From assembly GCA_921293015.1 (NCBI GenBank), contig OV121089.1, positions 38,922,520 to 38,986,519 on the forward strand: 64,000 nt of DNA. Reading direction: 5' to 3'. Position 1 is the stretch's first letter. Every line of letters begins with the position of its first letter. Origin of the DNA: Phorcus lineatus (lineage: Eukaryota; Mollusca; Gastropoda; Trochida; Trochidae). The position numbers and the translations under genes are program-made. The notes under the pieces are model-generated. The model was not told the DNA's origin, searched no databases, and was given only the letters and a program-made list of their open reading frames with translations. Below, piece by piece: positions 1 through 64,000 of this stretch.

Positions 1-852
1 ATGACTAGTCAGTTTAAGCCAACTTGCAATGTGCCCAACTTTGTAGTTTGAGTTCAGCACTTTTATTGACAATTAGAGTAACCTGCAGGAGATTTCTGAT
101 TGGAATGTCAAGTTCAGGTTCAGTGTGCTGAAGAGTTGGCACAGAAAAGATGTCAAGTGCAGCAAGGCTTTAGTCAGCAAGTGATGGACCCTGACATGAG
201 TTGTGCCTTGTCGAGGAAGTTGACATCAAGCCTTTGAAAAACCTTCTGAGACAAAGATCCTATCTTGATCAAGGGCTGTTGATAATGAAGTGTAGATTGT
301 CTTCTAGATTTTGAGACTTCTTTTTTTTATCATCAACTTGTGTACATGCGTAAGATTTAATGAGTATTAGACTAAAAGCAAATAATTATTTTAAAGAGAT
401 TAGCGTTCTTCAGAAAGAATTTCAGAGTCGTTATTTTCAATATACATCTGTTACATTACATCTCTGGTTTCTCCAAAGTGAGAGAGTAGCAAGGGAGTTT
501 ATATGTCATAATGAGCTCATCTCATTATTGGTTGAAATTACAAAGACCTGGTAACCATCTTTGGTGATTCGCCATCAATTGTCTCACTGTCCTTCATGTT
601 TACAATTTACATCTTATTATGATTCATTAAAGCAATTTCAAACAAAACTGTCGCCTTGTTTTCCTTTAAGATATATTCAAATTGATTCACTACTCTTGTC
701 TGGAGAGCGCTCTTCTTACTGGGATTTTTTGTGACAAACCCTGTCCTTTGAAGACTAAGTTTCAATTAATAAACAAGAACTCAGAGGCGTGTTTTATCCG
801 ATACTTCTATAATTAATGTACCTGACACATTTTTATCCGATACTTCTGTCAT
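1..852. other. Left edge: no firm gene; probable 3' flank or UTR of gene A
   Basis: I see no convincing coding exon apart from the weak stretch at 585-545 (minus strand). The block holds a direct duplication of about 39 bp at 791-868. An ATTAAA-type signal on the minus strand at about 357-362 is a possible polyadenylation signal. Confidence 0.35.
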
Positions 853-868
853 TCACGTACCTGACACC
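791..868. repeat. 39-bp direct tandem duplication
   Basis: Two near-identical units share TTTTATCCGATACTTCT followed by GTACCTGACAC, at 791-829 and 830-868. On the minus strand each unit contains a potential splice donor (GTCAG|GTAC), so the donor next to the candidate last exon of gene A is duplicated. Confidence 0.75.
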
Positions 869-999
869 TTGAATACCTGATGCCCCTCGTTTGCTTTGCT
901 TGTCTCCTGGCCCTTGCTGAAGATCCCGTCTCTGGACATGATGATGATACGAGATGTTGTGTTGCTCGTGTCTACACTCAGATGTCCAGTACCTAGGTA
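853..999 (-). CDS. Candidate alternative last exon of gene A
   Basis: The polypyrimidine-rich acceptor TTTTTCAG precedes a 48-codon open stretch (starting YLGTGHLSVDTSNTTSR) that ends at TGA. It has coding-like composition and joins gene A in phase if the upstream exon uses the GTAGGT donor after position 1507. A strong internal donor (CAG|GTACGT at 861/860) also exists, so the gene might run on further left. An open stretch at about 585-545 (minus strand, DSETIDGESPK) could be a further piece. Both are uncertain. Confidence 0.4.
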   Translation of the reverse strand, partial: YLGTGHLSVDTSNTTSRIIIMSRDGIFSKGQETSKANEGHQVFKVSGT

Positions 1000-3900
1000 C
1001 TGAAAAACAAGGATTTCTTTCAGATGCGTTTGAGAAACTGGATTGATGAAAAAGATAGAATTTCTATGTATTGATATTGTTTTATTGCATTGTGCAATGA
1101 TGAAGTTGACTATTCATAGAAACTTTACAGTTCAACATACAATAATATGCTTATTACCAATATTTGGAATAAATAAACGTTAAATTGTAGAACTGAAGGC
1201 ATCATTACACAATGATGACAAAACAAATTAAAGCTTAAGACCAGTATTAACTACCTTTAATTTGATGTAAGCAGATGATAGCATTTAAAGATTGTGCCCA
1301 AGATCTTGAAGTTTGAAAGACTTATTTAAGCTAGTCATAGTTTATATATAGTAGTTAATAGGAAGGCACTGGAAAATTATATAAAAAATGTACACATCCA
1401 ACTTTATTTGTCAAAGAGGCTAAAATTAAGAATTTTGAAAGTGTAACATAAGAATGTAGTGACTGCATATATGTCAATTTCAACCGTGCAATGTCTATAC
1501 ACCTACATTACTCTGGAACAGGTGAGGTGGAGGTGTCACTATATCTTCGTTTCTTTCCTCAAACTTCTTTGCTACAAAACATGAACATAACAAGTTATCA
1601 TATGAATCATAAGAGATAAAAGATCTCAATCTGATGATGCCTAGTGTGAATGATCATTCTGATGCCCCAGCAAAATTTATCAAATCAATGACTTAAGAAA
1701 TCTGATAAAAGTTGATGTTATTGTGTCACAGCTATTTCATTTCAAGGTAGATTTTGATGATGAATTGAATATTGACATTTAAGATAAAATTTGAATTATT
1801 GGAGATTATTTATATTACCTTTGTTTTCCTTGACCCCCTCCACCTTCATAGCACTACACTGGGCTCCAGCACAGCCTGATTTCTTCAGGGCCACTTTGAG
1901 GGAGATGGGGTTACTGTGCATCTTGTGTCCATCTTTCACTCTGAACTTGATTGTCTTGTTCTGGTCAGATTTGCCTGCATTGTTGATCCATACCCCGTAA
2001 TATGCAGTCGTCTTTGCCTTGACAGGCTTGACATGACCTTGCTTCAAATATTCATTGGATGTTGCGTTTGTCAGGACCAGATCAATGCCATCAGCAGCAC
2101 CAGAGTCAAAGATGAGCTCCAACTGATCAGATGCATCATTGTCAGAGAGAGCAAAGTATCCTAACATAGTCTGGTTTGATGTCTTAGATGAATCAATGTC
2201 AATGTTGATGGTGTCCTTGACACCAGCACTGAAGACATCATCTTCTGCACTGACAAAGTGAAGTTCCGGTGGGTCATTCACACAGACGACCTTGATGGTA
2301 AGTTCCTGCAGAACAGCATGTGGTTTAGCTCCAGCTGGGACATTCTCTTCTTTCACTTCAAGAACCAACTTATCCTGTCCACAGAAGTCTTCCTCAGGCT
2401 CAAAGGTCAGGTACCCATCATCATCGAGTGTTGTCTGTCCATGATGGCTGGGTTCTTTGATTGTGACGGACAGAGAGTCGTCTTCTTTGTCATAAACCTC
2501 AATGAACTCACTTATCTTATGATCTTCTTCTGTTGTAATTGATTTGGTGATGAACATTGGAGCTGTATTGAAAACATCCTTCTTGATCTCAAATAGTGCA
2601 AACATTTGAGGTTCAGTGACATGGATATCTTTAACTTGATCCTTCACACCTTTTGGACAAATCTAAAACAGGTAAGCATTTGTTTGTAAAAACTCCATCT
2701 AAAATATTTATTAAGAAGTCTGAACTTTTAAAGATTTTGTTTAGAATTCTTTGAGATATAAAAACTTCAGTTTGGCCCTAAAATGATTAGTTTTCATTTA
2801 ATGATATACGTTTGACATAATACCTAACAGAGGAAGATAGTTTTATATCATATCATTTCATTATATCATATATATATTTATATCATGTACAGGATTTTAT
2901 CAAATGTTACACTAGCAAATTTACCTTAAAGTTTGATTGGTCATCATTTTCACATGGTAACTCCCACATTTCCAGATCTGTTATGGAAAAAAAATATTAT
3001 GTTATTTGTGATTTGTGTAAGCCCAAAAATTCTTTTTCACATATGTACAATTCAAATATTATGATAAAAACTTGTGACCTTCTTCAGTTGCTAAAGGTTT
3101 TACATGGATTGTTGAGATAACACAAACTAAAAGTAATCAAAAGTCTTTTAAAAAAGACAGGTTATTCAAGATGACTACAAAATCAATGTAATACAAGAGT
3201 ATGCTTTCTTTAAAAATACCTACCTAGGTCTGAAACAAATACCTCGTATGTAAGGATGAACCACTCAATTTTTAAAGTCTAGGTTCCACCACAACTTTCG
3301 CACATTGATTATTTATTACATACATTAATGGCATTATGATCCAAGATGGAAAATATTACCTTTATTCCACAGAAGCAACTCGTTCTTGTTCCCAGAAGCT
3401 GTTGACAGAGCTGTATGGAGAGTCAAGGTAGCTACTGTAAGATGCACTTCAGGAGCAGGTCCGACGAAGAACTCAACATCCCGAGGTCTCACTAGTCTGA
3501 ACAAGATAAATAGTTTGTAAAGGTTGAAGTAACTCTCAATTCATTAAATTAAGGAGCATACAATCAAGATCATTATATTTTTTTGAATAGAGAATTATAA
3601 GAGTATTTTCTCTTAGATTGCATTCAAAGCATTGCAAATTATAGTGTACAGTAACAAACTTGAGATCATGTGAATTGTCAATTACTGAGAAAAGTAATGT
3701 AGTCATAGAACTTCAAGCCGGTTTTTAGCGAGGTGCATGATAGTCAACTTGATTGGTATGCTAATCAACATATTTGGTCTATTGTGTGTCACAAGCCATG
3801 CTTCTCTAACTGCATAACATCACCACCTCATAAACCGTTAATAAAACCATGTAATATAGATTTCTTTTTGTTTTTAACATCTGTGGTTCGCACCTGCCAT

Positions 3901-4654
3901 ACAGCAGTCTGTTGGTTGCTGTGAGGGTGTCTCCAGGACTGGTGATGAAGGACACATAGTCAGCTGTTGCTGCACTGCCATACAGTCTCCTGGTGTCTGT
4001 AGAGTTCAGTCTTCCCATTATGACACTGCCATTAGTTCCTGCAAATCGCATTTGTTAAATTAATTTATATAATGAATTCAGTAGTGGTAGGTTCATATAT
4101 GGGTTCTGGCCCAACGGTGAGAAAAAGATATTTAACACAGTAATAATATCAAAGCAAAAATTGATTTTTTTGCTCTTTGGTCTGGCTGAATGGTGAGAAA
4201 AGGACCAGAACCCATTTTTACAACACAATTGAATAAAGAATAAAAATTTATCCTCTTATGTTAATTTTGATAAACTCATATATATGTATATCAACCTCAG
4301 GTTTGAATCTGAAATCCAATTATTTGATTCACATGTACACACAATGTATTTGCAAAGTCCAAAAGAAAGATTTTGCCTCAATGAGTTAAGAGGTGTACCA
4401 AAATTAAAATCTAGAATAAAAGAGTTCCTAATTTGTTTTTAAGTACAGATATCAGATTTCAACATGATAAACAGTGATGCAAAAATTGCTGTAATGATTT
4501 TACAATTAAAACCAGAAAATTTGAATCCTACCACTAGCTGAGACGGCGACTTTTATTCCAAGAGACCCATGAGGAGAAGTGCTGGAATCTTCTTCTTTTG
4601 TGAGGTTGAACTGTTGTTCTTTTGGTTCTACTTCAATGAGAATATCTTTTTGTC
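853..4654 (-). CDS. Gene A, exons 42-48: C-terminal region with cadherin-like repeat and uncertain last exon
   Basis: Exons are 4654-4532, 4038-3894, 3496-3360, 2977-2925, 2662-1819 and a last exon starting at 1571. A W-x6-W-x3-C segment followed by MFALFEI resembles the end of GAIN-type or similar extracellular modules. The 844-bp exon contains an acidic cadherin/CSPG-like repeat with VVCVNDPPEL. The last exon can read to TAG at 1495, ending in SNVGV. Alternatively it can be cut at AAT|GTAGGT (last base 1507) and joined in the same phase to an exon at 999 that ends at TGA 853. I see no transmembrane helix or GPI signal, so secretion is the simplest reading. Confidence 0.7.
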
Positions 4655-7600
4655 CTGCAGAAGAATGGTAAAAACTGAAAATTACTGCTGTCTATTATGA
4701 AGATCAAATTCATATTTAAAAAATCCATGGCTATTCATTTGCATGAAAGCAAATCAATATTTTTTCAACATGGTAAAAATGCTTCATTCAACTCCACATA
4801 AAAGTACATGGTTTGTCAATACTGTTGTAAAATTGGGATATGTTACAAAAAAGAGCAGCATGGCTCACAAATAACTTCTAATCTGCAGTCCAGATCAGTT
4901 GACGTCCTATAACTTATTCATCCTTATACAGACTACTAGCAGATGTGTGTATTCAGCTGAATTAGATCAATTCAAATTTCATTTTATTACAATTTGCTCG
5001 TAACTGTCTCAATCATTGCCATTTAAGTCTTGCTACTGAGTGCGAAAATCTCATGATTTGAGTCATGAATAACTGATTTTGATGTCAACATTTAAAAGTA
5101 AATGTTAATAATGTTTAAACATCTTATTAAATTGATAGATTTTGTCTGATGCAAACTGAAAAGACATTGAAATTGGAAATTAAACTTGGACATTTAAGTA
5201 ACTGTACTGTCATAACTTTGACAACTTAATATTGGATAAGTACAAATTTGGATGAGTCCCGTCAAAGTTTACTTTTGATTGGGGACTTATATTTACGTTT
5301 GATGCATGCTGGCTGAGTCCTGATCTCAGAAGTGAGATGAGACTTCCCTACAGCATGTAGATTGTGGTAGACACATCGACCAGGCTCCAGGAAGAGAAGG
5401 AGCTCTTCAGATCCACCGTGCTCCTCCTCAGTATCATTCCTGTAGTCACTGAGGGAGATGTTCGAGATCTTACCATCCACCCACAGCTGTCCCTTCTGTA
5501 TGGACAACTCAGCAGGGTTTGATCGGGTTGCTACCTGAATTGCCGGGAAGATGTCATCCTTGGTGGGACTTGTACCAGTTTTCCATTCTTGAACAATAAA
5601 GATTGTTGAAACCTTAAGACATCTTCAAGTCAGCTAACAAGAGTTTGGTGTTGCCTTTTTTGGTTGTCATATAACAGGTTTTAAAAAATACATGCAGTTG
5701 TAACAGTTTTTGACACAATCATAATTAGTTATTGATATCAAAACATTTTGTATTATAGAAAAAATTAATATCATCATGATGGACATTTCATCATATCAGT
5801 GACAATTTATTAAATTATAAACTTAACGCCAAATATGTTTGAAATATAACAACAATATGATCAGGAGGAACATACCATAGTAGAAAATGTTGTTTGCTCC
5901 ATGAATCTGTAAACCAATGGCATCCTGAGCATTAGTTAGGGAAACCCAAGTGGACTTGGTGTAGAAAAATGAAAACATGGCTTGGGAGTACATCCTTGAG
6001 GTTCCTGGTCCACCCAACATGACAGTTACATTACAGGAGGACTTTGCAGTAAGACCAGCAGCATTGACAACAGTGGCCGTGACATAGTACACCTCCCCGT
6101 CTTTTAAGGTCGTGTCCTGCAGAGTGAGCCCAACCTTCTTCCGCAGATCTACAGAAGTTGCCTTCAGGACATCATTCCCTCCTTCAGTTGAACCTATCTC
6201 TACCAGGTATTCAGCAATTTCACTCACGTCCTCATCACAATCCCAGAAAGCCCCAATGGAGCTGTTTGAACCAATGAAATCTGAAGGTTCATCTAATGAA
6301 TGGGTTGGATCGACACACATCATATTTCGGAATACTGGAGGGGTTATATCAACTTGGAAGGCATTTGAAGTGGACACTGTGGCCTGATCTGCAAAGTTTA
6401 CAGCTTTTATGTTGACATAGTATGTTGGAGCCTTGAAATCCATTATTGCAGAAGAATTGGAATCAGTCATGTTTCCCTTTTCGCTATGGCCAAGATGAAG
6501 ACTGTCAAGCTGCATCTTCAGAACTGAAAAGTCAGGAAGATCATCCAATGAACAGCTTGAATTACACATTTCTGTGCAACTGCTTTTACACGGCATGCAG
6601 TATGAAGCTTTCAATGTATATGGTACGATGTCATCTTCAACTGATTTGTTTGAAGATATACCCATCCAAATCTCCTTGATTCCACTCTCCTGATCATAAA
6701 ATGGATCTCCATGTAAACAGTCCTTATCTGTTGTATCTGGAACAGCAAGTTTGCTTAGAACCGCCTGAGTAAAGAAAGGATGAAGGGGATCTCCAACTGG
6801 GGGTTTGTAGTCCTCTGTTGTATCTATGCGGTAGATGATTGTCGGATGTCCTGAAAATGTGTAACCGTCTACCCTAACTTTGATGTTTTCTTCATAGAAT
6901 AGATTTGCTTTCCATGACTTCTTAATTCCATCAATATTTTGGATGAGTTGGATTGAGGTTTCAAAGAGATAATCTGAAGGATCTCCAAGCAAGTCAAACC
7001 ATTCACTTGAGTGTTTACTGTCATCCTGCACACACCATCGGGCCTTCCATTTCAAGTTGTCATCAGGAGCTCCATAATAGAATACTGCGATGCCTGGACC
7101 AGGTAGACAACTATCCTCTGTCTTGGTTTCATTTGTGCTTGCACTTTCATTCGCGTCAGATGTAGAATCTTCAAGCACGAAAGCATCAGCTGGTTGCTGT
7201 TCTGGCAATGGGAGAAGTTTTGGAGGTCTGTACTCTCTCATATCCCCAAAATGAAAATGGATAGAAGTAATGATGTTCTCACCCCGGGCTGATTTCATCC
7301 TAAATGAATAATTTCCTTCTTTCAATGCTTCATCCACTGTCATGTATAGACCACCAGCTATAATCTCTGTTAACGTGTGGTCGTATGTCAAGGCTATCCG
7401 TGCGTAGTTTTGATCAACCAAAGTTCCCTCATTTTGGCCAGGTTCCATTTCAGACCAATTTTTATTTTGTTCGCTTTTTGGGAAAAGCTGTTTCATCTTT
7501 TTGCATGATTTACCTCTTTCATTCCTAGCAAAACCAGTCAGTGCCTCTACAGAATCTTCCTTGTTTTGGAAGTATAGAGAATCATGCCAGTCTGATCCAA

Positions 7601-10600
7601 TCTTAATGGTTCCTGATAGTGGAGGAGATGTATCAACCTGGAACAATGAGCTCTTGGCCGATACATTTCGTCCTGCATTGTTTACAGCTGTGACTTGGAC
7701 ATGGTAGAGGTATCCAACTGCTAAGTTTAATTTGTACATTGTTGTTACAGTTGAAGTTTGGACATCCATTGTTTTTAACATGTGTATAGTTCCAGATTTA
7801 CATGGTTCTGATTGGAAGAGAGATATTTTGAAGACATGGATACCACTTTCTTTGTCATCGAAGCCTTTCCACTGAATTGTTAAACGGTCCTGATCTTGAA
7901 CAAACTGGCCTATTCTGCTATCTTGTCCTTCAATGATGATCTTTCCTTCTTTCGGCGGAGTCACATCGACTGTTGTTGGACCTTTTGTGACACTGATACA
8001 AGAGTCAGTCTTATCATGTGCGATTACAATGACATAATACAGTTTTCCTTGCACCAAAGTAAGATTTTTGATAACGAGAAGTAAATTTCTGCTTGACACC
8101 AATGTAATGTTCTGCTTTGATACCAAAGCCTTCATGTTGTTACAGCTAGATGTTTCATTTGGCATAGAAATCATTTCATTACTCAAGCCAACACTGTATT
8201 TTGTTATTCCGATATCTGAATAGAACTTGGACCAGGATATGGTCATCTTGTTAAGGCTGTTTGTGAACGGATGTAAATCAATTATCCCTGGAGCTATGTC
8301 CAAATCAAAGCCAACTTTTATTCCATCCGACGTTGCTTCTTGGAAGCTTCCTGCTTTACTGTAAGCGCGTACAGTGATGTAGTAAGTAACAGTCTTCGGG
8401 GTTAGAGAAAGATTTGTAAATGTATAGAATGTCTTCAGTTGTACACTTTGGAATCCTCTGATGTTGAACCTTGATTCGGGATTTCTTACATCGTCCCCAA
8501 CAGCTACCTCATAACGTTCGATCTGTTGTGTAGCATCACTACTGTTAGAATCTCCAAACATGTCCCAATTTACCCACAGTTCTGTAGTTGAAGTCTGATA
8601 ATCTACATCATTGTCAACCCCATCCCTAACCGATCCTTCTTTGGGAGGTGCGATTGCAACTGTTATTCCATCTGAGTATGCAATCCTGACTCTGTTCAGG
8701 GCATCAGTGACCTTGATAACATTGATGTAGGTCACACTGGCAGACAAGTGTAGCTCATCACTGTAGAATCTCTGGTCATCAGAATCAACTGAAGTGAAAT
8801 CTTGAACAATATCCCAGCTAACAGTTAAAATTTGCCACTCAACAGTCATGATAGGGCATCCTTCCGAATAATGCCAAGACCCCTGAAGTGTTGTAAGATC
8901 AGTTTGGTAATCTTCATCTTGTTGCTTTAATCCATCAAGAACTGTCAGCACTGGATGAGGACTAATAGCAACTGGATCTGAAGTGATCGTCGTGGACAGA
9001 CCAGCTTTGTTTTTACACCTTGCTGTTGCGTACACTTCATCTCCAGGTTGAAGGGAAAGTTTCCCAAAGAAGGCAACTATGCTTTGATCCACCTTCTTGA
9101 AAGGATGAATGTTGCTAGTTCCGGGTTCTGTTCCTAGACTGACCTGACAACTGCAAAAAAGGACCAAATTAGAAACCATTTTTAAAATTCATAGACAAAA
9201 TGTAAATGTAGTATCACAATTGGTTAAATTGTTTTACGTATTTCAACACGTATTGTAACACATCAAATATTGAAATATCTGATAAACTAATTTACCTGTC
9301 TATCCCTGTTTCTTCATCTTTGAAATCCTTCACAAGAACTTCAACATATGATCTGGTGACCTGGCAAGGAATGTCTTCTGACGGTTTGTCATCATTGGCA
9401 TTGGTGACTATCAAAATGTCTCCCTTCAGTGGTGGTGTTTCGTCATGAGTAATTTCTCTTGTGAAAATAATGTCCTTATTCATTGAATTTACAATTTGTA
9501 CTGTGACAAAAATTTCACCTGTTGAAGTTGAATTTAAAACCCTGTACAAATCCACCGACCATGATCGCTTCCGAATGGGGACTTCTTCTTTTGGAATAAG
9601 GTTACAGGATTTTCCAGCTTCCCCTACACATATTTTGATAGATTTCAGATGACTTTCATATTCATTGACCTGATCCCAGGAGCATGATATCAAAGTGCTG
9701 GCAACTGAAACGTCTCCAGTGCAAGTGAGGTTGATAATCTCTGGAGGTGTTGTGTCTGGTATCAGAGGAAGAGATTCCCATGTGGCTTCATTATCAGCAT
9801 TGTCTTTGGTTTTGATTGTGACAAACACAGATGTACCGGGATTTAGAGCCAGGCCCTTGATGGTGTCTTCTCTGTGAGTCTGACAGGGATGGAGATTGTC
9901 ACCATAAGGACGAGTTCCTAGGCACACAGTTGTTATGTTGACTCCTGCTGGATCTGTTACATGTGGATTAACTTCAATAATGTCTGTTTCATTCTGGAAA
10001 ATCACTCCCCATGATTTGATGTCTGGTATGAAATGTCCTTTAGCATTTACAACTTGAACAGTTGGTCCCTTTGTGTCAGCCGTGAGGCCATCAGATGTTG
10101 CAACAATATAGTCTTCATGACATCTGTGTCCTGTTCGAGCTCTAACTGTGGTAAAGTATTTAACTCCTTCAAACAGTTGTATATTCATTTGTCCAAATCC
10201 AGATGATTGGTTTGTCTTTACGATTCCAAAACTAGTGAATCCTACAATATCCGTTACAAATGGTTCTGTACCAATTCCCCATTCATATGCAACAATTCCA
10301 CAGGCAACACTCTGAAATCCAGCAAAAGACATAGCGAAAGTAGATAAGTCATGGCTGAAGTCAGAATCAACAAATCGTTTGCGACCATCGAAAATAACCC
10401 CAGGAACATTTCCTTGTAGAACATTGATAGGCTTCGAGACCAGAACTGATGACATGACTCCCGCTCCGTTCTTCACCTTAACCTGCACATAGTAGTAGCT
10501 GCCATTGGGCTCACTCGGCTGTAGATCAAGGTCTTTCACAACGACCTCCTTCCTTCCGCCTGATACATGGACGAATCCATGTGACAGAGACTGATCATGA

Positions 10601-13600
10601 GGACCTATTCCAAGAGCAACATAGACATCGCTGATGCCACTATCAGGATCAGATGCTCGCCATGAGACTGTCATCTTTGTGTTGTCAGTATAAACGATTG
10701 TGCCATTTTCAATTTCCTCATCTTCTTTCAATGGGCCAATGTGAACCTGAAAGAGAATGATCACACTAACACGTGTATATCATCATCATCATTACTTAAA
10801 GTTACAAAGACAATGAAGTTTAAGCTTTATTTTTATGCTTTGATACCCATACCTTTGTAAAAAGTAAATATTTCATACTCACCAGTTCCATGATAGGTGG
10901 AGATGAGTCGATCATCACACCAGTCGAATCAGCTGTTTTCGACATCTTTGCCTTGTTGAATGCAACAACATGGGCAAAATAACGTGCACCGTCTTCAAGG
11001 TTAAGTTTAGTCAAATTGTAGTTCATCTGCGATGTAACTGCTGGTATTTCCTCAAACGATTTCGAAGTTGGCCATATCTTGGTCTTCATTCCTAAGGAAT
11101 CCTTCATTATTTTCACCTGGTATTTGTCCATTCCTGATTCATCATCTTCAAACTTCCAGGAGAGTCTGAGGGTAGTCTTGTCTGTCTGGTACTTGTTGTC
11201 TCCAGGATTATCACGGACGAAGTACACAACAGGTGGAGTCAGGTCAATCACAAACCCATCAGTCTTTGCAGTGACCTGAGTTCTTGCTCCATTGTATCCT
11301 CTGATGACTGAGTGAACCCTGTCGCCCTGATGAAGATCAAGCGTCTTCTCATTCATGGTGTACACATCCTGATGAGGTTCTCCCATAAACGTGTTGGTCT
11401 TCCTGAGCTCGCCATTGATGAATATGTCCACTTCATACTTCCAGATTCCACTCTCAGGGTCTGAGAATCCTCCCCATACTGCCTGCACTAAAGCCGTCTC
11501 TGCTGAGTAGTCAATGTCTACATTTGCCGTGTCCCCGTCTTTGATCCATCCAATCACAGGGTCAGTGGTATCCACCAGAACTAGATATAGCAAAAAACGT
11601 TATATTAAGGATCACGCAGCATTAGTGTAACAGTAATTCTTTTTTGGATGGAGCTTCTTGCAAGATTGTGAGAAATCCATCCACAGGAAATGAGATAAAA
11701 AGTTAAAGAAATTTATTATTTCCTTAAATGCATACGTGATTATTAATGGGTTATAGGTTTATACATACCTCCATCAGATGTGGTGTTGGTTTTCTTCTGA
11801 TTGAGAGCAGTGTTGTAGGCGATGATGGTGGAGTAGTAGGTGGTGTTGTGGTGGAGCTGTACAGAGCTACAGATCCTGTGTACTGTTCTCTCCTCACTTC
11901 TGAAGGTGACTACATCATGACTTCCGGGACTGGTTCCTACTCCCCACATGAAGCTGATAAGAATATAAAAATTTTGTACACATCCAGGAGCAAATATTAT
12001 GGATTTTGGATTGATCTGCATTACATCCTGCTTCCTAAAATCTTATGTCTACATGTATGTGTCAGTAAATATTCTGAAACATCAAGTGATTTTCATATCT
12101 TCAAACTTTGATTGTTTAGATAAACCTAAAATCATTCTACATAGATTCGCCACAAAAATGATTCTGTGTCAGAAAGATAAATAACCACTAACGGATATTT
12201 TGTCTGAAGCGAAAATACAAATAGAGTAGCTTAAATTTTGATTTGTAGGTAAGGGTAATTTTAGGGTTAGTGTGTGGTTAACTGTCAATATAAATGCAGC
12301 TCCTTTAAGCAGTGGATCATTTGTAATTTAAATTGTTTATAAAAAAAAGGCATGTTTATTGTAGGGCAGTAACACTAAATTGTCTATTTTCGAGGAGCTG
12401 CTTTATCCTGAAAATGATGGAGACTGGTCTATACACTCAAACATAAAAGTTCAAGATGATGACATATCCCTTGCTCCGTTACAGTATGATATAAACACTC
12501 GGAAAAAGGTATTGCAACACCTGCTTATTAATGTCTTTCACGGGGGTTGGCTGGCTTTACTATGTTTGGGGTTCAGATTTTTTTTTTTTTTGGGGGGGGG
12601 GGGGGGTCATTATTAGGGTTCAGATTTTTATGTCTTGACATCTCAAGTGTAATTGCATGGATCTTGTTTGTAACTAAAATTGATACCTTTGGATTCCCGA
12701 CTCTGAGTCGTAGAACTTCTGCCACTGGGCACAAATCTGCTGGTCATCTGATTGGTAATCCAGGTCCGCGTTGTCTACGTTTCCGTCGCTCACCACTCCG
12801 GCTACGGGGGCGGTGTCGTCCACTATCAGAGGTTGTTCTGCATGACCACTTGTGGACAGGCCAACTGGAATATCGCGAGGTGTGAAAGTAATTGTGTTTT
12901 GATGCCTCCCAAAATATTCAGTTCCTAGCTGGTCAGTTGAGAAGCTTAAACATGTATTTTGAAAATTCGTTGCATCATTTTTAATGATTGAAAAAATATG
13001 TTTTAAATATTTCACATTGAAAATGACTACCTCGTAAGATATTTAGCAAATTTGTACGTATTCAGGTTATAAAGTTTATCGGAAGTATTTAATGCAACGT
13101 CGTATTAATTAAATTCGCATGAGCTACGTTATCGGATATTTCTAAATTGTACTTACAATCAGAAAATCGAAAAGGGCAGTCACTTTCGTTAATCCAATAT
13201 CAATACTAGTACTATGTTGTCAAAAAGGTTCATTTACAAAATTGTTTTATACACTATATTTCGTCCTTTGTTCTCCGATCAGAGGTAAGGTTATTCCAAA
13301 AGCTGCACACATTCCGTTTTCAACGAAAACGGTCTATAATTTTGACCATAGTGTTTTTAAATTTCTAAGCTGATAGCGGCCGTCTTAACATTTTCATTGT
13401 TGATTGTAGGTCAATTGTAAAGAATGATAAGTATTTCATTGCATCGTTAGGAGGCTAATGTGATTGTCTATGTCCACCTATGCCTTAAACTAGCCAATTG
13501 AACCGTAAAAGCTTGCTATCGTGCATTAAAGGTTACCATTATTTGTCAAACGCAATCGAGGCCATGCAGCCTGTCCCGGCTTGAGCTCGAAATCTTCAAC

Positions 13601-16600
13601 AAGAATATAAGGCTTGTCTTCCCCATAATGTTGGTATTCCATGTACGACCTTATGTTCACGTCGTTCTTCGTCCTACCAAGTCCAAAATGAACTTGGTTT
13701 ATCTTGGACAGATCGTCAGAACCGTTGTAGTACAACCCTAGCAGCTCGAAGTCCTCATCAAAGAAGAGGTCGTTGATTCGTCTGAAATCAGGAGGAGTCG
13801 TGTCCACAATAAGAGGTTGTGAGTGGCACACTGTGGTCACCAGAGCGCCACCATGGATAACGTTGTTGATGGCCTGAACTGTTGTATAGTAAGGACCATC
13901 CCGTAGCTGGAGTCCCGACTCAATTCCTTTAAATGTCCAGTCCTCTTTGCTGGGCAGGTTGGCGTGAGGATTGTTGAACTTGACCACGTCGTCGGAACAA
14001 GGCTTAGTTCCTACTCCCCAAGTGTAGCCATAGATATCGGTCTCGTTGTCATGGAAACCATCCCAGTTACCTATTGCAGAATGTAATAATATCTAATTCG
14101 AGAAGTGTTTTGCGAAAGGTTGGAGATATATGTTGCCTTAAGATATTAAATGTTACGTTTAAACATAGATTAACGACTTTCATAGTTTGATTTGATAAAT
14201 ATCATTCATTTGATATGATGATGTTTAAGATGGTGATGATGGTTATGATGGTGATGACATTGTTCACCTGCGAGAAGATTGTTTGCAAGAGAGTACTTCT
14301 CATCATTCAGTCGTTTTCCTCCATTGAAAACTGTGTTTGAACCAGTCCCATCAATAATCTTCCTGTGAAATAATGCATAACACTGATGTAATTTGCAAAA
14401 ACAAAATGCTGAGATTTTCTTTGATAAAACTATGAACATTTGAAACTACTTCTGAAGAGTTTGAGGTTACACTGGTTAAAATAGTTTTACATATATTACA
14501 TATTGACAACACGTTTTCATAACAACATATCTTTCATACTAGTCCAAGTCACACCTAACCTTTTTGCTATTTATGGTAGATGCTTTATATACGAAATCTT
14601 GACGCCTATTTATTTAAGCTTACATAATGAACCTATAATGAACGCTTCTTCACTATATACTACCGACCTATGGTTAGGCAGGTTGGAGGGATGTTTGCAT
14701 CTCTGTAGTATGGAAGCAGAACACCCCTCAGCTGTGACATCATCGTTGAGCGCCTCCCCCACAGGCCCGGGGGCAGGAGGTGTCAGATCTACTAGTGTCC
14801 CGTGTGAGGAGAGGAAGCTTCTGTACCCCAGCTCGTTCTTTATGTGGGCGTTGATGAAGTAGGTCTCTCCATGAGTCAGGTTAAGGTTCGTGTAGAGCTT
14901 GTATTGTTTCTTCCCTACTCCAAGTCGTTCAAAGGACTTGTAGCTATCATGGACTCTAAGTTGAGCACTCGGACCTTCGCCTACGTTATGGAAGTCACAT
15001 GATCGGGAATTGTAGTCGTAGTCAAAGGATACACAGTTTTGACCGAACGAAACACATTCCTTGGCACAGACGTAATCAAACTGTGCTGTTGTGGATTTGA
15101 TTGGTTCAGCAGTGAGTCTACCAATCTTCGGCAGTGAGAAGAACTTCAGGTCTGTTGTCTCTTCCTTCCTCTCAGTTGTGTTCTCCAGCTGTATCTGACT
15201 CCAAGGATCCAGTTCACTGCCGTGTTCCCCTGCACTGAGTCCTAGAGCTATTTGCTGTTGGGGATCAACGTTACTGTCGTCCAGAACCACCACGGTACCA
15301 CCAAGTCGGAACGGGTTACTGGATATCCTGAAGTCGTCATCAACTCTCCCATCAGGAGGTGTGTTGTCATACGTGTGCAACATGCACTGAGTCACGGCTT
15401 CTCCACCTCCGCTGTTCCGCGCCTTCACCGTCCAGTACAGAGGAACTCCATTTGTCAGATCAGTCTTCATTGTCAGCGAATTGCCGGCAATCTCTGTAAA
15501 GCCAACAACGTCCGTCCCTCCAGAGTGTGTTCCTATAGCGTAGAAGGTCTTGACGTCACTGACGTCATCAACGGCAGTCACCTCCAGCAGGAAGGCCGTG
15601 TCTGAGGGATCTCTTCCCTCAAGCTGTTTCACCTCACATCCTCCTCCGTCTGTTTCGCGTCTCTCTCGGTGACTTGCAGCGTTCTTGGCAAATGAAGGGG
15701 GTGACTGGTCGTGACCTCTGTTCGGCAGCTTCAAAATATTTTTCCTGATAGCAGATGTTGAATACTTCCAGAGTGGAGCATTAAACACCTCGACATTGAC
15801 GAAGAGCAATCTCAGCTTTGCGAATGCATCGAGAACCAGCCTTAGAGGCACGAGTTCCATGTCCAGTTTGCCTCTAGAAAAATATAATACGAATTACAAG
15901 CATCGGTAGATGGTTATATGTTTATAAAGGATCTGTGTAACTTATTGTATGCGATATATATATACACACTTATAAATTGAACCTTTTTTCTACCACCTGA
16001 CTAAGGCCTCTTTTCACAAAGTACAAACATCTTAAGTTACTGAGGTATTCTTAGTACAATGTTTAAGAATTTGGATTTAAGATAACTCATAGTAAAGCAT
16101 GTTTTGTGAATGAAGGCCCAAGACGTGCATGGTAATTATTTCTTCTACACTTAATTTCCCTACCTTAGTTAGTGACTTCCTGATTTTAAACCGAATGTGC
16201 CCTAGATGAAATGTTCTTTCAGCAGAAAGAATCTGTGCGTATTGTTCCCTTGAACTGACGTTACTAATTCAAGGAGTGTATTTGATGAACTGGCGATTAA
16301 CAAAAAATTAAACATTAGTCAACCCAAATGAAGATAGATATATTATGGATATAAACATACCACAATGGCAATATTTTGCGAAAGACATGCATCTGCAACT
16401 AATTATCGTTAGTACTCTTTAATCGTATATTTGAGGTCAATTTCACAATGCGTGTTCTTGAGGAAAAGAAAACTTACTCAAGTTCGAGTGGGAACTTTGC
16501 AAATCCGATGGTTCCAGTGATGGGGAACTTGATCGTCATAATGTAACCAGTCAATCTCAAACCACCAAACGCGATACCGATGTCTATGTCAAGTTCTCCC

Positions 16601-17250
16601 CACACCTTCAGGGCCGCGGAGGGTATAAGTCGTCCCTGCAAATTAATATGAGAGAAATTATTATATGAGATACCGCCCGTGTGTCTCTTTCGAAGTATCG
16701 TCTTAGTTGCCGGTTATCAACATCTTCCAACGTGTCCTAACTGTTACCAGCCCGATGATTATTTGAATTAGCCAGTGACGGAGACTGGCGCAACTTAGTC
16801 TTGCTCGGCAAGTTCGGTATTATAAGCAATATCATGATAACCACAGAGATTTTCAATCTTCATATACCATACAAGCTGATTAGATAAACCTCACTTTCTC
16901 ATATACCAAAGGTTTATATTCTGATATTTATTTTACATTATTTTACATTAAACAGGTTACCAGAATATCAAGAAACAGTTATCGCAATAACACAGAGACA
17001 TATCTTAATATGACATTACATCAGCAATAATATTGTTTTTTTTATAAACCATTACATCGACATCAAGATTTTTATTACCAAGTTAATAATGTTTAAGCAT
17101 CATGTTACACTCACAACTGAGCTTCTCTGTGTTACTTTTACCAACAGGATATGCTTTTCAGAATCACGTTAAACATTTGTGAAAGTTACAGCATATGAAT
17201 GCAGCCACCGTGATGAAGACAAAACACTTAAGAATATTAATGATAATCAC

Positions 17251-17304
<54 letters not shown>

Positions 17305-20300
17305 GCTAATATCTTACCGTCAACTTCATGCTCATGAAGCAGATATCCAGTCCAAGCTGTTTGCCCGTCCTTCCGCCGGCACCAAACTCTATAGGGGGAA
17401 CAACATCATGGCAACGGTCAGTTCTGGACATTAATTATTTTTATTTGCAACTAGAAGAAAACGTATTTGACAGATATAAGAGACAAATGGCGAAAACGAA
17501 TCAGAACATTTCGGTTACAAAAGTGATCGACGACCGTGTCAAGCATTGAACTGTTTCATAAATTAGCAAGCTTTGTCCCATAAACTTTTATCAAAACAAA
17601 ATTTTGTAAACACTGGTTCCACCTTGCCCCTTCATTGTGTCCAATAAACATATCAATATGCATATAACTTCCAAATAGTTTTCAACTAATGACCAACCAT
17701 AAGTACTTTTTTCAAGTGTCGCCAATATTTTGTATTAAAACACTGAATACAAAAAAAACCCAATAATATTTTGAATGAATTCGATGAGTTTGACACTAAA
17801 TAAACATTAATATAGCAGCGACGTCAAATAGATAAAAGTGACTATTTTAAATGGTCCTCGAAGTCTCCATTTGTTTGATGAAATGGCCGTCAGTACAAAG
17901 GACCAAAGTTAAAGCCTAAGATGCTTTAATTGTGTTGTCATGTTAACCGACCGAATGCACGAAAATTGAAAGCAATCCTGGGTCTCTGTGGCACTGGAAA
18001 ATGGTACATTGAAAGAAACTACACAGAAAGTAGCTGTACATACCCAACACCATGGGTATGGGTCCGACCATGAAGTGTATCTTGATAATAAAGAAGGTCA
18101 TATCTCTCGTTTTCTCCGGAAACATCTTCTTTATACAGCTGTCGGTCTTTTCTTCAAATTCACTCTGGAACTTCTCAACAACTCCCTCGCTGGCGCCGAA
18201 CATCTAAATATAGATTGTAGGATACGGTCGACCAATAGATTTTATGTTGAAATGATTGTCAAATAAATAATGAAAAATTTGATAATACATTAGGAGGATA
18301 ACGACTGCCCCAACAGCAAAGCCCGGTTAGTGGAACCAACCCCATGTCGTCATAATTTTCATGTAGATTTTTGTTAAATTTTCGATAATCAGTGTTTTTC
18401 ATCGTCTCGTTAAACAAACAATGCATATCTATTACATAGAAGATGGTTTATAAACTAGTCATGCATTTTCATGAACTAAGAAAATAAGTTCATTTTATTA
18501 GAATTATTTAATCTATTGAAATATAGCTGCATTTTTATGCATTTAACAAACCGAAATGGACAGGGAAAAGATAACATATGAGTTGCTTCTTTTTTTTAAC
18601 CCAGTATTCATGTTTTGCTCTGCCTTCTTTAAATCTATGAGATTATGAACTAAAATGTTGTTTACTGTTTCCTTATGTTGCATTATGAATTATGCTTAAA
18701 CATTCGTTGTTATATATAATTCACCTGATTGAGCAGTGCATTCCTGATGTCGTTTAGCATAGAGAGAGCTTTGGTCATGTCTAGGTGACACTGTGATATC
18801 TTCGACATCAACCGTCGCACAGACATTTTATGGATCTGGTCAATGAAGGGATCTCGGTATTCAGCTGAAACATGTCAGAAAAAACCTAATGTGTGAATAA
18901 AATCTCAAGAGATAGATCCATCTTAAATATCTAAATGTTTCCTCTTATGTACATCGCACATTGAAGTTGAACTGTTGATTTATGTAAAATAGCCCAGAGA
19001 ATGGAAAACAACCCGTGATGAAGATCTTTGAGATCTTTATGCTTCGGACATTATACTTAAGAAGTTATAGTTGCATTGTGTGATGTTTTCTTTAGATGCA
19101 AACTTGTTTTTTGAAACCAAAACCTTAAGAAAAATGATGTTTTAACGGTTATGGATTATTTCGTAGAGTCCGTATTTTCAGATTTAAAAGAAACTTTATT
19201 AAATTAGTAACATATTTGAAAATAAACCCTGTCAAAATTATTGACAAACCCTGTCAAAAACATTGATAAACAATGGATGATTTATTTAAACAAATTGTCT
19301 TCAAAAGGCGGAAAGTATAGGCAACCGCTTCAGAAGGTCGTGTTTCATAGATAGATGATTAACAAAACTCAGTTTTCCTCTGCATGACACTTCTAAATGC
19401 CTCTCATTGACCCACCTTTACTACAGTTGGTATAGGAGAACTCTGCCCCCTGTATGAAGCCGACTTGTGGGAGACATGTTCCATAGTTCGCTGCACAGAT
19501 GGCGCCACTGACGGACAGACTCACTCGATCATCTGCTGGTGCTATACGGACCCTGAACTTTATGTACAGCCCGTCCATCAGGCTGTCGGGAGGCATCACA
19601 ACAAAGCTCTCGGTTTCTCCTACTGATATATGATAAATTTATGTCAGCGAGATGTAGAAGATATCTGTCTTCTCTTGGTAAACACCATGTTTATCTCATC
19701 GAGGAGATAGAAAAGTGGGTATTTCCCAAGTTACAGTCTGGCGCGGTCAAGGGTGAAGTATAAACCTTTCTTTCTCTCAAGATGAGTTTAACATGATATA
19801 TGTCAGAGGAAAAAATACTTTTTTCAAAACAAGAGTTTATTTGTGTATCATATTGAAAATTAACCTCTTACAAAAGCGTATTAGCGCCCAACGAAATCCG
19901 TTCTTCTGATGACGTCATTTGAGTTGCGAATTCTTTTGAAAGGTTATCGATACTGTGGCCAGGTAGAGGGTTAATTTCACGCAGAGAACGTAGTTATTCG
20001 GTCTCAATCATTTTATAAAACTTTCAATGCTTACTATGTCTGTGGTTTCTTATATAAATCTATATTCTGTTTTTTTAGACGTTTCATCTCGCTTCAACAG
20101 TACTATTGGCCAATATTTAATCTACAGTTTTGATTTCAATGAAAATGAACTTTAGAGAATAGAGAAAATTAAAGAAAAACAAGTAAGTTATAAGAATGTC
20201 ATTGATATAACATTTCTGTGTATGCAAAATTACAGTTCATCGGTCCGTTAGCCGTCAAATACCTCGCAGTGAAATATTGTAAAAACATGGATCATCTTAC

Positions 20301-23300
20301 TCTTTGTGATGTCATTCTTGATCAAAATAGACATAGACGTAGCCTTATATACATAGTAGCCATTCAAGGAGTAAAGACCTACCGAGTAGAGGTATGGTGT
20401 GTGTGGTGTTGAGGATGGTGAAGACAATCTCCCGACCACAGTGTCTGATATCCACCTGAAGAGTTTTCCGGTACTGGGAGTACTCGAACACTGCACCACA
20501 GGTCATTCCTTGGCAGTCCGAGTGGGCAGTACAGTAGTGACCAAACTCAAACATCACGGACTTGGTCAGGTTTGGACAACCTGAAGTGTCAAAGAGGAGG
20601 GAAAATGAGGATGGAAAAGCGATATACATTAAAACAATATTTAAAACTATGTTCAAAGAGCTACCAGATGATTAATATCTTCTGGTTTCGAGGGAAACCT
20701 ATGAAAAGACACTTAGTGTTTACCACTAACATGGCAATGTCCTCCGCCGATATTCTAAGCTTTACGAGATACGCGTTAACAATGTATTAACAAGTGGCCA
20801 AAGTGTCGTGTTGACGTACAGACGTACGGACTAACGGACAGACGCCGTTGAATTCATAGTCCCCCGCCGCAAGTTCTGCGTAGCGGCGGGGGACAAAAAA
20901 ATCAATGGAGAAGAAGAATGAATCAAGCTTGGTGACAACATCGATTGCCAGGTGTTATGAAAATTGCAAGCATGTCATTGCCCACCGTAAGCGCCTGTGA
21001 TTCACAGCTCTGACCATACCTTTTCTGTGTTAAGAATGTAAGATATTTTCGCAAAACTGCATCGAGTCATCGGGATGTTTATAGACACCAATAATAAGTT
21101 TTAAAAATTACATTAAAAACTTTGCGAAATTTATGATATCAAAACAAGTAACACTCTACCTTCCATAGCATTTTGTCTCAAGGCGTTCACCATTGCAAGC
21201 CTGTCCCCTGTCACGTTCAGTTTAAAGAACTGAGTCAACATCCTGAGTTTGAAGAGAGACATCCCTGATGGGTTCACAACGGGTACCTCCTTAAGGCAGG
21301 CAGCTGTGTCCTGAACATAGGCATCAAGGTTGTTGAGAATGTTCGGTTGGGTCTTGAGCTTGTTTCGCAATGTTGTCACAGTCATCGCGTTGATGTCAAA
21401 AAAGTCCTGGACTTTTGGGATTTTTCTGAATGGAAAGACAGGAGCTATTTCTATGCATTTATTTTATCTTTTTACTCTTATTCCTTTTGTACAGATTGTG
21501 TTTCTTTGAATTGTTATGCTATACAATTTTTCATCAAGATAAAAAAGAAGTACAATGTTGCCTACGCAAATGGTGAAATTGTGTTAGATTAATTTAGCAT
21601 TACGAGAAATTATCAGCACGCCTCATATCTCACATCTTAACATAATGAAAAGTACTCGGATTAAGTATACTTCGGTCCAATTATTGACAATACACTCTAC
21701 GAACATACCCTGGAAACAAAGAGAACCTCAGCAACGTCCAGAAACTGATACAGTTGACAGTGACAGGTCATTGTGCAAGGTTCAAAATCAAAACGATATC
21801 TTCTAGGGGATATTGCTTGATTGATTGTTATCTTCTTTGGGGGACATTTAGGATGATGAGTACTACGGCTATTCTAAGATTCACTTTATGTTCACCAAAC
21901 AGAAATAACTGCAGCTTATCAATTGGAAAAATTTTATCATGCCAAAACGTACAAGACTCCATTATGATGTTATATATCGTGTCAACTTAAGATGGCTTAT
22001 TCCAAGGAAGATGACCCACCTGCTGAGATTCATCATCATTTCTCCAATATTTTTCAGTGGCGACAGTTGATCACCAAACGATTTGGCCATGTTTCTGCTG
22101 TCCTGACTATCCACTCCGTCTGGTCGATAGGGAGGGGAATTATCAGGCGGAATTTGAGACATGGATGTCATGCTTTCAAAGTGTTTGCTCGAGTAGTCGT
22201 CATGCTCTTTTGTCGGCTCTTTAGACATTCCTCCAGCCTGATAGGTCTTCCCGAGGATGGTAAGCGACCTCTCGTTGCAATCAGTTATCCACTTTGGCAA
22301 TGGGATGCGTTTGTGGAGGTATTTAGATGGATCTAGAGCTTGACTGGTGTGACGAACATACATGGCCAGGTGGATGAAGTTTGGACAGCTCCTGATGTTA
22401 CCAGGGTGGCCTATGATAGTTCCTGCTGTTATCCGCTGTCCTCTACTGGTGATGGTGCTGTTGGGTATGATGTTGTTCAAGATGATGACGTATTTACGGA
22501 AGTGACTGTCAGTCGGGAGAATCGTTAACTCGCTAGAATTGGATTTCTTCACAATCCCCGTCACTGGATTGACGATCTGTAAAACGATATTATTCAAAAA
22601 GAACATAATTACCGCTAAGTAAATGCATAGATAGTGATTATTCTTCGCATAGATGTATTCATGATCGTAGATAAACACAAACAGGTGACGTTTTGGATAC
22701 AAATACTATGCATTTAATTTTCTTGTTGTAATACGATGGAAAAACCAATATTAAAATAGGAAAGGTACAATGAGAAATATTAATAAGAACTTTATAAACT
22801 TATTCTTGACTTTTTTTAAAACAATAAAATGTATTTTAAATGAAGGACAAAAGCATGTACACAACCTAAGATTTTCGTAAATAATTCTGATATAATTTAG
22901 GCAAAATAGAATGTTTTAATATTTTATCCTAATTCAACGAAGGGAAACAATAAAAGCATATTGCCAAAACGCAACTGACGCGTATCAGTTGATGGAGGAG
23001 TGATGTTTTCGGAAATCGTGATTCTTTTCATTTGCACATGAATCTGACACGGTAAGAGTATAAAAAGCGCTGAATTCGATCATTCAGTACTCGTGTTACG
23101 GGAAATGCAGACAAAAATGTCAAGTTTAACAGCAACAGACCAAGAGAGAGTCATCGGAATGTCACAAGTGTGGCTTTCGAGCATCAAGATTGCCAGGACG
23201 TTTGGCAGCACCAGACAATCGGTCATTCGACTCTTTTATCACCTTAACCAGATTGGCCAGACATATGACAGTCCTAGAAGCGGTAGACCGAGGGTGACAA

Positions 23301-26300
23301 CTCTCGCAGAAGACCGATATCTGCGCACACTACATACGCGCAACAGCTTCGTCACCATGACGTCAACGGCATCGACGGCGATATGGCATCAAATCAACGG
23401 AACACTGTCTTAGAGCAACCGGTATTCGGGAATATTGACAGTTCAACGGAATGACCTTCACCCGCGAACATCACCACAACCGTCTACACTGGGCAAGGAA
23501 AGTGAGTCGCTGGCAAAGTCGTGATTGGGCTAGAGTGATCTTCAGTAACGAAAGTCGATTCAACAATTTGGTGTCAATTCGTCAGACCATTAAAGCCCAG
23601 AAAAACAGGGATCAAGTGTCACAGTGTTTTGGCTTGGTCATCATGCTCCCCTGACCTATCAACGATCGAGCATCTATGGGACCCTTTGGGAAGACGACTT
23701 GGACGTCGCTCACAGCAACCCTTCAACAGCTGGAACTTGCTCTACACGTAGAGTGGCAACGTATTCCGAATGACGTCATTCGGCGTCTTACCTTTTCCAT
23801 GAGAAGATGTGTCTATGCTTGTATTGCCTGTAATGGGGGTCACACCCTATACTAAGTCATACAACGTTATGACGCCTGATCTGTCAAATTAAATCTGTTA
23901 AATTTCAAAATATACCCACAGTGGACGCAAACTGATATAGAGAAGTGATGTGTTGAATAAAACACTTCAACATATCCTTGCAATGTTTCAAAATGGTTCG
24001 CTATTAATTCTAAACATTTTAATTGCTCGAAAGTTTGTCATGTTTTCTTTAATAACAAAAAATCCTGGGGTGTGTACTTTCTATGGTACTTCAGTTTAAT
24101 TATTCTTTTAAATACGATCCACTTTTGATATTTATCATAAATGCAAATTATTGTTATAAGAATAACAACGCCGATGTAATCCTACATGTTATAAATTTAT
24201 CCCCAGGTAGGTTGACGTTACAGTGACTATGACCTCATAATTGACCACTATGATGATTGGAGAAAGCTACTGTATTTTTTCCTCAGACAAAATTCGCACC
24301 TACCATCTGTGAGGATGAGTAAACTGAAATGTCCACTCCGAACGTCTTGAACCTGTCTTTACCATTTGAGGGCCATACGCCTTCTGTACAATCGTTGCCC
24401 TCCAGTCTTGATGGAAACTTCTTGTGGAATTTTCCTCCAAACAGTCTTTGTATAAGCGACTTACCAACGTGAATCCTGGAAGGTAATTTAGTATTATAAA
24501 AACTACAAGTTTGGACAATAATTGAAATTTATTAAAACGTGAGAGAGTTCGTTTAAGTAAGATAACTTGTGCCCAATCATTTTCTTCAATGCACAAACAT
24601 GTTTCAATAAATTCAATAAAAGCAACTGCTTTGCGTCAATCTGATTCGCTGAAGAGTTTAATAGAAATTCAGTTCATACCAGCATAAATTTTCGTGACGT
24701 CACATCATATTTAGCCACGCTCATCGACGGAACTATTTGTAAACAAAATCCGTGTTTCTAATAATAGAATCATTTTTAGCAGTTCCCACTTTTGTAACCT
24801 ACGGTAAATAAAGAATTAACATATATAGAATAATTATTGTTGTCAAAAGATTCTAGGTAGGCCTTAACATGAAAAATAGAGTAGTTTGCACATCGGTTTT
24901 CAGTTTATACCTCCATGAACTTAATAAATTTTGAATTGAATTCTGAGATAAAAAATTCAACATATTTATTATAAAAGTAATTGAAAATACGATTTTGAAC
25001 AGAGCCATCAGGAGACTGCTTGTCCTTGCGGCAAGACGTAACTTGAATGCTCAGTTTGACCAGTTTATGACTGAAGATTAATATTATATGTAATATTGTA
25101 TGCATGCTGGAGTTAATGTTTATGAGTAAAAACCACGATAGGGCTATAGTAAACAAAAGCCAGATAGTTTATCTTGCCAGCCCTTTTTAAAAGCGCCATC
25201 CCACCTCCGTCTCCACTTTGTTGAAATATCAGGTTCACCAGTATATAAATGAAAAAGATTATGTTAATAATGTTTTATGGGTTAATGCATTTTATTTGTA
25301 ATGACCTGTAGCCATGGCAAGACTGTACCAATTCTATTTAATCTAGGCCTTACTATTTCTAGTATTGCCAGAACGAATTTCTTAGTTGCGTCTCCTAAAT
25401 TAAGGAAAGAAATTAAATTCTGGAAAGTTTAAAACCAAGGCACAATTACAAGTGATGTTTAGTCAACAAAGCAAACATAGAGCTAGGCCTAACGGTTTTC
25501 GAATCTGCCCCGGAAACGATGTGTCCACGGACAGACAGAGAGACGGAAGGACCGACAGACGACGGAGCAAACAACAATGTCGGGGAATAAAAATCAAATT
25601 AACCAGCTGAGGGAGAACTTTATATTTGTTGCAATAGAGGTTTTTAATGGCAACGAAAGTGTGCGCTTGTGTGACTGGGACGGCGAACAAGAACATCATC
25701 AAATTACGTATTAATTACGTAGTAAATAGAGTAGTGTGGAAAACAAAGCACTCTTATTCTTGTACATATTGGTGCCAATTCTAAAGTCATCATGGTTCAA
25801 TATTCAGGGCAATATATCCTTTATGTGATACGATAAATCTATAATTAATCAACATACACTGTCTTCACGGTTTCGTAACCATTCTTCACATCAACGACCA
25901 GGGACATGATGTCATGGAAGGTCATGAAGAAAGGCTCGGTGGCGTTTTTCATGGTCGTCATGGAACCTGTCACGTTGGCCAGCATTGTGTGCGTTTCTTC
26001 GTGGAACCAACTCTTCATGTCGTACTGTAGGCGTGATAAGAATCCTTGTTCACTAATATACTAAAGCGTATACTAAAGTAGGTCCTGTTCAGTACCATTT
26101 TCGAAATGGTTGAATGTAAATTGGATACAATTGATACTAAACTTGACATCATAGAAATGTTATCAAACAGAAAATCCTTTTATACTTTATAATTCTTTTG
26201 ATGATTTTTAGCATAAACAATTGCAACAAAATCGCTGATATCTCTCCAACTTATAAGTAGGACAAACACCATTGTCTTGGCCTTGCCGCTAGCTCTTTTT

Positions 26301-29300
26301 GATATCAGGTCAACCGACAGTAAAAAGATTGTAAGAGATTGTATTCATTAAACAGCGGTATCTTCAACAAGTGAGTAATAATTCAGCTACCTAAATTGTG
26401 GAACACGTTGGATCGCTGACACGTAATGACATTAACTCATTTAATTCATATTCGCGAGTTTAGGATACATGACTTTTGCTACTATCAAGGCCGACCTTGC
26501 GAGCAAACTTCCTGTTTCTCAAGGCTTCAGCAGCTTGTTGTTCTATATCAATACAATATAATAGTGAAAGCTGGAAGAGAGCGGCCTCTTACAATCCCAT
26601 GATTGTCGTCACCGGGGAGTTCTCCTCCGGGTACTGCCTATAGCTAGATTTCTAATAATTGGGTTGTCTTTTGGACCTCTCAGAGGCCGAACGAGGCCAA
26701 ACGATAAAATCCAGTGATGGCAATCATGAGATCTAGGGGTACCCTGGTGCAGGAGGGTGCAGACTCACAGGACCCATGATTCCGTTGTTGTCGAGGCCCG
26801 GCAAAGCTCTGTGAGCTGATGGGTGCAAAACGTTATCGACCTTTCTCACAACCAGAGCAATCAGATCCTTTATGTCGCCGATTATGACGGAGATTTCGTC
26901 GCTAAGCCTCATCCAGAAAGGCGTGGTACCTATACAAAATGTTATTGATAATATAGCATAGATCTATATCTATATTAGAAATAAAATATTATGTTTTATT
27001 ACAATTCAATGACAAAAATGATGGAATTTGAAAAATGCATATCAATATAACACAAAGATATTGATGCAGAATACTTTTTGGATATTATTAAGTCATTATA
27101 ATGACTGGCAAAGAGATTATGAACTAATAATGTCATTTGTTTATCTTTGCATACACAGAATGATACACTGTGATCTTTAAACCATCAAACAGTATGTTAT
27201 TAATGTTCGTAAAACAGAGCGAAAACCTTCCAAAACCAAAAATTTCCATTTAACAATTATTCCTTGAACTGTATCTACAAAATTACACGATGATACACGA
27301 GGTTTTATGACAATAGTCAATATAACCTGCTTCTAAAAGGCAATGTTTGGTAATAGTCAAACACTTACCTTTTGTAAAGAAACATGCATCGACGATTCTG
27401 TTTTTTGCGTCTATAACCATGGAAACTGCAAGCTGAACCCTGAAAACACATGTTTTCACATAATGTATCAAATCATTAAACATAAGTATTTTATCACTAT
27501 TTTAATACACCCTATATCACACTGTGCTATAATATGTCGTACATGAAGGTTCACATCACATCATCATATCGATAAAATATCACGATATATATCACATCTA
27601 TAAGCACTTGTTGCCAAATCAAATTTCATGTAGTGATGGAAGCCCTAGAATAACGAGGTTAGGCTAAGAATTTAAATCATTTGATAAATTTGTCGTATGA
27701 AACACCAAACGACAAGTTCGTGACGTGACGTGATGCTTTTTAGCAAAAATATCTGTATTGCACCAAGTGAACGAAAACAAGTCTACAGCTATTAATACGG
27801 GGACACGATACCGCAAAAGTGTTAGAAAATTGTTTCAAATTCAAATTCAAGTACAAATATGTATCGATGATAACTCAATATTCTGAGATTCTTGTATCGT
27901 TGTCAAGCCTTTTTTTTATCTTGAACCTATTGAGTAGATTACCTGATGACGACCTGTTCCAGTTTCGAGAAGGATTGTGTTGGACTCTTGAAGAAGTCCT
28001 TGAAGACGCTGATGATGTCCCCTCCGGCTTCCTTCAGCATCTTCCCAACGTTTGGTAACGTTATCATCACAGCGTCGGCAATACTCTAAAATAGTCATCC
28101 CGAAAAAATGGTTGGCATTTTCAAAATGATCCATTAACATTTTGTCGTTCACACTCTGGTATATGCATTCTTGCAGACAGTGTGATCAAATAATAAAAAC
28201 GTTGTAATTGTTTATTGCCTAATTAACATGCATTGTCATCTTGCCTCAGAACATCGACCATATCATGCAACAATTCCTGATTCATTAGGTAAAAACTAAA
28301 ATCAGTGGATCATTCTACTTAAATGCATGATATCACGCTAGCTAGACTCACATGGTAGAACTCCAGAGCATCCTGTTTGACCTCCTCAGCAAAAGCTTTG
28401 ATCCTCATCCCGATGAGCTTCACCTTCTCAATAACAGGATCAGCGTGGTAGTGCAGCACCTTCTTCACCAGCTCCACGAAGTCCAGGACGAACTGCTTCA
28501 CAAGGTTCGGGAGGTTCTTCACAAACTTTATGATTTCATCAAACAAATGACGGATGAAGTCAGGGGAGGTAATCTTTTTGAACAGTTCAACAGCCTCCTT
28601 CACGTCACTTGTTATTTTGTGGATGACATCGTTAAGCTTGTCCAGAAGCTTCTTGAAGTGGTCGATTGAAAAGTCCTTGAAACAAAATTATAGTGTTTGT
28701 GACGGACAGTTTTTACTAATTAACCTTCGTGCAAGAAGAGTCTTTATAAACATCCTTTTATCCTATTAACGTAATCATATATCACAGATTATTGAAATTT
28801 TATAACGAATACAATACTTAAGAAGTTTTTTCTATATGTAAACAAGTTTATGATGAAATTCCAAGATCATGATAATTGATTTTGAAGGAAGAATTATTGC
28901 TCACGATAAAAGTGTTTTTATACAATGTTATTTTTTATTGTTATAATTATTTTTTCAACTGAACAATTATCTACCCAAATGTCAATACCTCACCTTAAGC
29001 ACATTCAAGTTGTACCCGACGTGACCAACGTAGCAGAACTTAGCTCTGGAGATCTCGATGTGTTTGTTGATCATCCCTATTTCAGTACGCGAGTAGGCCT
29101 CGTTGTCAACGTTGATTCTGAACCAGCTGTTTAGCGGGTCTATAAATCATGAGATCCATTTTCAATTGAATGCCTCAATCATCCTTACACTGTGATTGAT
29201 GAGCTCAAAGTAAATGCATATCCTCGTCTTGGATAAGACTTGTATACTAAACATAAAGATATTCCGTGTCATCTTCGTAATGCATGTTATGAATTATACA

Positions 29301-32300
29301 TAAACATAATGAGTTTATAATCCCTAGATAACGCATTTATTCACTTTTCAAATAATAGATATTTCTGATAAATAAAAACTTTCAGTCTTTATCAGATATT
29401 TATTTTTAATGTGAGAAGAACCTACGCAATTTTATATCCAGAGTGTTGACGAGATTGAGACCAATGAGAGAACCGACGTTACTGGTTCCTATTGTCCTGC
29501 TCCACTTAATTCCTGGAGCTTGAATTCGCAGTCTGAACCCAAAACCATCCAAAACCTCGAGGGTGAACACTTTCACGTCTCTCTTAACTCTTGCAACAGT
29601 ATGGTAGTTATAGCGCCGGCTGAAAAAATTAATTATTAAGAGGAAACGATACAAAAACACGATTTGACAAATCAGATATACCAAAAATATGAGAAAACTT
29701 GCCTAAATATGTATTAAGTTTAATCGTTAAAAAATGTGGCTGTTTATACCAATGATATGCCAAAAGAAAACCCTATGTCGTAAACCTATGTCTCTGTGGC
29801 ATTAAAGATCATCATACTGACGTACCTCATGCTTTGGTCCTTCATCCGGTTGCATTCAATAAATATCAAGAATATGGACAAAATTAAACCACACCTGAAA
29901 AGGCACTTCTTCAACAGCGCACAACAATCACGGAAACATTTCATTTTGAATAAGACCTACAGGGTTAATTAACCATTACAAAATCAAAGGACTGAACGTC
30001 TATTATAGGATAGGAATCAAGTTTCGCAAAATGGAGTCGGATGCATATACAAGGAGAATAAGTATATTGGTGTTCCATTCATTGTTCTACCTGAGAAGTA
30101 TGTTTTCCTTCTCGTGATCAAGACCAGATCTCTGCGGGTGTTTAATGTAGACCTCCCTCGCTTCATTATACACATGCTCGTTGTCATCGTGGGCCAGAAC
30201 ATCAAACAAGGCCAGGGCACTCTGAAGGAAGGACGCCATCCGTATTCAGTAACATAACATGGTATGAATCCATGAATCGTTGGTGACGTAAAAATTCAAT
30301 ATCTATATATCTGGAGGTATATCGTTACAGTTGTCTGTTATATATAGTTTAACGTCCATATAAACTGTAATTAATCAAAATACGTGTTTAGTCATAAACA
30401 GGTATTTGCAGGTGTCAATGAAAAGGCGCGTTTAAGAAGGGAAAAAATTAATATATGCTAACAACATAGAACATGTGCCCTTCCGGCATTCCATCGTCCC
30501 TTTAATTTGAATTTCATCACAACTTTACATTACATCATTGATAAGTTTGTAGAAATGTAGACAAATGATAATCGTCTCCACATTAGCTCGAGCTCTAAAA
30601 CATCAGAAACAGTGACAGAAAAACTTTAAAAAGATTATTTTAGTTGAGACCTCGTTGCACTTGAAATATCTCAAGCTATTTGCAGCTGCTCTCCTCCAGG
30701 CAGATGCGCCTTGGTTTGGTTCGAGGTAGGACCGGATGTGACGTAACGACCTTGACATTCCTGCATTCCCGAGACTGTGGAGGAGGACCATCTTGGTTAT
30801 GATGTGGTTATGTTGTTCCTCATCAAACTCATGGATCGATCGCTTCTCGCGGTTCACTATTGGCTTGGAGAGAGCTGTAGAGTATGTTGTAATTGTTGTT
30901 ATTTTCAAATTGTTTTCTCAATGTAAGTAGAAAAAAGTACAAACATGAAAACAGTGTTTCAATGCGCGATATTGAGGAATAAACATTTTTATAGTTATTG
31001 GACTACTAATCAGTTCAATGAATCTCCAGACTGACGTTCAGAAACCATGCCATTATTGACAACAAATAATTATATGGCTTAAGGAAAGTAAGATGAAGAG
31101 CATTAACTGGTACGAATAGCAAGGGCAATTTCCATCTGCATTGAAGCAACGGGGTGTTAAAAAGAATATACACAAAGAACAGTGAAAGTTTGCATCTACA
31201 TGCCTTTGAAAGATAGCATTATGTTACTTCCTCCTTTTAAGTACGAAAATGCCTGTAGCGTTGAGTTTTCGTAGAACGAATCTAGGAAACAACTCACTGT
31301 CGTTGTAAATTCCGAGTTTGTTTTCCAGTTTTTCAAGAACTTCCTCTGCTAGTGCCTGCTCGCCATTGTTGGCCAGAGAGCTCGCCATTCCTCCCAGTGC
31401 TAGACACGCCCTCATCTGGTTCTCCAATAGTTCCTCAGTGTCTGCAAGGAACAATTTCTTCCTTGATGTCATAACGAATTTTCAGATTTTTGTGTATCCT
31501 TAAGTACGCAACGACTCGTTAAAAAGGACGTTTCGGTAAACGGAACACCGGACAATCCTTAGTCCATAATGGAAACAACTTTTTAGAAAGCAAATATGTT
31601 GTTCTTTTACAAGCTCCAGGAATGTCTGATGCGTACTGAACTTCACTTGGTTGTCTGTTATTAACGTACTTACGTGCAACTTGATAATTTCCTTGGAAAC
31701 ATAATTGCTCCACTGCAACGACAGATTCCTGTGCAAAAGTCCAAATCAATTGTAGAAGTTCTTTATTAGACATTTACATGCCAGGACACATCAACGTTAA
31801 CGATCCGATATATGACATGCATATAGATAGATTATTTATGAATTGCATCAGTGTTATTTACCCTTATACAACATTGCAGATGGTGTAGCTATCGTTCATC
31901 ATTTTAAGTTTAAGCAGAAAGTGGTGTGAAATGTACACACGAGTCGTCTTTCACCTTGATAGGCCGCTTCATGTTGATGTAGTGGTAGAGGACAGCGTGA
32001 ATGTCCTCGTCAGAAGTCTTCTTGTCCTGGAGGATATACTTGAGGACAAGCTTCTGTGAGTCCTCATCTCCTCGCCCACACACGAGGTCCAGCATCATAG
32101 CGCGGTTCTCAGAGCACACTCGATCTCCAGACTCACACCTTCCTAGGTGGCGCTCTGCCAGCAGCTTCCGGTCCTCACGGGTCAAATTGTTGTACATCCT
32201 GGTCAGGTGATGAGAGCACTCTGTTCTATTCGTATTATCTGTAATTACACTATCAGGGTTCTACTCACAAGTGATTTGTCGTCAACAGCTTAACATCTTT

Positions 32301-35300
32301 AGTTCTGAGTTGTCAAACCATACACAAAAATTAGATCGGTTTTAAAAACCCTTCATCAATCCCCAGCAGTTATAAAAAAAACAAGTTTAGTGTGTAAGGC
32401 GGTCGCAGATATAAGCAAGAAAATAATTTGGATTTTATTTTAGGAGCACATGAGTTAATCTTGTTAAAACACGAATATGAAAACTTTCAGACGTTCAACA
32501 AAGTTTTAATGAAAGTAAATTTTTAAGTGTCAAGACTGGTTGGACCATCAGAAGGTCTAGAACATGAAGAAGGAAAACATGAACAGAGATGACCTGCCCG
32601 AAAAATATAATCACCGGCGTTTATTAAAGGGCTATCATAGCTGAGCCGAAGCCCTGGTGAATTCGACTCAAGTTGGATGCCTGATAGATATAAAACGTCT
32701 TCAGTATCTTCAAGTCACTGTCTGCTACTCACATTTATCAGTGTAAGAGCGTACGCATTCCATGAGCTTGGCCACTTCCTGTTCAACATCCTGCAGGCGC
32801 TGCCCCTTCTTCTCGGCCTGCAGACATAATATGGAGTTGTCAACTAGGAATGGAACAGCACCGTCATTCCATTTAAAAACTTCACCGTATTGACAGTTTC
32901 CATCAATGGTTTAATTCAAACCTTCGTGCGGGGTTTGTGAGTTTCCACTTAATCGGTAAAATGAAACAAGTGAAAGGAGATTTTTAATGGATGATCAAGT
33001 TCAGGTGCCGGAAGCTGTAACTGACATTTTAAAAATGCAGCATACTTACGAAATATATTTAGGTATTAATCGTGTAAAAATTTAAAAACAAATTATTCGA
33101 AAAAGCAGCTAGTTGGTATGGTTTCATCGCACAGTAGCAATGACATTTATTTTCAATAAAATGGAATAAATTAAAAGCCAAAATGTTATAATTACCATTC
33201 GACTTTCCGGCGAATCTGACTTGAGCTCCATGAATGTCTCCCCAGTTGGTACAGCAATTCGCCTTCAAAAGAATTCATAACGATAGTATATAATGTTTTA
33301 ATGTGAATTTATCTTAACAATGAAGGTACGCCTGGTTTAATTGAATAATGGTGGACTTGGTAATAATGACATTGTTTACCTTCGAGCAGTTAGTTTCACA
33401 GAGTTGTCTGACGTCGATGATATGCTTGGGAACTCTGAAACAAGGTATTATATTATATTTTTGAATAGGTAACATTATAAACAGTTGTTATCTCTTCCCT
33501 TAGTTTGACAATTTAGGTACATATAACCCATAAAAATGCTTCTATATTATCAGTTAATTACCTTACAATGCGTCCTTACAACTTAGATCATAGATGATGA
33601 CTTCACAAACTTGATGATGTAACAAAGGTAAGATTTCATATCGTTGATGACGTCAAGAAACTGGTTGTAGATTTATTTCCAGATTCGATAAGTGATAGCT
33701 GATAAAACATGATTTCAAATGACACGGGTAATATCGCTTTCGTGTTGTCTAAACAAATGATAACTCTTTGTTTAGAGTAAGCCCAATTTTGATAGGCTTA
33801 AGTTATTTTTATATTTTTACAATCTCGTGTTCATTTTGATGTCAAGAGCAGTGTGTACATGGTAGAGCTTCTTAAGCGTTAAATACGGATTGATGTTCAT
33901 TAAAGTCAGTATTAACTATTTAATTAGATAAGTTTCATTAGATACTTATACCACAGCATGAAAAAAATATGAAAATTTGCAAGATACAAAGCGTTGAAAT
34001 GGATGTCATTAGAATTAATATCATTGTAATAACAAACAGTTGTGGGAGCCTTCTTTCATTTCTTTATTAGCATATGCCCCCGTTTTATGTTTGAATTCCC
34101 GTCCTCAGTTCACTAATATTTTATAAAATGTCGCTACCTTTCAAACAAACTTGACAACATTTTTCCAGACAAAGTTTATTTCCCTAATCTGTACGCATGA
34201 AAGATTCATTGAGCATGGATAACACATATATGAAGATAATATTATGTTATGTTGATACTTAAAACCTACCTCCATTTTCTTTGCCTATTATGACGACGTT
34301 TTTCTCTTTCTTCATGCTGTAAATCAAAATACAAACTCGTATGAGAAATGGTACATAAAATACGAAATCTGAAGTCCATGACGTTGGGCCCATCTGTTAT
34401 TCCGAACGTTTACCATATGCGTTTTAGTGTAATGAAACCGGACTTTGCAAGGTGTTTTGGAAATATGTTTCCGGGACGACACCAAGGGCTTTTGCTTTTA
34501 GCATAGCTTCCAGTGTATCAATATTCATCACATCATCCTGCAAAAAACAAACTAACAAGACTACCTGTCCGATGACCCCGCTTTGTTATAGAGTTTGATA
34601 GTGTCAGTGCTCTTAACGGACTTCAGGATCCCGTCGTGGTCGTAGCTGATGGTCTGAAACATGGTAATAAAATAAACCATTGGGAGACTATGTCATTGGT
34701 CATGCCAAAGGACGTTATGACATGATAAACGGATGGGCAATTTAAGAGCGAGTGGGGATAAAAGCATATTCAGGCACGAGTGTGGTAAACATGGTATCAT
34801 ATTGACACGAATATGTTAAATCCATTACCGATGTCATGAAATTGAGGAATTGAGGAAAAATCTTCTTTCTTAGCAAAAGCTGGTGACATGCAGTCGTCAT
34901 ATTTACTTATACGTCAGTCAAAGTGATTGTTTTGTCGCGTGATCATAACGTTGTGATGTTCACCATCACAATAATGAAAATATGAACCCAAATATGATTA
35001 GACTCGGAGGTAATAAGTCAACTAAGTGCACCCTGCTGCATAATGTAATCGATAAGAAATACTATACTTTTTTAATATAAAACATTTGTGTTAATAAGGC
35101 ATAAACATGATACCTTTTCATGAAAGCGGTGAACATGGTCGGAACTGTTGTGACGTCTGGTGAAAGTGGTTCCGCCGGCTTCTCGACTTCCGGTATAAGT
35201 GTGGAACAATTTACCTGCAATGACATTAAGATCCGACATAGTTATGGTTATAGAAATGCGTTTAGCTAAATTCAAAGACAAATCTTGAGGATTTTCGACG

Positions 35301-37263
35301 TACCGTGGTGATCAGTTTCCCAGCCATCGTAGTTCCAGGTATCAAGGTGTGAAGCCTTAAAGTATAAGATAAGATAATATTTAAACAGTTTATGCTACAA
35401 ACAATCTGAATAAATCTAGATCAACATTTTTCAACATCACGTCATACTTTAACATACAATTGTCGTTCTTAAAATATTTAGATTGTGAAAAAGATTACAC
35501 GGGAATCACGGAAACAGCTGATTTCGTCACAAGTAGCACTTACAATGTAAGTGTAGCAACTTCCTTCAAAGAACAATAATATGTAAAATAAAATTGAATT
35601 ATAAAGCAATTATTATAGCATTTATCTAGCATCTTATGAGTTGGTAAATTCTTTATGATATTTAGTCTAGTGAAAACACAACTTTTCTCAGTTGTTCGAT
35701 GCGATAAAAATGTAATTTTGCAAATGAATCCTTGTGCTTCATAAAATATACTTTGAAAATAAGGTTCGCGAAATGTTAAATACAAACCGAAATTTAAATA
35801 ATAATAAGTTCAATGATATTCTATTTAGAAATATGATCACCTGTTTGTTCATGGACATTGTTCCTGCAAGCAGTTTCTTGATGGTAAGGACTTCGTATTC
35901 TTCATCCGGGTGATGAAAGATCCGACTTACTTCTCCACTTCCGGTAACGTGGAACAGAAAACTGAAAAACAACCCATTATAACAATGTATATAAGGTTTC
36001 GCATTTAATATATATTGGACACAAATAGTTAGGAATATATTTCAACGTTGTAATTGATACATTAATTCACCGCTCTTATTAAACATCAAATATAGACATG
36101 CTATTCTGTATAGTATGTGTTAATACATAAATATATATTGCTATAATATACATTTCATTAAAACTTAGAACTTGTAACTGTATAATGACCTAATAAAAAA
36201 TAAAGATATTTAAAGATAATTTTGCATTCTCACCTTCGAGACAGGTCCCAGTGTTTTGGGTTGCTTTCAACTAAAATGTAGCAGAAAATTATCAATGAAT
36301 TAACAATAGAAATATAATATATCAGCAATACGATCGTTTTGAAATACATGATTCAAGAAGAGATTCTGATTTTTAAATGTATTTTATCAATGCATGATCT
36401 TGCGATATTAATCAATCCTTTTTGTCTATTTGAATTATTTTTTTATCAAAGGAGAAGTTCAATATAAAGTCAAATTTTTTTATTTGTGTACATCGTTATT
36501 ACAATCATAATACCGGTTCTAGAATGCCTAGCTTGATAATGATTTGCATAATTGTATCTTTTGAAGCAAATCATGTAAACAGCAATGACCTCCCTGTTTG
36601 ACTTATTTGTAGTTCTAATTCATTATATATAAATGTTCAATACTGTAGCCCTTGTCCGAGTGCTGCACATAGCTGTCCAGTTTTAGAAGGTTCATGCTGC
36701 CATCTTCCGTTCTGTTGACTGGGATCACATGGAACTAGACACAGAAGAGGAAGACATTAAGGATGAAACTTGGCTTTTGTGTCACATCATAACGGAACTT
36801 GTAAATTCTTTAAAGCACAAATCTAATGGCTGAAAGTTAAGGCGCAGCCTAAAGTCGGACCATGAGACACAGATATATATTTTACAACAACCATAAGGTA
36901 TATAAGGTTAACATATTCTGTCAAAAATATTGCATATCAAATATTACAATAGGGTATATGTTGTATTTAAATATATAATAAATTTATGAATATAAAACTT
37001 AGTGTTTAAGAAATTTTCTTGATATTCATTCGGTCAAAAGGCAGAAAAGGAAAGATGTTGAGGAGTTGAAGAAATATTTGAATAACTCTCCCGCAAATCG
37101 CTTAACTCATAAAGTACAACTGCCGGAAAAGTTGCCTTTAAAATTAAACTTTCTATAGATACGATAAAGTTCTTCACAGCAGTTATTCATGCTCACAATT
37201 TAGTAAACATATACAAATAATACTAATGTGCATCCAAATGTCAAGCGAATCCCAATAAGCAGG

Positions 37264-37327
<64 letters not shown>

Positions 37328-38266
37328 TAGTATATAAAAACACAAAAATAAACAAGGTTATTAAGGTTATGAATAATGTAGATTTGTACATAAACATGGA
37401 TTATTAGATAAAGGTCCTTTTAAGGTAATTCAGATTTAAACATAAAGGTAACGTTGATAAACGTATCAAACCGTTAGGCCTTATAATTTAGAAACAATAC
37501 AATATAAAAGTTTATCATAATTTGAAACATTAATCGTGATCATTGATCTATCATAATTGTCTTCATACATTTCAAACAAAGCAAAAACAATATCAGTACG
37601 TTCATAAAACAGATGTGTATACGAAGCAACATTAGTTATTGTTTACATAAATAAGCAACAGCAATAAAACAATGAACTCATGACAAAATTGATAAGCCAT
37701 TTTGTTCATTCAGCAATGCATTCCTAAACGTTTATATCAATGTAGAATATAGCATACATTTTGTATAGGCATATAACTGTAGGCGTTTTGTCAGTGTTTA
37801 AAAGGGACATTCACTTTCCATACCCGTAGTGTTATGCTTTAGGGAAGGGATAGGATCAGGGTTTCGTTGTGTGAAATTCAACTTGGTTAACTTAATTTTA
37901 CTTCTGACATCTAAAGATTATCGCGATCGTATACGCAGACAAAAGCTTTGTTTGCAAAAAAATAAACTATCAGAGTTGTATGCATATTTTCTTGAACTCT
38001 TACACTCTTATCTTCATTTTAATGAAATATGATTTCGGTTAAGCATAGTTTATTTGATTAATCAAAGGTAATTTCCAAGCCTTCTTTCAAAGTGGATTAA
38101 GGGTCTCTGCACATACCTTGATGATAGTATCGAGGTTGTGAAGTCCCAGCACGTGTGATGTGGCATGGTAAGTGAAGTAATGTTTGTGGCCATCATGGAA
38201 GGGGGACGCAGTTCCCTCCTGAATAATCAGGAGAAACACACAAAAAGATATGCAGAATTCCCTCAT
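853..38266 (-). CDS. Gene A: giant secreted LLTP / M23-like / FN3-repeat protein (about 48 exons)
   Basis: This spliced gene starts at the ATG at 38266 and ends at a TAG at 1495, or at a TGA at 853 through an alternative last exon. I chained exons by GT-AG sites and matching phases; the sum to 1495 is 14,157 nt, or 4,718 residues, with no frame break. The product begins with a hydrophobic signal peptide of about 20 residues. It continues with a vitellogenin-type lipid-transfer region (about residues 20-690), amphipathic helices (690-980), an M23-like domain (980-1150), a Cys-rich and beta-rich region (1220-1680), FN3-like repeats with one Apple/PAN-like insert (1680-4240) and a cadherin-like C-terminus (4410-4690). 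It should be secreted and lipid-carrying or matrix-forming. I know no named protein with this architecture. The exons are listed in the block entries below. The chain is manual, so individual short exons may be wrong. Confidence 0.85.
4099..4215. repeat. Small inverted-repeat element in a gene A intron
   Basis: ATGGGTTCTGGCCC at 4099-4112 is mirrored by GGACCAGAACCCAT at 4202-4215, with one mismatch in 14. Inside, the phrase GGTGAGAAAA occurs as a direct repeat near both ends. About 117 bp in all, it looks like a short foldback or MITE-like element. Confidence 0.55.
5297..15660 (-). CDS. Gene A, exons 33-41: FN3-like repeat array with one Apple/PAN-like insert
   Basis: Exons are 15873-14668 (from about 15660), 14362-14268, 14070-13537, 12864-12687, 11953-11769, 11580-10883, 10746-9296, 9150-5876 and 5587-5297. 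The product is a series of units of roughly 100 residues. Each has a D-x-T/S-P-P linker (VDTTPPDF, IDLTPPVV, IDSSPPIM, VDITPPVF), a DxESGI motif, a GxGTxPG turn and a late Y-x-V-x-A-x-N-xAG strand, as in extracellular FN3-type beta sandwiches. In the first exon the run FDYVCAKEC, then CVSFDYDY, then SCDFHNV looks like an Apple/PAN module. The 3,275-bp exon at 9150-5876 holds many units without an intron, unlike the small N-terminal exons, which suggests expansion by internal duplication. Tandem repeats also make assembly errors possible here. Confidence 0.83.
12579..12606. repeat. T-run followed by G-run
   Basis: A homopolymer T run passes directly into a run of about 15 G in the intron between the exons at 12864 and 11953. 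Run lengths of this kind are error-prone in sequencing. Confidence 0.8.
13029..13535. repeat. Dispersed repeat, copy 1 (intron of gene A)
   Basis: This block of about 0.5 kb resembles 51190-51733 along its whole length: CTACCTCGTAAG at the start, TACGTATTCAGGT, GGAAGTATTTAATG, GGTCAATTGTAAAGAAT, AAGTATTTCATTGCATCG, and AACCGTAAAAGC near the end. Both copies lie in the same orientation. It ends at the splice donor of the exon 14070-13537. No coding is seen, so a nonautonomous mobile element is likely. Confidence 0.65.
14213..14258. repeat. Degenerate ATG/ATGATGG-type simple repeat
   Basis: Imperfect trinucleotide-like repeat of GATGATG/GGTGATG units in the intron downstream of the exon 14362-14268. 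Read on the minus strand it gives a His-rich open frame that is not a real protein end. Confidence 0.6.
15661..21425 (-). CDS. Gene A, exons 26-32 and start of exon 33: Cys-rich segment and beta-rich lipid-protein-like segment
   Basis: Exons are 21425-21160, 20580-20383, 19619-19416, 18864-18725, 18203-18044, 17388-17318, 16635-16478 and the first part of 15873-14668. Exons 27-28 hold spaced Cys residues (HSDCQGMTC, HCGREIVF, AICAANYGTCLPQ), which suggests a disulfide-bonded extracellular module that I cannot name. Exons 29-30 are helical. From exon 31 the sequence alternates hydrophobic and polar residues (GLDICFMSMKL, WGELDIDIGIAFGG, LEGKLDMELVPLRLVLDAFA), like the long beta-sheets near the C-terminus of vitellogenin-like proteins. 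A basic RERR|E motif in exon 33 is a possible processing site just before the FN3 array. Confidence 0.7.
17251..17305. repeat. (TAA)n microsatellite
   Basis: About 18 uninterrupted TAA units lie in the intron just downstream of the exon 17388-17318 on the minus strand, starting about a dozen bases from its donor site. Confidence 0.95.
20859..20894. repeat. GC-rich perfect hairpin
   Basis: GTCCCCCGCCGC at 20859-20870 is the exact reverse complement of GCGGCGGGGGAC at 20883-20894, with a 12-nt loop. The DNA before it repeats GACGTAC/GGACAGACG phrases and the hairpin is followed by an A run, like the tail of a mobile element. It lies in the intron upstream of the exon 20580-20383. Confidence 0.75.
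22020..24475 (-). CDS. Gene A, exons 24-25: degenerate LytM/M23-like domain
   Basis: Exons are 24475-24304 and 22576-22020, separated by an intron that carries a Tc1 remnant. Together they show the M23 fold signature: FGVDISVY, then NPVTGIV, then RGQRITAGTIIGHPGN, then FIHLAMYV, then LDPSKYL. In LytM-type peptidases zinc is held by the His and Asp of HxxxD and by the second His of HxH. Here the first His is Thr (about residue 1024), the Asp is kept (1028), the first His of HxH is kept (1106) and the second is Ala (1108). Two of three metal ligands are therefore missing and hydrolysis is unlikely. The domain is followed by a Ser/Pro/Asp-rich linker. Animal LECT2 is another animal M23 relative. 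The family call is strong by motif order, but a profile search has not been run. Confidence 0.75.
23090..23860 (+). pseudogene. Decayed Tc1/mariner-type transposase in an intron of gene A
   Basis: The N-terminal part (starting about 23093) has a helix-turn-helix region with GSTRQSVIRLF and the RSGRPRVTT hinge typical of Tc1-like transposases. After a stop near 23411 the reading resumes with LHWARKVSRW and RVIFSNESRFN, the catalytic-core region, and then in another frame IEHLWDPL, then VEWQRIPNDVIRRL, then CIACNGGHTLY at the C-terminus. At least two frame changes or stops break it, and the central part is short. It lies antisense to gene A between its two M23-coding exons. I could not define clean terminal inverted repeats. 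Confidence 0.85.
24476..25857. other. Gene A intron, no internal gene seen
   Basis: AT-rich intron of about 1.4 kb. The stretch near 25500-25600, rich in GACAGAC/GACGGA phrases, resembles the DNA just before the hairpin at 20859 and may be the remnant of a related repeat. Nothing else is recognised. Confidence 0.5.
25858..28675 (-). CDS. Gene A, exons 19-23: amphipathic helix-rich block
   Basis: Exons are 28675-28352, 28085-27943, 27439-27369, 26929-26769 and 26024-25858 (about residues 692-980). The largest, of 108 codons, is dense in Lys, Glu, Phe, Leu and Val at helical spacing (for example IIKFVKNLPNLVKQFV and VELVKKVLHY). It contains no Cys. The pattern resembles the lipid-binding helices of apolipoprotein-like regions in large lipid transfer proteins, but I cannot assign a named domain. 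It sits between the lipid-transfer module and the M23-like module. Confidence 0.75.
28994..38266 (-). CDS. Gene A, exons 1-18: signal peptide and vitellogenin/apolipophorin-type lipid-transfer N-terminal region
   Basis: Exons are 38266-38117, 36734-36644, 36270-36234, 35961-35841, 35355-35304, 35214-35114, 34653-34565, 34316-34270, 33434-33380, 33262-33196, 32817-32733, 32238-31955, 31728-31674, 31441-31298, 30874-30651, 30221-30091, 29619-29426 and 29139-28994. Exon 1 codes MREFCISFCVFLLIIQEGTA, a typical signal peptide. The FHVTGSGEV motif followed by an ExEVLTIKKLLAG stretch (exon 4) matches the N-sheet of large lipid transfer proteins. Exons 12-16 match their helical domain: a run of helices, LHSLGNAGM followed by SLRHIRSYL, and a furin-type REKR|S site at about residue 471, where many family members are cleaved. 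Exons 17-18 are beta-rich, with another basic site (VKRD). The family carries lipid in a sheet-lined cavity in secreted particles or, as MTP, in the ER. Confidence 0.82.
29826..29894 (-). CDS. Possible 69-bp cassette exon of gene A (hydrophobic insert)
   Basis: Acceptor CCTTTTCAG and donor AG|GTACGT bound 69 bp that enter and leave in the same phase, so including or skipping it keeps the frame between the exons 30221-30091 and 29619-29426. It codes a hydrophobic run (CGLILSIFLIFIEC) and MKDQSM. I left it out of the main chain because the insert is unlike its neighbours. Confidence 0.35.
36735..38116. other. First intron of gene A
   Basis: AT-rich intron of about 1.4 kb between the signal-peptide exon and the rest of gene A. 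It contains the (TA)n tract. No other element is recognised. Confidence 0.7.
37266..37326. repeat. (TA)n microsatellite
   Basis: About 30 TA units without interruption in the first intron of gene A. Such a tract is likely to vary in length between individuals. Confidence 0.95.
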
Positions 38267-39889
38267 GATGGGAGCGACCTCAGAGTTGGCCCAACATGCC
38301 TCTCTGCATGATAAACTACAATGAGGAACGTTTGGTAGAGTTGTCCCCCTTACCTAAGATCAATCATTACCTCCCCAAGATCTTAAATCCGGCCCCTTCC
38401 CTCCCGTTGTAGAGTCCCCTGCAGCTCACTCCGCCCATTCCGCTGTTACCTTGGTGCCTAGTATACACGCGTTATCATTGGATCGACGGTGGTACATCCA
38501 CGAGACAATATTGCAAATTGTAAAACATATTGTCACATCTATACCTAACAGCAACTGCAGTGTGTTTACTCATGATATCATTCCAAGTCTTTGAATAACA
38601 CAATAAATGAACATTTGAAGGAACTCTGCAGGTGAAATAACAAACCTTATTAATACATTGTAGGCTACAGAAAAGATATTTTAACAATGCTCATGTTCAT
38701 TTGAGTTTGTAATATCATACCAATACCGTAATAAAAAAACAGGAGCATGGTTCTTAACTTTAATGAATAGACCAGGCATTTGTTTGACAAATAGTAAACA
38801 ACGTTAATTAACTCTGATGATGCATGCTTGAATTAAGATATTATTGCACCTAGGTTCCAAACTAAATGTGTATATCTTACTGACAGGGTTTAAAACTTAA
38901 ATTTGATTGGTTTATATTAAGTTCTATTCATTATTTGTAACAAATATTCACTTGTGAAAAGGTTTGTTACACTTCTAGTTGTCAGACTTATCAAACGTTA
39001 AGAGAAAGATCTTGTTGAGGTCAATACAGGTTATCTATCTCTAACAATAAAGAGTAAGAAAGTAGTGATAAATAAAGTTCCCCTGATACAACCACCCCAA
39101 GGTAAACACAGTACGATCATTATTTCGGGTACATGCTTATCTTCTTCCTGGTACGTAGCGAAACCAGCCAATCGGCGTCAAGGACACGTGAAGGGCATTT
39201 GGCAGGACTAGGCATGGCTCCAAAGAGATCTCGCTTGCCACGTGCAATTCGTGAACATGACCTAGATTCCCGTAAATCAGTCTGTTACCTACCCCACTCG
39301 GTGCATGTCGGGTAATTTAACAAGATAAAGAACTCTAAGGACTTAAACAGCCAAATCTGTTATCGCAATACCTGACAACCAATTTTCTGAAAAATATAAC
39401 GTGAATAATACGATACACTAAATAACCCATTTAAACTGGCTTCTTGTTGAAAATTATATCAAAATAGGTAAATATGAAATAAATCATATTGTACACATCT
39501 AAAATAAAAAAGATTTTTTAATTACTATATTTATATCAATAGAATTATTTTGTCCTCGATTTTCTTCTTACAGTTTATTTCTATAATTGTTAAATTGATA
39601 CTTGGTCATCTTTCCATAAAAAAATTCATTTGGTATATTAATTCGGAGATATTATAACGAAACTACACCATATTCCAATCCGGTCTATTTGGTGAACCTG
39701 CTTAGCATGAGTTACGTCCCTTCCACTAGTTTCCAGACAAACCTTAACGCGATCCCTCTGGAGTCGGTGGAGCAGTAGACCATACATAAAACTCTGCTAA
39801 ATACACAACTTCCCTTCTTTGCAATGTAACTGTGTGACATTGCAAGAAGTTTAAAGTTGTTGTTTTGAGTAAACTGCAAGATATACAGT
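38267..39889. promoter_or_regulatory. Shared intergenic region between divergent genes A and B
   Basis: The start codons of gene A (38266, minus) and gene B (39890, plus) are 1.6 kb apart and point away from each other, so this block must hold both promoters and 5' untranslated regions unless there are further 5' exons. I see no clear TATA box at a convincing distance. The part next to gene A (38340-38460) is unusually C-rich for this window. An open stretch at 39133-39315 has no recognisable product. Confidence 0.55.
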
Positions 39890-42800
39890 ATGGGGATTAT
39901 AGTTTTTCTCTTGCTTCTCTCCATCTCTGATGTGTTCTGCAGACAGAAGTTCCATCACCGAGCCCGAGGGAAAGACTACGGGTACCTCAGAGACTGGGAA
40001 TTGGACTCCCGGGGCTCTGTCTCCAGGATAGTCAATCTGGATGAATTGGCGGATGTCAGGGTGAGATGTTGTCCAATTGTGTATTTTGAAGATGGTTCAT
40101 TGCAGGTTTTCATTAGGTCAATGGATTTTTAGGCATCGTATTCTTGCAAAATGCGCTGTAATTTATTTATGTTTGGTACAAACTTGGATGTTTCTTTCAT
40201 ATCGTAAATTATGATCTTTTAATAGATATATCATAATTGGATTTCATTTCTAATTTTAAGCCATGGACAGCGTTTGTTAATGTGTTATAGATTCAAATTA
40301 CGGGTATCCTGCCCTACATGTTGCATCTGTCATTTATACATGTTGTTTTTATAATCTATGCCAATCTGTTGTGTTTCCAAACAACTAACGGCATCTGCAT
40401 TACATACTCAATGCTCAATGTTTCTCTCATGACGTTTTATTATGTTCCTAGTATATGTGGATAATTTCATCGAAGGTCTTAACAATTACAGGTTGCCAAA
40501 AATAACAAAGGGGAGTTAATCATAAATTTGCGAGATGTGACCGAGACTTCCGGTTGGCAGCCAGGATGGTTCCTCATCTCATCTCATGTGCGACAGAGGG
40601 ACGGGTCAGGGGTCAAACACGTGTCCCTGGTGAGGAAGATATCACACGTGCATGTTGTCTCCTCGTCAAAGGTTCTGGTCAAGGGAGAAGATGTCAGGTC
40701 TTAATTATTGTCTATTATAGATATTTTCTTACGTTAGTTTAATAATTTGGTTAAAAAGACTGAAATGTCTTGTTTTGAATATTCAATATTGCAATTGTGG
40801 CCCAGTTTCAAAAGGCTATCACGTGTTACGTATCCGTATTAGCTATAAACAAAAACAGGATTTGTCTTTCAAGAGAATTCAAATATTATGTAAGAAAACT
40901 TAACAAAAACGTTAGATATTTCAGCAAAAACGTTAAACAAAATTGGTCATTTAGATGAAATCTAACATTACCCTTTTTAAATAATCGAGAAACCGAGAAA
41001 AGAATGCATTTTGTTTTGGTTTGTATTTTGTAAATTTCACTTCTAGTAAATAAATGTCCCTTCAAGGAAATATTCCTATGCATGTTATTTACCATTGTGA
41101 AGCAGCAGGAACGCTTCAAAACATGAATAATATCATAAATGATGCTATCATGTGCATTAGTTTTACACTTGTTTAATAATACTGCAAAAACTGTAGCACA
41201 AGAGTATCTTAAAGACTGATTAATAGAATATCCTTTGAATAAAAGAATTCCTGTTTAATTGAGTATAAAGTTTTATCTCTTATCACCAAATATAAGGTTA
41301 CATATGAACTGACAATTGCATTTGATTTTGATTGATTTCAGTCCACTTGAGCTGATTAGCGAGGCCCAAGTGCTTCTGAAGTACCCGGGTGCAGGGGACA
41401 ACCATGAACATCATCGTCACAAGCGCTTCGTCTCCGATTTGCTGTCAACGGCGCTCGACAAGATCAACTTCCGGGCAGACAACTCTGATGACATCATCAG
41501 ATTCAATCGGGACGCTTCCGGTCGTACATTGAACGAATACAACATCTACAAGCAGCATGGTCAAGAGGTCAAGGTGTCAAAAGTGGTCAAAGGTCAACAG
41601 GAAAATCTCCCGTCTGAAACTGATTTTCTACTGAAATGCAAGGACTGTTATGAAGAGCGGACGGTCGATCAAACTCTGTATGTCATCAATGTGTTTTTAA
41701 CAATTCAGTGATGATTTATCTAATTTACTCATATATCTATAATGAAAATGATCCTTTTTAAAAGTCAATTCATTCCTTCTTTCTTTTAACGAAAGTCACA
41801 CTCATGTTACCAACAGGCAACTGGATATTGAGAGAAAAAAGAAGGAAGCAAATCTGAAGCTGTTTTCATTACAGGTAACCAACTATTGGTGTCTTTATGA
41901 CCTTTTTTACTTGTAAGCCAATCAAGTTTAGTTGACACACAATATTGTAGATAAATGTTATTTCAAACATCTGATTTCAAGTTTTACTTTCCATTCTTGA
42001 ATGTATCCCACAACCATAAATGCCTTATTTTCTTACACCTATCTCCAGAGGATAATTCACAGATAGCTTGTTTTGAAAGTTAAAACAAAACTACCAAAGG
42101 AGCTAGCATAAAGAAAAGAAATAAATCTTTAGATAACGACTCAAATAACATATTTACCATATTCTATTATTTCATTAAACAATATCTTTAACAACACTAA
42201 CTATTGATTGCTGCTATTCAAAAGATTTATAAACGTCCTGTTCCAAAAGATTTTCAAAAAGGTTGAAATCTTAAAATTTAGTTATCACTTTTACACATAG
42301 AGGTTAATTCAATAATGATTGAACATTCATGTTTCATAATAAAACAGAAAATTGACATTTTCTATCCAGACGGAGATGAATACATCACTCCAGGTCGACT
42401 TCGAGCTGGAGACAAAGTCCGCTGTTGGAATAAAAGAGAAACTGTTGTTAGACTCAAGTTCACCAACGACTCTACGAACTCTGCCTCTCGCTGTGGTGGA
42501 CGAGAAACTGCCTCCCATACAACTAGTTGTTACCTACAACAGAAACGTGTACCTGGAGATCAACGCCACCTCTGACGGCCCGATGAAGTACAAGGGGAAA
42601 TACAGGGTTAATGGAAGCTATGTATCGTGTATGTATGTCTATATAATTAATGAGTAATGTGAAGATGATCCCAATTAAAGAAAAACTTCTTTTTGTACAA
42701 TGTGTATATGACACTAGATGTTACCTTACAAAGTAATTATCAATCTTCATTAAAGCTACCAAATTTCTTCTTTAAAATACATTTATGAAATGAAAATCTT

Positions 42801-43890
42801 TTACTAAGTGGGTTTATAAATTAATAAATAAATAATAATAAATGGACTAAACAACGATTATTTTATATAAGCCTCTCACGAGCGCCAAGGAGAAACCCCT
42901 GTGACGGACGTGACCACGTCAGGTTGGTCAGTCGGGGACAGCACATTCAGTGGACACTCGGACAAGCCCTACAACATATCCTTCAGGCTTTACCAGGAGG
43001 TAATGTACTCAGTTTTATTTGAATATTTACGGTATATTTTGTACGTTAGTTATAAGTTTAAAGTTTAATGTTTAGACTATTTACATAATATTATGTTTAC
43101 TTCCTAAATTGATAAATAGTAGAATATCTTGTGACTTATGTTTAAAAGTAATTTCATCATTCCATTACAGTCACGTATTCTCTTTGTAGGTAACTCTTCA
43201 GGCATCTATTAAGTGGGCAAACCACGACGTTGCTCTTCTGTTCACTCCACCGGAAGTTTCGAGTTTCCTCCCCTTGTTGTATGCACGGACAACTGAGAAC
43301 CCGTTCAAGCGATGTGAGGAAGCAACATTAACTGTTACCGGGGTCTTCAAATACGACAAAGCAGACTTTGTGGCAAAAGCTTTCCACAAAACAATTTGGT
43401 ATAAACTTTTTTCAAAACAAGTCGAAGGCCGTAGGCTAGCAATACAAACAATCCACATTAAATATGTAGAACTAGCAATGTGGGAAAATGTTTCCCAAAA
43501 CGCCCTGTTTATTTTGGGAAGTTTAAAAAGCACTGGTTACTCAAGTGAACAATATAAGCGCCCATTCTCTTCTAAATTGAAGTTTGTTGATGTCATGTCT
43601 ACATCAGGATTTGTCTACAATCCGATGAAAATGGGACAAAAGTTGATTAAGTCTAATGACTAGGATTTCATGGTTTATTCCGAAATGAAATAATTGCTCA
43701 AACATCTACATTTCAGGGACATCTTTTTGAGAAATGAAACAATAGTCAGCAAAAGTCTAGCAGAGGTGAAAGTTTCCCAACGTTGTGGTGCAAACTGCTT
43801 CAGTCATGTGGACCACTCCAGCGATAGCATGGACTCCATATGTGGAACAGAAAATACTAAAATCGTGCGAGGGGATAAAGAATTCGAGAA
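39890..43890 (+). CDS. Gene B, exons 1-8: signal peptide and N-terminal region of unknown family
   Basis: About 514 residues. After the signal peptide come a basic stretch (HHRARG) and a beta-rich part (GELIINLRDVTE, GWFLISSHV). An RHKR|F site at about residue 154 follows. The next exons alternate beta strands and charged turns (LQVDFELETKSAVG, IQLVVTYNRNVYLEI), with a few Cys pairs (LKCKDCYEE, RCGANCFSHVDH). The style recalls secreted sheet proteins such as lipid-transfer relatives, but I could not match a named domain. The exon at 42370 was read in the frame starting TEMNTSLQVDF because it joins both neighbours in phase. Confidence 0.7.
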
Positions 43891-46800
43891 GTAAGTCCGT
43901 ACTCTTCAAAGAAAAATTTCAGTTTCAGAAAGCGCCCTCGTATTTTCTCTAAAAGACACGGACATTTCCCTTCAATGTATAATACAAAGTTGCAAATCTT
44001 TAAGTATAATTCCGCGTGATCATGAAAAGGTAATGACTCTTCCAAAAGTGTTACTTATCCAATCTGTGTTGTGTTACAAACGTCATGACGGGACTGTAAA
44101 GAATCATTCCTTATGCAGGTTTTGTGTCCAGATTTTACTGAACGAGTTTATTATCATAGCTATAACAAAACACTTTTCCATTACAGGTTTACCGTTTTGC
44201 AATTAAAAAGTTCTCAACCCTCACATCTTGATTTGGCTTTATCTAGCATCTGATTGAATACCCCATTGCATCTTTGGTGTTGGAAAGTTATTGTAGCTGT
44301 CAAGAGATAACACAAAAATGCTGATTATTTTCCTTCCCTCATTGTCCGTGGATCAGGGCCAATACGAAGGAAATTTCTTTACATATATCATTTCTCACCC
44401 AACATTAACCTATACGCCAGATTGACCTATATCGGAGGAGACTTCATCCTGTTTCTATCTGAGGAGGCAGATCAGTCATCATGGTGCGGTACGAAGGGAC
44501 GAGCTTGTCATAAATGTACCTGGTTTGATAATGACGACAGCAAAGACGACGCATGCGCAGACCGATTGATGACATCCAGTGCTGCTGAGAGTTTGACGAC
44601 TTTGGGTCGACTCGTATCTGAGGAATGGCCTAAAAGTTAGTCAATATGCTTATTAGCTTATTTTAATGCTATAAACCTGCTATAAATCTATGCGTCAATA
44701 GATATTTTAACGTTGCTACCATTCTTTGAAATCGAAAGCATTTGCGGATGTATCCTCGAATCTAATTGACAATTGATATAATTTAAAATTAGATTTTAAG
44801 CGTTATATGAGGGATTTTGTAGGTCTCAGGGCCAGTTTCAACTCGATGAAGACCATACCAAGCTTATTCTATATATTTTCATTTAAAAAAAGTTACAAGT
44901 GATAAAAAATATTGATTTGATTTGTATGTTCAAGGAAAACTTGTCGTTTTGGAATCATGGGATGAACCAACATCAAAGGATATCGCGGGAAGTCATGGAG
45001 TTACGTCCCTTCATTACTCAGGGGGAGCACTGCAAGTAGGTTTGTCAGCTGAAAATCCTAGCAATTCTTCATCATTGACAATAGACACAGAGAAATCACG
45101 TCTTAGTCGTTTGGCCCAACTAGCCTCGTGTTCTGGTTTCCCTTTTGCTGATGTCACTTCCGGTTACGTACAAATGTGTGTACGGAGTGATCAAGTAGAA
45201 CACAGAAGAATGAGAAGATCAATCGGCGATGAAGAATCAGACGAGTTTGCAAGAGAAGAACTTATGAAAACCCTTACAAATATCGGTATGTTTATGATAA
45301 AGATTCATAATTTACTCAACCACTGATCCTATAACGGACTGTTCTTATTTGCAACGTTTCGATACATCATCCCTGTTTTGACACATTGACAAATATTAAA
45401 CATTTTGGTTGACAAGTTGGTACAAGTTTAAACATGGCAAATTGAATCCTTCTAACCGTTTCCTAGAAGCGTACCTTGAGACTTGGGCTTCATGGGGATG
45501 TTGAAGTTATTTTCAAAGAATCACCCTCAGTTTTCGTAGACTGACAATTAGATGTAAATGAAGTGCTCTAATCACAGGAACTAGTTCGGTACCAATCACG
45601 TGTAAATCACACCACGGAGCGGTGATGTCTGCGCAAACCAGAGATGAAGTCATCAATCCGATTCTTCAAGAACACGACTATCAAAAGGGGTAAGTTGTCG
45701 TATCTCTTCACGGTACCGAATCTATTGGCTTAAGAAGGAAAAAATGACTTCAAAGCCATGGCATAGATAGGTAAAACAAACTGAACAATCTCTTTAATAA
45801 ATTAGAATTCAGATTGGCACAACAAACGATGATATTGGTAAATAGTTAGCCTGTATCGAGGTTTTATGCCATATTTTATTTACATTCAAAAGGTAAATTT
45901 CATTTCATGTTATCTCGGATTTTAACTTTGTTTATTACAGTCTCGTTCAATATATGTTCAATGACGTGGATTTCAAACCGGAAGGATTATCCTACTCGAC
46001 GTGTTACCAGCCAACTCGAAGGTGCAGATCTACATGTGAAGTCTCACACCGCAGAGAACCCTGGGACTGGTGTCAGACACGGGCTATAACTCCGCGAATG
46101 GCGATACGGCTCCGGAGATTGGCAGTCATTGTGAAGAATAAAACCAAAGGTACCGAAAATGGATCTCTTTTTCAGGGAACTGTTTGAATATGCTTGTTTT
46201 GATATTTGGTAAGACGACTTCAATTAAAGTATTGTGCTAGTTAAAATGACAGTTATTTTCAAAAATACAATATGGTAATTATTCGACATATTAGTGAATC
46301 TTGATCGTTAAAATGTTGTCTGGTTTCCATTCGATAATATTCCTTGGACAATGCACAAAACTTATCGTAAGACACATAGATAACTTGAAAGCAACGGTAA
46401 GTTGGGCAAAAAAATTCATTATAAACCGTTTATGCTTTATCAAAGAAATCGAGTTCTCACATGTGCAGCTAGGCTATTATACAGACAATTCTCTTATTTG
46501 AAAAGAAGTTGAACAGATAAAGGAGAAACGACTTTTCTGCAAGAGAATTACAGTCATCTGAAAGATACTGACCAAATGTGATTCGGGTACATGCACTATA
46601 TTAGAAGTTATGATTGATGAGATATTGTGCCCAGATTTGATATTGATGTTTAAGGAGGTAGAGTGTCAGTGACGAAGCCGATATACAACGACCATAGAGG
46701 AACTGTTAAAGGCATCATACGAAACAAGGACTATGAACTCCATGGCAGGTAACATGGTTTAATGTGCAAATTTATTCAGTTTTTGTATTGAATATCACCA

Positions 46801-49800
46801 TATATCGTTCTTATGATATCTAAATATATACTCGTATTTCCCTTAAAACGCAACATGAAACATTTTAATCTTGTTTGATTGATGGTTTACTTTTAAAAAC
46901 ATTTATTCAGTACTGTTTTTATCTAGCTGAAACGTTGTACTTCAAGAATAGTTTATGAGCACGAGAGTATGAGACGGTTACTCCTTAATATCGGGACGGT
47001 TTTATTGATTCGACTCTTTCTTCTTCAAAAAACTGTTCATCTATCTTCATACCCTTTTTCCAGGAAACTCCGTCTGTCGCCATCAAACCCACTCTCGCTA
47101 ACACCAATACAACTTCACGACTTCGCAGCATGCGCTGGATTCGACTTCATGGAGGTTGCCGAGCCTGGGTCAATCGATGTTTATGTCAAACTTCAAAATG
47201 GCTTCCAGACAACAGTTGTTCCTTTTCAGCACTCGACCTTGCTTCCGGTAAAGGTAAAGGACGCCGACTATGAATATCCAACTGATCTGAAAAACGAATC
47301 AAGGAAGACCTTTCTTTTTGACGGGTTTAACACGCACATTCAGCTCTCTCAGCACTTCAAAATATCCAACTTCAAGCATTCCGAGAAGAGATTCTTCCGT
47401 CTGGATCCCGCTCTCGTCGACTGTTTGGAGACCGTGGCTACGGATCTGGAAGATGGGTTTAACATCGTACCTAACTCGGTTTATAGGTACAAGGAAGGTT
47501 CTGTATTCCAAAAGATATAAACCCCTTCATACAGGGGATATAGTTAATTTCGTAACATACAATGTCACTGATAGCCAATGCTGTGTTTATTCGTTTATAA
47601 GTCTCAAAATGAAATTCTGAGTTTACCTTCTTTGGTAAAAGAGCCCGAGAAACAATGGTCTTCGAATGAGATCTTTATTATGATAACCTTTTCAGGGTGT
47701 GTTTAATAAGAAGCTTGCATTCAATATGCCTGATGGCCAGTGTTTCGTTCGTGCATAGGTGCCTAATGAGATAATTGATTACCTTAATTAAAGTCCTATT
47801 CTGCTTTCGGCTGAAACATCTTGTTAACAATGCTCGTTATTGAAATCTCGTATTCTAGCTACAAAAGGGACCAAACAATGTCTGTAAAGTGATTTTATAT
47901 ATATTTTGGTTGTTTTAATTTGACATGTTTTTACTTTTTGACATGTGATATGATTGAATTAGCAATCTACTATAATATATGTGACATCCTTTATGACCAT
48001 TGCTTAAGCATCTTACCATCTGTCGACCTTTAGATCTCACTCCATCAACATGAGAGACGAAGACAAAAGACACCCCGAGGAGAGACTGAGGTTTGAGACA
48101 GGACAAGCCGTCTATCTACAGGCCAGATCTAAAGATCCAAATGCACTTGTTGACCTCGCCCAATACACTCTAAGGCTCTGCACTCCCACCCTTAGACTGC
48201 AGTCACGTGGTCTCGGTATTGGTTGCCATAATGACAAGATATACATCGACATCCGTCCAATGACGTCAGGCGACGTAACTGATATCGCTGATGTGTGGAA
48301 CGTTGATAACCAGCCGCTGTTTGACAGCATAACAAAGGCCCTCAGCGAACTGAAAATGGGTACAGAAATCATATCCTCATACCAATGTGTCAAAATTTCT
48401 AAGACACTAAATACGTGAACTTTGTAGTGGTAGAAATGAAAGTAGTTCATCAACGTATATATTTGCTAGTCTGTATTGATACTGCATATTCGTCATCTTA
48501 TTCTTTTTTGGATCTTCCATAAATATTACAATTTTCATGATTTGAAATCATTCAAAGCCCACTTCAATCTTAAAATCAAGATGTTAAAAGAATGATTTAA
48601 GTTTATGGCTGGAGTTCTGAGAGCTGATGTAGAAATGAAATGGACTACCTTTGAGTCTACCAATATTATATCCTATGCGTAACTGATTTTGTGTGTACGC
48701 AACGAACGAATTGGTGGGAAAGTTTATTCGTTGCATCATTGTAAAACCTTCAGTCATACGGAGCATTGGCTTTAATCATATTTAGACTTTCACTTCTGTA
48801 ACCATAAAATGATAATATAAACGATTAATTCTTAGGTGGTCCCGCAATTTTCCCACTCAACCTTAAGAGGACGTGTAAGGAACCCCGACTGGGCCCTGAC
48901 TTCGCCTACTACTCCTTCAACAGTAAAGGAATTGGGTCTGTATATAACATCTGATACGGATAATGAAAAAAAAAACTCTTACAGAACTGACTTTAACTTC
49001 ACCTGTACAACTTTAGTGATTGTTAATAGCGTCAAACTTCTTCATTAACTGGCACATGTGGCCTTATTTTTTACTACATTCGAGTCAAATTATCAGCACA
49101 TCGGTCGCTTTCTATCTGGAAATTTATTTTATTTGGGAATATGACCTGCTACTGATCTAAGTAAATGAGATATTTGTGGATCATAGTCATGTCGTTACCT
49201 TGAAAAAGTCATAATGAAAACCCAGATGTAGTTTTAATATCAACGAGTAAATTACAAACCGCGCGTGGTTTTAACATAGATTATCTGTATTACAGATTTT
49301 GCTTCCATGACCGTGAGAGTAAGTTCTGCAAGGACACTAAAGAGGAGAGAAAACAAGAAACAGACAAACTTAGGGACCAGTTTATCAAGGTCTCGGGGAC
49401 GACCTTGACACGGGGACAACTTGAGAAGAATCTCCACGCATGCGTGTTTGACAATTGTGGAGGGTGTCCTGGAAAAGGTGAAAACCAAAAAATATTAACT
49501 TTTAAACCAATAATTTGGTCCACAGTTAACCCATAAATATTTTCTGCATAATGACTACCAGCATATGTATATGAGCATTATATTGCGGGCTTTTTCTCTT
49601 CCAAAAATCTTGTTTTAAGTGTGTTAGTGAAATACCCTTGAAGGCGGCGTTAACCTCAAAATCTGCTCTTCTCGGCCATGGTATGACACTGTTTGCGTTA
49701 ATCTTGCCAGAACCATGTATCCCTGCAATCACGCCTTTACAAGAAGATATAAAGAGCTTTACAAACATTTAATTCATTATTATTCAGGATTTGTTAAAGA

Positions 49801-52203
49801 TTATCTCTTTCAATGCATGGATATATTTCACCACATTGGCTGGGACAGGTCCGACCTGGCACAAGTATACGGTATGACAATGTTAACGTTAACCTTTCTA
49901 GAAACATACACCTTTTCAATCGGGCCTTTACATTCTTCATCTTTAAGATTTTACAAACAATTTTTCAACATAGATGGGGTATTATGTCTTTAAGGTTATC
50001 AATTGTATGGATAAATTTCACCACATTGGCTCGACAGGTCCGACCTGGCACAAGTATACGGTATGACAATGTTAACGATAACCTTTCTAGAAACATACGC
50101 CTTTTCAATCCGGCCTTTTCATTCTTCTTCTTTAAGATTTTACAAACGATTTTTCAAAATAAATGGGGTATTATGTCTTTAAGGTTATCAATTGTATGCA
50201 TACATTTCATCACGTTGCCTCGACAGGTCCGACCTGGCACAAGAAGGTGGAGGGGTGTGTGCATCTAGTGCACCTGTACCTGGAGAAGGCGAGGAACCCC
50301 TTCCAGGACGTGGTGGACCAAGCTGCCTTCTTCAACACAGAGAACCCTGACTCTAGTGTGCACTCACTCGCCTGTCATGATGGAGCCAGGTGTGTGGAGG
50401 ACACACAGATATACTCCCTTGTCAGTAAGTTTTTTTTGCTTTTTAGCAATTTAGCTATAGTTAATTACAAGTCTGTTGAAGTCAGACCGTGGTGCAGACT
50501 CATACTCGGGCAACATTGCGGTTTTTTGTTGTGTATATAGATTTAGCTGTGAAGAATGCGGCTGGTAGACAAATATTATATACGTCCAATACCCATTAGA
50601 ATTTTCTTTGCTGATCTCTCTCTATGTTCTAACCTTACATTTCTGCTTCATCCAGTGCCTCTGCTCAACTCCAAGTACAAGCCGGACCCCACGCTAAGTC
50701 AAGAGGAGCTCCTGTACAGTGGTCACGACAACCCCTCCCCAATCCCCTCTTTGCTGGAGCAGGAGTTCGCCAAACAGGTGGCCGGGGTCGTCAGGGTCTA
50801 CATAGAGGACGAATCGGATATGGCTATCCTCAGGGATGTCATCAAAGTACGTTTTCGAACTCTGTTACATCGCATTGATATGATGTTATCTTTTTGGAGA
50901 CGGTTGGAAATGTATCTGAAACATTAGATAACATGTACATTTAATTATGATGATGACAGTCTAGACGAATCGAATATGGGATATGCATTTGGTAATTATG
51001 TGATCCACAGTCTGAAGGAAAGGGTATCAATTATATCAAATCTTATCCTTTATTCTATATATTTTCATCGTTTAAAGCAATGGAAACAGCATCTTAAACG
51101 CACTAGTGCACACCAATATTTCTTTAACACAACGAATGCACAGATACTGCATATCTCTCGATATTATTTAAGATCCTCACTCAAGTAATCTACCTCGTAA
51201 GTTATTTAACGAATATTTACGTATTCAGGTAGTAAAGTTGATTTTTAAAGACCGGAAGTATTTAATGTTACGTTACAATAAATCCGCGTGAACTACGATA
51301 TCGGAAATATTAAGATTTTGCTTATAACCAAAAAAGCGGAAACGGCAGCTGCTTTGGTCAATCTAATAGCAATGCTAATGCTGTGTTATTAAATCGGTTT
51401 ATTTACAACATTGCTTTCATAAAGCATATTTCATGATTTGTTCTCAGTTCAGAGTTTAGATAAATTCAACAGCTGCACATAATAATTGTTCAGCCGCTTT
51501 CAACTGTCTATAATTTATCCGTTTTGTTCACAGCTAACCTTAGATTTGTTATATGTCCAAGCCGACAGCGGCTGTCTAAATTTTTTCATTGTTGATTGCA
51601 GGTCAATTGTAAAGAATTTTAAGTATTTCATTGCATCGATAGAAAGCTTAAGTGATTGCATAAGTCCTCTTAAACCTTAAAATAGCCAATTTAAACCGTA
51701 AAAGCGTGCACTAGTGCCTTTAAAGTTTACAAAGCAGCCTTTTTCACTTTGTTTTGTAACGAAATCAAGGTGTAAGGTACGATGAAAATTATTTGTGAAT
51801 AAAGGCCGGAAACCCTTCACACAGCATGTCATAAATTATCATAATATATTGATATACTCAATTTACGACTCTTATCATGCTTCATTTAGAGATCAAAACG
51901 AAACATAAATCGTGCTCTACTCAACCCCAGGTTCTGATGATCTACAACCGGAATGTCACTGAGGTGGAGTTCCACATAACGGAAGAAGTGGACGCAGACA
52001 ACGTCATTTCCTCTCTACAACGGAAGTTGGAGTATTGGGCCGGAAGCACGTGTCCAATGTGGAGCAGATTTGCTGTGGCTCCTTACAGCGTGCATCCGAT
52101 CCCTCACCATCGGAAGAGGAGGAGTTTGGAGAGAAGCAAAAACAGAAACGATGTTAAGAGATCGATCCGTGATTGGGAGATAGATTGGATAAAGAGGATG
52201 TAG
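39890..52203 (+). CDS. Gene B: secreted protein with three Hedgehog/DD-peptidase-type modules (20 exons)
   Basis: Exons are 39890-40060, 40492-40697, 41342-41677, 41817-41874, 42370-42628, 42872-42999, 43190-43398, 43717-43890, 44421-44635, 44935-45285, 45578-45689, 45941-46149, 46655-46748, 47064-47486, 48034-48359, 48836-48935, 49296-49477, 50227-50424, 50656-50846 and 51931-52203. They sum to 4,215 nt (1,404 residues) with all phases consistent. A signal peptide (MGIIVFLLLLSISDVFC) opens the protein. Furin-type sites occur at about residues 154 (RHKR), 680 (RMRR) and 1378 (RKRR), so maturation into several chains is likely. Three modules related to the Hedgehog signalling domain and D-Ala-D-Ala peptidases follow one another between about residues 515 and 1070. 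There is no Hint domain and no membrane segment. Two donors (GTCTTA at 40698, GTCTGT at 48936) are weak, so those joins are less sure. Confidence 0.85.
43399..43663 (+). other. Open extension of gene B exon 7 (retained intron or alternative end)
   Basis: Past the donor used in the main model (TTG|GTATAA), the frame stays open for about 87 codons to a TAG. Composition is not strongly intron-like. It could yield a shorter secreted form of about 540 residues without any Hedgehog-like module. Confidence 0.3.
44421..45285 (+). CDS. Gene B, exons 9-10: Hedgehog-like module 1
   Basis: The two exons give ACADRLMTSS (residues about 559-568), then VLESWDEP (591-598), SLHYSGGALQVG (611-622), LAQLASCSGFPFADV and GYVQMCVR (663-670). 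In Hedgehog N-domains the matching pieces are ADRLMT, VTEGWDE, SLHYEGRAVDIT, LAVEAGFDWV and HIHCSVK, in the same order and spacing. The zinc ligands of Hedgehog are the His of SLHY, the Asp of AVDIT and the last His of HIH. Here the first is kept, the Asp is Gln and the last His is Gln. An RMRR|S site follows the module, which could release it. A Cys-rich insert (GTKGRACHKCTW) precedes DRLMT. Confidence 0.82.
45578..47330 (+). CDS. Gene B, exons 11-14 (first part): Hedgehog-like module 2
   Basis: Exons are 45578-45689, 45941-46149, 46655-46748 and the start of 47064-47486. The order is QTRAITPRMAIRLRRLAVIV (matching the DRLMT helix), then VSVTKPIYNDHRG, YELHGRKLRLS (matching HYEGRAVDIT), FAACAGFDFMEV (matching AVEAGFDWVYY) and IDVYVKLQ. 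GRKLRLS has Arg in place of the zinc-binding Asp, and the HIH pair is replaced by SIDV, so a metal site is not expected. Extra Cys residues (CYQPTRRCRSTC) suggest added disulfides. It is weaker than module 1, but the collinear match and position support the call. Confidence 0.62.
47331..48359 (+). CDS. Gene B, exons 14 (end) and 15: DD-peptidase/Hedgehog-like module 3
   Basis: The segment LDPALVDCLETVATDL, then IVPNSVYRSHSINM, RLRFETGQAVYLQ, YTLRLCTPTLRLQSRGLGIG and KIYIDIRP follows the layout of M15-type D-Ala-D-Ala carboxypeptidases: an SGYR-like strand, HxxGxAxD, then WxH. The AVD-type Asp is Tyr (about residue 1009), the first His is replaced in RFETGQ, and the final His is Tyr in KIY. 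It therefore appears to keep the fold without the catalytic metal. It lies immediately after module 2, which makes three consecutive units. Confidence 0.6.
48836..52203 (+). CDS. Gene B, exons 16-20: Cys-rich C-terminal region
   Basis: Exons are 48836-48935, 49296-49477, 50227-50424, 50656-50846 and 51931-52203 (about residues 1091-1404). Cys residues are spread through short motifs (LKRTCKEP, FCFHDRESKFC, FDNCGGCPG, LACHDGARC). The last exon carries RKRR|S and VKRS, leaving a basic tail of about 26 residues after the first site. No domain is recognised. The exon at 50227 has its acceptor copied twice upstream by a 189-bp duplication. Confidence 0.7.
49813..50244. repeat. 189-bp tandem triplication carrying a splice acceptor and exon start
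   Basis: The phrase ACAG|GTCCGACCTGGCACAAG occurs with exon-side starts at 49849, 50038 and 50227, exactly 189 bp apart each time. The intervening DNA is near-identical between copies 1 and 2 and also precedes copy 3. Only the third copy continues into the real exon 50227-50424. In the first two, the phrase is followed by TATACG|GTATGAC, a potential donor, so each could act as a 23-bp pseudo-exon. Confidence 0.9.
50847..51930. other. Gene B intron holding a dispersed repeat
   Basis: This intron of about 1.1 kb lies before the last exon. About half is the dispersed repeat at 51190-51733. Nothing else is recognised. Confidence 0.7.
51190..51733. repeat. Dispersed repeat, copy 2 (intron of gene B)
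   Basis: Same family and orientation as 13029-13535 (shared blocks are given there). The copy has diverged by many point changes and small indels. Confidence 0.65.
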
Positions 52204-54565
52204 TCAATTGCCATTGTTGTGATGTTGAAAATAGAGATTTTATTTCGACATTTTCTTATATATAGTATGTATTTGCGAAATAAGCTTCGGACGAATAATA
52301 ATTTGATTGTTCATTTACAACTTGCTTAGAATTGTGTATAGTTTCTAATTTTCGTAATGAAATTAAATTATAGTATATCTCCATTTATCGAAAACATCGA
52401 ATTACATCAATTCTCTATATGAAACAACAACGAAATATCACTGACAATCAAGCAAAAATGCCGACAATGTTTTCATTATTTAACTTAGGTTAAGGGGCCA
52501 TGATGATTTCTTTAGGGCGGGAGCCGCGTGAAAAATATTTGCAGTAATATTTGATTTTTATTTTCACATGACATACTTCTCTAACGTCGAGACCGGGCGT
52601 GTCACAATTCACTTTTGCTGTCCACAGATAAACAAATGTAAACATTTTATGAATAAAACCAATGATTTTATACAAATCTTTGTCTGGAATCTGTCTTCAA
52701 ATTTTAGTTTTTATTTTGGAGTTTAGTTTTCGCTTGGAAGAAAAACCAATGTGCTATGAATAGTGAACTTCTTTATTACAGGAATTCTTAGATACTAGCA
52801 AGTGATGCTTAATAACATAACATTAAGTTGGTGCAATATTGCTGATTATGTTTTATCAATTGTAACAATGTTACACTCATGTAATTAATAAATGACATGC
52901 ACCATTCAGCTTTAGTTGTGCCAATTAAATCTACCATAGAGGGACTGAATGTGGAAAGAAATTAATACAATTTTTTTAACCTTGAGCTTTGTCAAGACCT
53001 GATTGGCAAGCTGGTAAGCTGTTGGAACAGTCAGTGCTTGCACTCTTGTCTTTTAGTGCGATACCCGCAAAAGATTGTTTTTTTGTAGGAAGCGGGAAGA
53101 CAAATGTAACAGTTGCTTGGTAAATGTTTGATCGTCGAACTCTTTTGTTGAGCAAAAATAGTCATTGTAATAAATAAATTTGACTCTTTAATAAACACAA
53201 AATAAAACACAATAAAACGAGTCGTCACTCCCCATGTTTGTTTGCAATTTTCTCGTATTAGACATATAAGACACTAGGACGTTTGGTAACATATGCATTC
53301 AGAGCATCTTATTGTTATTAATTGCATTTCGTTGTCCGCCTACACGGATGTTATCATACAGAAATAAAAACATAGTGACATCCTCATGCTATTGCTGTTG
53401 AGCAGTGTATATGGCTGCAAATATTATGGCGAGACTAATTCAAAACAAGTGAAAGCATAATTCTAATTAGAACGCTTAAGGCTAGACCAGTGTTAAAATC
53501 AGTAATATGAGGGAAATAAATATGTATATATATTTATATACGATTTTATAATACTGTTTGTAGTCAATGAAAAAACCTTGAAAATGACATTGTTTGGCGT
53601 TTTCAAAAACAATTGATCAACACTATCTGCACTATATTTTTAAGTGTACTAAATCTTATTATTCAGAACACATGCGCATGATTCATGTTAGCAACATATC
53701 CTTGACCCAAACTGAACCTTTCAGAAGATATCTATACCTTCAACAGAGGAATTTATCAACACAGTAAGACAAATAACCTCTTTAATATCTGATAAGGTTC
53801 TGATTTAAGCACCCACACGATCTCAATCTCGCGTAATCATTGGTTGGTGGTCTAACTTAAATCTCCCCTCTTGACAAACCCCTTTGTTTTGTCAGTACTT
53901 CCCCAACAACAGTTCTTACCACAGCAAGTTTTTGACTCCAACTGGCACCTTTGGCTGCCAGGTCACTTTGACCTTGAGTAGGTCAAGACGGACCAGGAAG
54001 TTGGCAAGATTGACCTTTCGTTATCGGATCTCCGACAGAGGCCGGGACGATAACCTTGGACCTACATGTAGTTCCAAATCGTTTACAGGATTACATTTGA
54101 TGAATTTGTCAATATACAAGACATAGCATAATCTATGGGTTACTAAGAGGTTTAAGATAAAGAAAATAGCCGTTATATGTTCAACGAAATTAACACTATA
54201 AATCGAAACAAAATATCTCTTCTATAGCTTATTCCTAACACCACAAAATAGGGCTTTGAAGTGAACTTAGTATAATAACTTTCATGATTTTGCAATAACT
54301 ACAAAGTCCTTATTAAGCCCATCCCCTCGCTTTTACATAATATTTCAAGTGTTCCAACGCCTGTTATACAAGGATTTGATAAAAGATCCAAAACAATAAG
54401 AATTTCAGTTCAGAAAAAAACTTACCAGAAGCATGTAAAGAAACTCGGAAGTTAAATTTTAAGTTTTCATACCGCCGATTTCTATTGAGCCTCTATGCAA
54501 ATATTTTCATGAAAATGATAAATTTTAACATCAAAAGTTACTATTGTCTTTCACGTACAACACGT
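52204..54565. other. Downstream flank of gene B, no gene seen
   Basis: Starts with the 3' untranslated region of gene B. Candidate polyadenylation signals are ATTAAA at 52362 and AATAAA at 52652. Open stretches here (for example at 53884-54126) lack a recognisable product or splice context. Confidence 0.55.
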
Positions 54566-55040
54566 TTAAAGAGCCACTCCGTGAATTGTTATAGTCATAA
54601 ATGTCAAACTTAATCAATGATGTCATTTGATCGCAAAGTATCGACTGTTACCAAAAAGACATATTTAAAAGCTTATTGTTTTTTACAGTGACAATATGAA
54701 GGTAGAACGTCTCAATTATGATCGAAAAGCGGACATTGGCGCGCGTCAAATAGTCAAACGTATGTTTGGAGACTTATCTAAAACAGCCGGGATGGCAGTT
54801 AGGAGTTGATAGTGTTTGTTAGGTTATATAACTAGTACCCATGTATATTGGACGTGATATCTACACCTCTGTGCATTTATAAGGCTGTTTTTAAATTTTC
54901 ATAGAAAACCAGTATTTGTCATATGTATGGTTTTTGGACATGGCAAGTTAAGATATTTAGATTTTATATCACCACATATGACATTTAGATTCGTATCAAA
55001 GGTAAATATATGTTATGAAAATCACTGAGTGGCTCTTTAA
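54566..55040. mobile_element. MITE-like element with 19-bp terminal inverted repeats
   Basis: TTAAAGAGCCACTCCGTGA at 54566-54584 is the reverse complement, with one mismatch, of 55022-55040. The 475-bp unit has no open frame of note and both ends carry TTAA. It resembles a nonautonomous DNA transposon, but I cannot name the family. Confidence 0.72.
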
Positions 55041-57251
55041 CAGTGGAAGGCATAAGTTTTATAACAAATTATAAACACTTCGATGCCTGACAAAACAGTT
55101 GTTGGAATTTGATATGTCAAACTTTGCGATTGGTGTCATTCCATCAACATGTTTTGAATGAATGTCATAATAATTGGTGTTATGACATGTACCCACGTCC
55201 AATAAAGTATAATGATAATCAAGGGACCTTTCTTAACAACACATTCTTATGATGACGATTAATGTGTGATTCACTTTATTCGTAGATGTAATATTCAAAT
55301 GCGTTTTATAGTCTAAATGTACATTGACGTCACCTATTACTCATTTGGCATACTTTATGAACAATGATATGAATACAAAATATAAAGTTTAAACTCTGTA
55401 CCAGTGATGATGTCAGAAAGGCATCGTAGATTGAAGTTTATATTAATCGTCAACACGCTCCTCTTGATTCACCAAGAAATTTAGAAACTTATCAGTGATA
55501 TGTATCGTCATACTATTGTTCTTTAGAAACTTTATTGATTGCAACTGCCAATAAGTTATGCAAAGGAAATATTCATCATAAGAGCAGGTAAAGGACCAGT
55601 CCACAAGAAAATAATTTAGTTGATTAAAAATGTTATTAATATCATAGTATAATGGTAAAATCTATACGTTTTGGAGGTACTACAAAGGTAGAAATTACGG
55701 TACATTTGGATCGAGTCCTTTTGCGAGATTCGAACCAAGACTCTCAGGATCAGGCAACATTTGCAAGTACTATAAGTTCAATAGCAGTTTAATATTTTTA
55801 CATTCAGTATAATAACAAAGATACCACACCAGTTTAATTCACGCTAATTATACTATTTTACATGATAGAATTTATACAATTAAAATATTTATATTTATTT
55901 TTATTGTACTTGCTATTTTACAATAATAAGAGCGATCCGACGACGAAATTCACTTTTGGAAAAACATCTCGCATGATTTGAATTGGACACAGGTTTCTTT
56001 TTTCAGTCTATGTTGTCTAAGTACATTGTAGGTGAAGGTTGATATCTGAACAACTCTCCATTCCTGAATAAACTGAAGCCAAGGCTCATACTAAATCACA
56101 CCCAATTTAGTTCTTATACAACTTCTTAACTTTAAATCTTTAATGAAAATTCAAGTGAAAAACTCGAAGTCCCATTATTAAAAACTATTTGGTCGAGACA
56201 ACATGGGTGACGTCAAAAGTGTAACACAATTCTCACGAGTACAAGCTGGACACTAAGTAACAATAGGGACTCTTTCCTTATGTCTAGATCGCCACAGAAA
56301 ATATCTATCAATGCTTCAGATAAAATATCATCCTAATTTGAAAAATAAGATAACAGTTTGAACATATTCTGGTTGTGGCGATACCACACGCTCAGATATC
56401 TATGGCCTTATTGCCTGGTGTTCTGGATACTTGTTCACAGCTCTTTTATCATTCAATCTTACAGCTATGGATTAAGGGTACCTTTAATTAGGTCCAAGGG
56501 TGTGTAGTGGAATAAGGGCCTGCTCCTTATAGGGAGCTGTCAACTCTATTCATATTTGGATATAAAGTTAATATTTGAGTTAGTAAAACAATGTAGCAAT
56601 CTACTGACAATGTATTTGAACATCCCAGATTAGGCGATGTTGAGTATTCATCATTCTTTATTTATCGCATTAAAATGTTTAAATATCATTTGGATTTCTA
56701 CTTTACAGTAAACTTGGTCGTATTTGTTTAGATTTGAAAGTAAATGAAACATATCGAATTATATAAAGAGAGCTACTGATAAGACATGCATATTCCTGTT
56801 TTATATCTTTGAACCATCATGCATCTGAATAATACTTGAACTTTTTCATAGAGATAATTGTTATTTGGCCTTTTTTTGTTTTTTACAAAGTTGACGATGT
56901 AACCAAATATAGAAAGCGGTACTCTTTTAGTGTCTTAAAGTGGTAATGAGGGACCAGATTTTATAGATATTTAACTTCTCACTAACTAATAGCGACGTTT
57001 CGGTGGTCTACACCGAGTGCAGAAATTAAGGTGAGGTGAGGTGATTATGGGTTTAACGCTTTCAGACGTATATCACGGCTGCTATTATCATTGCAGGGGG
57101 ACAACCAAAATGGAGTATGAAAAAACTCATATCATGGTACTTTTATCACAGATTGTTATGTAGTTTTTATTTGCTCCAGGGTGGTCAATTTACAACAGGC
57201 GGGTACAAGATTGTACTCTTTGAGCCGACGTTTAAATATCTGCCTTAATGA
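55041..57251. other. Intergenic, no gene seen
   Basis: AT-rich and without supported exons. A short phrase at about 57029-57060 (GGTGAGGTGAGGTGATTATGG) has the look of a common repeat fragment, but I cannot delimit it. Confidence 0.5.
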
Positions 57252-57641
57252 CAACATTCTCTCCAACAGAGGTAGCTCCGTAATAAATTCCTATACTACC
57301 TCTGTCTTAATACGAAGATTTCTTGGTCTAGAAATGTAGAACGCTGATTGGATGCAGTCAAAGTTAGTTGCGCAATCAGCGACGCCGTTTTAAAAGTTAT
57401 CGTTCAAATTGCCTAAGTTATTTCCGTACGCTAAACTATATTCGAATATGAATATTGCATGTGTGACAACAAATACGATATTAATGCATTCGTTGTTTTC
57501 ATTGGCTGAAATATCGCAAGGTAGTTTAAGTTGCAGTATTGTGCCGGTTGGGGGAACTGCCGGAAGCACCAGAAACCTGCGTATTAAGACAGAGGTTGTA
57601 TAGGAATTTATGATGGAGCTACCTCTGTTGGGAGAGAATTT
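57252..57641. mobile_element. MITE-like element with about 62-bp terminal inverted repeats
   Basis: The left arm at 57252-57314 (containing CTCCAACAGAGGTAGCTCCG and CCTCTGTCTTAATACG) is the reverse complement of the right arm at 57580-57641 with only a few differences. The arms enclose about 265 bp. An open stretch inside (57409-57603) overlaps the right arm and is not a convincing gene. Confidence 0.82.
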
Positions 57642-58663
57642 GAATTTCGGTTTAAATGTTCAGGCATGCTCACTGAGATACGGAGATACTTTTTATCAAC
57701 CTTAGTTGGCTAGTGTTGTAAATGAAATTTCTTTACAATCCGTTTTGACAAGTTTAATTGATTTGCTGAAAAGTATTTCCGCCAACACGATTAGTAACAG
57801 AAACTAATGGAGAAATTATCTTGTATTTCTTTATATTTATGAATAAAAATAGTTTTTTACAAACTGACGTTGACACTTCGTATGCTGTCTGTCTTGAGGA
57901 CATTACATTACATATCATTTGAAGGTTGCTATTTAAATTCAGTCGGCAGTAAAGTTTCAAATAAATTTAATTTATATATGAAATATTCTCTGATTAAGCA
58001 TGGTTAATGTTAATTATTTTCCAACTGGGCATGAGTTTCAATGTTAATAAAGTTCGAATCTATTGGATAACATAGATCAAAATTATAAAGTTTATTCGCC
58101 ATTTCACATCATTACTCTGGTTATTTAGTGTCACTGTTTTCAAGTTTATGGAGATCTTCAAATAAAAAATCAGATAAATTACTCTGTGTATTCTAGAAAT
58201 CTACCGCTTCATTCATCATAGCATTAGAGACTCAGTGATTGTTTTATTCTTGCTTCGGCAATATTTCATCCATAAGCGAGTTTCCCCATCAAAGCATGAA
58301 TTGTTCAAACGTACGTTAACACCATGTATTGTGACCAATCTTAGAAACATGACAAAACTAGATGCATATGATTTATTTAAGAGAAAAAAATCAACAATTG
58401 AATGCATTAAAACAAACACACAATTTCAATTCTACACGATATAAATTTCTTTGAAAATAAATTTTTTGAAGGGTTATATATTTTTACATTAGGAAGGGGA
58501 CGTACTTCTGTACCGACATATACCCAACGTTTGAGGGAATACAGGGATATGAATCATTGAGGGAACATTTAAAGATTTTGTATTACAAAACTATGTACCT
58601 ACAAGCACAAACATTAAACAAAACGTAACGTTTCTTTCAGAACACTAACACAAAGGACCTTTT
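57642..58663. other. 3' flank of gene C, no gene seen
   Basis: Probably contains the 3' untranslated region of gene C. A minus-strand AATAAA at 58377-58372, about 290 bp past the stop codon, is a plausible polyadenylation signal. Confidence 0.45.
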
Positions 58664-61600
58664 TCATCCACGTGTGATGCCAGTAAATTCTGAGAAGTGG
58701 CCGAACTTTCCAGTCTTCAGTTTGGCCAGCACGGTCAGATAGACACCGGTCATCTCATGTCTTGTATGGATCGTTATGGTCGTGTTAGCTGTCGATCTCT
58801 GATTGATGAGGTCAGTGTAACCCTTTCTCGTTCCCATGGAAACTATGTAGGTGATGTCATTGCTGACAACGTCAAACACTTTGCTCCAATCAACTGTTAG
58901 TGTGGAGTCGACAAGATGAACTTCAGGTTTGTTACCTGAAAGAGAGAAAACATTTTGGAATGAAAATTGTGAATATTGTGTTTTTGTCTTCGATGATCGG
59001 GTACAAAGCATGCATTTCTTTAAACAAAAGCAATAGAACAATATATGCAACGTCAGTGTTGAATCGGTTAGTCCTCATTGAAAATATGAACTGTTGTATG
59101 CTCTTAAACTACTATCTTTTTTGCAAATCAAAATGTCATTGCAGTTTAAAATCATGTTATCGATAAGTTAAATTGAGATCATAGTACGAATAATAATTAT
59201 AAAATGATACTTAACAGAATGAATTTTCAGTATTATTATCATCACACTTCACACCTGATTTGCATCAACCTTCTTAAAACGAGTAAACCAAAATAATGAC
59301 ACTTGTTTTCAGTGTTTCATAAGTTGTCGTGCTTATTAGAATGCAGTGCTTATGATCCTATAGACATTAAAGACATCAGAAGATTATGATACAGTATATA
59401 CCTCCTAACGAAAGCCAATTGTGTTATACTTACTTTATCTTAATTTGATGTTTTGCTCCTTTGATTACAAGATCTGCTAATGCTACAAAATCCTACCCTA
59501 ACCCATTTACCTGTTGTAGTTGGCGCTCTGCTTTCAACAAGGATAGACGCTGTGATAGGCTGACTGAGTTGATGTTCTGTGTCCACTGCCCGAACCTGGG
59601 CTTCATACAGATGACCGTCTGATAAAGACAATCCATCCAGTCTAAGATAATTCCTGTGTCCAGTCGATGTCCAATTCTTGACCACGACACTCCCATCAAG
59701 CAGCCTGCACTCATAGCTTGTGGGCGAGACACATTCCTCCCAGGTCAGATCAATGTGGTCTGTGTAGGTCTGTGTGTGGGATTGAAGGGCACCTGTTGAT
59801 ATCCGGTTGTCCACAAGGAAGGACATGGACTTCCTGTTGCACTCAGGACCGTGATGGAGGACTAGCAGCGGCTCGGATGTAATGGTTGTCTCCAAGTTGA
59901 CATTGTTGATACATTTGACGCTGGCGTAGATTAGTGAATTGTGTGGAGCAGATATGTTGTACAAAATGCAGTGGTCATTAACTGCTTCTTGCCAATTATT
60001 GACTTCGTGATGAGATGTTGCTGAAATGCGATGTTTAATTCACTGAATAATCAATAAAGTGAGACTGAATTAAAATCCAATGATTAAATTTTTTCAATAA
60101 GTTACAATATTGTCGAATCTATTCTTTACATTTCAAACCAAATCGTTTCTGCCAATAGAGGACCAAAATAATTCCATGCCCATCACATTGCCTATCAACA
60201 GACATATAATAGCCATGATGTAACGATGAGACATTTTAGAAATTAGAAATTCAATCCTTTATTTCAAGAAACCAACCTGATCCACAAAAGCATCTGTCCA
60301 CATCACTCTCAATATCCTTTCTGCTCCAGGTGATGTCAACATATACAGTACTAGGCAAAGGCGATCCGTAAAGGATATCAACTTTTGTGATTGTCACCTC
60401 TGGTGCTGTGTGGTCGATGATCAGCGGAGCTGATGTGAAGATTGATCTTAGTCCTGCCTGGTTTTCCGCCATGATTGTGACGTAGACCGGACTGCCATGT
60501 GGTTCCTTCACAAGGATCATCTCGTGATTACTGACTGCGGTGGGAGACAGGGCCCGGATCTGATACCCTCCCTGGCTTGTTCCAGCACCCATCCAGATAC
60601 TTCTGATGCCACTCTCTGGGTCTACCATGTTAGTGCACACGGCCACAATGGACGGACGGATTTGACGGACGTGGACAGCAGATTCTTTAGAAGCCATTAC
60701 AGTCGTTTTGCATGTGTGGACATCAATTCTTGCAATGTGAGACTCTTTGTCTTGCATTGTTAATGAGATATTAATCGTTCCATCCTCTGCAGAGATGAAT
60801 CGATGGGAAGCTACAATTTCACCTTTTTTATACTCAAAACGACCATATACGCTCAGTTGACCAATATTAAATGTGACGTGAGAATCTGACATGGACTTGT
60901 CTCCAAGGACTTCAACTTCATAAAGTGACCCTTTAACCATTGTGTACGTCGTCTTGAGTTCTGTTGTATCCCCTTTCCTCTCAGTTTCATATTTCAGTGG
61001 TATTGGTGGGAGATATTCCGTACACGTTATCGCATGAGGAGGCGATGTGTCAATCATTAGAGGTGGTGAGTAAACAACATCACTTATCAATCCTGCTGCG
61101 TCTACTGCTCGAACTGCCACTCTGTAGCTTTTTCCATCTGATAGTGTCAGGTTTTGTAACACAATATTATTGTCAACGCCTTTGTGTTTAAATGAATTGC
61201 TGTCAGCCGTTTGGCCATGTTCAAGCAAGGCTGCTTCAAAGTATTCGATATAGGAGCTGAAGTCCTCGAATCCATGCCATGAGACGCCGAATAAGTCTGT
61301 GGAGGTTTGAACTTGGATGTTTCTGTGTCGATCAGTGTTGAACACCACCCCAGCAACTGGCTTCATGTCATCGATCAAGAACCCATCTGATACCACCGTC
61401 GTCTCTAGTCCTGCTGCATTGGTTGCTCGAATGGATGCAAAGTACTTGGTTCCCGCTTTCAGCTTGGTAAGAGGCAAAGTATATGAGGTTTGATTTCCCA
61501 TGACCATCACATCGATGACATCATTACCTAAAGCAAGGAAAGATAAGATTGAAGGTACGACCAAACCACATAAAATTCAAACAATTTATGAATACAGACT

Positions 61601-63870
61601 ATAGAGAAACGTAGACATGCCCTGTGGTTGTGAATAAAGACATCCTGTAATACACTGTGGGGTCTAACTAAGCGCGTCTACACAAAAATACAATTTGAAA
61701 CATCATCTTTAACAAATATTCCTAGATTTAAATTGTTCTCTTGAGTAGAGGGTGCAGAATCAAACTAAATCTTACCCTCAGGGGATGTCCCGAGCCAGAA
61801 ATCATAGTTGTTTATTCCACTCTGTGCGTCTTCTAATACATTGTTCCAGCACGTTATAATTGTCTGTCCAGTTTTGAAGAATTCCTTGTCATCCTTGCAA
61901 TGTTCATCTGAATCCACGACTGACCTGGCTCTCTTCACAGTAGGAGGTGTATGGTCGATCTGGACCGGAGAGCTCTCTACTATTGTGTAGTGACTGAAAC
62001 TGAGCCAGAGTCGCAGATAAATTACATACTTGACTCTGTGCTCTAGAGCCTTCCCATGCGGAAGGCAATATATGATCTGTTGATTTCTGCCAGATGTCTG
62101 CCAAATTGGACCTAATGTCATGTTAAATATTGGGAATCCTTTCTTCTGTCCACTCTTACCCATTGTCCACTCAGTCCTTTTAATTTGGTGACGTAGATTT
62201 TGATCGCTCAGTTGCCAGTGTGCTGATATACATGATGCTGATTTTGAAAATTTCGTTTTTGTGATGAGCCCAGGTTCAATTCGTATGGCACGTTTCAGGG
62301 GATGGTCCTTGGACTCTGTGCAGTTTTTCATATCATCAGGAACTCCACACATCTTTCCAACAACAGCACAGGAACATTGGCCTTCGCAGTACTGGACCAC
62401 GCAAGAGTGACGTTCAATGTCAAGGGTTCCATGTGAGTGTTGTTGGTCAGATGACACCACACTAACGGTTAACTTACCAGCCTCACAGGACAGACCAGCA
62501 TCGTTCATTGCAGAGATTGTCAAAGTAATGTTTTCCCCATTTAGCAAATCATCAGTTAGAATCAGATCAGTGACTTGATCAACCTGTGTTTTATCGTGCT
62601 TCAGAATCTTTGAGCCCTCACTCAGTTCGTCACCATCAAATCTTCTGCTCACAGATAGACTGTATGAATCAATGGATGATTCGGGGTCAGAGAAACCATA
62701 CCACCTGAGATGAAGTCTGGTTCGTCTTGTGCCCTTGATGTCGACTCTATCCCATGTCAGTGGGTATTCAAAACCTCCCAACTCAGGTGGAGATCTGTCA
62801 ATGAGCACCTGTTGGCTGGATGCTGAAGCACAGACACCTGCTGCATTGCATGCTGTAATGGTTGCAGCGTAGGAGTCCCCGCTTCTCATGAGGTTCCCTG
62901 CTTCGAAGAGTATTGTGGTCGAGTCCTGTGCACCTAGATGAATACTCTCCACAGCGGCCGTGCTGTCATGGTGGGTGGACAAGGATATGAAGTGTCGTTC
63001 AATTGGACTCTCCTTGTCTTCGAATTTCCAGCTTACTTTCAAGACAGAGTTCTCCCATTGTACAGATATTTCCTGGTCTGTTTCTGAATAGGGGGACAGA
63101 AACTTTGGTCTGATGATGACAGTTGGAGGTGATACGTCTACAGAGAAAGAATCTGACTTTGAAGATGTGACAAGTCCAGCAGGGTTGGCTGCCCACACGG
63201 TTGCATACAGAGTTAGACCATGTGGGAGAGAGAGGCCGGTTTTTATAACGGAGTCTGATAACAAATTATTTGTTTTTGAAAGTACATCACACTTTCCGGG
63301 CGTTGATCCAACACACCATTCAAAGTGGTTGATGCCAGTCTGAGGATCTTCGAATCCAAACCAGCGAACAGTCAATGTCGACCTTGAAAGAGGTGGAAAG
63401 AAGAGTACTAATTTTATTGTTATGCATAAATACTACGGTCTATGATCACAAGGAATAAGGACGCTTAGATTAACACAGTTTTATTTCACATATCTCTCAC
63501 TTGAGTTATTTGAAAAATGACAATTTGAACAAGTGGTATTCGTCAATTTTGCAAATTTGACTTTGACTTAAGTAATAATAATGAATTATCAAGGGTTTGC
63601 TTTTGTTCAGTAGTCGGTCCACTTAAAAGAAACATAATCAGCTGAACACATAAAATATAGTGATTCAGATTCACATATGGACTTACGCGTGTCCATGATA
63701 TTTGTGATGGTGTCCGTCAGGGCCCACAGTGACGACCCCAGGGACAGGGGGTGAGTTGTCGAGGGTGATCCCGTCTGATGCTGAACGAGAGCACAGACCT
63801 CCAGCATTACACGCCTGTACCACACAGTAAAGCTTCACACCCAGGGGAAGACTACTCGTCCATGTTATGT
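58664..63870 (-). CDS. Gene C (5' partial): FN3-like repeat protein resembling the repeat array of gene A
   Basis: Visible exons are 63870-63687, 63382-61776, 61527-60277, 60020-59511 and 58935-58664 (stop TGA at 58666-58664). They form 3,824 nt in one consistent frame, about 1,274 residues. The 5' end lies beyond the right edge, since the first visible exon begins in mid-codon with an acceptor. Units of about 100 residues carry D-x-S/T-P-P linkers (LDNSPPVPG, VDVSPPTVI, IDRSPPELGG, IDHTPPTVK, IDTSPPHA, IDHTAPEV), FxDPxxGI and CVGSTPGKCD turns, and YxxTIxACNAAG strands. One short Cys-rich insert (CEGQCSCAVVGKMCG) breaks the array. The product ends in EFTGITRG without a membrane helix. It looks like a paralogue of part of gene A. 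Whether its upstream part also has a lipid-transfer domain cannot be seen. Confidence 0.85.
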
Positions 63871-64000
63871 CTGAAATTAACACTCACTAACATTTACACA
63901 AATAAGAATAATTAAAACTGACATGATTATGAACACTTTTTATCAACAAACGCAAAACATCACCAAGTAAGATGCATCGATAACAATTGTAATCCATCGT
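63871..64000 (-). other. Intron of gene C running off the window
   Basis: The acceptor TTTCAG at 63876-63871 (minus strand) shows that an upstream exon must lie beyond position 64000. Confidence 0.6.

Follow-up and report, generated by a model that had tools for sequence, protein, structure and literature searches.

A multi-module Hedgehog relative lacking Hint and an intact zinc site in the gastropod Phorcus lineatus, a candidate long-form Hedglet

What kind of protein is encoded by a gastropod gene that carries Hedgehog-type modules and has lost the Hedgehog zinc site? The window analysed here, a stretch of 64,000 nucleotides from Phorcus lineatus, was initially annotated at 44421..48359 as encoding a Hedgehog-like protein with three tandem zinc-dead modules and no autoprocessing. 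The multi-module, zinc-dead and Hint-free character of this protein was borne out, whereas the assignment of the third module to the Hedgehog kind was not. The purpose of the Hedgehog zinc site, and whether it is catalytic at all, is still disputed in the available text of three papers (PMC6027127, PMC8052667, PMC11266112).

Spliced alignment placed the whole gene in the window, as 20 exons at 39890-52203 on the forward strand, with a coding sequence of 4215 nt in a single open frame, one terminal stop, GT-AG borders at 19 of 19 introns and a product of 1,404 residues. Both ends of the range annotated initially are exon borders of this model, but the gene is three times longer, and an exon at 45578-45689, which forms the N-terminal part of module 2, had been omitted. 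The alignment with the Haliotis protein P0001 was free of stops and 804 of 1380 aligned residues were identical; unnamed abalone proteins share 58% identity with the window protein. The idea that we are dealing with a pseudogene or a gene-model artefact draws on the gene being known here from DNA alone and on an aligner that penalises stops and short introns imperfectly. It is nevertheless very improbable given the 1,404-codon open frame, the 804 identities to an independent NCBI-listed model and exon phases that are identical in six paralogues.

Exon 1 (39890..40060, +) provides a signal-peptide-like start, MGIIVFLLLLSISDVFC, in an open frame with a hydrophobic N-terminus. Because the P0001 alignment begins at 39944, the start codon and the first 18 residues were taken from the open frame, and the signal peptide, judged from the hydrophobic N-terminus, is putative. 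The N-terminal region of the long form follows in exons 2-7 (40492..43398, +), comprising exons 2-4 at 40492-40697, 41342-41677 and 41817-41874 and exons 5-7 at 42370-42628, 42872-42999 and 43190-43398; it has a furin-like RHKR at residue 151. In total 476 residues precede module 1, and about 345 follow module 3. A Cys-rich C-terminal region, common to long and short forms of the family, is encoded by exons 16-20 (48836..52203, +; exons 16-18 at 48836-48935, 49296-49477 and 50227-50424, exons 19-20 at 50656-50846 and 51931-52203) and contains a basic RKRR-S site at residue 1375. The window protein has 32 Cys, 9 N-glycosylation motifs and RX[KR]R sites. A Pfam search of the spliced protein at E <= 10 returned HH_signal as the sole match. 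Nothing useful was obtained for the N- and C-terminal regions, where a C-terminal DUF4304 match stayed below threshold and exons 2-7 were free of Pfam matches.

Module 1 (43778..45191, +) starts at residue 477 and is built from the rest of exon 8 (43717..43890, +), exon 9 (44421-44635) and exon 10 (44935-45285), its borders being hand counts from the reading frames. Exon 8, found by spliced alignment, has a homologue of 177 or 180 nt in all six paralogues. The module is, by profile matches, a clear Hedgehog N-domain, as the initial annotation had it: PF01085, whose cut-off is 22.1 bits, matched the spliced protein with an E-value of 1.2e-15 and a score of 58 bits (residues 483-584, in the numbering of a first spliced model without exon 2). 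A profile of three family members matched the Desert (1.3e-15), fly (2.5e-15) and Sonic (3.2e-15) Hedgehog chains in the PDB. Splicing matters for detection, since single exons scored 13.9, 20.8 and 17.2 bits, all under the 22.1-bit cut-off that the spliced protein far exceeds.

Module 2 (45586..47196, +) consists of exon 11 (45578..45689, +), exon 12 (45941-46149), exon 13 (46655-46748) and the first part of exon 14 (47064-47486). Exon 11 was found by spliced alignment and comparison with paralogue exons; its place is taken in all six paralogues by a 145-nt exon of matching phase. HH_signal was found in module 2 of six of the seven family members, the window's own copy being the exception, free of any Pfam match. 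The module 2 family profile matched Sonic Hedgehog at E 7e-12, and hhalign gave a probability of 99.7% (E 1e-25) for module 1 against module 2. By these profile comparisons the two modules are homologous and both reach canonical Hedgehog, which agrees with the earlier reading of module 2 as a Hedgehog-type repeat. We make no claim on the origin of module 2, because in the module tree, which leaves out 9 source proteins, some forks stay open and the branches of Argonauta module 1 and canonical Hedgehog are long.

Module 3 (47305..48262, +), encoded by the later part of exon 14 together with exon 15 (48034-48359), proved different. With hhalign it reached a probability of 0.76% against canonical Hedgehog, 0.26% against module 1 and 0.46% against module 2, compared to 97.4% and 98.7% against modules A and C of the short-form relatives. 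Its sequence thus argues against a Hedgehog N-domain and groups it with the M15-like modules of the short forms, so that the claim of a third Hedgehog module finds no support in that form. The tie to the Hedgehog kind appears weak: the profile score between the two kinds was 24.2, and none of 60 column shuffles scored above 19.3. Peptidase_M15_3 matched weakly in three of seven members (best E 0.089) and at best with E 0.061 among 15 module-3-kind members, never reaching the cut-off; the window's own module 3 gave no Peptidase_M15_3 match in either scan. These weak matches are not decisive, because unrelated families scored better alongside them: in one scan SNaCT6 (0.0062) and HTH_55 (0.0085) came ahead of M15_3 (0.0091), and in the scan of 15 KH_DEAH11_2nd (0.018) and US30 (0.05) came ahead of M15_3 (0.061). 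PDB matches of module 3 ('Cake' repeat proteins, through a repeated match of 17 residues, PCGF1 and a handful of further chains) were judged to be chance. The module work covered 13 of the 14 short-form search proteins, P0015 (Pinctada, partial) being excluded, and the poor model P0020 was kept in the residue table while its module A was left out of the hhalign profiles.

The zinc motif of Hedgehog is H-X6-D, H-X-H, and the positions of its ligands H-D-H read H-Q-Q in module 1, E-R-D in module 2 and F-Y-D in module 3. The Asp and the last His are lost in each module, as noted from the start, and the ligands left number one (the first His), none and none. An intact triad was present in none of 78 family modules (six module types, 13 sequences of each), from Haliotis to a hemichordate. 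The first module of Mya, which has the H and D, was considered as zinc-competent and ruled out, its last His being Gln. An enzyme that persists in one module with another metal centre or mechanism would fit the short-form A modules, of which 12 of 13 keep H-X-H and 6 of 13 have Glu at the Asp position, and the two of three zinc ligands found in module 1 of four of the six paralogues. We regard this as improbable, since the first His is lost in 12 of 13 of those same A modules and the window modules retain so few ligands.

The calcium site shows another pattern. Using the ligand list of PMC8052667 (mouse E90, E91, D96, E127, D130 and D132, from the part of the paper available), the first five columns of module 1 held E in 13, E in 12, D in 12, E in 12 and D in 12 of 13 sequences. 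Five of six ligands, one D-to-E change apart, are therefore present in module 1 of 12 of 13 sequences; the sixth, D132, is not kept, its column falling in an insert after WDE, and Argonauta has lost three of the five. Module 2 retains the first ligand only. The zinc columns of module 1 vary in the same 13 sequences (Asp column Q7 V4 A2, last-His column Q4 H4 E3 K2). The first zinc His is present in 12 of 13 and the last His also in 4 of 13, which indicates that constraint is not on calcium alone. In this long-conserved family the zinc triad was dropped and most calcium ligands were kept in one module, so that the two sites were separated in evolution, a natural test of what each does.

With zinc chemistry lost, we propose that the protein acts by binding. 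The surface around the Hedgehog calcium site is the contact of vertebrate Hedgehog with CDO/BOC-type co-receptors and HHIP. Module 1 retains most of this site. A calcium-dependent interaction with partner proteins, either on the cell surface or in the matrix, would therefore be the likeliest mode, and the protein is probably a calcium-dependent extracellular binding scaffold; the calcium ligands may also serve folding only. On balance the sequence favours, by a modest degree, a secreted, proprotein-convertase-processed, multi-module extracellular binding protein with degenerate Hedgehog/M15-type modules, a long-form 'Hedglet'. It would be secreted through its signal-peptide-like N-terminus and cleaved at the basic sites.

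Module 1 could instead be a decoy ligand, in competition with true Hedgehog for Patched or for CDO/BOC/HHIP-like partners, making the protein a natural modulator of Hedgehog signalling. A search of the genome with the Hint profile gave 15 matches at E <= 0.01, none of them on the window contig, C15, and the frame ends at 52203, which confirmed the initial view that Hint is missing; a canonical Hedgehog gene lies on another contig, C17. In Hedgehog the HhN domain directly follows the signal peptide and starts at a palmitoylatable Cys. The window protein has two tandem HhN copies and an M15-like module and begins module 1 far from its putative signal peptide. It lacks both an N-terminal Cys and Hint, which means that Hedgehog-type lipid modifications are not expected. 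The Hedgehog-kind module 1 with its five calcium ligands and the canonical Hedgehog in the same genome suit a decoy, as does the statement in the available text of PMC8052667 that every animal with a Hedglet also has Hh. Co-occurrence in one genome is weak evidence, however, the interface was compared at the calcium ligands only, and the Cys for palmitate is absent, so we consider a decoy possible and rather unlikely.

Drosophila Hedgehog is a true ligand with one HhN module and Hint, unlike the multi-module, Hint-free window protein. It is also zinc-deficient, with H-X(6)-T and H-X-Y according to the available text of PMC6027127, where window module 1 has H-X(6)-Q and Q at the last position. 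Lophohog (PMC9695228, in the part available), likewise lophotrochozoan and Hedgehog-related, has, besides Hog, an N-terminal domain unique to it; the window protein is Hog-free. Nv 200640 of Nematostella is described in the available text of PMC2362128 as a large extracellular protein whose Hedge domain comes without Hog, much like the window protein, from which it differs by VWA, cadherin and EGF domains, none of them found by Pfam here. Peptidase family M15 is approached through the weak Peptidase_M15_3 matches and a partial H..G.A register in module-3-kind sequences, and is set apart by the missing zinc triad in module 3, a cut-off never passed and unrelated families that score equally. We take Nv 200640 to be a Hedgling-type protein.

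The closest counterparts are the 'Hedglets', named in passing in 2021 in molluscs, echinoderms and cephalochordates with loss of catalytic residues (PMC8052667; statements on this source refer to the text available). There, about 105 residues were aligned for Hedglets, and full conservation of catalytic and calcium residues did not extend to them, the lost ones being unlisted. The window family resembles Hedglets in two respects: the triad is intact in 0 of 78 modules with one calcium ligand missing from module 1 and five from module 2, and these Hedgehog-domain proteins outside the Hedgehog gene occur beside Hh in a mollusc and have relatives in molluscs and Ptychodera. The retention of five of six calcium ligands in window module 1 is a difference, compared with the published set by description only, and the multi-module layout with long and short forms is absent from that account. 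The kind of protein is therefore already known, and the suggestion that it might be undescribed fails to that extent, also because orthologues are present in databases, where most carry the label 'uncharacterized protein' and PF01085 is assigned. It may hold for the architecture, of which no description was found in the open-licence PubMed Central literature, where the term 'Hedglet' occurs in PMC8052667 alone. The distribution of Hedglet-type proteins has been described as enigmatic; gastropods, a cephalopod, bivalves and a hemichordate are now added to it, together with an architecture.

The window protein is a member of an animal protein family that is old and has received little study. The P. 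lineatus genome has at least seven long-form copies, and Ka/Ks was 0.16-0.26 for 15 pairs among six paralogues with stop-free models, showing purifying selection on average; for the six pairs with the window gene it was saturated and gave no value. The N-terminal and residue-270 parts of the paralogue models are unsure, because five or six of them keep micro-exons there and an equivalent of exon 2 is absent. The copy number would suit a protein of immunity or of a barrier, expanded by duplication, whose degenerate M15-type folds bind peptides of the bacterial cell wall. Hedgehog and M15 enzymes share a common fold (PMC6027127), and rusticalin of ascidian haemocytes has a domain that resembles L-alanyl-D-glutamate peptidases of bacteria and phages (PMC6339383), both as stated in the parts available. 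The loss of zinc residues, the purifying Ka/Ks and the single protein per named short-form species among the matches make this role doubtful, more so than the decoy.

A broader and equally speculative proposal is that zinc-dead relatives of Hedgehog that keep calcium ligands are as old as bilaterians and work outside the cell as partners of Hedgehog co-receptors or as their antagonists; a second Hedgehog module and a new N-terminal region would be additions made in molluscs. If true, Hedgehog modules have been put to a second use in calcium-dependent binding. The full-length tree of the family included 5 of the 14 short forms only. Six short-form relatives were found on contigs of 2.9-3.9 kb with a frame of about 950 codons, and these contigs look like spliced transcripts.

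Spliced alignment to the abalone protein P0001 (Haliotis) yielded exons spanning 39944-52200, free of stop codons; 804 of the 1380 aligned residues are identical. The coding sequence of 4215 nt is divided over 20 exons separated by 19 introns, all GT-AG, and ends with a stop codon at 52203; the putative start codon (ATG 39890) and the first 18 residues were taken from the open frame alone. The initial annotation had confined the gene to 44421-48359. Both limits are indeed exon borders, but comparison with paralogues showed conserved coding blocks far beyond them. A 189-bp tandem repeat (2.3 copies, 49810-50243) ends within exon 17 and duplicates the 3' splice site of that exon together with its opening codons. 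A similar arrangement occurs in paralogue L019, where an 88-bp repeat (6.1 copies, 3905-4439) duplicates the beginning of the module-1 exon along with the 3' splice site.

The proposed Hedgehog N-domain identity of module 1 was borne out by a PF01085 HH_signal match (E 1.2e-15) in the spliced protein, using the first model without exon 2. A three-sequence family profile retrieved Desert, Sonic, Indian and fly Hedgehog from the PDB (E 1.3e-15 to 5e-14), all on module 1. The window's copy of module 2 alone gave no Pfam match, and 6 of 7 family members have one (best 4e-10). Module 2 matched module 1 by hhalign (99.7%, E 1e-25), and a module 2 family profile found Sonic Hedgehog at E 7e-12.

The assignment of module 3 as a third Hedgehog module was not supported in the form first given. 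With hhalign it did not match modules 1 and 2 (0.3% and 0.1%), but did match two modules of the short-form relatives, the first at 97.4% and the third at 98.7%. Comparison of all Hedgehog-kind with all module-3-kind sequences gave a weak signal, with a score of 24.2 and 15% probability (E 0.0018 for a single comparison), in an aligned stretch of 57 columns containing the H..G.A motif. None of 60 column shuffles reached this score (maximum 19.3) and the reversed alignment scored 14.2; against canonical Hedgehog alone the module-3 kind gave 0.37%. Pfam M15_3 matched weakly in 1 of 3 (0.018), 3 of 7 (0.089), 1 of 9 (0.0091) and 2 of 15 (0.061) sequences, with unrelated families scoring equally in the 9- and 15-sequence scans. 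Module 3 is here called M15-like, and it probably shares the fold of the Hedgehog-kind modules.

Family members were collected by three word-limited protein searches with a ceiling of about 8000 candidates, so the taxa given here are a minimum. Among the matches listed, long forms occur in five Haliotis proteins (1360-1406 aa) and one from Argonauta (1385 aa), ordered as N-terminal region, Hedgehog, Hedgehog, M15-like and C-terminal region. Short forms, 918-959 aa long and arranged as M15-like, Hedgehog, M15-like and C-terminal region, were listed from Mya, Mercenaria, Mactra, Potamilus, Haliotis cracherodii and the hemichordate Ptychodera flava. The same matches include models from Solemya (1197 aa) and Pinctada (1691 aa), as well as six unnamed proteins whose contigs measure 2.9-3.9 kb; PF01085 was assigned to 20 of 20 relatives listed.

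Zinc positions were located by alignment with the genome's own Hedgehog for modules 1 and 2 and by the M15-like motif register for module 3. They read H-Q-Q, E-R-D and F-Y-D, so that each module has lost the Asp and the last His, as first noted. No H-D-H triad is intact in any of the 78 modules compared, which represent six module types from 13 sequences of each form, long and short. The first His is kept in module 1 (12/13), the short-form Hedgehog module (13/13) and the short-form third module (12/13); in four paralogues module 1 keeps the first and last His and lacks the Asp alone. A comparable zinc loss is described for fly Hedgehog in PMC6027127. M15-type peptidase activity should not be expected of the window protein because the zinc triad is absent.

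The calcium site of Hedgehog is a partner-binding surface. In module 1 the column of mouse E90 is kept in all 13 sequences and those of E91, D96, E127 and D130 in 12 of 13 each; the exceptions are three columns in Argonauta and a single D-to-E substitution. Module 2 keeps the first of the five columns alone, and the short-form Hedgehog module retains E91, D96, E127 and D130 in 13, 12, 11 and 11 of 13; the ligand list follows PMC8052667. Since the module 1 ligands are under constraint, calcium-dependent partner binding is the most likely function predicted from these sequences. The N-terminus of the protein is hydrophobic, and its sequence contains 32 Cys and 9 N-glycosylation motifs; its RX[KR]R sites include those at residues 151 and 1375. 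A strict RX[KR]R site is missing from the Argonauta protein; all 9 short forms compared share an invariant dibasic KR close to their C-terminus.

The initial annotation considered the protein possibly undescribed. PMC8052667 names Hedglets, of enigmatic distribution, in molluscs, echinoderms and cephalochordates, and therefore the kind of protein is already known. There Hedglets are less conserved than Hedglings and do not share the complete set of conserved catalytic and calcium residues, the sequences being trimmed to about 105 residues. Within the open-licence PubMed Central literature, the word occurs in this paper alone. In the text covered there, we found no description of the full architecture, the two forms, the hemichordate member, the in-genome expansion or the module-1 calcium-ligand retention.

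The 958 Mb genome (74 contigs, the window on C15) encodes at least seven long forms: besides the window gene there are six paralogues, located on C7 and C32, with 34-36% identity for the two that were aligned. It also has one short form (C2) and one canonical Hedgehog with a Hint exon (C17). In the tree the window gene clusters with the Haliotis proteins (100/100), and a second cluster (100/100) consists of the six paralogues; the two clusters are united apart from Argonauta with 86/88 support and long branches. Ka/Ks was 0.16-0.26 across 15 paralogue pairs. The paralogues lie as three opposite-strand pairs with members 0.19-0.34 Mb apart (C32, 3.86/4.06 Mb; C7, 56.37/56.71 and 61.03/61.36 Mb), and Ks within the pairs is 0.20, 0.33 and 0.11. 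The second exon of the canonical Hedgehog reads WDEGM, compared with WDED in Desert and fly Hedgehog, and its calcium ligand D132 seems to be replaced by Gly. A further 14 Hint matches occur on C9, C16 and C37, nine in open frames of 407-543 codons; as a guess, they perhaps represent an expanded Hog-type (Lophohog-like) family.

Long minus-strand open frames at 1796-15893 and 59440-63432 look like large extracellular proteins. The portion at 61765-63432 gave no Pfam match; on the same strand Pfam identified Big_9/cadherin-like (1796-2662), fn3 over cut-off (5823-9188) and PAN (14610-15890) matches.
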